A stretch of 55,879 bases of DNA. Source: Candidatus Peribacter sp. Its GTDB lineage: Bacteria > Patescibacteriota > Gracilibacteria > Peribacterales > Peribacteraceae. The notes beneath the pieces are model-generated. The model ran no database searches and was not told where the DNA came from. It saw nothing but the letters and a program-made list of their open reading frames with translations. The stretch is from the NCBI GenBank assembly GCA_018652955.1, contig JABIBA010000013.1, positions 1 through 55,879 of the forward strand, written 5' to 3'. Every line of letters begins with the position of its first letter. Position 1 is the stretch's first letter. The position numbers and the translations under genes were made by a program. This document shows positions 1 through 55,879 of the stretch, piece by piece.

Positions 1-141
1 AACGTCTGAGCGGCGCTGAGCGTCACGTGCATCTGCCAACTGCTTAGTTGGGTTGATAGCAACAATAACAATAGAAGCCAGAATGGCGATGATACCGATC
101 ACGAGCAGAAGCTCAATGAGGGTGAAACCTGAACGTTTCAT
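1..141 (-). CDS. Type IV pilin-like protein, N-terminal part (cut by window start)
   Basis: The reverse strand from 141 reads MKRSGFTLIELLLV, a class III prepilin leader. It has a short basic leader, Gly before the cleavage site, Phe +1, Glu +5 and then a hydrophobic helix. PilD would cut after the Gly and methylate the Phe. About 47 residues are visible before the window edge, ending in INPTKQLADARDAQRRSD. This closely resembles the pilin at 49842-50282, which shares MKRSGFTL and AINPTKQL. It lies 75 nt downstream of the minor-pilin operon on the same strand. A TACAAT box at 169-174 (reverse strand) with no clear -35 could give it its own promoter. It is probably a major or abundant pilin subunit. 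Confidence 0.85.
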   Translation of the reverse strand, partial: MKRSGFTLIELLLVIGIIAILASIVIVAINPTKQLADARDAQRRSDV

Positions 142-216
142 AAATATTGGGGGAAATCGATTACCCATATTGTAGTACACAATTTTTATACAAGAAGCAT
201 TGTGTGTTGACGCCCC

Positions 217-831
217 CTACAAACATGGCAGATCAACTGTTGCGTCTGTGCACACCGTATCAATGCAGTACGACCAAGAATAGATTCCGTCGCTACAACT
301 AGGGCTCGCACAGCTGCAGGGTGCAGACGGTTGGTCATCGGGAAATAGCGGAACTAATGCCTCAAATTTTCGCGTGTACTCCAAGGGAATGGTAAGAGGA
401 ACTGTTCGCGTAACATCAAATTCTACAAGAACAGATGCCAAATCCTCCGCACTGGATGTGTTGCGAATGATAAAGTTTGAGACAGTAACATTGCTTGAGC
501 TCATCGCTCTGAGTGTATTTGCCTCTCCAACATATAACACCGACCCCGATACTCCGATAATTGTCGGATAGAGTGTGTCATCTGCTAGTTGTAGTGCGAG
601 GATATCTCCTGCAGTCCCTATAGCTGGGTCTAGAATGCGCTCTGAGCTTCTGATACGGTTGGTAAGTGTTTGGATCAGCTGCACACCAGACTGTTCTACA
701 GTGGCGATTGTTTGCTGTCTGACACGTTGCTCTGATGTCATAAAGAAGAACGCTAAGAGTACACCGCTCGAGAGCCCAAAGAAGGCGAGGAAGAGTAAAA
801 GCTCAATGAGGGTAGTTCCGGAACGTTTCAT
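217..831 (-). CDS. Minor pilin / pseudopilin with Cys-rich tail
   Basis: A prepilin-type leader, MKRSGTTLIELLLFLAFF, begins at 831, with Gly before the cleavage site, Thr at +1 and Glu at +5, followed by one long hydrophobic helix. I chose this start because the upstream gene ends with TAA sharing one base with this ATG (TAATG, translational coupling). A longer frame to 870 would add 13 residues ahead of the leader. The remaining 204 or so residues resemble a PilW/GspJ-type minor pilin, with a methylation helix followed by a beta-rich body. The tail carries about seven cysteines, likely disulphides or a metal site. This is the last minor-pilin gene of the operon. Family assignment rests on the leader; the body was not recognised. 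Confidence 0.75.
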   Translation of the reverse strand: MKRSGTTLIELLLFLAFFGLSSGVLLAFFFMTSEQRVRQQTIATVEQSGVQLIQTLTNRIRSSERILDPAIGTAGDILALQLADDTLYPTIIGVSGSVLYVGEANTLRAMSSSNVTVSNFIIRNTSSAEDLASVLVEFDVTRTVPLTIPLEYTRKFEALVPLFPDDQPSAPCSCASPSCSDGIYSWSYCIDTVCTDATVDLPCL

Positions 832-1262
832 TAGTATGAACAGGAGGTAATAGTTGCGACTTCTTGCCATGAATATACTTGAATACTTGGTAGTAATCTT
901 TCGAGAACAATTTCTATACGTCTGGTATGTGATCCACTTATGCCTTCAAGGCAAAGCGTTCTGTTATCGTTACCAAACCCTCCCGGCTGCAAGATTTCAC
1001 AACTTCCTTCGGAGAGAGCTAATGTTTCCGCCCCTGTGTATCCATTATCGAGGAACAAACTCATAAGGCCGCGCTCTGCACATGTCTGTGCATTTTCTAA
1101 TGCCTGTGTGGACGATTGGAACGTTACTCCGTTTTCCATGGCTGCAATCGAAAGCATTAAGTACGACCCCAATACAGAGACAGCAACTGCCGAAACGAAT
1201 AGCACGGAGATGAGGAAGACGTATCCACCTCGCGCGTTCGATGATGACTGGATATTCATCAT
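831..1262 (-). CDS. PilX-like pilus assembly protein
   Basis: This is a 143-residue protein. It has a short polar N-terminus ending in Arg-Gly-Gly, a hydrophobic helix at about 13-40 (GYVFLISVLFVSAVAVSVLG) and a small extracytoplasmic domain with several cysteines. PilX/GspK-like minor components have this layout and often lack Glu +5, as here. The Gln-Ala-Leu-Glu-Asn-Ala-Gln stretch (about residues 53-59) resembles the A.nAe.A.r.G segment typical of PilX proteins. It starts inside the stop of the propeller pilin (ATGATGA) and its own stop overlaps the next pilin start, so it is co-translated with the other minor pilins. Two adjacent ATGs (1262 and 1259) are possible starts. Confidence 0.6.
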   Translation of the reverse strand: MMNIQSSSNARGGYVFLISVLFVSAVAVSVLGSYLMLSIAAMENGVTFQSSTQALENAQTCAERGLMSLFLDNGYTGAETLALSEGSCEILQPGGFGNDNRTLCLEGISGSHTRRIEIVLERLLPSIQVYSWQEVATITSCSY

Positions 1263-2701
1263 GATGGTTGGAGGATAATAAATGCCGTATTGGTCAGTAA
1301 GAAAACACGGTCGTGCAAAATGTCGTACGTCACACCTCGGCCATCTCCTGTTGTCGTGTTATAGGTTTCTGTAATGGGATTTCCTCCCGCTGCAAACGTT
1401 GCGATATTCAACACTACGAGCTCTTGTGAGTCGTGATTGGTCGCAGCAAAAGCGTACGTTGCGGTAGGGTCTGCATCGAGCGCATTTACACTTTCTCCAG
1501 TCTCTGCGTTCCATGGAGCATCGGGTGGCACTGGACTTTCGCTGACATCAAAGAGGTGGAGCTCTTCTGTAATATCTCCCTGATTTCTTCCGACGAGAAT
1601 GTAGTCTCCCAGTGCGGCAATAGACGTTGCGTCTGTAGTATCGGTTAAGTTGTACCCACCTCCTGCTGCAAATTCTAAGTCTGATGGATCAAATACATCT
1701 ACTACTCTTAGCTCCATCGTATCCATAGAACTTCCAAGATATGCATACCCGTTGAGCAGGCGAATATCGAGGAATGAAGACCCTGGATCATTGAGGTCAT
1801 CGAGCTGAGAGATGGAACCGAGATCCGAGACATCGTACGAATAGATTTCGCTCTCTCCTGTGTCCTCTGCTGCTGTGACATAGAGCGTGTCGTCGTAATA
1901 GGCAAAAGCGCGTGCCTTTGCGTTGCCGGGCACATTGATGGATGCAACAAAGTTGCCGGTATTAAATGATGATGGTGTTTCGATATCGTAGATGCGTACC
2001 TCCTGCCCTGAGTCTTCCGTGATAATAAACAGGTTGGTACCGACGATGAGAATGTCATGTCCTGCAGCCCCTAGATTAAACCCCTCGGCGATGCGCAGTG
2101 GATCGCTAGTATCCGTGATATCAAATACATAAAGACCCGCTCCTCCATCGGAAGTTTCTGATGTTGCAAAAGCGTGTGTCAATGTTGCTGCAGCAGAATT
2201 AAACAGTGGCGTATCGTCATCTATGTACGCACCATCCAGTGAAGCAAGTGCCCAGTTTCCCACCTCCTGAACACGGTGCCAGTCAGTAATTTCGGTACTC
2301 AGAACTGTGCTGCCACTTGCGCCTATGCCAAAGTCCCACACACTCAAAGCCGTTGCACTCATTCGCTCTGACGAGAGGGAAGTGATCGTGACAAATGTTG
2401 TGTACCCGTCCTCTGTTGTCACTCCAGTTCCAGAAAGTTCCCATGCACCAGAAGGGTTTAGACGTGCTCCAAATGTCCCCTCTGTCAGATTAGAAAAATC
2501 ACTGTCACGTACAGCGCGCACTGCAGCAATTGCTTTTTGATTGAGGAAAACTGCGCGAATACGGTCACCGCTTTTTAGCATTCCTTGCTGCGAAAAGAGC
2601 ATCGCATAAATCACTCCAGACACGACGATGGAAAACACTGCAACACCTATGAGTGCATCGAGAAAGAGTACACCCGATCGTTGGTAGGTCTTAATTCGCA
2701 T
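1259..2701 (-). CDS. Minor pilin fused to an LVIVD-type beta-propeller
   Basis: This 480-residue protein begins with a prepilin-like segment: QRSG, then a 24-residue hydrophobic helix. The +5 residue is Asp15, not Glu. A pilin-like stretch runs to about residue 130. From about 150 to the end there are six or more repeats of the form hyD(I/V).(D/S)P, for example GLYVFDITDTSDPLRI, ELRVVDVFDPSDLEF and ELHLFDVSESP. These match the LVIVD repeat, which forms a beta-propeller in secreted and surface proteins. The likely role is a pilus-tip or minor subunit carrying an adhesive propeller, comparable to PilY1, which also has a propeller but is a separate protein. Its start overlaps the end of the 1010-aa pilin gene by 11 nt. 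Propeller call from repeats is strong; the tip-adhesin role is inference. Confidence 0.7.
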   Translation of the reverse strand: MRIKTYQRSGVLFLDALIGVAVFSIVVSGVIYAMLFSQQGMLKSGDRIRAVFLNQKAIAAVRAVRDSDFSNLTEGTFGARLNPSGAWELSGTGVTTEDGYTTFVTITSLSSERMSATALSVWDFGIGASGSTVLSTEITDWHRVQEVGNWALASLDGAYIDDDTPLFNSAAATLTHAFATSETSDGGAGLYVFDITDTSDPLRIAEGFNLGAAGHDILIVGTNLFIITEDSGQEVRIYDIETPSSFNTGNFVASINVPGNAKARAFAYYDDTLYVTAAEDTGESEIYSYDVSDLGSISQLDDLNDPGSSFLDIRLLNGYAYLGSSMDTMELRVVDVFDPSDLEFAAGGGYNLTDTTDATSIAALGDYILVGRNQGDITEELHLFDVSESPVPPDAPWNAETGESVNALDADPTATYAFAATNHDSQELVVLNIATFAAGGNPITETYNTTTGDGRGVTYDILHDRVFLLTNTAFIILQPS

Positions 2702-5700
2702 TGCGCTGGATCATCCGCAGAATTGCTTTACCACAACCAAACTGGCGAGCACCGCGTGTATAGAATGGGAACAGGCTGCGCATCTGACGTTTGAGCCTTG
2801 GGTACTGCGAGAAGCGGTAGCTCTTCTTTCCTTCTGAGACATCAATTAATTGTTCGCAACTACATCCCTTCGTGTCGTTTAACGTAAAGTCGGAAATTTT
2901 CTTTCGTGGTCCAATACGGAAGATGTGACTATCGTTCGTCAGTGCATACCTCTTAAACAACATGTGTTCCGTCGGCACTGGCTCTGGCATGTATGTGTCT
3001 GGACAAAGGTCCAATGAGTTTAAAATTCCATCACCATCTTCGTCACCTTCACACTCTCCTTGGCGATCTCCGTGTGCACCATGTGCAGCCCATGATGACC
3101 GAGGAATTGTCAGTGTCGTGTGGTTTCTTGGGTTTCCTGGTGGGAAGTGACAGATCGCAATATCTGGATTGGATTCTTCTTCGGATGTTTCATCGTCGTC
3201 ATCTGATCCTCCGCTGCTGCCTGAGTCATCGTCATCTGAACTAGAGTCGTCATCGTCATCAGAACTACTACTTGAATCGTCGTCGTCATCAAAGCCACCG
3301 CAAATACCTTGGCTGGCTGGCTTTTCTATTGTGAGCAATATCGCTGCATCTTGGAAATCTGCTCCTGAGCCTAAGTCCTGCAACTCTACAAGAGCCAGTG
3401 CTTCTTTTGCGCCAACCATTACCTTGCGGCTAGAGATGCGTGTGCGAACAAATGACTTGAGCTTGCTTGGTGTTGCAAAGATTGTGGTATTTGGATCGGA
3501 CTGTTTGCGACGGAAAATCTTGATACGACCACTGCCATCTCCCGCTTGTGTTTGCTGGCGGAAGAGCCATGAACGACGTCCTTCTGCCTTAAGAATAATT
3601 GTACTACCAGAAGGAATATCTGTGAGGTAGTCATCTTCTCCACCATCAATATCCTTAAATCCAAATAGCGACCGCCACGTACTTCCTCCATCGGTACTCA
3701 CATTCAGGCGGACTTCTATTTCTGGTCCACCCTTTCCGTACGTCACATGTGATCCGAGTGCTCTAAACGAAATGTCGGCCGCTTCTCCGAGTACAATACG
3801 ACCGTTATTAACGGTAAACGCTGCAGCGCAAGGATCGATATCACCCTCGCTATTATTAGCGATGCCATCGTCGTCATCTCCGTCGCCATCGTCGTCATCG
3901 TCATTGTTGGCAACACCATCATCGTTGTCTCCGTCTCCGTCGTCTTCGTCGTTTGTAGTTCCTGAATCGTCGTCATCGGAACTAGAGTCGTCATCGTCAT
4001 CGGAACTTCCAGAGTCACCGCTATCATCGTCGTCACTGGTGCCTCCTGAGTATGGAGTCCAGTGCACAAACAATGCGTCATCAAGACCTGTTACACGCGT
4101 CTGGAAGAGCACAGAACCCGAGTCGTACGCGAGAACAACTTCGTCTCCTCCTGCGCCATCGTTGAGCACGTTATCGAACGGGTTTTCTGTTTTATTGTTT
4201 CCCGTATCGTTGACGAGAGCTGTAATTTTTGCCCCTTCAAATATGATACGTGCATCCACAATTTCTTTGCTTCCTCCGCTATGAGAACCGTGTGCAAGTA
4301 CGCGAATATTTCCGTTCTTGCGCTGGATAGACAAGCCTTCTACCTCTTCTACTAGCCCTCCATCTGTAGCGATTTGATTATCTGTTCCGAGGAGTGGAAT
4401 CCACTGACCTTCCCCGTACGCCCAAGCATTTGGCCCGACATACACTTTCTTTTTTGCATTTCCTTGTCCAGAGTTTTCTAGTCGTTCCCATTCAACTTTG
4501 AATCGTGGATCGGTTGAATCTGCACAACTTCCTGTCTCCTGATTAAACGAAAGAAGCAGTACAGCATCTTGGAAATCCGATGTACTTGTCCCTAGAGAGC
4601 CGAGCTCTCCAAGCAAAATGACATCATATTCTCCGATGCTAATATTTCCGTCTTCGTCGATAACATCCGCGAGGAATGTAGAGAGACTCTCTTGGTTATC
4701 GAAGACATCGTAGTCTGGTGGGGTGTCTCCGTTGCGTAGAACTTCTATGTGCCCAGAGCCGTCGTTACTCAAGTACGTCTTATTAAAGAGCCATCCGTAG
4801 CGACCGTTTATTTTTACAATGAGTTGCTGATCTGAAGTGATGTTATGCAGTGTTTGCTCTTCTCCACCATCAATTTCAGATCCGCTAAAGAGCATATTCC
4901 ATGTGCTTCCTCCGTCGGTGCTCACATGTGCACGCACTTGTATTTCTGGTCCTCCCGCTCCGTAGGTAATCTCTGCTCCCAATGCTTTTGCCGTCATACT
5001 TACTGTTCCTGTTGTTTGAATTGTTCCATCGTTACTTACAGAAAACCGATCTTCACAGGTTACTGGCCCATCGTCGTCGTCATCGCCACCACCTCCACTA
5101 CTGCCTCCTCCTCCATCGTCATCATCGCCTCCGCCACTATCTGAACCGCTGTCACCTGTATCTCCTGAGTCTCCGCTATCTCCTGAGTCGCCTGTATCAC
5201 CTGAGTCTCCGCTGTCGCCTCCCGTTTCAGCTCCTGTGTCTCCTGAATCACTTCCTGTGTCACCAGTTTCTCCCATGTCAGGCTCCTGAATATCAGAAGG
5301 ACTGAGCATGCCGTCTTCGCTTACGGTAATCGTTCTTTGCTCTCCGTTAAGCGCTTCGAGAATAATGTCTCCTGTTGGAGAAGGGATTCCATCAATACGA
5401 GAAAAGACGACCTCCTCAATTCCATACACACTGACACTTGCAGGAAGTGTGAGTATTTCATCAAAATCTGGATCACGAATAGCAAAACTCGCTCCTTGAA
5501 AAATTGTCCCCTCAGGAACACGGAACCCCCACATGTCATCTTCTTGTCCAGTTTGAGACAAAAGCTGCGCACGCGAAAGCCCTCCCAATGTCTGCACGAC
5601 AGCAAGATCTAAGTCACTTCGTACTTGATAATTTCGATACATCGGCACCGATACTCCTGCTGTAACTCCAATAACCCCAATGGTTAGCAGGACTTCAACA

Positions 5701-5723
5701 GCAGTAAAACCTCGGCGAGACAT
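2691..5723 (-). CDS. Giant mosaic prepilin with Asp/Ser/Gly linkers and duplicated modules
   Basis: This 1010-residue protein begins with a clear prepilin leader, MSRRGFTAVEVLLTIGVIG, followed by a GspH-like pilin region to about residue 148. A Gly-Asp-Ser-Thr linker spans about 149-221. Module A (about 222-400) contains YGAGGPEIQVR and VSTDGGSTW. Module B (about 405-558) is homologous to the C-terminal half of the neighbouring 300-aa pilin (shared patterns KVYVG, WIPL, GLSIQR, GGKE/GGSKE and F.TRVT). An Asp-rich linker (558-628) leads to module A' (628-805), a copy of module A with YGKGGPEIEVR and VSTDGGSTW. A second Asp/Ser linker is followed by CHFPPGNP...AHGAHGD, a thrombospondin type 3 calcium motif (DEDGDGILNSLDLCPDT) and a Cys-containing basic tail. 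It is probably an extended, calcium-stabilised surface subunit on the pilus. Confidence 0.75.
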   Translation of the reverse strand: MSRRGFTAVEVLLTIGVIGVTAGVSVPMYRNYQVRSDLDLAVVQTLGGLSRAQLLSQTGQEDDMWGFRVPEGTIFQGASFAIRDPDFDEILTLPASVSVYGIEEVVFSRIDGIPSPTGDIILEALNGEQRTITVSEDGMLSPSDIQEPDMGETGDTGSDSGDTGAETGGDSGDSGDTGDSGDSGDSGDTGDSGSDSGGGDDDDGGGGSSGGGGDDDDDGPVTCEDRFSVSNDGTIQTTGTVSMTAKALGAEITYGAGGPEIQVRAHVSTDGGSTWNMLFSGSEIDGGEEQTLHNITSDQQLIVKINGRYGWLFNKTYLSNDGSGHIEVLRNGDTPPDYDVFDNQESLSTFLADVIDEDGNISIGEYDVILLGELGSLGTSTSDFQDAVLLLSFNQETGSCADSTDPRFKVEWERLENSGQGNAKKKVYVGPNAWAYGEGQWIPLLGTDNQIATDGGLVEEVEGLSIQRKNGNIRVLAHGSHSGGSKEIVDARIIFEGAKITALVNDTGNNKTENPFDNVLNDGAGGDEVVLAYDSGSVLFQTRVTGLDDALFVHWTPYSGGTSDDDDSGDSGSSDDDDDSSSDDDDSGTTNDEDDGDGDNDDGVANNDDDDDGDGDDDDGIANNSEGDIDPCAAAFTVNNGRIVLGEAADISFRALGSHVTYGKGGPEIEVRLNVSTDGGSTWRSLFGFKDIDGGEDDYLTDIPSGSTIILKAEGRRSWLFRQQTQAGDGSGRIKIFRRKQSDPNTTIFATPSKLKSFVRTRISSRKVMVGAKEALALVELQDLGSGADFQDAAILLTIEKPASQGICGGFDDDDDSSSSSDDDDDSSSDDDDSGSSGGSDDDDETSEEESNPDIAICHFPPGNPRNHTTLTIPRSSWAAHGAHGDRQGECEGDEDGDGILNSLDLCPDTYMPEPVPTEHMLFKRYALTNDSHIFRIGPRKKISDFTLNDTKGCSCEQLIDVSEGKKSYRFSQYPRLKRQMRSLFPFYTRGARQFGCGKAILRMIQRNAN

Positions 5724-5753
5724 GGGTCCTATCCTATCATATGTCCCGTTTAA

Positions 5754-6656
5754 TCAAGGTGTGCCGGCTTGCCAGAAGATTAAAATAGTATCTCCTGCAT
5801 TTGTAACACGCGTCTTAAATTCCACTGATTCTTGATCAACAGCAAGTGTGTACTCATCACCACCAACACCTTCGTTCGTATTTCCGTCAAAGGGCTGTTC
5901 TCCTTCGTGATCTCCCGGCTCGTTTTCTATGTGATCAATATACCCTCTATCAAATTGAATAGTAGAGTCGATCACTTCTTTACCACCAGACTCTAGTCCA
6001 CCGTACGCAACGATCCGTACGAAGCCATTTTGTCGCTGTATAGAAAGACCATTAACAGCTAATACCAAGCCGTCATCGATAATAGGAAGTGCATTGTTGG
6101 TTAGTGGGATCCAAACCCCTTCTTCGAAGAGTTGCGCTGCTTCTCCTACGTAAACCTTATTAAGCGCGGCACCGTTTCCACTATTTTTTATACGATCAAA
6201 TCGTACCTTGAATTGCACCGGTGGAACTGGTGGGCCAGAGAGCGTATTGCCGCGTACTTTTACAATGCGCTGCTCGCCATTTAATGCTGTAAAGACAATA
6301 TCGCCTACTGCACTTGGCAGTCCAAACACGGGTGTAAAGTGTACTTCGAGTAAGCCCGATACGGTCACCGATGGAGGGACGGCTATAACTTCATCAAAAC
6401 CTGCATCACGCGATGCAAAATCTGTTCCAATAAATAGCGTTCCACTGTCTGCTCTGTACCCCCATGCCGAGGCCTCTTCTCCAGATTGAGCGATAAACTG
6501 AGCTCTCCTAAGAATTTGCTCTGCCTGCTCCGCTGCTAAATTCAGATCGCTTTTGATTTGGTAATTTCGATAACTAGGAATTATTGCAACACCCACAACT
6601 GCAAGAATGCTGATAGTAATAAGTAGTTCGACAAAAGAAAAACCTGATCTGTGCAT
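5754..6656 (-). CDS. GspH-like prepilin, short paralogue of the giant pilin
   Basis: The 300-residue protein has a prepilin leader, MHRSGFSFVELLITISILA, with Glu at +5. Its first 145 or so residues align by eye along their whole length with the start of the 1010-aa pilin: YRNYQ(I/V)(K/R)SDL(N/D)LA, then SR/FAxRDxxFDE and ALNGEQR. The second half (about 148-300) matches module B of that protein. The giant protein therefore looks like this pilin with extra modules added at each side of module B. It lies 16 nt downstream of pilC and 30 nt upstream of the giant gene, so it is in the same operon. It is a minor or structural pilin of the type IV pilus. Confidence 0.75.
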   Translation of the reverse strand: MHRSGFSFVELLITISILAVVGVAIIPSYRNYQIKSDLNLAAEQAEQILRRAQFIAQSGEEASAWGYRADSGTLFIGTDFASRDAGFDEVIAVPPSVTVSGLLEVHFTPVFGLPSAVGDIVFTALNGEQRIVKVRGNTLSGPPVPPVQFKVRFDRIKNSGNGAALNKVYVGEAAQLFEEGVWIPLTNNALPIIDDGLVLAVNGLSIQRQNGFVRIVAYGGLESGGKEVIDSTIQFDRGYIDHIENEPGDHEGEQPFDGNTNEGVGGDEYTLAVDQESVEFKTRVTNAGDTILIFWQAGTP

Positions 6657-6672
6657 GTGATTAGCATAGCAC

Positions 6673-8013
6673 TTATCGGCCTACATTTCCGACTACACTG
6701 TAAATTGGCGTGATGATTGCAAAGGCAATCGTTCCTACTAGACCACCAATAAATAGTAGTAGCATCGGTTCTAGGATTACCGGTAATTTCTCTGCTGTTT
6801 CCTCTGCTTTCTTTTCGTAAATTTCAGAAATCTTAATAAGGGTATCGCTTAGCGTTCCAGACTTCTCTCCAGTAATAACCAACTGTTGCACAGAAATTGG
6901 CAGTAGCTTGCTGGTATTTGGAATGGCTGCAAAGCTCTTACTAAAGCTATCTCCAAGCATAATATGCTCTAAGAGTTTCTTGTAAAACTTCTTGTAGGCA
7001 ACCATGTACGTTACGTCTTCTAGAGATCGCAGTGCCTCTGTAAGTGGAACACCTGCTTGCAAGAGTCCACCAAGAATAACACCAAAACGTGCAATAGTTG
7101 CAGAGCGAGCGAGTGATCCAATCCCTGGAACACGAAAGGCAAGCCACTGAGTAACCACACGAAATCTTGTAAACTTCGCTAGTAATATCAGCACGACAAA
7201 TCCAACGAGCATCATTGGAATTCCAATAGCACCGTACTCAGTAAATAGACCAGTGATGTAAATAACTGCGCGTGTTGTAATAGGTAACTCTGCATTCAGT
7301 GAAAGCAAAACCTGAATAAGGTTTGGCAGCACAAACATTCCAAGACCCATCACGATGATGAACATAAGCACCATAACAATTGCCGGATAGATCATCGCCA
7401 TTTTTACTTTTGCACGGAGTGCGCGATCTTTTTCTTGCTGCACAGAAAGCAGCTCCATATTGCGCGCAAGGTTTCCTGCTTCTTCACCAATACGCACGAG
7501 CGCCAGCTCGTAAGGAGAAAACAGGTACTGCTGTTCCATGGCTCTCCATAGCGGAATTCCACTTTCTACAGCCGCGGTAATTTTGCGAACGATCTTCTTT
7601 GTTGCTTTGTGTCGTATTTCTTTTTCGAGTGTCGCGAGTGCATCGATGAGAGGAAGTCCTGCGTTCATCATCATCGCCAAACTTTGAATCATGGCGACAC
7701 GCTGCTTTCCCATTCCCATGTTATTCACCGAGGCAAAGAATTTTGAAAGCCCTGTCTTCGGCTTAGCTTCTGCAACGAATTCTTCTGGCTCTTTCTTTTT
7801 ACCAATAGAAAACGAAAAGAATTTCTTTTTGAGTCTAGTAGGCTTTTGCTCCTCCACTGGTTCTTCTTCCTCAACTTCTTCTTGAGGCTCTTCTTCCTCC
7901 ACCACTTCTTCTACGACTTCTTCTTCGATCTTCTTTACCTTCTTTTTTGTAGCTCGCTTCGCTTTGCGAACCGGTTTCTTTTTTGCCGCTGGCTTCTTCT
8001 TACTTTTTGGCAC
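6673..8013 (-). CDS. pilC: Type IV pilus inner-membrane platform protein PilC
   Basis: The 446-residue protein has two T2SSF (GspF/PilC) domains, at about residues 100-225 and 305-430, each with the typical ..AG.(P/S)L..AL..L.. start and a following membrane helix. Recognisable stretches are MMMNAGLPLIDALATLE and GGLLQAGVPLTEALRSLE, and the C-terminal helix lies near LLLFIGGLVGTIAFAI. PilC sits in the cytoplasmic membrane and couples the PilB motor to pilin assembly. Unusual is a roughly 90-residue N-terminal extension that is first Lys/Ala-rich and then almost pure Glu/Val (KKIEEEVVEEVVEEEE). It starts inside the last 14 nt of pilB, so it is translationally coupled. Confidence 0.93.
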   Translation of the reverse strand: MPKSKKKPAAKKKPVRKAKRATKKKVKKIEEEVVEEVVEEEEPQEEVEEEEPVEEQKPTRLKKKFFSFSIGKKKEPEEFVAEAKPKTGLSKFFASVNNMGMGKQRVAMIQSLAMMMNAGLPLIDALATLEKEIRHKATKKIVRKITAAVESGIPLWRAMEQQYLFSPYELALVRIGEEAGNLARNMELLSVQQEKDRALRAKVKMAMIYPAIVMVLMFIIVMGLGMFVLPNLIQVLLSLNAELPITTRAVIYITGLFTEYGAIGIPMMLVGFVVLILLAKFTRFRVVTQWLAFRVPGIGSLARSATIARFGVILGGLLQAGVPLTEALRSLEDVTYMVAYKKFYKKLLEHIMLGDSFSKSFAAIPNTSKLLPISVQQLVITGEKSGTLSDTLIKISEIYEKKAEETAEKLPVILEPMLLLFIGGLVGTIAFAIITPIYSVVGNVGR

Positions 8014-9811
8014 GTTTCTTGGAGAAAATGATTGCTGGAGGCGCAGCTACACGAAGAAGTTCTTCGAGAGTAGTAAGTCCCGAAAGAGCCTTAGTAAAGC
8101 CATCTTCAAACATCAGTTTCATTCCCTTTTTCCGTGCGTGCGCGTTGATATCCGCACTCGTTGCTCGGTTGATAATGAGGTTTTCGATCTCTGGAGTAAT
8201 CTCGAGAAGTTCGTAGATTCCTACTCGTCCTTTGTATCCTGTTCCTCCACACGACTCACAACCTTTTCCTTTGTAGAGTGTTACTTTTTTTGATCCTTTG
8301 AAAAACTTAGCAGCCCCTGCAAACATCGACTTAGCAGAGCTTGCAGAGACCGAGTAACTGTATCGGCAATCTGGACAGATGCGTCGCACCAGTCGCTGTC
8401 CGATAATAACCTCAAGTGTAGAAGCCATAAGGAACGGTTCGACATTCATATCCAGCAAACGCGGTACTGCGGTAGCCGCATCATTGGCGTGCAGTGTCGA
8501 GAACAAGAGGTGACCGGTGAGCGCTGCATTAATCGAAATATCTGCAGTCTCTCCGTCACGAATCTCACCTACCAAAATCACATCAGGGTCCTGACGCACA
8601 AGAGCACGAAGCCCTGACGCAAACGTGAGGTTTGCCTTTGCATTTACCTGAATGTGGTTCACTCCACGGATCTTGTATTCCACAGGATCTTCAATCGTAG
8701 AGATGTTGATATCTGGCTGGTTACGCATCTTCATAAGAGCTGACAGTGTTGTGGATTTACCGCTACCCGTTGGCCCTGTGGTGAGGATCATTCCAAATGG
8801 TTTTTGTGCAGCTTTTTCGAGTACTGCCTGTGCCTCTTCTGTAAACCCGAGGTCTGCGAGAGACAGTGTGCGTACGTAGGCAGCGAGCAGTCGCATTACG
8901 ATTTTTTCACCATCGACAACCGGAACAATGTTTACACGTATATCCATCGTACCTGCTTCGTTCTTGTGGCGAATGGCACCATCTTGCGCTGCGAAGTGTT
9001 CGTCGATACGCATGTTTGATTCGATCTTTACACGGTTTACCACCCCTTCGTAGTGCTCACGAGGGATACGTCCTGCCTCATGAAGTACACCGTCTACACG
9101 AAAGCGCACAACAACAATATCTTCCTGTGGTTCGAAGTGAATATCCGATGCTCGCAACTCGATTGCATCGTCCAAGATCTCTCCTAGAATCTCTGGAGCT
9201 ACTTTTCCTTGCTGCTCAATGATCTGTTGGAACCTTGTCGCAAGAGGCTTTCTAAAGTGATGAAGAGAGGACTCGATGTTTTCTTGAGCGGTGAATACAA
9301 ACGTGATCTTTCCGCCAAATTGCTTTGAGGCTTCTGCTTTTTTTGAGGAGAACAGCCCGCCAGACTTTTTTGGTTTTGCTTTGGTCTTCTTTGTTTTTTT
9401 GGCCTTTGTTTCTTTGCCGTCTTTTTTGGGCATAGTGACTTCATCTTGTTCGAAGTTGAGTCGCACTGCCTCTTCGAGTGTCGGTTCACCTGGGTCTGAT
9501 GTTGCAACAGTGAGCGAGTTTCCTGCGTGCTTTACTACAATCGCGTGGTACTCACGTGCAACTTCCTCAGGCAATTTAGCAATCAGCTCTGGAGACGGTG
9601 GCGTTTCAGCGATGTCGTAAAACGGCAACTTGTAGTGTTCGGCTAACGCCTGTTCATAGAGTGACTGTGTAAGAAGCCCTTTTTCCATGAGAATAGAAAA
9701 CAGTTCCATCTTGCGATCTTTCGCAGCCTTCTTGGCAATTTTGAGCTCCTCTTCGGAGACATAGCTTTGTGCTAGGAGTATTTCGCCGAGTTCTGAATCT
9801 TTAAGAGCCAT
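8000..9811 (-). CDS. pilB: Type IV pilus assembly ATPase PilB
   Basis: This 603-residue AAA-type secretion ATPase hydrolyses ATP to drive pilus extension at the cytoplasmic face of PilC. Visible motifs are Walker A GPTGSGKST (345-353), Asp box STIEDPVEY (370-378), Walker B DPDVILVGEIRDGET (407-421), His box TGHLLFSTLHAND (431-443), and a zinc site with CPDC (478-481) and CESC (517-520). The zinc site and the N-terminal GspE/MshEN-like domain identify PilB over PilT. The N-terminal domain is interrupted by a Lys-rich insert at about 126-162 (KAKKTKKTKAKPKK), unusual for the family. It follows the response regulator by one base and overlaps pilC by 14 nt. No PilT retraction ATPase is present in the window. 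Confidence 0.95.
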   Translation of the reverse strand: MALKDSELGEILLAQSYVSEEELKIAKKAAKDRKMELFSILMEKGLLTQSLYEQALAEHYKLPFYDIAETPPSPELIAKLPEEVAREYHAIVVKHAGNSLTVATSDPGEPTLEEAVRLNFEQDEVTMPKKDGKETKAKKTKKTKAKPKKSGGLFSSKKAEASKQFGGKITFVFTAQENIESSLHHFRKPLATRFQQIIEQQGKVAPEILGEILDDAIELRASDIHFEPQEDIVVVRFRVDGVLHEAGRIPREHYEGVVNRVKIESNMRIDEHFAAQDGAIRHKNEAGTMDIRVNIVPVVDGEKIVMRLLAAYVRTLSLADLGFTEEAQAVLEKAAQKPFGMILTTGPTGSGKSTTLSALMKMRNQPDINISTIEDPVEYKIRGVNHIQVNAKANLTFASGLRALVRQDPDVILVGEIRDGETADISINAALTGHLLFSTLHANDAATAVPRLLDMNVEPFLMASTLEVIIGQRLVRRICPDCRYSYSVSASSAKSMFAGAAKFFKGSKKVTLYKGKGCESCGGTGYKGRVGIYELLEITPEIENLIINRATSADINAHARKKGMKLMFEDGFTKALSGLTTLEELLRVAAPPAIIFSKKRAKK

Positions 9812-9812
9812 A

Positions 9813-10202
9813 TTATTTGATGGATGCTTTTACCTTTTTGATAATCTCTACGATTGGCGTATTGGACTTTACAAAGTAGTCCACTGCCCCCAGTTTCTTT
9901 GCGCGCTCTTTGTCTTCTTCTTGCCCCAAGTTACTGAGAATAATGATGGGAGTTTTCTTTTTGAGCTGTTCCATAAACGTAAATCCATCCATTTCCGGCA
10001 TGATGAGATCGAGAAGGATCATATTGAACTTTTCTGCGTTTGCCATTTTCAAACCTTCGGCGCCGTCTGTTGCGATGGTGACGTCGTATCCCTCATGCGA
10101 GAACTTCAATTCCAATGCATGAGCTAGTGGTCGCTCATCCTCAACAATCAGGATCTTTTTCCCTTTCTTTGCCGGCGTTTTTTTTGTGTCTTTTTCGGCC
10201 AT
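9813..10202 (-). CDS. Single-domain response regulator (CheY/PilG/PilH-like)
   Basis: The 129-residue receiver domain has no output domain. Acidic pocket residues are Glu21/Asp22, the phosphoacceptor is Asp65 in ILLDLIMPEMDG, with Ser90 and Lys112 as the switch residues. A short Lys-rich N-terminus (KKTPAKKGKK) precedes the fold. It is the first gene of the pilus operon, directly before pilB. By analogy with PilG/PilH it probably tunes pilus activity after phosphorylation by a histidine kinase that is not in this window. The promoter at 10227-10255 would drive it and the downstream pilus genes. Confidence 0.9.
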   Translation of the reverse strand: MAEKDTKKTPAKKGKKILIVEDERPLAHALELKFSHEGYDVTIATDGAEGLKMANAEKFNMILLDLIMPEMDGFTFMEQLKKKTPIIILSNLGQEEDKERAKKLGAVDYFVKSNTPIVEIIKKVKASIK

Positions 10203-10226
10203 GCTGATTTAGCGAATAATCATTAT

Positions 10227-10255
10227 ATTTTAGCAGAATAAGCCGATTTGAGCAA
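10227..10255 (-). promoter_or_regulatory. Predicted promoter of the pilus operon
   Basis: Reverse strand: -35 TTGCTC (10255-10250), 17-nt spacer, extended -10 TGC-TAAAAT (box 10232-10227). The predicted start is about 18 nt before the response-regulator ATG at 10202. It is divergent from the purH promoter. Confidence 0.6.
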
Positions 10256-10267
10256 TGTAGGAATCTA

Positions 10268-10296
10268 CTGGCAATATGAGTAAGAATCTCTATAAT
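10268..10296 (+). promoter_or_regulatory. Predicted purH promoter
   Basis: CTGGCA (10268-10273), 17-nt spacer, TATAAT (10291-10296). The transcription start would be near 10303, downstream of an in-frame ATG at 10276. That rules out the earlier ATG and supports the purH start at 10324. Confidence 0.6.
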
Positions 10297-10323
10297 CGAA
10301 TTCGTCTTCTAATCTGCTTTCTA

Positions 10324-11832
10324 ATGCCAAAAAGAGCCCTCATTTCCGTTTCCGACAAGACTGGAGTTGAAGAATTTGCCAAACGTCTTATGGCAGCGGG
10401 ATACGAAATTATCTCTACTGGAGGTACTTTAAAGGTCATTTCCGATGCGGGCCTTGATGTGATTGCGGTGGATGATGTCACAGGATTTCCAGAGTGTTTT
10501 TCTGGTCGTGTAAAAACTATGCACCCGAAGATTATGGGAGGGGTACTGTATCGAAGAGGTGACGCCGAACATGAAGCGCAGGCAAAAGATTTAGAAATTA
10601 CATCGATCGATATGGTCGTTGTAAATTTGTATCCGTTTGAAGAAACTGTCGCAAAGGGGATTACTGGTGATGACCTTATCGAACAAATTGATATTGGTGG
10701 ACCAACACTACTTCGCAGTGCTGCAAAAAATAACAACCACGTAACTGTGGTGTGTGACATTGCAGATTACGAACGTGTTATTTCTGAGATTGAAAGCAAC
10801 GGTGATACGTCACAGGAGCTGCGTTCGGAACTAGCAACCAAAGTATTTTTACGCACAGCCGCCTACGACACCGCTATCACTACAGCCCTATCCGAAGGGA
10901 AAAACAGAGGACTGATACTGACAAATGGTACCGCGCTTCGCTACGGAGAAAACCCACACCAGACAGGAACATACTGTGACCTTTATGGAACCGACCGCGC
11001 GTGGAAAGTGATTCAGGAAGAAAAACAGATGAGCTACTTAAATATTTTAGACGCCGACGGTGCATGGAATTTGGTGTGCGAATATAGCGAACCAACTGCG
11101 GCATGTATCAAGCATGCAAACCCATCTGGTGTTGCGAGTCACAGTGATATCTCGGAAGCTTTCCAAAGATGTTACGACGCAGATCGCCTAAGTGCATTTG
11201 GTGTGATCGTTGCACTCAACACACCATGTCCTGCTGAAGTAATTCAGAAAATTATTGATCAGAAAATTTTTGCTGAAGTGATTATTGCACCGGGATACGA
11301 ACCGGAGGCCCTAGAACTTTTGAAGAAGAGGCCGAAGCTTCGCGCTATTGAAATGAGCTGTCCAGAGGGAAAAGATCGAATGACTGCTCGCAGTATGTTG
11401 GGAGGAATCTTGATACAGGAACAAGACACCAAAGTAATTACTAAAGATGATCTGACAGTGGTAACAGACGCCAAGCCAACTGAGAACCAAATCGAAGACC
11501 TGCTGTTTACATGGCTGGTTGTTAAGCACGCAAAGAGCAATGCGATCGTATTTGCGAAAGATAAAATCACCACGGGAATTGGATGCGGCCAGACGAGTCG
11601 TGTCGACAGTACAATCATTGCAGCCCGCCGTGCAGGTGACCGCGCGAAAGGAAGTGTAATGGCATCGGATGCGTTCTTTCCGTTTGCCGATAGCATTGAG
11701 ACCGCGGCAAAAAATGGGATCGTCGCAATTATTCAACCAGGTGGATCTATCCGTGATGAAGAGGTGATCGCTAAAGCAAACGAGCTTGGCATTGTGATGG
11801 TGACAACAGGAGTAAGGGCATTTAAGCACTAA
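10324..11832 (+). CDS. purH: Bifunctional AICAR formyltransferase / IMP cyclohydrolase PurH
   Basis: PurH catalyses the last two steps of purine synthesis: AICAR plus 10-formyl-THF gives FAICAR, which then cyclises to IMP. The N-terminal IMP cyclohydrolase (MGS-like) domain is shown by ALISVSDKTG, ISTGGT and GRVKTMHPKI. The AICAR transformylase domain has LRYGENPHQ and the catalytic region IKHANPSG. The C-terminus DSIETAA..GI.AIIQPGGSIRDEE is standard. The length of 502 aa is near the usual 510-530. The start at 10324 (MPKRALISV) matches the family; a frame open to 10276 would add 16 atypical residues upstream of the predicted transcription start. It stands alone, with no other pur genes nearby. 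Confidence 0.95.
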   Translation: MPKRALISVSDKTGVEEFAKRLMAAGYEIISTGGTLKVISDAGLDVIAVDDVTGFPECFSGRVKTMHPKIMGGVLYRRGDAEHEAQAKDLEITSIDMVVVNLYPFEETVAKGITGDDLIEQIDIGGPTLLRSAAKNNNHVTVVCDIADYERVISEIESNGDTSQELRSELATKVFLRTAAYDTAITTALSEGKNRGLILTNGTALRYGENPHQTGTYCDLYGTDRAWKVIQEEKQMSYLNILDADGAWNLVCEYSEPTAACIKHANPSGVASHSDISEAFQRCYDADRLSAFGVIVALNTPCPAEVIQKIIDQKIFAEVIIAPGYEPEALELLKKRPKLRAIEMSCPEGKDRMTARSMLGGILIQEQDTKVITKDDLTVVTDAKPTENQIEDLLFTWLVVKHAKSNAIVFAKDKITTGIGCGQTSRVDSTIIAARRAGDRAKGSVMASDAFFPFADSIETAAKNGIVAIIQPGGSIRDEEVIAKANELGIVMVTTGVRAFKH

Positions 11833-11834
11833 TA

Positions 11835-12719
11835 CTAAGACTGTGAAAACTTATCACCTCTCAAAAGAACTCTTTTTATTGGGTCTTGGTTTTCAAGTGC
11901 GTCATCAACAACTCCCCAGTGCATTGCCACTTTTTCATTTCGATCTGGATCGTTTTCTTGATAATGATTGTGCACAAGTACAGATGTGTCAGGTCGCTCT
12001 GTCCAATCATGTATGAATGTATCCCCATTTACCTGCGCATGTATTGCATCGATCAACCGCTCTATATGTTGTATGCAGATCTCTCGTGCCTCTGCAGAAA
12101 TATCTCTCTTGGGTTCTGGAGGCGGTCTATGTAATACATGTTTTATGAAGCCCATCAAAGACGGACCTGAGTACTTACTATTAATAACAGCTAAGCTCTG
12201 TTCCATGATGCGATCATTAAGTAAGCGCACCATTTGAAAATGTATTGCACGTACATCAATATTAATTGGTTCTGTGCTAGCATTTTCTGCCATCGTATTG
12301 AGTGTTGTTGCAAATGGATCTTCAGCCAAATCCTGCTCAAACTCATGCGAAAGAAGAGGTGCATTATTGTGAATCGCCTCTGCAACTTTATCGCCTTTAG
12401 CAAAGGCTATGGGACTTCTTTCTTTTCCATCAAACTTCCAAAGCAATACCTTTGGCCTGCCGATGTCGTCTACGTGAAGAATTTGTGTAGAGCCTTTTGA
12501 TGATGAGTTTGGAATTTCAGACCAGCTATCTGTCTCTCGGGTTTCTGTATTACGAATAAGAAGCAGTGCGTTGTCTTTTACGGCTTTGCGAACTTCTTCA
12601 GGCGCTTTCGTAGCCCAAGCTTGAGTATGCAGAGCTCCATTTGTTGGCGTCCATTCTGCCCCAAAAGGATCAAGATCTCTTGTTTCAAATTGCTTATCAT
12701 TGAGTGTAATTCTACCCAT
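11835..12719 (-). CDS. Hypothetical protein, possible 2-oxoglutarate/Fe(II) oxygenase-like fold
   Basis: The 294-residue soluble protein has no signal peptide and I do not recognise a family with certainty. It contains His82-x-Asp84 (ILHVDDIG), a later VLVHNHY stretch (His250/His252) and a basic C-terminus with KRVLLRG. An HxD...H pair with a following Arg is the signature layout of TauD-like and other 2OG-Fe(II) oxygenases, so that fold is a weak possibility. A helical middle part (about 150-235) would be an insertion. It is convergent with purH (2 nt between stops) and has its own good promoter at 12728-12755, which places the start codon almost at the transcription start. Confidence 0.6.
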   Translation of the reverse strand: MGRITLNDKQFETRDLDPFGAEWTPTNGALHTQAWATKAPEEVRKAVKDNALLLIRNTETRETDSWSEIPNSSSKGSTQILHVDDIGRPKVLLWKFDGKERSPIAFAKGDKVAEAIHNNAPLLSHEFEQDLAEDPFATTLNTMAENASTEPINIDVRAIHFQMVRLLNDRIMEQSLAVINSKYSGPSLMGFIKHVLHRPPPEPKRDISAEAREICIQHIERLIDAIHAQVNGDTFIHDWTERPDTSVLVHNHYQENDPDRNEKVAMHWGVVDDALENQDPIKRVLLRGDKFSQS

Positions 12720-12727
12720 AGAGATCC

Positions 12728-12755
12728 CTTATATCACTTTATTTATTTTTGTCAA
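12728..12755 (-). promoter_or_regulatory. Predicted promoter of the 294-aa gene
   Basis: Reverse strand: TTGACA (12755-12750), 16-nt spacer, TATAAG (12733-12728). The ATG at 12719 lies about 8 nt after the -10 box, which predicts a leaderless or nearly leaderless mRNA. Confidence 0.65.
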
Positions 12756-12763
12756 TCGTTTGG

Positions 12764-13360
12764 TTACAAATCCCTCCTCCCAGCAAGTGCCTCTCTTAAC
12801 GTTACCTGATCGGCGAATTCGATATCAGCTCCCATCGGAAGGCCGTGAGCAAGTCGCGTCACTTTTTCTACAGCACCGCCCAACTGCTTTTGAATATAAC
12901 TCGCGGTGGCTTCTCCTTCGACATCGGGATTTGTAGCGACGATAATTTCTGTAATGTTTCCATCGGTACATCTATCGACCAACTCTTTCATCTTGAGTTG
13001 CTCGGGTCCCATTCCATCGATAGGTGAGAGCACTCCGTGCAGTACGTGGTACACACCTTTGAACGATGTCTTTTCGAATGCGACAACGTCGAGTGGGTTT
13101 TCGACAACAAGAATTGAAGTCTGGTCACGTGTTGGGTCTGCACACAAACTACACTGCTCTTGCAGTGTGACCATCTGACAATCTTTGCAATACTTCAGTT
13201 CGTTTTTAAGAGTGATCAGCGAACCACCAAGGCCTTCTGGAGATGCCTTAGAGCTGCGCAAAAGATGGAACGTTAAGCGCTCTGCAGACTTCGGTCCAAT
13301 ACCGGGAAGCTTAGAAAACTCTTCGATGGTTTTTTGAATTTGTGGCGGAAGTAGTGACAT
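12764..13360 (-). CDS. recR: Recombination mediator RecR
   Basis: The 198-residue protein is the full family length. A helix-hairpin-helix is at LPGIGPKSAERL (about 18-29). The zinc finger is Cys58, Cys61, Cys70 and Cys73. The Toprim domain begins at ILVVENPLDVVAFE and continues to ATNPDVEGEATA, with TRLAHGLPMGADIEFAD near the C-terminus. RecR works with RecO/RecF to load RecA on gapped DNA. No recO, recF or dnaX is adjacent; many bacteria pair recR with dnaX. It lies upstream of the 294-aa gene on the same strand. Confidence 0.96.
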   Translation of the reverse strand: MSLLPPQIQKTIEEFSKLPGIGPKSAERLTFHLLRSSKASPEGLGGSLITLKNELKYCKDCQMVTLQEQCSLCADPTRDQTSILVVENPLDVVAFEKTSFKGVYHVLHGVLSPIDGMGPEQLKMKELVDRCTDGNITEIIVATNPDVEGEATASYIQKQLGGAVEKVTRLAHGLPMGADIEFADQVTLREALAGRRDL

Positions 13361-13385
13361 GGGAGGTGATGATACACCATCTTTT

Positions 13386-13808
13386 TTACTGCTGCTCAGG
13401 TTTTGCTCTTCTCCTCAAGCCTGCAATGCCTATGTGCTTTCTTACTTCAAGAATAAAATCTCCTGGTGCACGTGTTCCCGACACATCGCATGTTCCACTT
13501 TCCATTACTCCACTCCACTCATTATGTGTTTTTCCAAGAGGTACCATTTTCCATCGCCACTCTCCTTCTTTTGCACCTTCGAGTGTAAGAGTTTTATCGT
13601 TAAGTGTTGCACTACCCTTGGGCAGAGCTTCGTCGTACGCAATGCGCTGACCCTCATGACTTCGCACACGCAACAGAACTTGTAATAGATCGTCTCTTGT
13701 TATGACTACAAGGTCACTCGCACGATCTGCAAAGGCTGCCACATCCTGATTCGAAGAACACAATTCTCTAAATTCTGTATGAAGCCGCTCGTGTGTTGGG
13801 GAGCCCAT
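13386..13808 (-). CDS. Hypothetical small soluble protein
   Basis: The 140-residue protein has no membrane segment or signal peptide and no recognised family. The N-terminal third is helical and acidic (THERLHTEFRELCSSNQDVA). The middle is beta-rich (SATLNDKTLTLEGAKEGEWRWKMVPLG) and the tail is basic (LRRRAKPEQQ). It sits between smpB and recR on the same strand, 25 nt upstream of recR, so it may be co-transcribed with recR. An AAGGAG element 12 nt before the ATG is one of the few Shine-Dalgarno-like sequences here, though the spacing is long. Confidence 0.65.
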   Translation of the reverse strand: MGSPTHERLHTEFRELCSSNQDVAAFADRASDLVVITRDDLLQVLLRVRSHEGQRIAYDEALPKGSATLNDKTLTLEGAKEGEWRWKMVPLGKTHNEWSGVMESGTCDVSGTRAPGDFILEVRKHIGIAGLRRRAKPEQQ

Positions 13809-13851
13809 ACAAGAACGCTACTCCTTGAATATGGCTGTATCAAGAGGATAA

Positions 13852-14292
13852 CTAAATATCTCGACCCTCTTTTAACCGCCTTCCAATGTCCTGCTCTTTC
13901 TTGCTTTGCCTCTTATCGTATCGCTTCTTTCCTTTTCCTAGACCCAAAATTACTTTGATGTACTTCCCCGCTTTTACCTCTAGTGGCACTAGTGATACCC
14001 CTTGTTCTGCGAGCTTAGTAGTAAGTTTTACTATTTCTTTCTTGTTGAGAAGTAGTGTGCGATCGCGTCCTGGTTCGTAACTTTCAAGATTTGAGGCATG
14101 ACTATAGCGTGCGATCTTCATACCCTTAATAACAGGGGAGCCTGAGACTAGAGAAACGTATGCACCAGCTAAATTGATGTTCCCCATACGGCAAGATTTG
14201 ACCTCTTGGCCTGTTAGCGTAATTCCTGCTTCTAGGGTGTCTACGATGTCATAGTCGTATTTTGCTCGCCGATTGTGGGCTATAGTTTTCAT
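13852..14292 (-). CDS. smpB: SsrA-binding protein SmpB
   Basis: SmpB binds tmRNA and brings it to stalled ribosomes for trans-translation. The 146-residue length is typical. Characteristic stretches are IAHNRRAKYDYDI at the start, GQEVKSCRMGNINLAGAYV, LLLNKKEI and the basic tail GKGKKRYDKRQSKKEQD, which folds into the decoding centre. A TATAAT box (14302-14307, reverse) ends 9 nt before the ATG, so the mRNA should be nearly leaderless. The tmRNA gene was not found next to it. Confidence 0.96.
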   Translation of the reverse strand: MKTIAHNRRAKYDYDIVDTLEAGITLTGQEVKSCRMGNINLAGAYVSLVSGSPVIKGMKIARYSHASNLESYEPGRDRTLLLNKKEIVKLTTKLAEQGVSLVPLEVKAGKYIKVILGLGKGKKRYDKRQSKKEQDIGRRLKEGRDI

Positions 14293-14301
14293 TTGTGGCG
14301 A

Positions 14302-14307
14302 ATTATA
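14302..14307 (-). promoter_or_regulatory. -10 box upstream of smpB
   Basis: A perfect TATAAT on the reverse strand, 9 nt from the smpB ATG. No convincing -35 box at 16-18 nt, so this is less certain than the other promoters. Confidence 0.4.
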
Positions 14308-14352
14308 GGCTCAAATAGGGTATTTAGACAGGAATAAGGGACCTTTGCTGCC

Positions 14353-14380
14353 TTGACAAAACTTTAATATAAGGTAAACT
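14353..14380 (+). promoter_or_regulatory. Strong plus-strand promoter in the smpB-pilD gap
   Basis: A perfect TTGACA (14353-14358), 16-nt spacer, TAAACT (14375-14380). Transcription would start near 14387, pointing toward the 3' end of pilD. No recognised gene follows it, so it must drive a small RNA or the short ORF at 14386. Confidence 0.6.
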
Positions 14381-14385
14381 TCTTT

Positions 14386-14526
14386 ATGTCGAAATGGACG
14401 CTTCAGGTATTCGTATCTGCGGGCACGGCTAGTGCCGACAACATTCGATGTAATTACGGCTTTCAGCCCAAATCTATTGTGGCTGAGAGCCTATTTCAAA
14501 TACCGAAATATAGATCGATAAACTGA
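14386..14526 (+). CDS. Possible leaderless 46-codon ORF
   Basis: An ATG at 14386 lies exactly where transcription from the TTGACA/TAAACT promoter should begin, matching the leaderless pattern of many genes in this window. The frame runs 46 codons (starts MSKWTLQVFVSAG, ends PKYRSIN) to TGA at 14524-14526. It overlaps the end of pilD, on the other strand, by 31 nt. No family is recognisable. The same stretch forms strong hairpins, so it may be a structured RNA and not coding. Confidence 0.2.
   Translation: MSKWTLQVFVSAGTASADNIRCNYGFQPKSIVAESLFQIPKYRSIN
14387..14495 (+). ncRNA. Candidate structured small RNA
   Basis: Downstream of the strong promoter are two clear hairpins. The first is GGCAC-GGCTA-GTGCC (14422-14436). 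The second is an 11-bp stem GGCTTTCAGCC/GGCTGAGAGCC with one G-U pair (14458-14468 with 14481-14491) and a 12-nt loop. No run of T follows the second stem, so it is not a textbook terminator. The sequence does not match what I know of tmRNA, SRP RNA, 6S or RNase P RNA. The ends are approximate. Confidence 0.3.
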
Positions 14527-15242
14527 TCGATGCGTGAATGGGCGAAGATCGAGACAATAGCACCAAGGACAAGAAACGGAGCGAACGCTACGTACTGCCC
14601 ACGTTTTACCTTCCCAGAAATCAGCAATGCGCTAGCAATAGCGCCACCTAAGACATACGTCAAAAAGAGGCACACTGCCATACGTTCCCAGCTTCCCATT
14701 AGAGCCCCTATACCAGCCGCGAGAATGATGTCACCGCTCCCAAGGCACTTTCCACGACTGACAGCCCACTGAGCCCCAAAGAATGCCACTCCGAGGACGA
14801 TACCATCGATCTCAAACTGTCCCAGCATAATACTGTACCCAACTGCGAGTGCGAGCAGAGGGATGTTGAGAAGATCGGAGATTGTCTGCGTACGAATATC
14901 AATAACACTGATAATAAGCATTAGCCACAGAATCAAGCTCAACACTATTGCCTGAGGGAGCACTGGACGATAAAAGAGCGCCGCTATAAATAGGGCTGCA
15001 CTAATAATTTCTAAAAACGGATAACGAAATCCAATGCAATCTTTACACGAACGACACCGACCGCGCAGACAACAAAAACTCAGAAGTGGAATAAGTTCTA
15101 GCGGATGCAATGTGCGCTTACATGCACTGCACTGCGAGCGACCTCCAATAGACATACCCTGTGGAATACGCTCGGCAAGGACCGACCCAAAGCTTCCAAA
15201 ACATAAACCCGCTATGCCAAATAACCATATCGTAAATGTCAT
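14496..15242 (-). CDS. pilD: Prepilin peptidase / N-methyltransferase PilD
   Basis: This 248-residue membrane protein of the A24 aspartic peptidase family cuts class III prepilin leaders after Gly and methylates the new N-terminus. Motifs: GSFGSVLAERIP near the N-terminus; zinc-type cysteines Cys38/Cys41 and Cys63/Cys66; catalytic Asp115 (VIDIRT) and Asp171 in GSGD. About seven hydrophobic helices are evident. It would process the pilins at both ends of this window. It lies 19 nt downstream of the LPDTG-tailed protein gene and is probably co-transcribed with it. Confidence 0.95.
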   Translation of the reverse strand: MTFTIWLFGIAGLCFGSFGSVLAERIPQGMSIGGRSQCSACKRTLHPLELIPLLSFCCLRGRCRSCKDCIGFRYPFLEIISAALFIAALFYRPVLPQAIVLSLILWLMLIISVIDIRTQTISDLLNIPLLALAVGYSIMLGQFEIDGIVLGVAFFGAQWAVSRGKCLGSGDIILAAGIGALMGSWERMAVCLFLTYVLGGAIASALLISGKVKRGQYVAFAPFLVLGAIVSIFAHSRIDQFIDLYFGI

Positions 15243-15261
15243 TGGTTCTTATAATACCTTA

Positions 15262-15963
15262 CTAGGCGAGCTTGCGCTTCTTCTTGCGTGTACCCCATGC
15301 ACCACCTGCAGCACCTGCTGCGATGATACCGATACCCACTCCTGTATCTGGGAGGGCAGCTGCATTAGAACGCTCTACATTGTGGTCTGATTCATCGTCA
15401 CGAATATCACCCCATAGATCTTCCCATGCATCTTCTGATTCCATTTCTTTAGTCGCCATCTGCTCATCCATTACACGGTCGATTGTCTCTTCGCTTGGCG
15501 CCTTATCCCATGCATCGATCTTTTCATCGATCGCGACAGATACACCTCCTGGCTCTCTGTCATTTTCAATAGCCTCTGCGTACTTAGGGTCGTCTTGGTT
15601 GTGACCTGGCCATGCAATATCGAGTGAGTGGTTGTCTACAGAACTAAGAAGTGAAGGATCGTTCTGTGCGTTGTCTTGTAACATTCCTGCAGCACGAAGT
15701 CCGCGACTGAGGATGCGCTTTCGGTTTCCTTTATCCATTGTTTTGTCTGCAATGTTCGACGCACCCAAATCAAATGTGCGACCACCTTCTGCAACGGGAA
15801 GTGTAAGGTATGCCGTTACTTGTGGCTTTGCATATTCGTATCCGTAGTAGAGTGCCAATGCCAAACCACCACCGATAACGGCGCCTAGGATCTGCTTCCA
15901 TAGAGGTGGGCGATCATCCTCTGGCTGAGTTGGTACGATAGGTGTTTGTGTTTGGTCTTCCAT
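15262..15963 (-). CDS. Membrane-anchored protein with LPDTG sorting-like tail
   Basis: The 233-residue protein has no recognised family. An N-terminal hydrophobic helix (about 26-45, ILGAVIGGGLALALYYGYEY) could be a membrane anchor or uncleaved signal. A polar, acidic middle follows. The last 30 residues are LPDTG (about 204-208), then a hydrophobic Gly/Ala/Ile-rich stretch, then TRKKKRKLA. This tripartite tail is the sortase-sorting signal layout. No sortase gene is visible in the window, and the Gly/Ala helix is short. It is the first gene before pilD, with an extended -10 promoter upstream. Confidence 0.7.
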   Translation of the reverse strand: MEDQTQTPIVPTQPEDDRPPLWKQILGAVIGGGLALALYYGYEYAKPQVTAYLTLPVAEGGRTFDLGASNIADKTMDKGNRKRILSRGLRAAGMLQDNAQNDPSLLSSVDNHSLDIAWPGHNQDDPKYAEAIENDREPGGVSVAIDEKIDAWDKAPSEETIDRVMDEQMATKEMESEDAWEDLWGDIRDDESDHNVERSNAAALPDTGVGIGIIAAGAAGGAWGTRKKKRKLA

Positions 15964-15985
15964 AAGTTTTTGAAGTAATCACGTA

Positions 15986-15994
15986 AGTATAGCA
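15986..15994 (-). promoter_or_regulatory. Extended -10 promoter of the LPDTG gene-pilD operon
   Basis: Reverse strand TGC-TATACT (15994-15986). The predicted start is about 16 nt before the ATG at 15963. The -35 region overlaps the weak terminator of the preceding gene and is not conserved. Confidence 0.5.
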
Positions 15995-15995
15995 G

Positions 15996-16016
15996 AAAAA
16001 GGCCTTTTGAGAAAGG
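15996..16016 (-). terminator. Weak intrinsic terminator after the cytidylyltransferase-like gene
   Basis: Reverse strand CCTTT-CTCA-AAAGG hairpin followed by CCTTTTT. The stem is only 5 bp, so confidence is low, but it separates the 16040-18358 operon from the pilD operon. Confidence 0.3.
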
Positions 16017-16039
16017 TGGTTGAAGCTAAAGCCCTAATC

Positions 16040-16426
16040 TTAGCCGTTTTCTCGTCGAAGGCTGGATTTGTGTTCTTCGGGTTTATACGGCTTTGCCACC
16101 TCTATAGAGCACTCGAGATCGCTTTCTGATATACCTGGAGGAAGCTTTTGATCGTACCCCATAACAATAATATCTGGACTGATATCTCGTACAGGCTTGA
16201 GGTAATCGTCTGCGTCTCCCAGTTGAATATAGGCATCAGGGAATGCGGCTTTTAGCGCTGAGAGTCGCTCTGATTCTGACTGATCTGGAGCGATGCCTTT
16301 GATCTCTTCTACGTGCGCATCACGTGCGATGATGATGAAGAGATCGCCTTTAGATGAAGCTTCGTTTAAATATGCCTCGTGTCCTGGATGCAGATGATCG
16401 AACGTTCCGAACGTAAGGACTTTCAT
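16040..16426 (-). CDS. Cytidylyltransferase-like nucleotidyl transferase (TagD/RibL type)
   Basis: The 128-residue protein has a Rossmann-like HIGH-superfamily fold: GTFDHLHPGHEAYL with the HxGH-type motif at His13-x-x-His16, and a C-terminal KSSLRR resembling the second motif. It is closest by eye to glycerol-3-phosphate cytidylyltransferase or the archaeal FAD synthetase RibL. The substrate (glycerol phosphate, FMN, pantetheine phosphate or another) cannot be told from sequence alone. The start is 3 nt after the stop of the 642-aa gene, so the two are co-transcribed. Confidence 0.85.
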   Translation of the reverse strand: MKVLTFGTFDHLHPGHEAYLNEASSKGDLFIIIARDAHVEEIKGIAPDQSESERLSALKAAFPDAYIQLGDADDYLKPVRDISPDIIVMGYDQKLPPGISESDLECSIEVAKPYKPEEHKSSLRRENG

Positions 16427-16429
16427 GAG

Positions 16430-18358
16430 CTATCGAAGGTCAACTACGTGGATTCTCTTGTCATCAATGAGGTACATCTTTGTCTCCTCTTCGTCGACGA
16501 AGATATCTTTGAGTTCACCAATCTGATCTCCTTCAAGAATGTACTGCTGAACATAGGATCCTTCACCTCCTCCTCCGCCAGGCGTAGCGACAATAACGCG
16601 ACCGGATACAGGGTCTAAGAAGTACAAGTGTCCGTCGAATACCTTGTAAATCTTGGTAGCATTCTTAAGTGCCTCTTCAGGAAGATGGCGAATCGTGAAT
16701 GGTTTTACCTCACCTCGGAGCAGCCTCATCACTTCTCCTCCTTCTTTGAGAAGGAAGATGTTTCCATCAATAGCCATGTCGACAGCGCCTTCTAAGTCTC
16801 CGTTTACATTGTATTCAGCAGGTGATGTGTATCGGTTTGCCAGTCGCTCATACTTATAGATCTGATTGTTCTCTGGAGAGAGAACATAGAGGAATCGTAG
16901 ATACGTTTCGATGTCTGTTCCTTTGATCCACCCCGCTGGGTCTTCTGTCTTCATTGCTGTTGGCTGTCCGTTGACGAGTTCGATAATACTGTTGTCTGTC
17001 GTTTGGAATACTGTTGTCTGATACCGTGGGAAATCATCCGCATCTAAAATGAGTTCGTCTTCGACAAGGCGATCTCCATCTTCAACTGCGTTGAGAAGTA
17101 CACGGTACAGATCTTGTCTGTCGTAAGCGATAAACTCACCATCAGGAAGACCAATAAATCCTAAGGCATCGATATCTTTATTCTTTGTAGCAAGGCTCAC
17201 CACAACTCTTGGAGAGAGGCGAACGATGTTATTGATCTCTTCTCTTTTTGTGCGAATACGCTCGAGAAGATCTAGAGCTTCTGCACGGAAGAGATTGCTC
17301 TCGTTATCCATTACTTGTTTTGCACGCTGCTCTGCCTGCTCCAATATTGCATTGGCGCTATCTGTTTCTCCGGACAGTCTGCGGTTTTCTGCGGTGCGAA
17401 TGAGTTGGTTTACTTCTTCGAGACGCTCTTCAAGCTCGACGCGAGACGCGCGACTTTGGCTTCCTGTTGAGAGGTTTACGGTTGCCCACACTACGAGGAA
17501 TGCAGCAACTGTTCCTGCAAGAAGTAGCAAGTGTGCTCTGCGCTTTCTCTTTGGATCGGTAAGATCAGAAATAAATCCTGATACAAACTCCTGAATACGT
17601 CCTGGAATTCCAGACGGAACATAATCACTTACACGAGCTGTGACATCTGCCGCAGAAGAAAGTACTGCAGAGAGTGCACCACTTTTACGACGACGCCTGC
17701 CGCGAGAGGGAGTTGCTTTAAGAGACTTTCCTGTGGATGCTTTTCCTCTACCTGAAACATGGAAGAGGCCGATTGCCGCTTGTTCTTTTTCGGATTCAAG
17801 TTCCACAATAAGCTCTTCGAGGAGATGATCTCCACGTTGTGCGAGCTGTGCAAGCTGTGCAGGGGTTACTGTGCGAAGGAGTCTTTGAGTTGAGAGAATA
17901 ATTGCATCGCGCTGCTCTAATGCACCACTCGCAATATGCACAAAAGCCGGTGTTGGCTTTCCGCGTGTGTACTCTGTGATTTGGCTCGCTCCACTTCCAC
18001 GTACGACATACGCCTCAGCGCGACCTGCGTGAGAGACGTGTAGTACTCCTGATTTATCAATAATTCCCAAAATAGCGTGCACCTCATCAACAGATTGAGA
18101 GAAAGTAAGACCTTTAAAGAGACCGTTTAGTTCTTTGAGTGACCCATCTAGTCGCTGCGCTGCGTCTCCTTCTGTCTCAAGTAGTGCATGTTTTATAACG
18201 GTTTTACATTCTTTTTCAAGTGTCTTTGCATCAGCCGGAGAACCTCCTACTTGTATAAGTAGAGCCACATCCTCGCCTTTGCTACTCACAAAACTATCCG
18301 ATATTAACGTGGTACCACGTTTCGGTCTTGTGTGGCCTGTTTGCACAGTTATCTCCAT
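16430..18358 (-). CDS. Degenerate PP2C-like domain - TM - coiled coil - propeller protein
   Basis: Residues 1-200 resemble a PP2C/PPM phosphatase: GVLHVSHAGRAEAYVVR aligns with the GDSRaY strand, and RDAIILSTQRLL with the D.llLcSDGL strand. The metal-binding DGxGG is absent and the Asp of GDSR and of SDGL is replaced, so it is probably catalytically dead. A basic linker (RRRRK at about 220-225) precedes one transmembrane helix (about 276-296), then a coiled coil (about 305-380) and a C-terminal half (about 385-642) of propeller-like beta repeats. The topology predicts a cytoplasmic pseudophosphatase and an extracellular propeller. Proteins of this layout are common in CPR genomes (my recollection); their function is unknown. 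Confidence 0.7.
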   Translation of the reverse strand: MEITVQTGHTRPKRGTTLISDSFVSSKGEDVALLIQVGGSPADAKTLEKECKTVIKHALLETEGDAAQRLDGSLKELNGLFKGLTFSQSVDEVHAILGIIDKSGVLHVSHAGRAEAYVVRGSGASQITEYTRGKPTPAFVHIASGALEQRDAIILSTQRLLRTVTPAQLAQLAQRGDHLLEELIVELESEKEQAAIGLFHVSGRGKASTGKSLKATPSRGRRRRKSGALSAVLSSAADVTARVSDYVPSGIPGRIQEFVSGFISDLTDPKRKRRAHLLLLAGTVAAFLVVWATVNLSTGSQSRASRVELEERLEEVNQLIRTAENRRLSGETDSANAILEQAEQRAKQVMDNESNLFRAEALDLLERIRTKREEINNIVRLSPRVVVSLATKNKDIDALGFIGLPDGEFIAYDRQDLYRVLLNAVEDGDRLVEDELILDADDFPRYQTTVFQTTDNSIIELVNGQPTAMKTEDPAGWIKGTDIETYLRFLYVLSPENNQIYKYERLANRYTSPAEYNVNGDLEGAVDMAIDGNIFLLKEGGEVMRLLRGEVKPFTIRHLPEEALKNATKIYKVFDGHLYFLDPVSGRVIVATPGGGGGEGSYVQQYILEGDQIGELKDIFVDEEETKMYLIDDKRIHVVDLR

Positions 18359-18632
18359 ACAGTGCTATAGGCTACCGATCGAAGCGCATTTCAGCAAGCT
18401 GGAGCGAACACAGATGATGTTCGATACCTTCTCATTTTGTGTAGTACCTTGGACAACTTCTGTTATTTATTACTGATAAACCCTGGATCTATTTGATAGT
18501 AAAACAAAAATCTCAATTAAAAATTTGTTTATCTGAAGCCAAAAACTTGATGCCTCTGCAATTGGTTGCTTGTAATCTTGTCACGTTAGGACTATGATAA
18601 GTGCATATTAATTCATACACAATTCATAACTA

Positions 18633-20549
18633 ATGAAGACAGTAGGAGAATGGCTCGGTTCCAATAAAGGAGATGAGCGGAAGAAACCAGCCCCGAAGGG
18701 CAACAATAATCAGGGTGGACAGAAATCAACGCCACACAGCGGGCAGAAAAAGCCGCATCAGGGGAATAAGCCTCCCTTTCGTAATAGCAACAATGCTAAG
18801 TCGAACAATAGGCCTAATACGCGTCCGGCCCACAAGCCAAATAATCGTCCAGCACAAAAGCCGGGTGGTAATTTTGCAAACGGCAAACTTCGTGTGTATC
18901 CACTTGGTGGATTTGAACAAGTTGGTCGCAACTGCTTTGTCGTAGAAGTGGACCAAGACATTTATATTATCGATCTAGGATTGCAGTTTCCGGATGAAGA
19001 TATGCTCGGTATCGACTATTTGATACCCGACTGTTCTTCACTTCGCGGAAAAGAAAATCGCATTAAGGCGGTACTCTTTACCCATGGTCACTTGGACCAC
19101 ATTGGTGCTGTACAGCACTTAATGCCTGGGTTGCACTTCCCACCATGCTTCGGAACAAAGCTTACTATGGCATTTGTGCGAAAGCGTTTGGACGAAGAAA
19201 AGCTCACAAGCAAGTGTCGACTCAACAGTGTCGAATATGGAAAGAAGACTCGCATCGGAAAAGTCGATGTAGAGTTTCTCAAAGTTACACACTCTATTCC
19301 AGACTCCGCAGCGATTGCACTGCACACTCCATATGGAACATTGGTGCACACAGGAGACTTTAAGTTCGACCTGACACCAATTAACGAAGAGCCTGCAGAC
19401 TTTCAACGCCTTGCAAAGCTTGGTGAAGAAGGAGTGTTGGCTATTATTGCCGACTCTACTAATGCATCGAAGCCTGGACACAGTAAAAGTGAATCCGATA
19501 TTTCGGAGACACTCCACAAACTTATTCGCGATGCAGAAGGGCGCGTGATTGTTTCGACATTCAGCTCACTGCTCAATCGTATTCAACAGGTTACAGAACA
19601 TGCCAAAAAATATAACCGAAAAGTGTTCGTCTCTGGTCGCTCTATGGTGACAAACATTGAGATTGCACAGAACCTCGGTTACATAAAAGCGCCTCGCGGA
19701 ATGATCCGCAAAGTAGGCCCAGGCATGGATAAACTCCCTGACAACGAAGTAATCATTTTGACTACTGGAAGCCAAGGAGAGGAAATGGCAGGACTCGCTC
19801 GTATCGGTCTTGGAACCCACCGACAAATCGGTGTGAAGAAAGGTGATACGATTATTCTTAGTTCGAATCCGATTATCGGAAACGAACGTGCCGTTGCCAA
19901 AGTAATCAACAACTTAAGCACGCAGGGTGCCATTGTTAAAACCAATGCAGAACTTGCACTGCACGTTACCGGTCATGGAAACGCAGAAGATATTTTGCTG
20001 ATGCACCGACTAGTAAAACCGAAGCACATTATCCCCGAACACGGAGAACCTTCTATGCGAAGCGCACACGCGGACCTTGCAAGAAAAATCGGATACGCGG
20101 ATAACCAAATTCACTTGCTGAGTAACGGAGAAATCCTCGAGTTTGATGCAAACGGTGGTGCTCGCAGAAGTAAAAGTAAGGTTGAGGTTCAAGATATTAT
20201 TATCGACGGAAAAGGAGGTGCTGCTGGTGAAGGCCAGCGTGTCATTCGCGACCGTCAAATTATGAGTAAAGGTGGCAGTGTTGTTGTGGTCCTTAAGGTC
20301 TACAAAGACAGTAAGCGCCTTGTTGGAGACCCTGACATACTCACGCGTGGGCTGATCTATGGATCGGAACAAGAAGTGATTACCAAAGAGGTCGTCGAAC
20401 GTGCAAAAAAAGCGTACGTCGAAGCTCTCGATAAGGGGAATAATGATAGAAAAGAACTCAAGCGAAGCGTAAACAGTGCGCTCTACCGGTACTTCGATCG
20501 CAAGCTCAATCGTGAACCTATGGTGGTTCCGATTATTGTTGAGGTATAG
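18633..20549 (+). CDS. rnj: Ribonuclease J
   Basis: RNase J is a metallo-beta-lactamase/beta-CASP nuclease with endo- and 5'-3' exonuclease activity in mRNA decay and rRNA processing. The metal site is HGHLDH (151-156). Other marks are GGFEQVGRN (92-100), VHTGDFKFD, ADSTNA, the beta-CASP FSSLLNRIQQ stretch, GHGNAEDI and IPEHGEPSMR. The 638-residue length includes an extra N-terminal tail of about 80 residues rich in Lys, Asn, Pro, Gly and Gln, which probably binds RNA or protein partners. The roughly 270 nt upstream hold no gene. Its stop overlaps a possible GTG start of the next gene. Confidence 0.95.
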   Translation: MKTVGEWLGSNKGDERKKPAPKGNNNQGGQKSTPHSGQKKPHQGNKPPFRNSNNAKSNNRPNTRPAHKPNNRPAQKPGGNFANGKLRVYPLGGFEQVGRNCFVVEVDQDIYIIDLGLQFPDEDMLGIDYLIPDCSSLRGKENRIKAVLFTHGHLDHIGAVQHLMPGLHFPPCFGTKLTMAFVRKRLDEEKLTSKCRLNSVEYGKKTRIGKVDVEFLKVTHSIPDSAAIALHTPYGTLVHTGDFKFDLTPINEEPADFQRLAKLGEEGVLAIIADSTNASKPGHSKSESDISETLHKLIRDAEGRVIVSTFSSLLNRIQQVTEHAKKYNRKVFVSGRSMVTNIEIAQNLGYIKAPRGMIRKVGPGMDKLPDNEVIILTTGSQGEEMAGLARIGLGTHRQIGVKKGDTIILSSNPIIGNERAVAKVINNLSTQGAIVKTNAELALHVTGHGNAEDILLMHRLVKPKHIIPEHGEPSMRSAHADLARKIGYADNQIHLLSNGEILEFDANGGARRSKSKVEVQDIIIDGKGGAAGEGQRVIRDRQIMSKGGSVVVVLKVYKDSKRLVGDPDILTRGLIYGSEQEVITKEVVERAKKAYVEALDKGNNDRKELKRSVNSALYRYFDRKLNREPMVVPIIVEV

Positions 20550-20557
20550 TGCGGGCG

Positions 20558-21976
20558 ATGAAAGATCTGCATTCGAATGGCCCAGAGAAAACTATGATAG
20601 ATCTTTCGCTGCCAAAAACTACACCGCAGCCAACCCCTATCGCGCACAAAGCACCGCGCAAAAGGTTGAAGCTTAAGGCCCCAAAAGGGGCTCTTTCGGT
20701 TTTCGCACTGCTCTTTCTTTGCCTGTTTACCGCGGAGTCCACTGCGTGGGTTTCGTATTGGATTCTTACAGGACATCCGATGTCGTATGCCGTCTCTACC
20801 ACTGAGCAAGAGATGATTACGAAGAACGCACAGCTCGTGGATATGAATGGACTCTCAGGGAAGGGAACTGGAGAGATGACGAACATGTTGGTACATCCGT
20901 ACCTCGGTTACATTCGCCCACAAGGAGACCCCAATGCCGTACCTGGACAAGATTATCTACTTGGGAAAAAACCTCTGATCACTGAGCCCTCTGAGGACAC
21001 ACTTGTTGTCGGAATTTTTGGAGGATCGTTTGCCGAACAGTTTTCAGATCAAGGCAGTGCGATACTCAAGGCACTCCTCACAGAGCAGCCACAGTTTGCA
21101 GGAAAGAACGTCGAAATTTTTACCGCAGCAGTAGCGGGATACAAACAACCACAACAACTGCTGTCGCTTAACTACTTACTCTCCATGGGGCAGCACTTTG
21201 ATATGATTGTAAACATCGACGGATTTAATGAGGTAGCAGGACCTGCCATCGAAAACATTCCACGCAATGTGAATCCTGACTATCCAACAGGGTGGTACCA
21301 CCTTGCAGATCGCCTCCCAAATATGCAGGTGCTCTCTGGTATTGGAGAAGTGGCGTACAAGAAACAGCAACGCAAAAAGCTTTCACAGTGGATGCTTAGC
21401 TCCCCCGTACTTTCTCGCAGTAGCGTTGCGCAGTTTTTATGGAAAGGACTAGACGGTCGCGCGGTAACAGAAATCGCCGCATCTCAACTTGCACTTAAAC
21501 AAATTCCTGCCACAGATGAGCACAACCAAGAACTCTTAGGACTTGAATATAGTTTTGATAACGAAGAAGAACTTCTCGGGGATCTAGTGGGACAGTGGGA
21601 GCGCAGTAGTTTACTGATGCACGAGCTCGCAAGCGCACACGACATCGCGTATGTGCATCTTATTCAACCGAACCAATATGTAGCAGGAAGTAAGCGGCTT
21701 TCTTCCGATGAGCAGTCTATTGCCCTTGGTAAAGACAATCCTTACGAAAGATGGGTCGTAAAGGGGTATCCGATTTTACGTGAAGCAGGAAGACGCCTCG
21801 CATCAAAAGGCGTGCTAATGGAAGACTTTACGCACGTGTTTGCGAATGTGACAGAGACGGTTTACAAAGATGACTGCTGCCACATTAACCAGTTTGGAAA
21901 CAATATTATCGGCGCAGCTGTAGCGAAAGTTATACAGCAAAGCATCACAAGCGAAGCATTCGCGGTGTATCCATAA
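20558..21976 (+). CDS. Membrane-anchored SGNH/GDSL-like hydrolase
   Basis: The protein has a basic cytoplasmic N-terminus (about 45 aa), one transmembrane helix (about 45-70) and a large outside domain. SGNH blocks are visible: the nucleophile motif FGGSFAE (Ser157), NIDGFNE (block III-like Asn), and DDCCHINQFGN with the catalytic Asp-x-x-His. Such proteins act as esterases or acyltransferases on polysaccharides or lipids at the cell surface. The substrate is unknown. A GTG at 20549 overlapping the RNase J stop (TAGTG) is an alternative start that adds three residues. It is probably co-transcribed with rnj. Confidence 0.75.
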   Translation: MKDLHSNGPEKTMIDLSLPKTTPQPTPIAHKAPRKRLKLKAPKGALSVFALLFLCLFTAESTAWVSYWILTGHPMSYAVSTTEQEMITKNAQLVDMNGLSGKGTGEMTNMLVHPYLGYIRPQGDPNAVPGQDYLLGKKPLITEPSEDTLVVGIFGGSFAEQFSDQGSAILKALLTEQPQFAGKNVEIFTAAVAGYKQPQQLLSLNYLLSMGQHFDMIVNIDGFNEVAGPAIENIPRNVNPDYPTGWYHLADRLPNMQVLSGIGEVAYKKQQRKKLSQWMLSSPVLSRSSVAQFLWKGLDGRAVTEIAASQLALKQIPATDEHNQELLGLEYSFDNEEELLGDLVGQWERSSLLMHELASAHDIAYVHLIQPNQYVAGSKRLSSDEQSIALGKDNPYERWVVKGYPILREAGRRLASKGVLMEDFTHVFANVTETVYKDDCCHINQFGNNIIGAAVAKVIQQSITSEAFAVYP

Positions 21977-21980
21977 TCTT

Positions 21981-22451
21981 TTAGATGACATGAGCCCGCA
22001 GCTCTTCTGTGGACATGGTATGACTATTGTCTGCAGCAACTTGTGGGTACCAGTCATCGTTATCATTGCCAGCCTGTTTACTACGCAGCTCTTCTTTTGT
22101 CTGACATGGAGCACAGTTTCTTGCGTAAGGAAGTGCGTTTAGGCGTGCTTTTGGAATCTTTGATTTTCCCTTTGATTTTCCCTCTGCGAGACAACCCTCA
22201 CACAGGCCGTACGTATTATCTGCAATTTTTTCGATTGCCACTGCAACTGCTGCACGCTGCTCTTCTCTTGCCTCATGATCTCTACCAATCATCTCCAATG
22301 CACTTTCTTGTAGGGCTAAATCGGCAACATCTCCCTCTCCTCCGTGATCTCCGAGGTTGCCTACTGTAGCTGTCCCATTACTCTGAGCGAGTTCTGCTTC
22401 TAGTGCGAAAAGCCTTTCGTGCTGCTTTTTGTAGGGGTTATTAGGTGTCAT
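21981..22451 (-). CDS. DksA/TraR-type C4 zinc-finger protein
   Basis: The 156-residue protein has a helical N-terminal half and a DksA-type finger: NTYGLCEGC with Cys84/Cys87, then IPKARLNALPYARNCAPCQ with Cys113/Cys116. DksA-family proteins bind the RNA polymerase secondary channel. Unusually, a roughly eight-residue insert (GKSKGKSK) separates the first CxxC from the IPxARLxALP motif. The coiled-coil tip acidic residues of true DksA are not evident, so it may be a generic TraR-like regulator. It is convergent with the SGNH gene (4 nt apart) and has a strong promoter at 22461-22488. Confidence 0.85.
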   Translation of the reverse strand: MTPNNPYKKQHERLFALEAELAQSNGTATVGNLGDHGGEGDVADLALQESALEMIGRDHEAREEQRAAVAVAIEKIADNTYGLCEGCLAEGKSKGKSKIPKARLNALPYARNCAPCQTKEELRSKQAGNDNDDWYPQVAADNSHTMSTEELRAHVI

Positions 22452-22460
22452 AGTGCGAGC

Positions 22461-22488
22461 ATTCTACGAATTTTTCGTGAAATGTCAA
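22461..22488 (-). promoter_or_regulatory. Predicted promoter of the DksA-like gene
   Basis: Reverse strand: TTGACA (22488-22483), 16-nt spacer, TAGAAT (22466-22461). The ATG at 22451 lies 9 nt after the -10 box, so the leader is only about 3 nt. Confidence 0.65.
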
Positions 22489-22536
22489 TCATGCTTGTCA
22501 GAGTTATTATTGCCTATCGCGCAAGAGAGGTAATTC

Positions 22537-22545
22537 TGCTATAAT
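22537..22545 (+). promoter_or_regulatory. Extended -10 promoter of the MscS-like gene
   Basis: TGC-TATAAT, followed after 7 nt by the ATG at 22553. No clear -35. The same TGCTATAAT occurs before both cassette genes at 36892 and 39977. Confidence 0.6.
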
Positions 22546-22552
22546 TTAGCTC

Positions 22553-23380
22553 ATGAATGCAATATTCCAACGTTTCCAATTAATGCTCTCTGAATCCGCG
22601 ATTTCTGCATCCGATAAGGTGTGGGAAATCCTTCCAGAGATTTTATTCGCTATTGTCGTCGTCTTTGTCGGATGGGTGGCAGCCGTACTGGTGCACCACA
22701 CGGTGCTCTGGATACTCGGTTTCTTTGCTGTTGATAAGTTGGCTGCAAAAACGCCGCTACAACGCGTACTCAAAAGTATTGGTATCCACAAAAGTGTGAG
22801 TGACATCTTAGGATGGCTCGTATTTTGGATGGTAATTTTGCTCACGCTTGTGGTTGCAGCTGATACGTTGCACCTCCAACAGGTAAGTGATGTGCTTGCG
22901 ATTATGACGAACTACATTCCACAGATTATCGCTTCTCTATTGATGATCGTCTTCGGAATGCTTCTTGCGAAGTTCTTACAGATGCTCACACTACAAACAC
23001 TGAACAAGATGGATATTACCTACAAGAAGTTTGTGGGTAAGACTGTGCAACTCGTCGTGTTGGTATTCGTGTTTGTCGCAGCGATCGACCAGCTAGGATT
23101 CAACCTACATTACATCCTTAACGGTGTTGTCACGATAGTCTCTGTTGGACTTCTGATGATTGGTCTTGGTTCTGCATTTGGTGCACGTACCGTGATTGAT
23201 AATGCAACATCTTGCCAACAGCTTAAGCGTCAGCTTTCTGTTGGCGATACCATCGCACTTAATGGAGATAGCGGAACCGTAAAAGAATTTACGATGACCA
23301 ATGTCGTACTAGACACAGAAGATGGCATGAAGATTCTTCCTGCCTCTCATTTGCTCACACACACATACAGTAAACGTTAA
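22553..23380 (+). CDS. MscS-family / conserved TM helix channel-like protein
   Basis: The 275-residue protein has four or five hydrophobic helices (about 27-58, 83-107, 118-142, 163-182, 187-210). The GLGSAFGARTVIDNATS region resembles the pore-lining helix and beta-domain entry of small-conductance mechanosensitive channels. A short beta domain (VGDTIALNGDSGTVKEFTMTN) follows, and the C-terminal domain of MscS is missing. By family it may release solutes on osmotic downshock. Its TAA overlaps the ATG of the amidohydrolase gene (TAATG), so the two are translated together. Confidence 0.75.
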   Translation: MNAIFQRFQLMLSESAISASDKVWEILPEILFAIVVVFVGWVAAVLVHHTVLWILGFFAVDKLAAKTPLQRVLKSIGIHKSVSDILGWLVFWMVILLTLVVAADTLHLQQVSDVLAIMTNYIPQIIASLLMIVFGMLLAKFLQMLTLQTLNKMDITYKKFVGKTVQLVVLVFVFVAAIDQLGFNLHYILNGVVTIVSVGLLMIGLGSAFGARTVIDNATSCQQLKRQLSVGDTIALNGDSGTVKEFTMTNVVLDTEDGMKILPASHLLTHTYSKR

Positions 23381-24162
23381 TGGCCATATCGCCACGACCA
23401 ATTCTCGTCTCCATACCTCACGCAAGTTCAGCCGTCCCCGAAGAGGTAGCGGACAAAATCGCACTCACTGCCGAAGAGCTTTTGGGATATACAGATCTGT
23501 TTACCGAAGAGATTTTTAATATTGATAATGTCTACAAGGTGCAGAGTAATTTCTCTCGTGTCATCGTAGACCCAAACCGAGCCCCTGATGATATCTCAAA
23601 AGAATACGAGCTCGCTGCAGAAGGGGTAACAGTGCACACCACATGGGACGGAAAGAGCGTGTACAAAGTAGAGCCAGATCAAGAGGTTGTGGACACACTG
23701 ATCAAGAACTATCACGACCCGTATCACGAAGCACTCGAACAGCACATTCCTAAGGTTCAGTTTCTTATCGACTGCCACTCGTTTCTCCCTTTTGGTCCAA
23801 AGCTTAAAAAAGATAGCGGTAAGGAGCGACCAGATATTAACTTGGGAAATATGAACTTCTCTTCATGTACACGTGAACACACTGTGTTCTTCCGTGATTT
23901 CTTTGAAGAGAGAGGATACAAAGTAGCGATTAACTTTCCGTACACGGGTAAATATATTTTGGGTCACCACTGTCACCGTCGACGTATTCCACCATTCTTG
24001 GTTCCGGGTATTCAGATCGAACTCAACCAAGGGCTATATGTCCGTAAGGATGATCAGAAGATTCCAGAAAAAGTTGCGGAGTTTAAGTCGCTCTTCGAAG
24101 ACCTTGTCGATGCATTCATGGTGAAGTTCTGTCCAGGTGAGTGCCCTGATGAGGGAGTTTAA
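23380..24162 (+). CDS. N-formylglutamate amidohydrolase family protein
   Basis: The 260-residue protein starts ILVSIPHASSAVPEE, the family's N-terminal metal/active-site strand. It then has FSRVIVDPNR, the metal motif LIDCHSF and a late VPGIQIELNQGLY, all typical of the HutG-like FGase fold. By family it hydrolyses N-formyl-Glu or related N-acyl amino acids. No histidine-degradation genes are near, so the real substrate is open. It is translationally coupled to the channel-like gene upstream and convergent with pyrC (4-nt overlap of stops). Confidence 0.85.
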   Translation: MAISPRPILVSIPHASSAVPEEVADKIALTAEELLGYTDLFTEEIFNIDNVYKVQSNFSRVIVDPNRAPDDISKEYELAAEGVTVHTTWDGKSVYKVEPDQEVVDTLIKNYHDPYHEALEQHIPKVQFLIDCHSFLPFGPKLKKDSGKERPDINLGNMNFSSCTREHTVFFRDFFEERGYKVAINFPYTGKYILGHHCHRRRIPPFLVPGIQIELNQGLYVRKDDQKIPEKVAEFKSLFEDLVDAFMVKFCPGECPDEGV

Positions 24163-25421
24163 ACTACTCTAGTTACCTCACCACGTACTTCTCGCCCCTC
24201 AAAAGGAGTCCATCGACACATCCCGTGTAAGTCCGCAGCATGAATTTCTTTTTTGACTGTAGCGTCGACAATGACTATGTCTGCTTTTGATCCTTCGACG
24301 ATATCTTCTTTACCGAGACCGAATATTCTATTGGGGTTTTCGAACATCAACTTGTAGATGCGCTCAGGCTTTAGGCGATTGAGCAAGATAGGCAACGATG
24401 TCTCTACTCCTGGTACGCCGCTAGGGGCATCTAGGGGACGACCCTCCTGTTTTTCTGCCAACGTATGTGGTGCATGGTCACTGGCCACACAATCTACAGC
24501 GCCCTCTTCTAAGGCCTGCCAGAGCGCTTCGTTGTCTGCTACGCCTCGCACAGGTGGATTCATCTTACAGAGCGTTCCAAGCTCCTTGTAGTCGTTCGTG
24601 GAAAGTAGGAGATGGTGCGGTGCAACCTCACACGTAACGGGTAGCCCCTCTGCCTTTGCCTTGGTTACAAACTCTAGACCTCGCTTGGAAGTGAGGTGAG
24701 CTACGTGAAACGCAGTGTTATATTTTTTGACGAGTGCGATCGCCTTTTGAATCGACTTGGCTTCGGATTTTACTGGTCGCATTACAGAATGCTCTGCGAT
24801 GTCTTCTGACATGCTGGCAGCCTTTGCTAGTCTATTTATTTCTGGATCTTCACAGTGGGCAATAATTGGAATATTACATTCGGCACACGCGGCAAACACT
24901 TCTTCGATAAGGTCTTCCTCAATTTTTTGGTTTCCTGTGGAATGGTCAAGATAGAGCTTTACTCCACAACATCGCTTTTTAAATGACTGAAGCTCTTCGG
25001 AATTCGATGTCCATAAATCTTTAAGTGTTGCGAGGTGAATGCCCGACGTTACTCCGAAGAAAAATCGAATATCACAATCGGTAATATTTTTTGCACGTCG
25101 TATACAATCACTGAGTGCTGCAACGGTCACCGTTGGAGGATTGGTATTCGGCATGTCGCATACACATGTCACACCACCTGCTCTGGCTGATACTGATTCC
25201 GATTTCATCGTTGCCTTATGCTCAAAACCTGGCTCGCGAAAATGCACATGACAATCGATAAGCCCTGGAAAAATAAGATGCCCTACAGCGTTTATTATTT
25301 CGTCTGCTGTATCTTCTACGACTCCTACTTTTGTAATCACTCCGTCCACTTTTAATATGTCCGCTCGAACAAGTCCGGTTGCAGTAACGATGGAGCCGCC
25401 TTTGATAAGGGTGGAGGTCAT
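24159..25421 (-). CDS. pyrC: Dihydroorotase PyrC (type I)
   Basis: PyrC catalyses the reversible cyclisation of carbamoyl-aspartate to dihydroorotate in pyrimidine synthesis. The amidohydrolase motifs are DCHVHFREPG (56-65, His58 and His60), Lys155 in GVKLYLDHS as a likely bridging Lys, His189 (IAHCED), His242 (AHLTS) and Asp315 in ASDHAPH. Length 420 is typical for the class I (PyrC/AllB-like) enzyme. Its ATG overlaps the TGA of pyrB (ATGA), so the two consecutive enzymes of the pathway are co-translated. Confidence 0.95.
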   Translation of the reverse strand: MTSTLIKGGSIVTATGLVRADILKVDGVITKVGVVEDTADEIINAVGHLIFPGLIDCHVHFREPGFEHKATMKSESVSARAGGVTCVCDMPNTNPPTVTVAALSDCIRRAKNITDCDIRFFFGVTSGIHLATLKDLWTSNSEELQSFKKRCCGVKLYLDHSTGNQKIEEDLIEEVFAACAECNIPIIAHCEDPEINRLAKAASMSEDIAEHSVMRPVKSEAKSIQKAIALVKKYNTAFHVAHLTSKRGLEFVTKAKAEGLPVTCEVAPHHLLLSTNDYKELGTLCKMNPPVRGVADNEALWQALEEGAVDCVASDHAPHTLAEKQEGRPLDAPSGVPGVETSLPILLNRLKPERIYKLMFENPNRIFGLGKEDIVEGSKADIVIVDATVKKEIHAADLHGMCRWTPFEGREVRGEVTRVV

Positions 25422-26335
25422 GCTTGTTTTAGCAGCATAGCAAGTAATGCCATGCGTGCAATCACTCCGTTGCTTGCCTGTCTAAAGTATGCGGCGTTTG
25501 GCAACGCATCAACATCTGTACTGATTTCATTTACGCGCGGTAGTGGGTGCATCACGGTAATGTCTTTGTCCTTAACATGACTACCCTGAAGGATGTAACT
25601 ATCTTTAAGTTTTTCGTATTGAGAACTGTCTGCGAAGCGCTCTTTTTGAATGCGTGTCATGTAGAGCACATCGGAGTCTAATCCATCTTCTAGATTTGAC
25701 GTTGTTGAGTACTTCATTCCTTTTTCATCAAGATACGACGTTACTTTTTCTGGCATTTGTAATGCATCTGGAGCGACAAACGTGAAGGTGATGTCGTTAT
25801 ACAATCCTAGAAGAAAGCTGAGCGAGTGCACCGTGCGTCCGTAGAGCAAATCTCCCACCATGGTGACATTAATTCCGTCGAGTGTGCCGCGCTCTTTGTA
25901 GATGGTTACCATGTCCAAGATTCCCTGTGTTGGATGTTGTCCTGGGCCATCTCCTGCGTTGATAAACGGAACACTGGCGGTCTCTACCGCTAAGTCTGCA
26001 CTTCCTTGTTCTGGGTGTCGCATCACAATAATGTCTGCGTACTGCGATGCCATAGAGATGGTGTCTTGAATCGTTTCACCTTTATAGAGCGAACTAAACT
26101 GAATACCTTCTGCTGTAATTACACTTCCTCCGAGGCGGTGCATAGCTGATTCAAAACTCATTCTGGTGCGCGTACTTGGTTCGTAAAAGAGAGAGGCGAG
26201 TACTTTTCCTTTCAGCAGATCGCTTCCACCGTTGTCTCGTACCTTCTCCATTTCTAATGCCACCTTTAAAATGCCGTCCATATCTTCTCGGGTGAGTTGC
26301 TTAGTGGACGTTAGATGTTGGAAGGAGAGTGGCAT
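25418..26335 (-). CDS. pyrB: Aspartate carbamoyltransferase catalytic subunit PyrB
   Basis: PyrB joins carbamoyl phosphate and aspartate, the first committed step of pyrimidine synthesis. Motifs: carbamoyl-phosphate loop FYEPSTRTR (50-58), SSLYKGE (Lys85), HPTQ (134-137) and MHPLPR near the C-terminus. The 305-residue length from MPLSFQHL is standard. The frame is open to 26368, but the -10 box of the predicted promoter lies inside that extension, so the start at 26335 is preferred. No pyrI regulatory subunit is seen. TGA is the stop, evidence for the standard code. Confidence 0.94.
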   Translation of the reverse strand: MPLSFQHLTSTKQLTREDMDGILKVALEMEKVRDNGGSDLLKGKVLASLFYEPSTRTRMSFESAMHRLGGSVITAEGIQFSSLYKGETIQDTISMASQYADIIVMRHPEQGSADLAVETASVPFINAGDGPGQHPTQGILDMVTIYKERGTLDGINVTMVGDLLYGRTVHSLSFLLGLYNDITFTFVAPDALQMPEKVTSYLDEKGMKYSTTSNLEDGLDSDVLYMTRIQKERFADSSQYEKLKDSYILQGSHVKDKDITVMHPLPRVNEISTDVDALPNAAYFRQASNGVIARMALLAMLLKQA

Positions 26336-26347
26336 CTTCTGCGGCTT

Positions 26348-26375
26348 ATTGTAGTGCAAAAAAGGCATTTGTCCA
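26348..26375 (-). promoter_or_regulatory. Predicted pyrBC promoter
   Basis: Reverse strand: TGGACA (26375-26370), 16-nt spacer, TACAAT (26353-26348). The ATG at 26335 is 12 nt after the box, so the leader is about 5-6 nt. The position fixes the pyrB start. Confidence 0.65.
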
Positions 26376-26401
26376 GCTTTGAGTTCCTGTACACTCTGTC
26401 C

Positions 26402-27850
26402 ATGCCCTCAAAGCAAATCGCCACATCCACCCTCTGGCAGATGGGTAGCCAAATCACCATGGCTGCTCTGTCTATTTTAACCGTGAAGTTTGTTGCGATT
26501 GGACTGACTAAAGAGCTCGCTGGTAACTACAACTCGGCCTACGGATACTTACAACTCTTTGGGATTCTTGCAGACTTTGGACTCTATGCCGTGAGTGTTC
26601 GTGAGGTGAGTAAGGCGAAAGATAAATCCAAAGTGCTGGGAGCATTGATTGTTTTGCGGACGATGATTTTAATCGTGTCACTGGGGGCTGCATTGCTTCT
26701 TGTATGGGCAATGCCACAGTGGAGAGGGACACCACTTCCTATGAGTGTGATGATCGCTTCACTCGTTCCCTTTTTCACATTGCTCGCAGGAATTATTCGC
26801 ACGGTGTTTCAGGTGAACTACAAACTGCAATATGTATTTCTTGCAGAGGTGACACAACGCATTATTACTACAGGACTTATCGGATCGTTTATCGTACTAG
26901 GCGTAAGACAAAGTACAGACCTACAACACTTACACATGATGCTATTTTTTGGTGGCGTCGGTGCGTTTATCCTGTTTGTTATCTCGCTATTTTATGGAAA
27001 TCGATTGATGAAGATTCGTTTAACCGTAGACAAAACATTGATCAAAGATCTTGCAAAAAAAGCAGCACCATTTGGCCTCGCATATTTGTGTCTCGCGTTT
27101 TACCGACAGTTTGATATCACGATGATTGCGATGCTACGCCCCGACTTTGAAATCCAAAATGCCTACTACGGATTCGTCGTGCGTATGGCAGACATGGCAT
27201 TTTTACTCCCAACATTTTTGCTGAACTCCACACTGCCAGTGCTCAGTGAACGTGATAATAATGGCGAAGACACGCGCGCACTTCTTGGAAAAACCTTTAT
27301 GTCGATCATGCTGATTGGCGTAACGGCATTTTTGTTTGCAGCACTGTGGAGCAGACCACTTATTGCACTCCTCACCACGCAGCAATACTTAAGCACTGAG
27401 CTAACACCTGGGTCTGATACTGCGCTGCGATTGGTCTCCATTCCATTCCTTCTAAACGGGGTGATCTTGTACTCCTTCTACGTACTGCTCAATCGTCATG
27501 TGTGGAAACGTCTCACGCTGACACTCTTTGGGGCAGCTATCATCTCTCTAACGCTTAACTTTATACTGATCCCTCTCCATGGATTCGTTGGCGCTGCCTA
27601 CACCTCCATTGTGGTCCACGTACTTCTCGCGGCAGCCCTCCTACCTCAAGCTCTTAAGGAAATGCCCATGCAATTGGATAGAGATTTGATACGAAAATGG
27701 GCGATATTTGGCATGGGGCTAGGGCTAGGACTTGCCTTATTTAAGCCAGTTTTGGTCAATGAGCTGAGTACGGTCATCGGACTCGTAGCAATGACTATAT
27801 TGATGGGAACATTGGGGTGGACATTGCGGTTGCATAAATCACTATTGTAG
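26402..27850 (+). CDS. Polysaccharide/lipid-linked oligosaccharide flippase (MOP superfamily)
   Basis: The 482-residue integral membrane protein has about 12-14 helices. It starts with IATSTLWQMGSQITMAALSILTVKF, the typical first helix of Wzx/RfbX-like flippases, and contains FGLYAVSVREVSK and the late NFILIPLHGFVGAAYTS stretch, characteristic of the family. It probably flips undecaprenyl-linked sugars for surface polysaccharide or glycoprotein. The start was set at 26402 (MPSKQ); the frame is open to 26315 but that part overlaps pyrB and is hydrophilic. No glycosyltransferases are adjacent. Confidence 0.85.
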   Translation: MPSKQIATSTLWQMGSQITMAALSILTVKFVAIGLTKELAGNYNSAYGYLQLFGILADFGLYAVSVREVSKAKDKSKVLGALIVLRTMILIVSLGAALLLVWAMPQWRGTPLPMSVMIASLVPFFTLLAGIIRTVFQVNYKLQYVFLAEVTQRIITTGLIGSFIVLGVRQSTDLQHLHMMLFFGGVGAFILFVISLFYGNRLMKIRLTVDKTLIKDLAKKAAPFGLAYLCLAFYRQFDITMIAMLRPDFEIQNAYYGFVVRMADMAFLLPTFLLNSTLPVLSERDNNGEDTRALLGKTFMSIMLIGVTAFLFAALWSRPLIALLTTQQYLSTELTPGSDTALRLVSIPFLLNGVILYSFYVLLNRHVWKRLTLTLFGAAIISLTLNFILIPLHGFVGAAYTSIVVHVLLAAALLPQALKEMPMQLDRDLIRKWAIFGMGLGLGLALFKPVLVNELSTVIGLVAMTILMGTLGWTLRLHKSLL

Positions 27851-27871
27851 TTTCTCGATATATTCGTAGGA

Positions 27872-27900
27872 TTGGCTTAAATCGCTAAATCTGTTACAAT
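27872..27900 (+). promoter_or_regulatory. Predicted promoter of the FN3-type membrane protein
   Basis: TTGGCT (27872-27877), 17-nt spacer, TGT-TACAAT extended -10 (box 27895-27900). The ATG at 27911 is 10 nt after the box, giving a leader of about 4 nt. Confidence 0.65.
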
Positions 27901-27910
27901 ATATAGATTT

Positions 27911-29335
27911 ATGAAAACAAAACTAAAACTCATCTGCACACTGACAGCGCTTGCCCTAACGGGGAACGTATTTGCGCAAAGTGCACCATCAGCTGTGGAA
28001 GGCGTCGAGGCTACTGCAAGCAATGGTGAAGTGTCTGTTCAGTGGGACGCAGTAACATCGGACCCTATCGATTACTACCGTGTGTATTACAGTGGTGAAT
28101 CTATTTTGGATAACGCAGGACTCTACGATGACTTTGAAGTAACCGAAGGAGACGAAACGACACTGACATTCTTGCCACCACAAAGTACTGGTGATTTGTA
28201 TATCGCTGTTATCGCCGTCGCACAGAATGGATTGGAAAGTGATTTCTTTACTGCTGAGGCTCGCATCGAACTTGATGCAGTTGAGGCGCTCCCTACTGGA
28301 GTGTTTAAGGATTACGATGAAGACAAAGCTCCAGAGGAGCAACAGCCTACAGACACCCCGCCTGTACAGCAGGTTGGAGGAGCGACTGCGAGACTCTTAA
28401 AAGGAACCGTAGCGTCTCCTACTTCACTACTGATTGAATTCTCCGCATCGATGACTGTAGAAGCATCTCGTGCTCCAGAAGGACTAAAGATTGAAGGTCC
28501 TGGGGGAACAACGTTACAAATTAAAAACATTACGATTGAAGCAAAATCCATTACGATCACCACAGAAGCACAAGAACGCGGAGTGGTATACAACGTTCAG
28601 TTTAGCGAGCCTTTTGAAGGACGTGCAGGTCAGCTGCTTGATACAGAAGATCGCAGCGTACTACTCACCGGACATGCAGATGGTAAAGACCCAACACCAG
28701 CTGCTCCACCCTCAAGAGTGAGCGACCCGTTAGCGCCACCCGATTTGCAAGACATTACAATTGTGCCAGAACTTCAAGCGAATGGTGCTTACAGTGTGAC
28801 ACTCCAGTGGACTGTCGATAACACACCTGGCGACCTCTACGGTATCGTCGCCTACCAGACACGTGACGGACAAAACTTTGGCCAGCCAAATCTCCTTCCT
28901 ATTGACGTAGGAGGCGTGCAACTTGCGGATGTTACCCCTGGATTCTTTGGTATCTATCTTCAGACGGTAAATTCATACGGATACGTTTCCCCTGGTGTAT
29001 TCCAATACGTCAATCTGCCACAGTACATTCCTGGTTACGGATTTTATGGTGACCTGACATTCGGCAGCATGAATGCTGGTGATGACGTGAACTTTGAAGA
29101 GACCGAAGAGGCAACAGGTCCACAGGAAGACATCGCTACGCTAAGCGCTATTTCTGATGAAACTGTTACGCAGCCTCTCGAAGGAGTAGATCACTCTGCA
29201 GCATTTGATGAATCGAACTTGTCATTCAATTGGAGGTTAATTTTCCTCATCGCAAGCGCCGTTGCTGTACTGGTAATTTTGATTGTTGGATACATAGCCC
29301 TCACATCAAAAACAAATAGTTCTGTAGGGGTGTAG
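27911..29335 (+). CDS. Exported, C-terminally anchored protein with fibronectin type III-like domains
   Basis: The 474-residue protein has a signal peptide (MKTKLKLICTLTALALTGNVFA, cut after FA). Residues 26-120 look like an FN3 domain (VEGVEATASNGEVSVQWDAV... YYRVYY...). A Pro/Glu/Gln-rich linker follows, then a beta-rich domain at about 155-255 (SPTSLLIEFSASMTV) and a second FN3-like domain at about 275-375. One transmembrane helix near the C-terminus (about 445-468) is followed by a short tail. It is probably a cell-surface binding protein. No exact family recognised. It is followed by a heptanucleotide repeat. Confidence 0.7.
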   Translation: MKTKLKLICTLTALALTGNVFAQSAPSAVEGVEATASNGEVSVQWDAVTSDPIDYYRVYYSGESILDNAGLYDDFEVTEGDETTLTFLPPQSTGDLYIAVIAVAQNGLESDFFTAEARIELDAVEALPTGVFKDYDEDKAPEEQQPTDTPPVQQVGGATARLLKGTVASPTSLLIEFSASMTVEASRAPEGLKIEGPGGTTLQIKNITIEAKSITITTEAQERGVVYNVQFSEPFEGRAGQLLDTEDRSVLLTGHADGKDPTPAAPPSRVSDPLAPPDLQDITIVPELQANGAYSVTLQWTVDNTPGDLYGIVAYQTRDGQNFGQPNLLPIDVGGVQLADVTPGFFGIYLQTVNSYGYVSPGVFQYVNLPQYIPGYGFYGDLTFGSMNAGDDVNFEETEEATGPQEDIATLSAISDETVTQPLEGVDHSAAFDESNLSFNWRLIFLIASAVAVLVILIVGYIALTSKTNSSVGV

Positions 29336-29381
29336 AACTGAAGATTGCTCTTAGGTATGCACAGAATGCATGATTGCTTTT

Positions 29382-29423
29382 TAGTGATTCGTGATTCGTG
29401 ATTGGTAATTTGTGATTCTTGAT
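29382..29423 (+). repeat. Heptanucleotide tandem repeat (TNGTGAT)x6
   Basis: Six consecutive heptads: TAGTGAT, TCGTGAT, TCGTGAT, TGGTAAT, TTGTGAT, TCTTGAT, then a partial TAGT. It is in the 102-nt gap before the ComEC-like gene. The same heptad family appears inside tsaC (45749-45776), so it looks like a dispersed short tandem repeat. Confidence 0.8.
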
Positions 29424-29437
29424 TAGTATGAAACGCT

Positions 29438-30244
29438 ATGGGAAAAACATTTGTAATAACGGTTGGTTTGATGGCGATGGTGATGGTGCTCGTGCGCGAG
29501 ATTGCGCTGTTGCCCGATGGAAAACTTCACCTACATCTTCTTGATGTTGGGCAGGGTGATGCAGTCCTCCTTGTGGCTCCTTCGGGTGCACAGATTTTAA
29601 TAGATGGTGGACCTGACCTTTCTACTCTTTCTCATCTTGATGCGCTTATGCCATTTTTGGATCGCACAATAGATCTCCTCGTTATCACTCACCCCGATGC
29701 CGACCACATCAGTGCGCTGCCTGATGTACTAAGGCGGTATGACGTCGCGCAGGTACTGATGACAGGGGCAGAGCACTCGTCTGGAAGGTACGATGCACTG
29801 CGAGCAGAGATTGCTGACAGTTCAATTCCTGTTATCCACCCTGACCCTGCAATAGACATTGTTATAGGGAGTGTCGTGCTGGACATCGTGTGGCCTACCC
29901 CGTTGTACACCGGCTCTTCGAACGACCAATCGATTGTCCTGCGAGTACTCTACAAAGAACATAGTATTTTGCTAACAGGTGACATAGAAGAAGATGCCGA
30001 GAATGCGATACTGGCTAGTGGAGCAAATATAGAATCTGATATTTTGAAAGTGGCGCATCACGGAAGCCGCACGTCATCGTCTACAGGATTTTTACTCGCG
30101 GTGGATCCTGATCTTGGATTGATCTCTGCTGGACGCGATAACCGCTTTGGTCATCCGCATGAAGATGTGAGTAGTCGCTTCATACATTTCTCCATACCCA
30201 TAAAGACCACTGCCCGAGAAGGGGTGATCTCTATGAAATTTTAA
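29438..30244 (+). CDS. ComEC-like metallo-beta-lactamase-fold protein, membrane-anchored
   Basis: The 268-residue protein has an N-terminal hydrophobic helix (about 4-20), then LHLHLLDVGQGDAVLLVAP and THPDADH (84-90; His85, Asp89, His90), followed by LLTGDIEEDAE, LKVAHHGSRTSSS and a final SAGRDNRFGHPH. This matches the ComEC C-terminal nuclease-like domain, here without the ComEC channel. In competence it may degrade the non-transported DNA strand. Alternatively it is one of the small secreted MBL-fold nucleases found widely. It stands alone between a heptad repeat and a convergent gene. Confidence 0.85.
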   Translation: MGKTFVITVGLMAMVMVLVREIALLPDGKLHLHLLDVGQGDAVLLVAPSGAQILIDGGPDLSTLSHLDALMPFLDRTIDLLVITHPDADHISALPDVLRRYDVAQVLMTGAEHSSGRYDALRAEIADSSIPVIHPDPAIDIVIGSVVLDIVWPTPLYTGSSNDQSIVLRVLYKEHSILLTGDIEEDAENAILASGANIESDILKVAHHGSRTSSSTGFLLAVDPDLGLISAGRDNRFGHPHEDVSSRFIHFSIPIKTTAREGVISMKF

Positions 30245-30248
30245 GCGC

Positions 30249-30551
30249 TTATTTTACTTCTCCGATCCAGCTTGGCCAATCTGTTGTATCAACGTTTGGC
30301 GTTGCCTCTACTTCTTTGATGAGCTCTGCAAATCCACCAGTCTTAATAAGGCTAAGAGGAAGGTACTTTGCCTGCATTGTAGGGCGAAGCTTGTACGTCT
30401 CATAAAGGCTATCGACACGGCCAATCCAGCGAGGCCAACCGTTAGCATCTCTATCGGTGTATCGGTATGGAGCAGCTTCTACTGCAGGGGCAGCAGGAAC
30501 AGATCCGAGAAGTAGGGCGAGTGCCACGAGGGCGAAAACAGCGTTTTTCAT
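30249..30551 (-). CDS. Small exported protein with two WPxWIGxV motifs
   Basis: The 100-residue protein has a signal peptide (MKNAVFALVALALLLGSVPAAPAVEA, likely cut near AEA). The mature part begins YRYTDRDANGWPRWIGRVDS and ends DTTDWPSWIGEVK, so the WPxWIGxV motif is present twice, with a helical segment between. The start at 30551 was chosen because the signal peptide begins there; a frame is open to 30584. No family recognised. It is convergent with the ComEC-like gene (4 nt between stops). Confidence 0.65.
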   Translation of the reverse strand: MKNAVFALVALALLLGSVPAAPAVEAAPYRYTDRDANGWPRWIGRVDSLYETYKLRPTMQAKYLPLSLIKTGGFAELIKEVEATPNVDTTDWPSWIGEVK

Positions 30552-30647
30552 AAGTAAGAGTGGAATTAGTGTATGAATGTACAAAAGAAAGCAGCTGTTG
30601 CATAGGCACTAAAGGACTATTTCTCTATAAATGTAGAGTTGACATAT

Positions 30648-30678
30648 TTGAAATATGAGTCAGAATATACTGTAGAAT
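30648..30678 (+). promoter_or_regulatory. Possible promoter of the nucleotidyltransferase gene
   Basis: TTGAAA (30648-30653), 19-nt spacer, TAGAAT (30673-30678), 10 nt before the ATG at 30689. A TTGACA at 30639-30644 is also near but spaced 21 nt from TATACT. The exact boxes are uncertain. Confidence 0.35.
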
Positions 30679-30688
30679 ACCCACTCAG

Positions 30689-31978
30689 ATGAATACCTTC
30701 CTTCTCCTCGCCGGCCGCAGTACACGTTTTTGGCCACTCACTGAAAAGACGCTTTTCCCGATATGCGGGAAGACGCTCCTTGAGCACCAAGTAGATCGCT
30801 TACGAGCAGGGGGCTGTGAGAATATTATTCTTGTTGGAGGAGCACATAACCTTGATGAGGCTCGGCAGGCTTTCCCGGATCTTCCGACTGTAGAACAAGA
30901 GAATCTAGAACTTGGCATGCGCGGAGCAGTGCTCAGTATTCTTAAGGAGTATGGATCTGACCCTCTTATGATCGTTGGTGGGAATGATGTTATCGAACCA
31001 AGGGCATACAAAGAGCTGATCGCTTCAGAGGGTGACGGGGCGATACTTGCCTACAAAGTAACGCAGTACTTCCCTGGAGGATATCTTTCTATTGATGGTG
31101 ACCGCGTCACAGGGATAGTCGAGAAGCCAGGTGAAGGAAACGAACCATCAGACGCCATCAACATTGTTGCGCATGTTCACCGAGACCCAGCAGCGTTAAG
31201 TGAAGCACTGGGAGACGTCGACGAATCTACCGATGATGGATACGAGCAAGCGCTCGCAAAACTTTTTACAACAAAGGAATACAAAGCTGTTTCCTACGAT
31301 GGTATGTGGCAAGCAGTAAAATATCCATGGCACCTCATCGATCTGTGTGAAGTGTTGCTCGAAGAAATAACCGAAGGACGCACTGACCCGACTGCAGAGA
31401 TTCATCCGACAGCTGAGATTGTTGGAAATGTGATTATTGATGCAGGCGCACGCATCATGCATAACGCAGTAGTGCGTGGACCTGCATACATTGGAAAGAA
31501 TACGATTGTTGCGAACAATGCCTTAGTGCGTAACTCCAGTGTGGGTGATGACTCAGTCGTGGGATACAACACCGAGGTGAAGGCATCAGTATTGCACAGC
31601 AATGTGTGGACACATATGAACTACGTTGGTGAGAGTGTTATCGGTAGCAATGTCAGTATTGGTGGTGGAACTATTACAGGAAACTTACGACTTGATGAGG
31701 GTGAAGTAATTTCTATAGTAAAGAATGAAAAGATTGGAACGGGTCGCACAAAATTTGGAACAGTGATTGGAAACAATGCGCGCATTGGTATTCATGTCAG
31801 TACGAATCCTGGTGTAAAAATTGGTGCAGGAACTTTTGTAAGTAGTAAGACTTTAATCAGCGAAGATATTGAAGATGAGAAATTTGTCACAACAAAAAAT
31901 GGTGAATTACACATCCGAGAAAATCGCACAAAGTCTTCCACACCCGCAGACCGCGAAGTCTTTAGAAAGAAGTTATAA
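30689..31978 (+). CDS. GlmU-like sugar-1-phosphate nucleotidyltransferase with LbH domain
   Basis: The 429-residue protein has an N-terminal nucleotidyltransferase domain with LLLAGRSTRFWPLTEK (a variant of GxGTRxxPLTxxxPK), VGGNDV and IVEKPG. From about 235 there is a left-handed beta-helix made of hexapeptide repeats: PTAEIHPTAEIVGNVIIDAG, VRGPAYIGKN and IGSNVSIGGGT. The arrangement resembles GlmU and archaeal bifunctional sugar-1-phosphate enzymes, which transfer a nucleotide to a sugar phosphate and may acetylate it. The sugar is not known. It lies directly upstream of the origin region, on the plus strand, and ends in a long-loop terminator. Confidence 0.85.
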   Translation: MNTFLLLAGRSTRFWPLTEKTLFPICGKTLLEHQVDRLRAGGCENIILVGGAHNLDEARQAFPDLPTVEQENLELGMRGAVLSILKEYGSDPLMIVGGNDVIEPRAYKELIASEGDGAILAYKVTQYFPGGYLSIDGDRVTGIVEKPGEGNEPSDAINIVAHVHRDPAALSEALGDVDESTDDGYEQALAKLFTTKEYKAVSYDGMWQAVKYPWHLIDLCEVLLEEITEGRTDPTAEIHPTAEIVGNVIIDAGARIMHNAVVRGPAYIGKNTIVANNALVRNSSVGDDSVVGYNTEVKASVLHSNVWTHMNYVGESVIGSNVSIGGGTITGNLRLDEGEVISIVKNEKIGTGRTKFGTVIGNNARIGIHVSTNPGVKIGAGTFVSSKTLISEDIEDEKFVTTKNGELHIRENRTKSSTPADREVFRKKL

Positions 31979-31990
31979 ATTTAAATTGAT

Positions 31991-32032
31991 AGAGGTTATT
32001 CAGAGTAGATTACGGCACTTGAACCTCTTTTT
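31991..32032 (+). terminator. Intrinsic terminator after the nucleotidyltransferase gene
   Basis: A 7-bp stem AGAGGTT (31991-31997) / AACCTCT (32022-32028) with a 24-nt loop, followed by TTTTT. The loop is long but the stem and T-run are good. Confidence 0.5.
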
Positions 32033-32044
32033 AGTATAAAAAAG

Positions 32045-32346
32045 TTATCCACATAAGAGTGTGGATATTGTGGATACCCCTTTGTACACACCTGAAAATA
32101 CTTTTCCACATACGTTTTAATTATTTGGCTTACCTTAGGGCTCTAAAGGTGTTTCTTATAGGGTCCTAACCCTACCCCTTAGTTGTCCACGAGTTATCCA
32201 CAGTGTCTCCACAGGAGTTTCCACAGGGCAGATCGCTCTGCATAGCCATCTGTAAACTATAATTGCTTAGGTTTGCTGAATCTATCCACAGGATTGCACT
32301 ATAAAAATTCTCTTTGAAAAACCCCTTACTATTACTACTATTTTTA
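32045..32346 (+). other. Predicted chromosomal origin of replication (oriC)
   Basis: The 399-nt non-coding gap upstream of dnaN holds a cluster of DnaA boxes. Perfect TTATCCACA occurs at 32045-32053 and 32194-32202. Near-matches are ATATCCACA (reverse, 32068-32060), GTATCCACA (reverse, 32077-32069), TTTTCCACA (32102-32110), TTGTCCACG (32183-32191), GTTTCCACA (32217-32225) and CTATCCACA (32282-32290). After a CCCC cluster (32322-32325) the plus strand reads TTA CTA TTA CTA CTA TTT TTA (32326-32346). The complementary strand read 3'-5' is AAT GAT AAT GAT GAT AAA AAT, the DnaA-trio form. AT-rich sequence continues to dnaN. dnaA itself is not in the window. Confidence 0.8.
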
Positions 32347-32377
32347 ATTACTATCTATCTCCTATTCTTATAGACAT

Positions 32378-33541
32378 ATGAAATTTCTGTGTAAAACTTC
32401 AAATCTTCTACAAGCTCTCAATCTTGTAAGTCGGGCGATATCAAATCAACAAGCATTACCAATACTTGGAAATGTATTAATTAAAGTTGAAGGAAAAAGA
32501 TGCCAGATAAGTGCGACAGATTTAGAGTTAAGTATTATCACAAGTTTTGAAGCGAATATTGAGAACGAAGGATCGATTACAATTCCCGCGAAAGCAATTG
32601 TAAACTTCGCACAATATAACAATGATGATGAAGTACTCCTTGAAACATCTGAAGGAACACAATTGAAATGTACATCAGCACATGCAAAAACAGTGATTGC
32701 TGGTGAGGCTGCTAGTGAATATCCAACTATTTCCCCTATAGATAGGGAAATTAATTTTTCATTAGAAGCAAAACCCCTACTAGAAGCATTACATATGGTG
32801 ACATTTGCATCTGCAAAAACCACTTTAAGACCTGTGCTCGCTGGAGTGTATGTTCATACAGAGAAAGATAATTTAATTTTAGTGGCAACAGATAGTTACC
32901 GACTTTCTGAGTACACCATTAAAACAGATACGATTGGTGGTGATGTTTCTTGTATTATCCCTGCGAAAGTTTTAGAGGAATTAAAAAGTATTCTTAGTTC
33001 ATACAAAGGTGATAAAAAAGAAAAAAATGAAGATGGAGACAGCGCTCCTAAAGGTAATACTCCAACAATTACTATTGCATTAAGTGCTCAGCAAATTGAA
33101 ATTAAAGTTGGTAACACTCAACTTCTTTCACGTCTTATTGATGGAAAATTCCCTGATTACAAACAAATTATTCCTGATAATAAAACCACAAAAGCAAGTG
33201 TTAAAACTAAAGATCTCGCCACAATGGCAAAACGAATGCACTACTTCGCCAAGGAAACTAATAACAATCTAACATTTACCGTGCGTAAGAGTGATAACAC
33301 TATTCATATAGCCACTCCTCACACTCAAGCAGGTCGAGACGAGGCTACACTCGATATTGAGCTCACTGGAGAGGATAATAAAATCGCCCTAAGCTCATCA
33401 TATTTACTTGATTTCCTTGGGCACGTAGATGATGATGTTATACAGATGCACTTAACAGATAGTATGCATCCAGCCGTCTTTCATGTGCCGAGTAATGAGA
33501 ACCTATTGCATTTAATTATGCCGCTTCGCATTCAAGAGTAA
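32378..33541 (+). CDS. dnaN: DNA polymerase III beta subunit (sliding clamp) DnaN
   Basis: The 387-residue protein forms the dimeric ring clamp that tethers Pol III to DNA. Evidence: MKFLCKTSNLLQALNLVSRAISNQQALPILGNVLI at the N-terminus (three-fold clamp start), DLELSI, LVATDSYRLS (domain 2), RLIDGKFPDYKQIIPD and the C-terminal hydrophobic-pocket segment MHPAVFHVPSNENLLHLIMPLRI. An Asp/Glu/Lys-rich loop (about 207-225, DKKEKNEDGD) is a small insert between domains. It sits right after the origin and 46 nt before mfd. Confidence 0.97.
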   Translation: MKFLCKTSNLLQALNLVSRAISNQQALPILGNVLIKVEGKRCQISATDLELSIITSFEANIENEGSITIPAKAIVNFAQYNNDDEVLLETSEGTQLKCTSAHAKTVIAGEAASEYPTISPIDREINFSLEAKPLLEALHMVTFASAKTTLRPVLAGVYVHTEKDNLILVATDSYRLSEYTIKTDTIGGDVSCIIPAKVLEELKSILSSYKGDKKEKNEDGDSAPKGNTPTITIALSAQQIEIKVGNTQLLSRLIDGKFPDYKQIIPDNKTTKASVKTKDLATMAKRMHYFAKETNNNLTFTVRKSDNTIHIATPHTQAGRDEATLDIELTGEDNKIALSSSYLLDFLGHVDDDVIQMHLTDSMHPAVFHVPSNENLLHLIMPLRIQE

Positions 33542-33587
33542 GAAAGGTGGAAGCTTAAACGGTTTAGAAATTAGTCCTATTTTTAAA

Positions 33588-36500
33588 ATGCAACCCTCTC
33601 TCCTAGTAGGGACCAAAACTCATAGGGAATTAGACCAACTACTTGGCGACAAGCGGCGTCTTATAATATCTGGAACTTCTAATGAAACTGCAAAAGCACT
33701 CTTAGTGGGAAGTGTGTATTCATTTACCCCAAGAGCTTCACTTACGGTGACAGAAAATAATAACAATACAGAATCACTCTCTCATTGGTTCCATTTTTTT
33801 GGAGTAGAAGTGGAGAGATTACATCCGATTGAAAACGAGAATGAGGAAATAGTTCCAGAATCTCTACAGGCGTTTTTACGCTTTATGCAGGGAGATCATA
33901 CCCAATCCTTTATTTGTGATAGGGATACGTGGGATGCACCATTTCCAAAATATGAAGACTTACAAAAACGAAAATTAATCCTTAAAGAGAAACAGAAAAT
34001 AAACTTCACCGAAGTTGTAGAGACGCTTATCGACCTTGGGTATAGCCATGGTGAAGATATATATTTAAACCCAGGTGAATACAGACGCACTGGTGACATT
34101 TTTGATATTTATCCAATCCAATCAGATAATTCTTTTCGTATTTCTCTTGAGTTTGATGCAGTAGAAAATATTCTTTCTGTTGATGCGGACGATCTTTCAA
34201 TAACCACGCAATGGGATGGACCCTTAGAAATATTCCCCGTGCTTTACGAACACACTGCGAGTCTAAAAGATCAAATCCCTAAAGATCACTTACTTATTTT
34301 AGATGACCAAGATGATATAGAGCCGTCACTTTCTTCGATGGTTCTACGGTTTACTTCGTTTCCAGAAAGCCAAGAAAACCACATACACTTGCGATATCTT
34401 TCAGTTTTAAAATTCTACACACTCACAGATTTCTTAAATGATGTGCGTGATAAGTTGCAGCAAGACTGGTCGCTTGTTGTAGTGACAAAACGTATTGATG
34501 AACTGCGTGCTATTTGTGAAGAGGAGCACATTCCCTTCACCGTAAAAAATGAACAACGAAAAGGGGCGATAACATTAGTGGGGGCAGAGCGTGATGACCT
34601 GTTGCCACATAGTTTACAAAACCCAGACCTACAATGTGCACTGCTTACCGATCGAGAAATTTTCTCTCTCAAGAAGGCTGGAAAAAACCGTAGCGTACAA
34701 AAGCTTGCACTCGACTTTATTACCTCACTAGTCCCTGGTGATTTCGTGGTACACATGGAACACGGTATTGGGCACTTTGAAGGGATGACTCAAAAAGATA
34801 TTGATGGAACCGAACGTGAATACCTAGAGCTTACCTACGCAGAGGGTGACAAACTCTTTGTTCCTGTAGACCAGGCAGACAAGCTTAGTAAGTTCGTTCA
34901 TGAGGAGGGAAACGAGCCAGTGCTCACAAGACTAGGGACTAATGAATGGAAGAAGGTGACGCAGAAGATGCACGAAGAGACGCAGAAAATTGCTGCAGAA
35001 CTTTTGGACCTCTACGCAAAGCGTGCGAAGGCGCGTGGATATTCTTATGGTGAAGATGATAAAGAAATGAAACGGTTTGATGAGGCATTTCCGTACACAG
35101 AAACTCCAGGTCAGCTAAAGGCGATAGAAGACATTAAGTCTGATATGGAAAACGACCACCCGATGGATCGGCTGGTGTGTGGAGATGTGGGGTTTGGAAA
35201 AACAGAAGTTGCTATGCGAGCTGCTTTTAAGGCGGTACGAGATGGCAAGCAGGTAGCCGTAGTTGCGCCGATTACCATCTTGGCTGCCCAGCACCTCGAG
35301 AACTTTAAAAAACGCATGGAGGGCTTTAGTGTTCGTATAGAAGTGATGAGTAGATTTCGTACGCCAGCTCAACAAAAGGAAACGATTGAAAAATTACGAA
35401 AGGGTGATGTGGACATTGTTATTGGTACTCACCGATTACTACAGCCTGACATCGAATTTTTAAACCTTGGACTAGTGATTGTCGACGAAGAACAGCGCTT
35501 TGGGGTGCAGCAAAAAGAGCGCTTCAAGGAGATGCGTGCCAATGTAGACATCCTTACGCTCACTGCAACACCAATCCCGAGAACACTGAACTTGGGGCTG
35601 CATAAGTTGCGTGATATTTCTACGATTACTACTCCACCCCCAGGGCGTTTGCCGATTATTACTGAGGTGCGAAAATATTCTGATGCGCTAATGAAGCAAG
35701 CAATTGAGTATGAGCTTAAGCGTGATGGTCAGGTGTATGTGTTGCACAACCGCGTGGAAACTATCGATGCGTTTGCTGACAAATTGCGCGAACTTATTCC
35801 CAAAGGAAAATTTGTTGTTGGTCACGGACAATTAAAACCTGATGAACTTGAAAAGCGTATTAAGTCGTTCAAAGAAGGTGAGCACAATGTGCTTGTGAGC
35901 TCGACGATTATTGAAAACGGAATCGACCTTCCGCGTGCAAATACATTGGTGGTAAATGCCGCTGAGTGTTTTGGTCTTTCGCAACTGTATCAACTTCGAG
36001 GTCGTGTAGGGCGTTCTAAGACGCAGGCACACGCGTACTTCCTCTACCATGGTGCGAAGCTTAAAGACGACGCTCGCAAGCGTTTGCGGGCCATTGTGGA
36101 GGCATGTGAATTGGGTAGTGGTTTCCAAGTTGCCATGCGTGACTTAGAGATTCGTGGAGCGGGTGAAATTTTGGGAGCGTCACAATCTGGAACAATGCAC
36201 ACCGTTGGTGTTAGTCACTACTTGCGCATGCTTAAGGCAGCTGTCGAAGACTTGAAGTCTGGACGCAAGGGGGACATAGAAGAAGAGATCAATGTTGAGA
36301 TTTTACTTCCGGTGCAGGCGATGATTCCGAGTTATTACATCCCCGATGAACAAGAACGTATCTCGGTGTATCAAAAACTTGCGGGAAGTGAAGATGAGAA
36401 AATTCTTAAAGAGTTTGAAGATGATCTCAAAGCAGAATTCGGAACACTGCCTGATAATGTAAATAATTTGTTTGCAGTTTTGCGTCTAAAAATTGCATGT

Positions 36501-36761
36501 CGTCGTGGTGGAGTTGTGCGTGTGAAGATGGAAGAGAGTGCTGATAAAAAAGAAATTGTTTTGACGTTGCACCCATCTGTTACTGCAAAAGAAATTATGG
36601 GAATCCTTAAAGTAAGTCCGCAGTGGCGCATCTCTGGATCGGCACTTAAGATTACATTTGATCAACTTCTTCCGAAGGCGAAAAACGATATTGAGTGGGT
36701 CGAAGAGTTGGCGAAGCATGTTGAGGGGCTAGAGAAGACAAAGCCTGCTAAGAAGAAATAG
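33588..36761 (+). CDS. mfd: Transcription-repair coupling factor Mfd
   Basis: The 1057-residue protein removes RNA polymerase stalled at lesions and recruits UvrA. The N-terminal UvrB-like region is short and divergent (about 1-330). The RNA-polymerase interaction domain follows, with GDFVVHMEHGIGHFEGM (about 382-398). The helicase has Walker A GDVGFGKTE (532-540), DEEQRFG (633-639), TATPIPRTL, and the motif VI region QLRGRVGRS. The C-terminal TRCF domain begins near INVEILLPVQAMIP. It is slightly shorter than the usual 1100-1200 residues, mainly in the UvrB-like part. A hairpin terminator follows. Confidence 0.96.
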   Translation: MQPSLLVGTKTHRELDQLLGDKRRLIISGTSNETAKALLVGSVYSFTPRASLTVTENNNNTESLSHWFHFFGVEVERLHPIENENEEIVPESLQAFLRFMQGDHTQSFICDRDTWDAPFPKYEDLQKRKLILKEKQKINFTEVVETLIDLGYSHGEDIYLNPGEYRRTGDIFDIYPIQSDNSFRISLEFDAVENILSVDADDLSITTQWDGPLEIFPVLYEHTASLKDQIPKDHLLILDDQDDIEPSLSSMVLRFTSFPESQENHIHLRYLSVLKFYTLTDFLNDVRDKLQQDWSLVVVTKRIDELRAICEEEHIPFTVKNEQRKGAITLVGAERDDLLPHSLQNPDLQCALLTDREIFSLKKAGKNRSVQKLALDFITSLVPGDFVVHMEHGIGHFEGMTQKDIDGTEREYLELTYAEGDKLFVPVDQADKLSKFVHEEGNEPVLTRLGTNEWKKVTQKMHEETQKIAAELLDLYAKRAKARGYSYGEDDKEMKRFDEAFPYTETPGQLKAIEDIKSDMENDHPMDRLVCGDVGFGKTEVAMRAAFKAVRDGKQVAVVAPITILAAQHLENFKKRMEGFSVRIEVMSRFRTPAQQKETIEKLRKGDVDIVIGTHRLLQPDIEFLNLGLVIVDEEQRFGVQQKERFKEMRANVDILTLTATPIPRTLNLGLHKLRDISTITTPPPGRLPIITEVRKYSDALMKQAIEYELKRDGQVYVLHNRVETIDAFADKLRELIPKGKFVVGHGQLKPDELEKRIKSFKEGEHNVLVSSTIIENGIDLPRANTLVVNAAECFGLSQLYQLRGRVGRSKTQAHAYFLYHGAKLKDDARKRLRAIVEACELGSGFQVAMRDLEIRGAGEILGASQSGTMHTVGVSHYLRMLKAAVEDLKSGRKGDIEEEINVEILLPVQAMIPSYYIPDEQERISVYQKLAGSEDEKILKEFEDDLKAEFGTLPDNVNNLFAVLRLKIACRRGGVVRVKMEESADKKEIVLTLHPSVTAKEIMGILKVSPQWRISGSALKITFDQLLPKAKNDIEWVEELAKHVEGLEKTKPAKKK

Positions 36762-36771
36762 TATTATAAAA

Positions 36772-36806
36772 CTGTTGTAAGAATTAACAACAGCTTGTTT
36801 TGTTTT
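36772..36806 (+). terminator. Intrinsic terminator after mfd
   Basis: Stem CTGTTGT (36772-36778) / ACAACAG (36787-36793) with an 8-nt loop, then the T-rich tail CTTGTTTTGTTTT. Confidence 0.6.
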
Positions 36807-36833
36807 ACACTAAGCGATGTTCGTCCTAGTGGA

Positions 36834-36862
36834 TTGTTGGGATAGTCATATTTTGCTATAAT
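36834..36862 (+). promoter_or_regulatory. Promoter of cassette 1
   Basis: TTGTTG (36834-36839), 17-nt spacer containing the TGC extended -10, TATAAT (36857-36862). The ATG is 29 nt after the box, so this gene has a real leader. The same arrangement precedes cassette 2. Confidence 0.65.
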
Positions 36863-36891
36863 AAGGAGAAATATCAAACACAAACATTTTC

Positions 36892-37245
36892 ATGACAAAC
36901 GACACTACAATACAAATTCCTGCACTACCAAAACTCCCCGTTGATGGGAAAGAATTTTTTGATGTGCTGATGGGAGAGATAGAACCCGATCTTGTGTCGG
37001 ATGCTGTTGAATCTCTAAAGGAAAAGTATGCAGATGAAACATCGGAGGAACATGAGGTTCGCATGGAGCGCTATCGCAATGCGATCGCGACCTATAGAGA
37101 AAAGCGCGATCATTATTTTGAGTCTATGGCGGACCAAGTGCGACAGTTTGAAAAAGCCCTTAAGGAATCTGCAGAAGGACGTGTAACGGAAATGGAGCAA
37201 ACACGACTACAGGAACTTGAAGATATGTTTTCCACCGATGCATAA
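36892..37245 (+). CDS. Small helical acidic protein, cassette 1 (paralogue of 39977-40330)
   Basis: The 117-residue, mostly helical protein has no signal peptide or membrane segment and no recognised family. Its core MGEIEPDLVSDAVESLKEKY matches the other cassette's MGKIEPDLTSDMIDTLDEKY, followed in both by A.ET.EE..ERM..Y. Both proteins are exactly 117 residues. Each lies directly before a large Glu/Lys/Asp-rich protein. Here the stop overlaps the next start (TAATG), so they are made together. It could be a chaperone, adaptor or escort for the large partner; that is inference from size, charge and pairing only. Confidence 0.7.
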   Translation: MTNDTTIQIPALPKLPVDGKEFFDVLMGEIEPDLVSDAVESLKEKYADETSEEHEVRMERYRNAIATYREKRDHYFESMADQVRQFEKALKESAEGRVTEMEQTRLQELEDMFSTDA

Positions 37246-39863
37246 TGAGATTTATTAAAGAACGTCGGCTACTACACTTTGGTTTTGGAGGACTGGAGAT
37301 GGGAGGAGATGGATCTGAATCTGCAGAGACGCAAGACAAGACTCCAGAGGCAAAGGAAAAAGAAAACGACAATGTAGAAGACCCTGAGCAACTCATAGCA
37401 GATGAGCTACAGAAAGCTGAAAAAGAGGTAGACAAGAGCAAGAAGAACGTCGGAAAACGCCTTAGAGATCAGGCGGATAATTTTGATAAAATGGCAGCTG
37501 ATGCGAGAGAAAAAGGAGATGAGCAGAAGGCCTCTAATTTAGAGGCAGATGCCGCGCTTCTTCGAAAGAGTGCAGCCTCTGTAGAAGCTGCGCAGAACGC
37601 TGGCCAGAAATCACTTGATGATCCGAAAGAAGGAAAGACAGAATCTGACAAGGATGCGAATCCTGAGAAGAAGACCACAACGATTGATGATGCCATCGAT
37701 CAGCTTGATGATGATGCAAAGCTGGATCCCGGCAAAGGTCCAGAGGAAACTTTTAATGAAATACACAAAGATAAAATAGCAAAAAAGGTCGGTGAACAGT
37801 TTTGTAAGACTCATAACATTCCACCAGAGAATGCAAAGGATGTTGCAGATGTATTAAAAAATCCTGACGCGCAGAAGTTTTTCACAGAACTTATTGATGG
37901 GCTCGATGCAGAAGATGGACCAAAAACACCAGAAGAAGTTGAGAAGTACATTGCAGAAAAAATCGAAAATCTTCCACCAGCAGTACAGGAGCAGCTTGAT
38001 AAGCTAGCAGCAGTTCTTGATAAAAAAGAAGACGGTGAAGATGGTAAAGAGAAGCCTAAAAAACAGACATTTGCCGAAGCTATTAAAGAGTTTATTAAAA
38101 TGTTTAAAGAGTTCTTTAAGGGGTGGAGAAAAGAATTGGGCATCGAAAGTACCACTGAAGGAACTGGCGATGAGCGAGCAGATTCATCGAAAGATGCATA
38201 CGAAGGTGTCGTGAACAAAAATAAAGAGTTACCAGTGAGCGAAGTACAAAAGAAGCTTACAGACCAAAAAGAGCAGGTGAATAAAAACATCACTGCTGTA
38301 GAAGGTGAAATAACTGGAGCTAAAGAGTCTTCTGAAAAAGCGGGTGAAAAAGTAAAAGAAGCCGAGAAGCAACAAGCGAGTCTAGACCCCTCAGAAGTAG
38401 AGGAATGGTCAAAGCTTGAAGGGCAGATCAAAGATCTTAAAAAGGCACAAAAAACTGCTGATGAAAATCTAAAAACAAAAGAGAAGGCACTGGAAAGTTT
38501 GCAGACTACAAAGGGTAACATCGAGAAGGCACTTGCATACTACAATGACATTGCTACAACGAGTGGCGGAAGCACAAAGGTGAATCCAAGCCTTGTAGAC
38601 TTCTCAAAGACACCTCCTCAGGTAAAACCAAAACCTAAATCTAAACCTAAGCCAGAACCTGAAACTCCTAATAAAAAAGCCCCGACACTTAAGCCAAAAG
38701 CAGAGGAGCCTGATGAGTCCGATGAGGGGACGGAAGATTCTTCTGAAGGGTCAGATGCGTCACCCAAAACTCCTCCTGCAAGTTGGAACGTTGAAGGGGG
38801 AGAAAGTAATTCTGTAAATTCATGGGTGGATGATCAGGAGAGCTCCGCAGATAATGTCGATGGAATGTCCTCACTTTCTCGTGATCAAAAAGCAGCAGTG
38901 GTGAGTAATCTTAATGTCGTGGGCAAAAGTGGAGATAAGTTAGTCATCAAGCCTACCGAAGGAAATAACATGTGGAGAATTGGAAAATTTGGAAGCAATA
39001 TTGGTATTTCGATGGTCGGCAATTCAAGTATCTCCGCAATGATCCCGATGGATGCCCCTCTTACGCAGGCCACTTTTGATTCGTATGCAAAGAAAGCTAT
39101 TGAGTATCACAAGAGTGAAGTTGCAGATGAGGCAGGAATGGGAGATGGGTTTGAAGTTGCAGGCAATGAACCCATGGCGTACGTCACACTTTCGGATATG
39201 GCAGATGGCCTTACTGGAGGAATAGCGAAAGATAGTGAGGGGTTCCCTGATCTTCTAGCGCAGAGATATAACGTTGTGCGCGCACCTGGTGGAGATATTA
39301 ATGCGTCACAACCTGGAGCAAACCCCGAGCAGCTACTGCGCACCCACTTCGCACAACTCAATGAGAATGGTGTCACAAATATCTATCTCAGTATTTACGC
39401 CCATGGATCTGAAGGGGCAATGCACTTTGGTAATAATAAAATTACCCCTGCACAACTTACGGGCATTATTGATGAGTTCCCTGATATGAAGGTAACAGTG
39501 AACTCGATTTCTTGTTACGGTGGTGGATTGGCAGAGCACATGGAACAATATCAAGACACTAAAGGTAATGCGAAAGATCGCGTTACAGTATTTACACAAA
39601 CAAAGGGGGAAACTGTGAACTATGCCAATACAAGCACTAAGTATGTGACAGTATACAATGCCTCACTGGCGAAGTATCTGGCACAAGGAACTGGAGGAAG
39701 GCCGGGGAATAAGATGACGTATGGAGAGGCACACGTTCGTGCAGATAGAGATGCAAAATCAGGCCAATTGACCGATGCCGAGGTGTATACCAGTCGTCCA
39801 AATGCTCCTAGTGCGCACACAGCAGACCTTAATGATATGGGGCAGTTCGAAGGGATGGCTTAG
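37245..39863 (+). CDS. Large acidic protein with C-terminal caspase-like (clan CD) domain, cassette 1
   Basis: The 872-residue protein has three parts. The N-terminus is RRLLHFGFGGLEMGGDG followed by acidic and Lys/Glu-rich helices to about 300. A coiled coil (about 335-450, VQKKLTDQKEQVNKNITAVE) leads to a Pro/Lys/Glu linker (about 460-530). The C-terminal 300 residues are globular: VTNIYLSIYAHGSEGAMHFG has His720-Gly at a strand end, and VTVNSISCYGGGLAEHM has Cys757, 37 residues later. A strand-His-Gly then strand-x-Cys layout is the signature of clan CD peptidases (caspase, legumain, gingipain). No signal peptide is seen. Protease activity is predicted, not shown; substrate unknown. CHAT- or DUF4347-like domains have a similar layout and are alternatives. 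Confidence 0.7.
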   Translation: MRFIKERRLLHFGFGGLEMGGDGSESAETQDKTPEAKEKENDNVEDPEQLIADELQKAEKEVDKSKKNVGKRLRDQADNFDKMAADAREKGDEQKASNLEADAALLRKSAASVEAAQNAGQKSLDDPKEGKTESDKDANPEKKTTTIDDAIDQLDDDAKLDPGKGPEETFNEIHKDKIAKKVGEQFCKTHNIPPENAKDVADVLKNPDAQKFFTELIDGLDAEDGPKTPEEVEKYIAEKIENLPPAVQEQLDKLAAVLDKKEDGEDGKEKPKKQTFAEAIKEFIKMFKEFFKGWRKELGIESTTEGTGDERADSSKDAYEGVVNKNKELPVSEVQKKLTDQKEQVNKNITAVEGEITGAKESSEKAGEKVKEAEKQQASLDPSEVEEWSKLEGQIKDLKKAQKTADENLKTKEKALESLQTTKGNIEKALAYYNDIATTSGGSTKVNPSLVDFSKTPPQVKPKPKSKPKPEPETPNKKAPTLKPKAEEPDESDEGTEDSSEGSDASPKTPPASWNVEGGESNSVNSWVDDQESSADNVDGMSSLSRDQKAAVVSNLNVVGKSGDKLVIKPTEGNNMWRIGKFGSNIGISMVGNSSISAMIPMDAPLTQATFDSYAKKAIEYHKSEVADEAGMGDGFEVAGNEPMAYVTLSDMADGLTGGIAKDSEGFPDLLAQRYNVVRAPGGDINASQPGANPEQLLRTHFAQLNENGVTNIYLSIYAHGSEGAMHFGNNKITPAQLTGIIDEFPDMKVTVNSISCYGGGLAEHMEQYQDTKGNAKDRVTVFTQTKGETVNYANTSTKYVTVYNASLAKYLAQGTGGRPGNKMTYGEAHVRADRDAKSGQLTDAEVYTSRPNAPSAHTADLNDMGQFEGMA

Positions 39864-39923
39864 GCTAGCCCAAATAGGCTATTGCCAAACTGCATAAAGT
39901 ATTGGATAGCAGACTCTCTATAA

Positions 39924-39952
39924 TTGTCTGAAACGGCTATTTCTGCTATAAT
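39924..39952 (+). promoter_or_regulatory. Promoter of cassette 2
   Basis: TTGTCT (39924-39929), 17-nt spacer, TGC-TATAAT (box 39947-39952). The leader to the ATG at 39977 is about 18 nt. It is near-identical in layout to the cassette 1 promoter. Confidence 0.65.
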
Positions 39953-39976
39953 AATTAGAAATACACAAATACACAC

Positions 39977-40330
39977 ATGTCTTCTCAAAGTTCTTCCAGT
40001 GGCTTGCCTATCCCACCTCAACTTCAAGGTGGTGCGGAGGTGTATAACATGATTATGGGGAAGATCGAACCAGATCTTACGAGTGACATGATCGATACCC
40101 TAGACGAGAAGTACGCAGGGGAAACAGAAGAGGAGAAGGTGGAGCGTATGAAAAAATATGCTGCTGCGTTTATTGAATATCAAAAACAGTTTGAGGCATA
40201 CATGAATGACAAAAAGGCAGAAGTGAAGTCATTTGGTCGTGGGCTTAATCAATCCATAGAAACAGATAGTACTAACAAAGAAGCTTCAATCCTTGACGAT
40301 CTTGAATCTCAATTTTCTTCATCCTCTTAA
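39977..40330 (+). CDS. Small helical acidic protein, cassette 2 (paralogue of 36892-37245)
   Basis: The 117-residue protein has a Ser-rich start (MSSQSSSSGLPIPPQLQGG) and a helical core MGKIEPDLTSDMIDTLDEKY, then ERMKKYAAAFIEYQKQFEAYM. It aligns without gaps in the core with the cassette 1 protein. The C-terminus is again Asp/Glu/Ser-rich. It is followed 2 nt later by its large partner. No known family; the role as a partner of the following protein is inferred from the conserved gene order in both cassettes. Confidence 0.7.
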   Translation: MSSQSSSSGLPIPPQLQGGAEVYNMIMGKIEPDLTSDMIDTLDEKYAGETEEEKVERMKKYAAAFIEYQKQFEAYMNDKKAEVKSFGRGLNQSIETDSTNKEASILDDLESQFSSSS

Positions 40331-40332
40331 TT

Positions 40333-41652
40333 ATGGAAAATAGACTTATTTACTTTAGCGGTGGTAGCCCAGCTTCACCTGAAGGTGCTGATGCAGAGCC
40401 GCAGCAACCTGAGCTTATTGATGAATTTAAAAATCTGGTTACTAAGCTTAAGGCAGGAGAGGGGAAAGAGATTGTAGATGCTCACATTGCTGATGCAGAA
40501 GATGGCATAGGCGGTGTAGCCAAGCGTGCTGATGAAGTTATTCTTGATGCGGCAAAGCTTGCATTTGCAGAAGACTACGATGGAATTCCTGGTGAAAATA
40601 AAGAACTTGATGCACTTAATGCGCAGTTTGATTCTGTGCTTGGTCCTCTAAATGGACACTTTGAACTAGCCGATGATGGAGTGACATTGGAGTTGGTGCG
40701 AAATGCACCAACAACAGAAAAAGAGCGTATTACACAGAATTTTAAGAGCGCGATTAATAGGGCAAAAGAAGCGATGGATAGTGGGAATATGGTTGAGGCA
40801 GCTATTGCAATCGGAGAAGTTATTGGCGCATTCCTAGAGTTTAAGGCTGGCCTGTTTGGTAAAACGCTTAATAATGCATATGAGTCAGCAGACGTAGCCG
40901 AGAAAAAAGATATGTCCGATAGGCACACTAGGCTCTTAGGTAAGATAGGTAGCACAGCGGATGAAGATGGTGATGGCGATAAGGATATTGATGACTTGAA
41001 ACTGTCAAAAGATGAAAAGGTGGAGGAATACGATGATAAACCTGCAGGTAATCCAAAGAGTATATCTGCCGCAAAAACGGCAGTGACTACGGCTAAAGCT
41101 ACAGTTACAACTGAGGAGACTGCTTTGGCTACTCTTAAGTCTGGAGTTACAGATCCAATGACTGCAGCTGAAAAAACACAAATACAAGGGAAAGTAGGTT
41201 TGATAGCTTCAAAAAAACAACTAGTAGTAGATGCAGAGAAAAAAGTTACAGATCTTACTAAAGAGAAGGCAGAACTTCAAAAGGACATCGACATGATCAA
41301 GGGCATGAAGGAAGAGGGCGAAAATGCGCGTAAGCGATTTGAATCTGCATTAACAGAGGTAGGTAATGTGTTCTCTGGTTCAAAAAACCAGGATATTGAG
41401 AATCTTGGAATTCAAATAAAGGGTACAACTAACGTTCTAACTTCAGGGAGTGGATTTGATATTCGGCCAGCAACTGTGAGTGGAGACACCTTCCACACAG
41501 AAATAAACGATCTTCCAGAAGAAGTTAAAGGTGCAGGGGTTGTCAATGTTATTGATGCCACTGGACATGTGTCTGATCCAAGTAAGTTCATGAGATTTTT
41601 AGCCAAAGTTAATGCGTATGCAATAAAAATTGCCGCAGATGAGACGACATAA
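40333..41652 (+). CDS. Large helical acidic protein, cassette 2
   Basis: The 439-residue protein starts MENRLIYFSGGSPASPEGAD, which matches the start of the 872-aa protein (R-L-[LI]-[HY]-F then Gly-Gly). Helical regions run to about 190, including a hydrophobic/amphipathic helix IGEVIGAFLEFKAGLFGKTL similar to IKEFIKMFKEFFKGWRKELG in cassette 1. A calcium-type DEDGDGDKDIDD follows, then a coiled coil (about 240-330). The last 70 residues (from GIQIKGTTNVL) are beta-like and unrelated to the caspase-like domain, so the C-terminal effector module differs between the cassettes. No family recognised. Confidence 0.65.
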   Translation: MENRLIYFSGGSPASPEGADAEPQQPELIDEFKNLVTKLKAGEGKEIVDAHIADAEDGIGGVAKRADEVILDAAKLAFAEDYDGIPGENKELDALNAQFDSVLGPLNGHFELADDGVTLELVRNAPTTEKERITQNFKSAINRAKEAMDSGNMVEAAIAIGEVIGAFLEFKAGLFGKTLNNAYESADVAEKKDMSDRHTRLLGKIGSTADEDGDGDKDIDDLKLSKDEKVEEYDDKPAGNPKSISAAKTAVTTAKATVTTEETALATLKSGVTDPMTAAEKTQIQGKVGLIASKKQLVVDAEKKVTDLTKEKAELQKDIDMIKGMKEEGENARKRFESALTEVGNVFSGSKNQDIENLGIQIKGTTNVLTSGSGFDIRPATVSGDTFHTEINDLPEEVKGAGVVNVIDATGHVSDPSKFMRFLAKVNAYAIKIAADETT

Positions 41653-41679
41653 GGATTTGTATAAGAGCCTTGTTCGATG

Positions 41680-41767
41680 TGGTGCCGGGAAGAGGACTCG
41701 AACCTCCACGGGGGGGTGCCCCACTGGTTCCTAAGACCAGCGCGTCTACCAATTCCGCCATCCCGGC
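41680..41767 (-). tRNA. tRNA-Leu (anticodon TAG)
   Basis: Reverse-strand sequence begins GCCGGGATGGCGGAATTGG and ends TCCCGGCACCA, so the acceptor stem is 7 bp and CCA is encoded. The anticodon arm is CTGGT-CTTAGGA-ACCAG, giving anticodon TAG (Leu, CUA codons). A long variable arm is present as expected for tRNA-Leu. Total length is 88 nt. Confidence 0.95.
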
Positions 41768-41815
41768 AACGAGCCTAGGATACTAGATTTTGGGTGTATA
41801 TAAACCAATATATCC

Positions 41816-42823
41816 CTATTTTTCCTCTTCGTCTCCTGTGGGCATAACAGGCAATTCGGCTAGCATTTGCTTTTCTGTATCATCTGCATCTCTCTTCTTC
41901 TGAGCCCCGTCCTTATCGGCACGGCGTTTTTTGTGTCTTGTCGTCTCTTCTAGCTGGAGCTTCGCTTTACGCTCAGATGTAGAGGCTTTTGAGCGCATCT
42001 TGGTAGCCTCTTTTTTGATAATCTGAATATCTTTGTTTGCGGTTACCTCCGTGTCTTGTTCGAGCTTAATGTATTTCATACGGAGCTTTTTGCGTTCGCG
42101 TACTTCCATTGCTGACACTTTTCTCAGCTCCATTCGTTTTTGTGAAGGGTTTTGGTAGCGCTCGGCCTTGGCGGTCTCTCGTTGAATTTTTCCATCGAGC
42201 TTATCTTCTTCTGTGCGTTCTTTTATCTTGAGCTTTTGCTGTTGATAGAGTGCCTCTTTACGAATTTGATTTGTACGTTCTTTCTCAAAGATATCAGCAG
42301 TTCCTCGATCTTTGCGTGCTACTTTTTCGACGTTTTTCTTTGCACGTTTTTCCTCAGAGTCGGCAGTTAACTTGGTGCGTTTTACCCCGCGGTCTGCTTC
42401 GAGTTTAGATTTCTTTTTGGTGATCTCTGCCTGGTCTTCTTGTTTATCTCGTTGTATTTGCCAGCGGTTTCGGTTGCTCATCTCTTTGAGATACTGAAGT
42501 TGCGCCTTGCGATCTTTTGCACGCTTTTCTTTTGTCTCGGTGAGCTTTTTGAGTTCAGCATCTTTCTTCTTACGAAACTCTTCGTACTCTTTGCTCTCTT
42601 TCTTTTGGCGCTTCTTGTAATCCTTCTGGCGATCTTTTGCTTGTGCCTGCTTTTTCTCACCTTCTTTTACTTCTTTCTTTGCCCAGGCATCAGCGATGGC
42701 TTCATTTTGTTTGCCTGCCTCTTTCTTCGCAGCTTGGTTTGCCGCAAGACCCTCACGTCTTGTGCGGTTCTTTTCTTCAAAATTCTTTAACGCTTCTTTC
42801 TTGTTGGTTTTTTTATCGGCCAT
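41816..42823 (-). CDS. Highly charged coiled-coil protein
   Basis: The 335-residue protein is almost entirely Lys/Glu/Arg/Asp/Ala/Gln, without membrane segments or signal. Long helical stretches such as KDRQKDYKKRQKKESKEYEE and the near-absence of Pro and Gly predict one continuous alpha-helix or coiled coil. A neutral tail, LAELPVMPTGDEEEK, ends it. No family recognised. It could be a cytoskeletal or nucleic-acid-binding scaffold. It begins almost directly at its own transcription start. Confidence 0.65.
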   Translation of the reverse strand: MADKKTNKKEALKNFEEKNRTRREGLAANQAAKKEAGKQNEAIADAWAKKEVKEGEKKQAQAKDRQKDYKKRQKKESKEYEEFRKKKDAELKKLTETKEKRAKDRKAQLQYLKEMSNRNRWQIQRDKQEDQAEITKKKSKLEADRGVKRTKLTADSEEKRAKKNVEKVARKDRGTADIFEKERTNQIRKEALYQQQKLKIKERTEEDKLDGKIQRETAKAERYQNPSQKRMELRKVSAMEVRERKKLRMKYIKLEQDTEVTANKDIQIIKKEATKMRSKASTSERKAKLQLEETTRHKKRRADKDGAQKKRDADDTEKQMLAELPVMPTGDEEEK

Positions 42824-42830
42824 TGCCCTT

Positions 42831-42839
42831 ATTATACCA
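42831..42839 (-). promoter_or_regulatory. Extended -10 promoter of the coiled-coil gene
   Basis: Reverse strand TGG-TATAAT (42839-42831), followed after 7 nt by the ATG at 42823. It lies just after the aspS stop. Confidence 0.55.
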
Positions 42840-42845
42840 CAAGAA

Positions 42846-44591
42846 CTAGTCTTCTAGTATCGCAATACCGAGCTCCTCAAGCTGCTCCTGTGGCATTGGA
42901 GACGGAGAACCGAGCATAAGGTCTTTTGCTTTTTGGTCTTTAGGGAAGGCGATGACTTCACGAATGTTCGGTTCATCGGCAAAGATCATGCACACTCTAT
43001 CGAGTCCAAAGGCGATACCTCCATGTGGTGGTGCGCCGTATTCAAATGCGCGGAGCATGTGACCAAAGCGCTGGTCTGCGTCTTCGTCGGTAATACCGAG
43101 AACATCGAAGATCTTCTTTTGTAGTGCGCGTTCGTGGATTCGCATAGATCCTCCTCCGATTTCATTACCATCTAATGCAAGGTCGTAAGCCGTCGCACGA
43201 GCTGCTAAGGGATCTGTTTCGAAAAGCTCTTCATCGTCTGCATGTGGCCGTGTAAACGGATGGTGCACAGCTCCGACAGCTCCTGTCTCTTTACTCTTTT
43301 CAAACATTGGGAAGTCGAGGATCCATACGTAACTCCAGATAGACGTGTCGATCATATCCAGCATCTTAGCGGCGGCTTTGCGCACTTCACCGAGTGGTTC
43401 AAGTGCATGTGGATACTCTCCTGCTGCAAAGAAGATAATGTCACCGTCTTTGGCACCTGTCTTTTCGTTGAGTGTTTTTAAGAATGTTTCACCTGCGTTT
43501 TTTACTACAGGACCACTGTCTTCACCAACACGTACCCAGGCAAGCCCTTTGGCGCCGTGTCGCTGTGCGAGATCTGTAAGGTCATCGATGTCTTTGCGGC
43601 TCATCTTTCCGCCACCTGGTACGTTCATTGCCTTTACCGTTTCGGCTGCGGAAAACACTTTGAAGTCACACTCTTTAGCGATGTCTGTGACATCAGTAAA
43701 CTTCAATTCAAACCGTAAGTCCGGCTTATCAGAACCGTAGGTTTCCATCGCATCTTTATACGTCATGCGAGGAAATGGAGTTGATTGAATTTTTTTGTCA
43801 GGGCGAATTTTTGCAGTGAGTTCGACGAAACATTCTTCAAGTTGCGTAAGAATATCTTCTTGTTCTACGAAACTCATTTCGATTTCGAACTGTGTAAATT
43901 CTGGCTGACGGTCTCCACGTTGATCTTCGTCACGGAAACATCGTGGCACTTGGAAGTATTTGTCGACACCGGCCACCATCAGAAGTTGTTTTAGTTGTTG
44001 TGGACTCTGGGGGAGTACGTAGAAGTTGCCGTGGTGGAGCCTGGATGGCACGAGGTACTCGCGAGATCCTTCCGGTGTACCTTTTACCATGATCGGTGTT
44101 TCAATCTCTAAGAAGTCGTTTTTGTGGAAGTACTCACGGACTGCTTGCACGATATCGTTACGCAGTTTTAAATTCTTCTGCATGCGAGTGCGGCGCAAGT
44201 CGAGGAACCGGTATTCGAGTCGAACGTCTTCTCCGATATCTTTGTCTTGGTCGATCTCAAACGGGGGAGTCTTGGATTCATTTAATACTGTTGCAGTACC
44301 GACTACTACTTCGATTGCTCCTGTCGGGTTATCATCACGTACGGCACCGTCGATACGTCCACGAACTTTTCCTTCTATTTTGAGCACCCACTCTGGTCGA
44401 ACCTTTTCGGCCATCGCAAATTGCTCTTTGTTTTCTGGGTCGAACACGACTTGGGTAAACCCGTATCGGTCTCGAAGATCGATAAAGATAAGACCACCAT
44501 GGTCTCTGCGTCTGTGGACCCAACCACAAAGGGTTGTTTCAGATCCGTCATGATCTGCACGGAGTTCGCCGCAGGTGTGAGTTCTTAGCAT
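42846..44591 (-). CDS. aspS: Aspartate-tRNA ligase AspS
   Basis: The 581-residue class II synthetase charges tRNA-Asp. The N-terminal OB anticodon-binding domain includes CGWVHRRRDHGGLIFIDLRD. Motif 2 region CFRDEDQRGDRQPEFTQFE and the C-terminal motif 3 GGIAFGLDRVCMIF are clear, with the bacterial GAD insert (about 290-420) between. It may be discriminating or non-discriminating; gatCAB is not in the window, so this cannot be judged. A TATACT box lies 6 nt before the ATG. The C-terminal end is separated from the coiled-coil gene by about 20 nt. Confidence 0.97.
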   Translation of the reverse strand: MLRTHTCGELRADHDGSETTLCGWVHRRRDHGGLIFIDLRDRYGFTQVVFDPENKEQFAMAEKVRPEWVLKIEGKVRGRIDGAVRDDNPTGAIEVVVGTATVLNESKTPPFEIDQDKDIGEDVRLEYRFLDLRRTRMQKNLKLRNDIVQAVREYFHKNDFLEIETPIMVKGTPEGSREYLVPSRLHHGNFYVLPQSPQQLKQLLMVAGVDKYFQVPRCFRDEDQRGDRQPEFTQFEIEMSFVEQEDILTQLEECFVELTAKIRPDKKIQSTPFPRMTYKDAMETYGSDKPDLRFELKFTDVTDIAKECDFKVFSAAETVKAMNVPGGGKMSRKDIDDLTDLAQRHGAKGLAWVRVGEDSGPVVKNAGETFLKTLNEKTGAKDGDIIFFAAGEYPHALEPLGEVRKAAAKMLDMIDTSIWSYVWILDFPMFEKSKETGAVGAVHHPFTRPHADDEELFETDPLAARATAYDLALDGNEIGGGSMRIHERALQKKIFDVLGITDEDADQRFGHMLRAFEYGAPPHGGIAFGLDRVCMIFADEPNIREVIAFPKDQKAKDLMLGSPSPMPQEQLEELGIAILED

Positions 44592-44597
44592 GCGGGC

Positions 44598-44603
44598 AGT
44601 ATA
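44598..44603 (-). promoter_or_regulatory. -10 box upstream of aspS
   Basis: Reverse strand TATACT, 6 nt before the aspS ATG. No convincing -35, so moderate to low confidence. Confidence 0.4.
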
Positions 44604-44655
44604 GGAGTATTCGGCTGCTTGTAGCTAGATAATTTACTGTTTCTTAAGGATTTTC

Positions 44656-44684
44656 TTGAAAAGTTTGACAGTAGTCTTTATACA
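44656..44684 (+). promoter_or_regulatory. Possible promoter of the 103-aa gene
   Basis: TTGAAA (44656-44661), 17-nt spacer, TATACA (44679-44684), 6 nt before the ATG at 44691. An alternative TTGACA at 44665-44670 has no properly spaced -10. Confidence 0.4.
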
Positions 44685-44690
44685 TAGTCT

Positions 44691-45002
44691 ATGATTGATT
44701 ATGAAAAATACCATTTCCGCTTAGAAGAGAACGGTGCAAGTCTGCTATATACTCCCCAAGTTGGTAGTATAGACGAAATAGGTGCAAGTGCATTAAGCAC
44801 TGGCACGGCGGTTTCTAGTATTAGTCAACAGGCAATTGACTGGGTTAAAGGAGCTTTTCCAGGTATTACTTTTTCAATCGATCGCATGAGTTTTGAGCCA
44901 AGTGATGAGGCTGCGATAGCCGAGATTCGACATTGTTTAAAAACAGAGGAAAATCCGCATAGAGTATTCTGTGCTAGGGAAGATGATATCGGCGATCTTT
45001 GA
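44691..45002 (+). CDS. Hypothetical small protein
   Basis: The 103-residue soluble protein has no known family. It starts MIDYEKYHFRLEENGASLLY, has a Ser/Thr/Ala-rich middle and a predicted alpha/beta end (FSIDRMSFEPSDEAAIAEI). Two cysteines are present. The gene is convergent with nrdR (stops adjacent) and divergent from aspS. Coding is supported by a promoter-like element and an uninterrupted frame, but it is short. Confidence 0.55.
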   Translation: MIDYEKYHFRLEENGASLLYTPQVGSIDEIGASALSTGTAVSSISQQAIDWVKGAFPGITFSIDRMSFEPSDEAAIAEIRHCLKTEENPHRVFCAREDDIGDL

Positions 45003-45446
45003 TCATAGAAGCTTATTCATCGCATCCTTAAACTCCTCCACATCCTTAAATTCTCGGTGCACAGAGGCAAATCGAATGTAGGCTACCTTATCGATGCGCT
45101 TTATCTCCTTCATAACGTCGTTTCCTATGGTTGAAGAGCTGACTTCTTTCTTGTTCCCACCCCATTTTTCCTCCAGTTTTGTGAGCATTTTATCGATCTG
45201 CTCCTGAGAAACAGGCCGTTTGGTACATGCTACCCATATACCGCTTTCTAGCTTAGATCTACTGTACGGTTCGCGGGTTCCATCACGCTTAATAACAATG
45301 AGATTACTCATTTCTTGTCTCTCAAAGCTTGTAAATCGGTGTTGGCACTTTGTGCACTCTCGGCGTCTACGTACTGCACGACCGTCTTCTGCCAGACGTG
45401 AGTCTACAACCGAGGTATCTTCTGATTTGCAGCGGGGACAGTGCAT
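45003..45446 (-). CDS. nrdR: Transcriptional repressor NrdR
   Basis: NrdR is the ATP/dATP-sensing repressor of ribonucleotide reductase genes. The 147-residue length is standard. The zinc ribbon is Cys3/Cys6 and Cys31/Cys34 (CPRCKSEDTSVVDSR ... RRRRECTKCQHRFTSFE). The ATP-cone domain begins VIKRDGTREPYSRSKL and ends near VAYIRFASVHREFKD. No NrdR box or nrd gene is in the window. A TACACT box 6 nt before the ATG is followed upstream by a heptad repeat. Confidence 0.96.
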   Translation of the reverse strand: MHCPRCKSEDTSVVDSRLAEDGRAVRRRRECTKCQHRFTSFERQEMSNLIVIKRDGTREPYSRSKLESGIWVACTKRPVSQEQIDKMLTKLEEKWGGNKKEVSSSTIGNDVMKEIKRIDKVAYIRFASVHREFKDVEEFKDAMNKLL

Positions 45447-45452
45447 AAACGA

Positions 45453-45481
45453 AGTGTAAGGTGGAAAGCGGAAAACGGAAA
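45453..45481 (-). repeat. Heptad repeat with embedded nrdR -10 box
   Basis: On the plus strand: GTGTAAG, GTGGAAA, GCGGAAA, ACGGAAA (45454-45481), four heptads of similar composition. The reverse strand reads TACACT at 45458-45453, a -10 box 6 nt from the nrdR ATG. The repeat therefore occupies the nrdR promoter spacer region. Confidence 0.5.
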
Positions 45482-45485
45482 ATGA

Positions 45486-46103
45486 TTACAGGTCAATATT
45501 TCCCTTTCTTAGGACATGGAGCACTCCTTCGGATACATCGATAACAGTGGAAGCGTCGTTTTCTAGGAGTGGGCCGTCATCCAAAATGAGATCGGGCTTA
45601 TGTCCTGCGTCGGCAAACTGCTTCTCGATATCTTCTTTGCTAAATGTATTCGGGTGTCCGTGGATATTTGCAGAGGTTGTGGAAAGTGGAGAGCCGAAGC
45701 GTGTCACGAGCTCTTGGGCTGTTGGATGTGAGCTGATTCTTGTGCCAATAGTTATTAGTGATTGGTTATTAGTGACTGGGGTGACGCTTAGTATATGAGG
45801 AGCGTCGTGTCTTAATTTTAGGATGACGGTGAGTGGCCCCGGTAGATGCTCGGAGGCGAGTTGCGATGCCTCTTCATTCCATTCAAGAAAAGCACGTGCT
45901 TGTTCTACTGTTGCAAAGAGTGCGCTGACTGGTTGGTCTGCGCTGCGTTGCTTAATTGCAAATAGTCGATCTACTGCGGCTGGGTTTTGTAGGTCACACG
46001 CAAATCCATAACATGTCTCGGTTGCATGAGCGACCACTCCACCTGTGCGCAGAGTTTCGAGAGCTTTCAGTATGCCTTCTTCTGATGAAGGGAGGATGTC
46101 CAT
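45486..46103 (-). CDS. tsaC: Threonylcarbamoyl-AMP synthase TsaC/Sua5 family
   Basis: This enzyme makes threonylcarbamoyl-AMP from Thr, bicarbonate and ATP, for the t6A37 tRNA modification. The YrdC fold is shown by GGVVAHATETCYGF, KQRS, LPGPLTVIL, GTRISSHPTAQ and STTSANIHG. Length 205 suits a TsaC-type protein without the extra Sua5 domain. The stretch VTNNQSLIT just before the conserved GTRI strand is encoded by four heptad repeats (45749-45776) and is absent from the usual alignment spacing, so it looks like an in-frame repeat insertion in a loop. Confidence 0.93.
   Translation of the reverse strand: MDILPSSEEGILKALETLRTGGVVAHATETCYGFACDLQNPAAVDRLFAIKQRSADQPVSALFATVEQARAFLEWNEEASQLASEHLPGPLTVILKLRHDAPHILSVTPVTNNQSLITIGTRISSHPTAQELVTRFGSPLSTTSANIHGHPNTFSKEDIEKQFADAGHKPDLILDDGPLLENDASTVIDVSEGVLHVLRKGNIDL
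45749..45776 (-). repeat. Heptanucleotide tandem repeat inside tsaC
   Basis: Plus-strand heptads TAGTTAT, TAGTGAT, TGGTTAT, TAGTGAC. They share the TNGTKAT pattern of the intergenic repeat at 29382-29423. Four 7-nt units are 28 nt, so frame is kept only by flanking changes. They encode part of a probable surface loop. Confidence 0.75.
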
Positions 46104-46111
46104 AGTACGTA

Positions 46112-49100
46112 TTAGGCGGCTACTTCGTATTTATCCTGTATCTCTTGTAGTTTCTTTTCGAGCACTACAGACATGTTAACGGTCATCGGTAGAGGAATCG
46201 TTTGTTCGCCTATCTTTAATTGTACCTTTTCTTTTCCGGGGTATGTTTCGAGAACTGATTTTATATCGAGCAGCATCTTTTTAGGAGCGCGGTCGGGGAG
46301 ATCTATTGTGTGAATAGAAATGCGACTGTCGCCTTCAGGTTTTTTCTCTTCGGTATCTTTTTTCTTGAGCTTTGGTTTTTCGGTTAGTGTTTTTACTGTT
46401 GCGTCGAGTGCTTCTTCTATTTTCATTCCGTTGAGTATCCACTTACCGAGTGGTCCGAGGAATTCTTCTGATATTGCCTCTGTCTCTTTTATTTTTATTG
46501 TTTCTCCGGCAATCACGTTCCCTTCTTCGTCGAGCACTTCTATCTGCTCTTCTTCGATCGTAGCTTTGGTAAGCGTAAGGCCACGTTCAGCCTCTTCTTC
46601 GTCGAAGAAGTTATTCTCTTTAGCGCGTTCGATCATGCGGGTGAGTGATGCTTTCTTGATGGCGTCGGCACGCAACTGCAGCTGTCCGGAGCGGTTATCT
46701 AATGTTCCTCCCACGATAATTACCGTGTCAGGCTTTTCGAGATACTCAGCTGCTAATGCGTAAGTACGCGGGAAGAGCGTGATTTCAATTTTTCCTGTGG
46801 GATCTTCTAGGAAGACTATTGCCATGGTGTCTCCTTTCTTTGTGGTGATTTTTTTGACGCCCTCTACGATTCCTGCAAGTGTAATTTTTTTACCAACCTC
46901 TTTATTCGTAAGTGAGTTGGTGAGGTTAGCTTTTTTGCCAATGTATTTTCCAAGACCTGCTAGTGGATGACTCGAAACATACATTCCCAGTGTTTCTTTT
47001 TCCCACTGCAACTTTTCTAGTGAAGATGCTTCTATGGTTTCGGGGAATTCTATCTTTGCGGCTTCGGAGTCTTCCATTTGCGCAAACAGATCTGTTTGTT
47101 GACTGCTGACATCACCAAGAGATTTGGCGAATTCCACAATTTTATCGTAGTGCGTTACAACTTTGCTTCTATCTGCCAATGAATCGAGCGCGCCAGACTT
47201 CGAGAGTGCTTCCAGTGTTTTTTTGTTCAGCACTTTTACAGGCAACCGCGCGGCGAAGTCTTCTATCCCTTCAAACTTTCCTCCTTGTTCTCTGGCTTCT
47301 ATTACCTGTAGTACAGAGCTATCTCCTATTCCTTTAATTGCTGTGAGACCAAATCGAATAGCGTTTTGTTCGGGGAGAGCGGTGAAGTGCCTCAAAGACT
47401 GATTGATATCTGGAGGTAGTACTTCGATGCCCATCGATCGACATTCTTCGATCTCAATCATGACTCGATCGGTGCGCTGTGCATCTGCAGACAGAAGCGC
47501 TGCCATAAACTCTGTTGGATATTTCGTTTTAAGGTATGCAGTTTCATACGCAATACGTGCGTATCCTGCAGCGTGAGATTTGTTGAATCCATATCCGGCG
47601 AATGGCGTGATAACATCATCAAAAATTTTCTCTGCGAGCTTTTTTGGGTACTTCTTTTCGAGTGCCCCATTAATAAACTTCTCTCGTTGTGCTTCGAGCT
47701 CAGACATAATCTTTTTTCCAATCGCTTTGCGCAGAATATCCGCCTGTCCCAAGGAGAATCCTGCAAACACCTGTGCAATCAATAAGATCTGCTCCTGATA
47801 CACACCAATACCGTACGTAGGCTCCAGGATTGGCTTAAGATCATCGTGAATGTACTGAATCTTCTCTCGTCCGTGTTTACGTTTGATATAACTCGGGATC
47901 CAATCCATTGGACCTGGTCGGTAGAGAGACACCATCGCGACGATATCACTGAACTGTGTAGGTTTTAGTTGCTTTAGGTATCTGCGCATTCCACCGGATT
48001 CCAGCTGGAAGACTCCGGTAGTGTCTCCCTTTTGGAGAAGTGCGAATGTGTCTGCATCATCCATGGGGATCTTTGTAATATCGATACCTTCTTCTTTGGT
48101 ACGTTCGATGATTTCGAGTGTTGTTTGAATAACCGTAAGGTTCATGAGTCCCAAGAAATCCATCTTGAGGAGACCGAGAGATTCGAGTGGCTTGGCTGAT
48201 GACTGCGTGATGATTGTTTCGTCGTCCTTAGGCGCGCGCTGAAGGCTGGTGTAGTGCACAGTGGGCTCTTCGGTAATAATAACTCCACAGGCGTGCACAG
48301 AGACGTGACGCGCCTTTCCTTCGAGCTTGAGCGCGGTATCAATAATCTTGTGATAGATTTCGTTCGTGTCGTAGGCACTTTTGAGCTCAGGGGTTTCGAG
48401 CGCTTCGTCCAGTGTTGTTCCAGGTCTCTCGGGAATGAGTTTTGCAAGAGAGTTCATTTCGAGGAATGGCACTCCGTATGCACGGCCCACATCTTTTACC
48501 GCAGCTCTCGCTGCCAATGTTCCGAAAGTGCAGATTTGTACGACGCGATCGTTCCCATATTTTTCGCGTGTGTATTCCAATACTTCGTCACGGCGGTTAT
48601 CCGCGAAGTCGATATCCACATCCGGCATGGATACACGTTCTGGATTTAAAAATCGTTCGAAGAGTAGCCCATGTTCTATGGGGTCTAGCGCTGTGATTCC
48701 GAGACAGTAACTTACTAAAGATCCCGCAGCGGACCCTCGACCAGGACCCACAATGATCCCGCGGTTTTTGGCTTCGTTTACAAAGTCCGCAACGATTAAG
48801 AAGTATCCAGAGAATCCCATTTTGTCGATAATTCCTAGTTCATAATCCATGCGTTCATGATGTTCATCTGTTGGATCTGGATACCGAACATCAAACCCTT
48901 TTTTGCAGAGCGAACGAAGGTAATCTGTTTCGGATTCTTTTTTGGGAGTTGGAAACTTTGGAATGTGATAGGTATCAAAATCGAATGCGACCTCACATCG
49001 ATCTGCGATTACACGTGTGTTCTCAAGTGCTTCGGGTGCGTGGGAGAACATTTTCTCCATCTCTTCGAATGGTCGCATGGAAAAGTCACTATCACGCATA

Positions 49101-49819
49101 GAGAATCGTGATGGGTCATCCACGTGTGCGTTCTTTTGAATGCAGAGTAGTACGTCGTGCGCTTCTGCATCGTCTGGATTGCAGTAGTGACTATTGCACG
49201 TTGCAACTACTGGAACATTTAATTCTTTCCCCCAGTGAATTAGTTGCTGGTTTACTTCTATCTGCCCTGTAACATTTGGCAGTTCCATCAATTCAAAGTA
49301 GAAGTTTTCTTTTCCAAAGAAGCTTTGGTATTTTTCGACAAATTCTTTGATGCGCTCTTCGTCTTCTGCAAGTGCTGCCTGCGGGATCATTCCACTAATG
49401 GGACCCGTAAGAGCGATAAGCCCTTTTCCGTGCTCTTTAAGGAGTTCATCGTCGACACGTGGTTTGTAGTACATACCTTCGAGCGCTGCCTTGGTAGCAA
49501 GCTGCAGAAGGTTTTCGTATCCCTCTTGGTTTTCTGCAAGAAGTACGAGTGGATATCGCTTTGAATCGATTCCACTTTCTTTGTCATGACGTGTGCGCAC
49601 AGCACAGTAGGCTTCGAGTCCAAGTATAGGTTTTATATCGTGCTTGTGTGCTGCTTTGTAGAGTTCTATAAGCCCATATGTAAACCCTTTGTCTGCGAGT
49701 CCTACGGCTGTTTGTCCTAATTCTTTTGCACGTAGAACAATCTCTTCGGGGCGAGGTAAGGCCTCAAGAAGTGAGTACGTAGAGTGGCAGTGCAAGTGGA
49801 CAAAATCCTCGGGTTTCAT
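46112..49819 (-). CDS. dnaE: DNA polymerase III alpha subunit DnaE
   Basis: This is the replicative polymerase. The 1235-residue protein begins with the PHP domain (FVHLHCHSTYSLLEAL), has the catalytic motif MPDVDIDFADNRRDE, GPGRGSAAGSLVSYCL and GYGFNKSHAAGYARIAY, and a C-terminal OB fold (KKITLAGIVEGVKKI...). It is slightly longer than the usual 1160, because of a Glu/Lys-rich tail after the OB fold. It starts 23 nt downstream of the pilin stop and has its own extended -10 promoter, so it need not depend on that operon. Confidence 0.97.
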   Translation of the reverse strand: MKPEDFVHLHCHSTYSLLEALPRPEEIVLRAKELGQTAVGLADKGFTYGLIELYKAAHKHDIKPILGLEAYCAVRTRHDKESGIDSKRYPLVLLAENQEGYENLLQLATKAALEGMYYKPRVDDELLKEHGKGLIALTGPISGMIPQAALAEDEERIKEFVEKYQSFFGKENFYFELMELPNVTGQIEVNQQLIHWGKELNVPVVATCNSHYCNPDDAEAHDVLLCIQKNAHVDDPSRFSMRDSDFSMRPFEEMEKMFSHAPEALENTRVIADRCEVAFDFDTYHIPKFPTPKKESETDYLRSLCKKGFDVRYPDPTDEHHERMDYELGIIDKMGFSGYFLIVADFVNEAKNRGIIVGPGRGSAAGSLVSYCLGITALDPIEHGLLFERFLNPERVSMPDVDIDFADNRRDEVLEYTREKYGNDRVVQICTFGTLAARAAVKDVGRAYGVPFLEMNSLAKLIPERPGTTLDEALETPELKSAYDTNEIYHKIIDTALKLEGKARHVSVHACGVIITEEPTVHYTSLQRAPKDDETIITQSSAKPLESLGLLKMDFLGLMNLTVIQTTLEIIERTKEEGIDITKIPMDDADTFALLQKGDTTGVFQLESGGMRRYLKQLKPTQFSDIVAMVSLYRPGPMDWIPSYIKRKHGREKIQYIHDDLKPILEPTYGIGVYQEQILLIAQVFAGFSLGQADILRKAIGKKIMSELEAQREKFINGALEKKYPKKLAEKIFDDVITPFAGYGFNKSHAAGYARIAYETAYLKTKYPTEFMAALLSADAQRTDRVMIEIEECRSMGIEVLPPDINQSLRHFTALPEQNAIRFGLTAIKGIGDSSVLQVIEAREQGGKFEGIEDFAARLPVKVLNKKTLEALSKSGALDSLADRSKVVTHYDKIVEFAKSLGDVSSQQTDLFAQMEDSEAAKIEFPETIEASSLEKLQWEKETLGMYVSSHPLAGLGKYIGKKANLTNSLTNKEVGKKITLAGIVEGVKKITTKKGDTMAIVFLEDPTGKIEITLFPRTYALAAEYLEKPDTVIIVGGTLDNRSGQLQLRADAIKKASLTRMIERAKENNFFDEEEAERGLTLTKATIEEEQIEVLDEEGNVIAGETIKIKETEAISEEFLGPLGKWILNGMKIEEALDATVKTLTEKPKLKKKDTEEKKPEGDSRISIHTIDLPDRAPKKMLLDIKSVLETYPGKEKVQLKIGEQTIPLPMTVNMSVVLEKKLQEIQDKYEVAA

Positions 49820-49828
49820 AGGAAAGAT

Positions 49829-49837
49829 ATTGTAGCA
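49829..49837 (-). promoter_or_regulatory. Extended -10 promoter of dnaE
   Basis: Reverse strand TGC-TACAAT (49837-49829), 9 nt before the dnaE ATG at 49819; leader about 2-3 nt. Confidence 0.55.
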
Positions 49838-49841
49838 CTAT

Positions 49842-50282
49842 TTACGACCCGCAGTCTTCTTCTAAGGCGGGGCTACATACTTTTATGAAGCTTCCGAGCT
49901 TATACACCTTGTATCCGGTGATATTGAGGTCTGTTTCGTTTGGATCTATAGGGAGAGAGGTGAGATATTTTCCATTTGTCGTTAAAACAGAAAGATCATA
50001 TCCGCTTACTGGTGCATCGGTGCAATCGGTTCCTGTAACGGTATCTCTGCAGATATCGAGGGCATTTGCCTTAATCGTTGGGACTCCAGAGACGATATTA
50101 CTATCGATAATATACTGCGAAATAGCATTCTCAAGTTCTCTCGTTGATACATTGCGGTTTACACCCCTGGCGTCATTGAGTTGCTTTGTTGGATTGATGG
50201 CAACCAAAATAATTGTGGAGAGAATTGCGAGTATCCCGAGCACGAGCAGGAGTTCCATTAATGTAAATCCACTACGTTTCAT
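49842..50282 (-). CDS. Type IV pilin-like protein
   Basis: The 146-residue protein has prepilin leader MKRSGFTLMELLLVLGILA and Glu +5, followed by a helix that continues into AINPTKQLNDARGVNR. The C-terminal domain has a Cys pair (CRDTVTGTDC) and a second pair near the end (CSPALEEDC). It is the paralogue of the pilin cut by the window start. It is the last gene behind the secreted-protein operon, with an extended -10 box (TGA-TACAAT) overlapping the stop of the gene before it. A major or minor pilin is likely. Confidence 0.85.
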   Translation of the reverse strand: MKRSGFTLMELLLVLGILAILSTIILVAINPTKQLNDARGVNRNVSTRELENAISQYIIDSNIVSGVPTIKANALDICRDTVTGTDCTDAPVSGYDLSVLTTNGKYLTSLPIDPNETDLNITGYKVYKLGSFIKVCSPALEEDCGS

Positions 50283-50289
50283 GAGTTAC

Positions 50290-50298
50290 ATTGTATCA
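50290..50298 (-). promoter_or_regulatory. Extended -10 promoter of the pilin gene
   Basis: Reverse strand TGA-TACAAT (50298-50290), 7 nt before the ATG at 50282. The TGA is also the stop codon of the 558-aa gene. Confidence 0.5.
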
Positions 50299-51972
50299 GA
50301 GCTTGTCTACGGCTTCTTGGCATTTTTCCCATGTGGTTTTATCAGGTGCTTCTGCCCCTGGCTTTACTTGGAATGATCCGTTTGCATACGGGAAGCATTC
50401 ATCAGAGTAGAGCGTCTTTATTATTGTCTCGAGTTTCTCATTGCATGGTCTGTAGATGCAGCTTCTTCGGAGGAAGTATGCATAGTTTCTCGCAAATTTA
50501 CGGAGTCCTGTATTAGAGTTGATTACCAGTTCGATGTTGCGCTTTATAGCAGGTCGAACAGGTTTTAGTGCTTCGAGTACTTCGAGTTCTGCATCTTGAG
50601 CTTTGGGGAGAATGCTGGATTCTTGTGTTGCTTGCTTGTGTGAAAATGCTTTCCAAATACTGCGGAACATACTACGCGGAATACGTATTAGTCCGAGTGT
50701 ATCTCTTTCAAATTCTGCAGTTTCCCTTCGGTCAGTTTCGTCCTCGTGTTCATCTGCCTTTTTTAGGTAGTCGGGATATTCTCGTTGTTCTGCCCATTCA
50801 TGCTGCAGTCTAAAGAACTTCTTCCAAATGGTGAGGTGATCTTTTCTAAAGAAGAACGGTCCTCGTACAGCTATTGATCCCCATTCTTCTGAGGGTTTTA
50901 TCTTAGGTGTGAGCGTCCCCTCGACACCGTCGTTATTGGTGCGATCCTCAGGAGCAGTGTCTGCATTACAGCCAAATACCCTGCGGTGGTCGACGTCTTC
51001 TACTTCTCCAAATCTTTGTAAGTGCTGGCGTTCGTTATCATTAAGCATTGTTTGATCTACGAGATTATCGATACTGAGTGTGGAGTCTTTGATGTGATCA
51101 ATGTCTTCGAGGAATTCATTTCGTATATCTTCAAGTTTTTCTAGAGCTTCAGCTTCTGCGGCAACGGCTTCGAAGTTGCTGCCGGCAAACTGTTTAATGA
51201 GTTCTAATTGGCAGCCGTATCCTGTTGAGTTATCTGCGAGATAGTTTGAATCAAATGGACAGATGGGTTCGTACTTCGGGTCTGTTGTTCCAGATTCTGC
51301 AAATACACAAATGCCATCGGTTAAGCATGCATCTTCTGTGTCAAAAAATTCATATCCTCCACTGCCATCTTTTACCTCTGTGCATTCATCAGATTCTTTA
51401 ATTTGGCATTCTAGTTGATCGAGCACGCAACACCATCCTCTAAATGGATCATCAAATTCATTGTAAAACACCCAATCACTATCGGTATGTACAGGCTCTA
51501 GTGCTCCTTTGACTAAGTGCTTGTAGCGCTGATTTAAAAAGCTTGCGATTGTCTTTAGTTGTCGCAGTGCTCCTGGGGATTTTGCATCGTATGCTGCGTT
51601 TACTTCACAGCGTACTTCTTCCATTTTGGCTTCCATCATCGCAAGATCTAAGTGGAGACACGGAGTAATACTTGTAAGGTCTCGTGAGTATTCCACAGCC
51701 CTCAGATCAGTATCGACAAGCATGTAGAAAATAGATTCCATCGTTGAGAGATAGTGCAAATCCATCAGGTCAATTACTGATGACCCACGTGGTGATGCTT
51801 TCGCATTATTTATTCCCTCACTTACACGCTCCAGTACTGTTTCTGTGTAGTGTCCTGTTGGGTCTTGGTTGAGCAGGTCACGCGCAACGGGAGATACTGG
51901 GCACTGTGCAGCGACTACTGCCGGGAGCAGCAGAGCGTAAAGGCCTATGGAGAAAGAAAGTTTCTGCTTCAT
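50296..51972 (-). CDS. Secreted Cys-containing protein, unknown family
   Basis: The 558-residue protein has a signal peptide (MKQKLSFSIGLYALLLPAVVAA, cut before QCPVSP). The N-terminal half is helical with cysteines and a Cys-rich patch at about 180-250 (GWCCVLDQLECQI, CVFAES, CPFDSN). The middle is helical and charged, and the C-terminal part has a Cys pair (RRSCIYRPCNEKL). The cysteines suggest oxidative folding outside the cytoplasm. No membrane anchor is seen after the signal peptide. Its start overlaps the stop of the upstream gene (ATGA), so it is in an operon with the zinc-protease-like protein. Function unknown. Confidence 0.7.
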   Translation of the reverse strand: MKQKLSFSIGLYALLLPAVVAAQCPVSPVARDLLNQDPTGHYTETVLERVSEGINNAKASPRGSSVIDLMDLHYLSTMESIFYMLVDTDLRAVEYSRDLTSITPCLHLDLAMMEAKMEEVRCEVNAAYDAKSPGALRQLKTIASFLNQRYKHLVKGALEPVHTDSDWVFYNEFDDPFRGWCCVLDQLECQIKESDECTEVKDGSGGYEFFDTEDACLTDGICVFAESGTTDPKYEPICPFDSNYLADNSTGYGCQLELIKQFAGSNFEAVAAEAEALEKLEDIRNEFLEDIDHIKDSTLSIDNLVDQTMLNDNERQHLQRFGEVEDVDHRRVFGCNADTAPEDRTNNDGVEGTLTPKIKPSEEWGSIAVRGPFFFRKDHLTIWKKFFRLQHEWAEQREYPDYLKKADEHEDETDRRETAEFERDTLGLIRIPRSMFRSIWKAFSHKQATQESSILPKAQDAELEVLEALKPVRPAIKRNIELVINSNTGLRKFARNYAYFLRRSCIYRPCNEKLETIIKTLYSDECFPYANGSFQVKPGAEAPDKTTWEKCQEAVDKL

Positions 51973-54650
51973 CTATTGCGTTGGAATTCTCTGCAGCTAA
52001 AGTCTTCGTCTACATAACGCGGACACATCATGGTTGGGAATTTTAACTCTCCTACATTATCGAGTACGTGGTACATCGTGTTGAGGAGATCCGTAAATTG
52101 TCTCGATCCTGTTCTTAAGTATTGCGTAAACATGTCTGTGGCAATTCTGGATCCAATAGCGGAGGCAGCGTATTGAATACCAAGACCAGTTGCATCGTAT
52201 TGTTCTGGCTGCAATGCAAGATCATCGACGCTTTGTATAAGTGTAAGAGGAGGGAGTCCAATACGCTTAAGTGTATCGAAGCCACACAAGATCGGTGGTG
52301 TACGTGCAGGGAGCCCATTGATTTGGCAGAGAGCTATATCGAGTTCTTGGAGGATACGTGCAGGCTGATAGAGAGGGAGCCTTGGAGCGGTGAGTGCAGG
52401 AGGTGCCTCGAAGCTACCGAGGTTTGGGTCCGGTAGTTCGCAGCTATCCCAAGGGAATCCTTCGTCTACTGTTGTCAGTGCGGCGCGCCCAGGGATATCT
52501 CGTGCCCATTCTCGTGTCTCTTCTAGGCACTGCCCGGTGTAACACAAGTTGTTCCCGATGGTATTTTGATATTGCGATTGGCAACCAGGCCTGCAAGAAA
52601 GAGGGAAGGAGTTGTAGAGTGCTTTGATGCGAGGGTGCTGTAATGCTGCAGAGCAGGTAGTCGGTGATTTTAGCTGAGGGGCGAGGTCTTCTATGGCCGT
52701 ATTAATGGCTTTGGAAACAAGTTGTGGGTCGATCCCGTCGTTGGTGCAGACATAATCTTCATCTGTTTTATCATCATCATGACTACTGCAACTAAAGTTT
52801 GCATACGCACTGGCGCATTGATCTATGGTGACACCAGCTTTATCAAGCACACCATCTATTGCGAGGAGTTTGCATTGCACGAAATAGGATTCGCGCTCAG
52901 CAGCACAACACGCTCCAGGGTCTTTATTATTTTGATCACGCATTCCTACACGCTCAAGTAATTGTAAGGTGCTGTCATTACAGTTTTGTTGTGCATGGAT
53001 TATCTCGTGTGCAAGGAGATAGTATGCAAGTCCCTGTACAGGAGGATTCTCCGGTACACAGATTTCTATTCTACCGTTTTCGCGAAAAACAGAGGTGACT
53101 GCAGAGGTGTCGCTTCCATTACATGTGTCTGCGCATATAACATCTACGGCACAGGCTGTGCATTTGTTTGGCAGCATATCTGGTTGCTTCTCTGGAGTAT
53201 CTTCTACGAGGTTTTCTTGTACGGTTTCTTTCCATCCTCCAATACCGCAGATATTCATTGCAGCAGTTTTGCGCGCAACATCATCTTTAAATCGTTCTGG
53301 CTGACAACGCGAAAGAACTATACCTCCTGTTCCTGCTGCGATAAGCTCATCCTCTTGTTCTGTGGTGAGGTCACAAGCTTCGTATTCTATGCGCCTACAG
53401 AGGTATCCACGTTTACCAAATGGATGAGAGCACACACCGTCTGTTTCGAGAGGCTCTGGAACAACTGCGTGGTCAGTAGGGTCTGCAGAACTCGTCGTCG
53501 AAGAACTACTAGAAGAGCTAGAGGCTGCTGGGTTTTTTATACCAACAAGTGGCTGGTCAAATAGCTGATCGTCCCCCTGTTTATTTGGGTAGTTTCCTCC
53601 GCGCACTAAGAAGCCTGAATACGTGTCGTAGCAATTTCTAGCACTATCGCCATCGAGACAGTCACCAAAATCGGGGTGATAGAGTGCTGCCTGTATAGGT
53701 TCTAATGGGACGTACCATTGCAATCCTACATCGTCGTAGCGCATCCAGATGTATACGTTTTTATCTTTATCAATAAAGCTTGGATAGAGGATGTGCTCGT
53801 CGTTCCCCAGATCTCCTCGGTCTGTTTGTATGCTTGTTAGAATTTTGAGCAGATCATCTTCAAGTTCGCACCACCTTCTTTCGAGCCAAAGGTTTTCGGA
53901 TATGGTTGGAAATTCGGGCGCATCTGCACAAGGGCCTTCGTGATCTATGACGTATTGCACACCATGGCGATAGCGCCACATTGCTCCAACCATGTCGTCT
54001 TTGTCCTTTTTCTCTGTGGCGTCGTCATTTTCCGCTTTCCATGTTCGAATCATGTCCTGTAGGCGGTCTACTACTTTCTGTGCATCTGCCTTGATGGTGT
54101 CTTCCGTTCCACTGGGCCAAGGTCGTGCGCGCGTGAGTGTTTCGAGAATCGGTTCAATGAATGGGTCATTTGCTGTGCGCCACAAGTGGTTGATGCTTGA
54201 AAAGCGCGTAATAACATCTACAGGTTTTGCTGGGTATCCATCTATACCCATTTCATATCCAGAGACTATCGCCTGCAAATCTCTTCCAAGTTTGCGTAGC
54301 CAGGTGTTTCGCTCGATTATTGTTCGCAATCTGTTTTGTGCCATGAGACAGGCGATGTATCGATTTTTTATATCTGGATCACCACACATCTTTGCGTAAT
54401 TGGTTTGTAGAGAGTCATCGGGATATTCCTCGTCGCGTATTTCGAAGGGAATTGTACTGTCATCTATATCATGAGTATCTAGATCAAAGTCATGAAAGAC
54501 TCCTATAGAAATTCGTTGAATAGGTAGCGTGGTTTCTTCTGCTCGTGACTCAAGCTCAACAATATTTTTAATGCGTTTGTAGAGCGTGTCATCGTCTGCA
54601 GCGAATGCTACAGGCATGAGCAAGCCTATGAGGAGGAGAAGGGTGTTCAT
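51969..54650 (-). CDS. Secreted protein with HEXXH zinc-protease motif
   Basis: The 893-residue protein has a signal peptide (MNTLLLLIGLLMPVAFA, cut near AFA). The middle holds YYLLAHEIIHAQQNC: His548-Glu549-x-x-His552, the zincin catalytic motif. It is followed about 30-40 residues later by CCAAERESYFVQC, where a Glu may be the third zinc ligand. The large N-terminal part (about 1-390) is helical with charged stretches. A Ser-rich linker (about 375-385) and many Cys pairs suggest disulphide-stabilised domains. Peptidase activity is a prediction from the motif. It is translationally linked to the 246-aa and 558-aa genes. Confidence 0.7.
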   Translation of the reverse strand: MNTLLLLIGLLMPVAFAADDDTLYKRIKNIVELESRAEETTLPIQRISIGVFHDFDLDTHDIDDSTIPFEIRDEEYPDDSLQTNYAKMCGDPDIKNRYIACLMAQNRLRTIIERNTWLRKLGRDLQAIVSGYEMGIDGYPAKPVDVITRFSSINHLWRTANDPFIEPILETLTRARPWPSGTEDTIKADAQKVVDRLQDMIRTWKAENDDATEKKDKDDMVGAMWRYRHGVQYVIDHEGPCADAPEFPTISENLWLERRWCELEDDLLKILTSIQTDRGDLGNDEHILYPSFIDKDKNVYIWMRYDDVGLQWYVPLEPIQAALYHPDFGDCLDGDSARNCYDTYSGFLVRGGNYPNKQGDDQLFDQPLVGIKNPAASSSSSSSSTTSSADPTDHAVVPEPLETDGVCSHPFGKRGYLCRRIEYEACDLTTEQEDELIAAGTGGIVLSRCQPERFKDDVARKTAAMNICGIGGWKETVQENLVEDTPEKQPDMLPNKCTACAVDVICADTCNGSDTSAVTSVFRENGRIEICVPENPPVQGLAYYLLAHEIIHAQQNCNDSTLQLLERVGMRDQNNKDPGACCAAERESYFVQCKLLAIDGVLDKAGVTIDQCASAYANFSCSSHDDDKTDEDYVCTNDGIDPQLVSKAINTAIEDLAPQLKSPTTCSAALQHPRIKALYNSFPLSCRPGCQSQYQNTIGNNLCYTGQCLEETREWARDIPGRAALTTVDEGFPWDSCELPDPNLGSFEAPPALTAPRLPLYQPARILQELDIALCQINGLPARTPPILCGFDTLKRIGLPPLTLIQSVDDLALQPEQYDATGLGIQYAASAIGSRIATDMFTQYLRTGSRQFTDLLNTMYHVLDNVGELKFPTMMCPRYVDEDFSCREFQRNR

Positions 54651-55387
54651 TCTTCTTTGTAGTCTCTAAGAACATCTTTGGCGTTCCAAATACGCGGTAA
54701 GCATGAGCTGGTCTCTGCTGTTAGCGCGGAGATATTTCGGATATCAAGAGATAGTCGCTGGGTGCATTCCAGTTCTGCCTCAAGCGGACGCAGCCTTCCA
54801 AAGTTTCCAATAAGCGTGAGAACACGATGCAGTGTTACGCGTGCGACTACGCGTTCTTCGTTGATGATTGCAGAGCGATCTAAGAATTGTTCCATGAGAC
54901 CCGAGAAGAACATCTTTGTTATGCCTGGTTTGGAAAATTGTTCTACTGCTGTGTCATAAACAAGGTACTCATCAAACTCCATAAGAGCGCATTCATAGAC
55001 GCGCAGGTATTCTAGTAACACTCTGCTGATGTCGTACTCACTTAAGGGGACATCTGGATCGTTCCATGTTGGTAAACCTGCCGCAAGACTTAAGAGCTCT
55101 CCTCCTGGAGGCAAGAAGGTTTCATAGTCCTCGGCATCACACTTTAATTCTCGTGGTTGTAGATATTCTTGCACTACTCTGTCGACTTGGTCGTGGTAGA
55201 TCTCTGGCCATTCTTCGATGTACGTATCTCTGAACAGGAGATTTTGGTAGCGGTCATCAAAACGTGTACAGGGGGCAAGAATAGGGTGCTCATCGTATGG
55301 TCTGCCAGAGAAATCTGGCACAGTAACGTCTGCTGCATAGGTTTGTCCTATCAGTCCTAAGCCTATGAGGAGCAGTACGCTTTTCAT
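54647..55387 (-). CDS. Secreted protein, unknown family
   Basis: The 246-residue protein has a signal peptide (MKSVLLLIGLGLIGQTYA). The mature part is mostly helical with a few cysteines: ILAPCTRF, RELKCDAED, YECALME, ELECTQR and SSCLPRI. The ATG at 55387 shares a base with the TAA of the gene upstream (TAATG), and its stop overlaps the ATG of the 893-aa gene (ATGA). It therefore belongs to one tightly packed operon of secreted proteins. No family recognised. Confidence 0.7.
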   Translation of the reverse strand: MKSVLLLIGLGLIGQTYAADVTVPDFSGRPYDEHPILAPCTRFDDRYQNLLFRDTYIEEWPEIYHDQVDRVVQEYLQPRELKCDAEDYETFLPPGGELLSLAAGLPTWNDPDVPLSEYDISRVLLEYLRVYECALMEFDEYLVYDTAVEQFSKPGITKMFFSGLMEQFLDRSAIINEERVVARVTLHRVLTLIGNFGRLRPLEAELECTQRLSLDIRNISALTAETSSCLPRIWNAKDVLRDYKEE

Positions 55388-55879
55388 TATTGTTGAATAG
55401 GAGGGGCAGAGTCACAAGAAGAGAGGAAGCACGGAATGCGTTCGAGTTGTCCAATCAGTTGTACTGCTTGTCGCAAAGTTCCTGTTAGTGGCCAACGCAG
55501 CTCTCGCAGGAAGATGTCGAAGTTACCTGCAAATTGAAGCAAGGTTCTAAAACCCGCATCATATTCCACTGCAAGTTTGAGCTGCTCTGTTTCTCGCCTT
55601 AATAGTTGATTGGAGATATCGTCACAGTAACTTCTACTGTCTGCTTGACTCTTTATTCCTGGTTCTGGTTGTGCAAAGTGACACTCAGGCCATGTTTGTA
55701 GATCTTTAAATTCTATACAGCCCACTGGTTGCACTTCTCCTACGTCTACAGGGTCGTTGCCGCCTTGGATTTCACTGAAGCGTGACGCTTCGCAGAGCGC
55801 TGCTGTTCGACATTCCAATGCGCGAATGCTTTGGAGGAGATAGGGGATGAGCTCGGAGGTCATGACACGTTTGGTTTCA
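55387..55879 (-). CDS. Secreted-operon protein, N-terminus beyond window
   Basis: The reading frame is open to the window edge (ETKRVMTSELIPYL...). An internal ATG lies at 55863, giving 158 residues, but that version has no signal peptide. Since all its operon partners are exported and it contains several cysteines (RALECRTAALCE, GCIEF, PECHF, CDDIS, PCFLSSCDS), the true start with a signal peptide is probably outside the window. It ends in a Cys-containing, Pro-rich tail. No family recognised. Confidence 0.6.
   Translation of the reverse strand, partial: ETKRVMTSELIPYLLQSIRALECRTAALCEASRFSEIQGGNDPVDVGEVQPVGCIEFKDLQTWPECHFAQPEPGIKSQADSRSYCDDISNQLLRRETEQLKLAVEYDAGFRTLLQFAGNFDIFLRELRWPLTGTLRQAVQLIGQLERIPCFLSSCDSAPPIQQ

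Follow-up and report, generated by a model that had tools for sequence, protein, structure and literature searches.

How a pilin can reach 1010 residues, where such a protein came from and what its head does are the questions raised by a locus of the small uncultured bacterium Candidatus Peribacter sp. (Ca. Peribacteraceae, Patescibacteria; assembly GCA_018652955.1, contig JABIBA010000013.1). We analysed it in a window of 55,879 nucleotides, the start of a 374-kb contig in a genome of 1.2 Mb that is 99% complete. Our reading, to which we give a rough probability of 0.62, is that the giant belongs, as a minor pilin of the FimU/GspH type, to a type IV pilus lacking a secretin, and bears at the tip a head that grips a partner cell or a surface.

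Gene order and pilus machinery

The reading frames of the giant (2691-5723, 1010 aa) and of its neighbour (5754-6656, 300 aa), both on the minus strand, were exactly as the initial annotation had described them. It had recorded the 300-aa pilin next door and overlooked the minor pilins further downstream, one of which carries a β-propeller. The order on the minus strand is response regulator, PilB, PilC, 300-aa pilin, 1010-aa giant, 480-aa, 143-aa and 217-aa pilins and a cut major-type pilin; the prepilin peptidase is listed last.

9813-10202, minus strand: response regulator
8000-9811, minus strand: PilB-type extension ATPase (PF00437, E 7e-119, with MshEN)
6673-8013, minus strand: PilC-type platform protein (PF00482, E 4e-47)
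5754-6656, minus strand: 300-aa pilin, pilin domain plus module B
2691-5723, minus strand: giant pilin, 1010 aa
1259-2701, minus strand: pilin in the PilV/GspI position fused to a seven-bladed β-propeller, 480 aa
831-1262, minus strand: minor pilin without Glu5, putatively GspK/PilX-like, 143 aa; conserved family with 20 invariant columns
217-870, minus strand: minor pilin with Glu5 and a Cys-rich C-terminus (GspJ/PilW-like), 217 aa; weak matches to the GspH and GspJ models
1-141, minus strand: start of a major-type pilin (MKRSGFTLIELLLVIGIIAILASIVIVAINPTKQ...), 47 codons before the contig end cuts the gene (PF07963, 31.6 bits)
14496-15242, minus strand: prepilin peptidase of the PilD type (PF01478, 50.2 bits)

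The 143-aa pilin is probably GspK/PilX-like, judging by its operon position and the absence of Glu5. The PilD gene was the sole copy found in the genome, and a second PilB/PilT-type (PilT-like) ATPase is encoded elsewhere in it, outside the window. The PilY1 propeller domain (PF05567) was found in none of 54 relatives, but the control genomes were equally silent in this search.

The alternative that survives best is a type II-like secretion system whose short pseudopilus is built from these pilins, with the head of the giant recruiting or pushing secreted substrates rather than mediating cell adhesion. Sets of H-I-J-K-like pilins are common to type II secretion systems and type IV pili, the matches of the giant's pilin domain include EpsH and XcpH (see below), and a type II secretion system is named in the paper on the Peribacteria genome (PMC4736985). 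However, a pseudopilin system of this kind needs the secretin GspD, and a genome-wide search with PF00263 gave no match in the 99% complete genome while being positive in six control genomes. The PilT-like ATPase and the major-type pilin after the operon also speak against a pseudopilus, as do the known lectin and adhesive domains that other pilins of this family carry, and we consider it rather improbable.

A second pilin locus lies at 49842-55863, where a major-type pilin (49842-50282) stands beside four Cys-rich, exported-looking proteins without a Pfam match (50296-51972, 51969-54650, 54647-55387 and 55387-55863). One of the four, of 893 aa, has a HEIIH motif like that of zinc proteases.

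Modules of the giant pilin

The giant was divided into the following parts.

5295-5723, minus strand: leader MSRRG and FimU/GspH-like pilin domain, residues 1-143 (motif read directly; AlphaFold model)
5061-5273, minus strand: linker 1, residues ~151-221, Gly/Asp/Ser-rich, predicted to be disordered (pLDDT ~30)
4518-5060, minus strand: module A, residues 222-402, with Cys223 and Cys400 at its bounds; predicted LecB-type lectin-like fold
4044-4511, minus strand: module B, residues 405-560; 47% identity to the module of the 300-aa pilin
3837-4043, minus strand: linker 2, residues ~561-629, Asp-rich, with two DxDxDG motifs
3294-3836, minus strand: module A', residues 630-810, with Cys632 and Cys808 at its bounds; 40% identity to A
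3168-3293, minus strand: linker 3, residues about 811-852
3048-3167, minus strand: small Cys/His module, residues 853-892, ICHFPPGN...AHGDR.GEC (pLDDT 81-90)
2703-3047, minus strand: TSP3 motif and C-terminal domain, residues 893-1007, ...ALTN...GPRKK...GCSCEQL...FGC, near-invariant in orthologs

The initial annotation had named A, A', B, the linkers and the TSP3 motif, and had missed the Cys/His module (853-892), which is also present on short pilins of Peribacteraceae, and the C-terminal domain (to residue 1007). The module sharing and duplication that it had proposed to check by dot-plot were clear in BLASTP comparisons. Residues 1-142 and 407-555 of the giant matched the 300-aa protein with 46% identity (E ~1e-40) and 47% identity (E ~1e-37) respectively, the latter stretch being module B, and copy A (223-395) matched copy A' (632-801) with 40% identity over 173 aa (E 2e-34). 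Given these E-values, the similarities are not due to chance.

PilD cleavage requires Gly, Phe at +1 and Glu at +5. All three are present in the leader MSRRG/FTAVE, which is kept in orthologs, and with PilD encoded in the window the leader appears cleavable, as had been supposed. The Pfam N_methyl model scored 14.4 bits on the giant in the protein scan, below the cut-off, and 21.7 bits, above it, in the genome search. The protein is intact and indeed a very large pilin, with orthologs of ~900-1040 aa; the accompanying statement that pilins are normally small overlooks the modular pilins, a known class (PMC8179133).

The TSP3 calcium motif is present as annotated, at residues 894-910 (DEDGDGILNSLDLCPDT), and its Asp 894, 896, 898 and 905 and Cys907 were at least 90% conserved in an alignment of 32 sequences. 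The giant may bind calcium. A calcium-dependent stalk, which had also been suggested, is not general among the orthologs. The linkers keep their positions and vary widely in length and composition, from Asp-rich and Gly/Asp through Thr/Gly and Ser/Ala to pure Ser, and arrays of DxDxDG motifs occur in few relatives only (many motifs in linker 1 of four orthologs; two, in linker 2, in the giant itself). With positions fixed and composition variable, the linkers are best taken as spacers in general and as calcium arrays only in some proteins. The conserved TSP3 motif is part of the C-terminal domain rather than of a stalk.

The ten cysteine residues of the giant mark the ends of its modules: A has 223 and 400, A' has 632 and 808, the Cys/His module has 858 and 891, and the C-terminal domain has 907, 954, 956 and 997. 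Most were near-invariant in the 32 sequences, and they may form disulfide bonds. Peribacteria have a disulfide-formation protein and many large Cys-rich exported proteins (PMC4736985).

The composition of the head also bears on the idea of a competence (DNA-uptake) filament, whose heads would bind DNA or serve as wall spacers. Com pili capture DNA via pilin subunits (PMC12153270) and follow the same minor-pilin logic. However, strong acidity makes the linkers and some portions of the head unsuited to DNA, and the heads are modular, with lectin or adhesive domains in relatives; we regard DNA uptake as improbable.

Predicted folds

An AlphaFold model of the giant was built with 32 sequences, and folds were compared using VIA-align. 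The pilin domain, A, B, A' and the Cys/His module were predicted with high confidence, including the three modules for which structure prediction had been proposed. The three low-complexity linkers coincided with disordered, low-confidence stretches (residues 151-218, 561-627 and 809-851), and the C-terminal domain was uncertain. The pilin domain (residues 28-150) matched FimU (4ipu) with Z 11.5 and an rmsd of 2.8 over 119 residues, followed by EpsH (2qv8, Z 10.6) and XcpH (9a1f, Z 9.8). With a predicted fold closest to FimU/GspH and the first place in a four-type minor-pilin operon, the giant can be placed in the FimU/GspH class of minor pilins.

The predicted model of module A matched the LecB-family lectins BclA, LecB, CV2L and RS-IIL with Z 9.2-9.8 and rmsd 2.5-3.0. 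The match covered nearly the whole lectin (104-115 of 113-128 residues), and the next unrelated folds were C2 domains with Z 6.0, suggesting a LecB-lectin-like fold for A. In LecB the two calcium ions are bound by Glu95, Asp99, Asp101, Asn103, Asp104, the main chain of Asn21 and the C-terminus of the neighbouring chain (PMC8752737). The near-invariant residues of A, E373 and D383-F-Q385-D386 (E...DFQD), resemble LecB Glu95 and Asp101-Tyr-Asn103-Asp104, a mapping made by motif only. Unlike LecB/PA-IIL, A has no obvious counterpart in this motif comparison of the calcium/sugar aspartates Asp96 and Asp99, and therefore sugar binding may not be conserved; A also continues into B, so that no free C-terminus can complete a partner's site. 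No match to the LecB family (PF07472) was obtained in 35 A modules, nor did A profiles match LecB among PDB sequences, but HMMER may miss so distant a relative; PF07472 was likewise silent in 380 genomes of the phylum, but also in the control genomes. The proposed link between A and LecB is thus a structural one, drawn from the model and not from sequence profiles.

Module B gave a well-predicted β fold whose best Z value, 5.7, was at background level, with no Pfam or PDB sequence match; neither B nor the C-terminal domain had a confident fold match. Matches of A to BNR, Reelin and Mo-co dimer families, all below the cut-off, were taken as chance β-sandwich similarity, and whole-protein Foldseek matches (ferlins, reelin), which are multi-domain β chains with a very low TM-score, were set aside. 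The BNR/Asp-box-like motifs in A (E 0.008) and the weak resemblance between B and some stretches of GH98 enzymes (Z ~5.5) might point to a head that is an enzyme, or an enzyme carrier, acting on partner-cell polymers. Yet the Asp-box matches are below the cut-off, the Z values of B are background, and Pfam and NCBIfam scans found no catalytic domain in the giant, making an enzymatic head quite unlikely.

Conservation and origin

Orthologs of the giant were found in 26 of 57 Peribacteraceae genomes, some cut by contig ends, with the module order pilin, linker, A, B, linker, A', linker, (Cys/His), TSP3 plus C-terminal domain. This excludes a fusion or assembly artefact. Named relatives matching the whole giant were almost all Candidatus Peribacteraceae/Peregrinibacteria, one natural variant (L136, 880 aa) lacks A', and an IMG/VR scan gave no viral relatives. 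About 25 relatives share a fixed order, with the giant followed by the propeller pilin, the two small minor pilins and a short pilin that is of the major type over its first 40 residues. In three other families of the class the same minor-pilin operon has an undecorated pilin of 143-186 aa in the giant's slot.

A pilin gene so firmly locked into a minor-pilin operon, with a well-conserved, FimU-like pilin domain, is hard to square with a non-assembled surface protein for which the pilin leader is merely a membrane anchor; heads so large are unusual in filaments and PilD cutting is no proof of assembly, and still we give this explanation little credence.

The undecorated pilins of the three other families were used to root a pilin tree. 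Giants from more than 20 genera formed one clade (95/92), and the pilin+Cys/His and pilin+Cys/His+A forms branched outside the giants and the pilin+B group. The latter, to which the 300-aa protein belongs, was at most a weakly supported sister of the giants (81/56). The B modules of giants were split from the short B modules (95). The 300-aa type was sporadic: it was clear in six cases, and in three of these it lay on a different contig from the giant. The claim that the giant was built from its 300-aa neighbour is rejected on the trees, which leave a possible shared ancestor; the 300-aa pilin is a sporadic old paralog and not the parent. All 31 A' copies formed one clade (support 99), which places the duplication of A before the giants diversified. 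The modules were most likely acquired stepwise, inside Peribacteraceae, by an ordinary FimU-like pilin, with a single duplication of A.

A full Peribacteraceae operon also occurs on a contig titled Kiritimatiellales bacterium (L042:8093-13735). In the pilin tree it clustered firmly with a contig from Patescibacteria, and the Kiritimatiellales contig is probably mis-binned.

The same modules on other proteins

Module A is also found by itself, in secreted Phycisphaerae proteins and in a protein of the haloarchaeon Halomarina. The stand-alone forms, of ~240-285 aa (L083:9593-11367, L087:9884-10615 and L061:36-761), represent a domain family without a name, recognizable by E...ADFQDAV. A Sec-secreted protein that is not a pilin (L134:5098-7113), from another family of the class, has an LVIVD propeller, a DDDD linker and a C-terminal A; propeller and A thus meet again without a pilin, and this protein is possibly the soluble counterpart of the two decorated pilins. 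Many large secreted proteins from Gammaproteobacteria, Acidobacteria, Sorangium and DPANN archaea terminate in a module of TSP3 plus GCSCEQ; at the TSP3 loci L057-L100 this module recurs C-terminally as TSP3 followed by PESVPT...RYALVDGD...GCSCEQII...FGCS. The giant shares this motif order near the C-terminus with large secreted proteins of several phyla, and differs in that its copy belongs to a pilin and has ~25 additional helical residues ahead of the final Cys.

Other domains, too, occur on pilins of this family. At L121 (1594-7045), three tandem modular pilins (418, 928 and 427 aa) precede the propeller pilin, and the middle one bears two Laminin_G_3 lectin domains besides A; this cluster is module shuffling inside one genome. 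An ice-binding-like pAdhesive_15 domain together with A is found at L125, and DUF11 at L128. The propeller pilin directly follows the L121 cluster and several pilin-Cys/His-A genes, and was not visible within the stretches of L125 and L128 examined. Directly upstream of the giant, two relatives (L111:2654-13198 and L112:2828-13318) encode pilins of 3,514 and 3,496 aa with 70% mutual identity, comprising a pilin domain, several Fn3-like and Pur_ac_phosph_N domains, and DUF5122 and PD40 propeller repeats. To our knowledge, these are among the largest pilin-type proteins.

By every feature that could be tested, the giant is a modular type IV pilin: it has a class III leader, a pilin module of known fold and extra domains that are not specific to type IV pili, since A stands alone in Phycisphaerae and Halomarina and the C-terminal module occurs in many phyla. 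Modular type IV pilins are widespread, with 264 architectures that include CPR examples, and the most extreme by domain number in that survey is an 860-aa Ca. Falkowbacteria protein with 12 copies of one motif (PMC8179133). The giant shares a class III leader, a small pilin module and a large non-pilin module, putatively adhesive in the giant, with S. sanguinis PilB and PilC (PMC8179133, PMC9934059). Unlike the known cases, it is larger than the Falkowbacteria protein, has several modules, A and B being without a Pfam family, and keeps its architecture family-wide, while the same slot is reused for different modules. Adhesive modules grafted on pilins are thus an established principle (PMC8179133). 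Our literature search found no paper describing the giant pilin; what is new here is its size, the two modules without a Pfam family, the family-wide architecture, the pairing with a propeller pilin within the same putative tip operon and the exchangeable slot.

The propeller pilin and a candidate tip complex

The 480-aa pilin, which directly follows the giant in nearly all relatives, was predicted as a pilin helix with a seven-bladed propeller (pLDDT 87.6); the propeller matched WD40 domains with Z 33 and LVIVD with E 0.0014. It resembles PilX2 of Saccharibacteria, also a patescibacterial minor pilin with a C-terminal seven-bladed propeller, but PilX2 differs in its RCC1 repeats and in lacking a predicted PilD leader (PMC12206443). 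PilX2 is required for normal host binding, which dropped from ~10.6% to 4.6% of host cells upon its deletion (PMC12206443). In contrast with the PilX2 system, Peribacteria have a second, far larger decorated pilin beside the propeller pilin. The FimU-PilV-PilW-PilX-PilY1 tip complex offers a further comparison, with a FimU-like fold and four minor-pilin types in one operon (PMC7541494, PMC5979040); in Peribacteria, however, the PilV-like pilin bears the propeller as a fusion and a giant head is attached to the FimU-like subunit. The minor-pilin/PilY1 complex of Myxococcus both primes the pilus and occupies its tip (PMC7541494).

For the giant as a tip adhesin, the leader, operon, modules, conservation, PilB, PilC, PilD and second ATPase can be read from sequence, and the pilin fold from the model; from these we infer the tip location, the adhesion and the type of ligand. 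PilD would cut the leader of the giant, whose N-terminal helix would then pack against the operon's other minor pilins (PilV-, PilX- and PilW-like), and the packed complex would prime the pilus and remain at its tip. The head of ~860 residues (A, B, A', Cys/His and TSP3 C-terminal domain) would be held outside on flexible spacers beside the propeller of its neighbour. There it may bind a ligand on the partner cell or surface, probably a glycan via the LecB-like A modules, and PilB-driven extension and PilT-driven retraction would draw the cell to the bound partner. That the job of the head is binding is suggested by the known binding domains swapped on one pilin type. Because no secretin was detectable, no pore would be expected to limit head size.

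More tentatively, Peribacteria may have an exchangeable host-recognition slot at the pilus tip, in which lineages exchange the head of the FimU-like subunit and keep the neighbouring propeller pilin constant. The content of the slot would decide which partner cells are within reach of such an ultrasmall bacterium; the two A modules might then give a bivalent, calcium-dependent glycan grip. The contents that suggest such a slot are LecB-like A, B, laminin-G lectins, an ice-binding-like adhesive and Fn3/propeller arrays of up to 3,500 aa.

How Patescibacteria recognize partner cells is a long-standing question, for which this locus is a concrete candidate in Peribacteria. It provides one family-wide gene slot whose exchangeable, putatively binding modules could be produced and assayed on glycan arrays with no need for a culture, and it gives a biological context to domains A and B, unnamed so far. 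It also suggests that the pilus subunits of bacteria without an outer-membrane pore may be free to carry very large heads.
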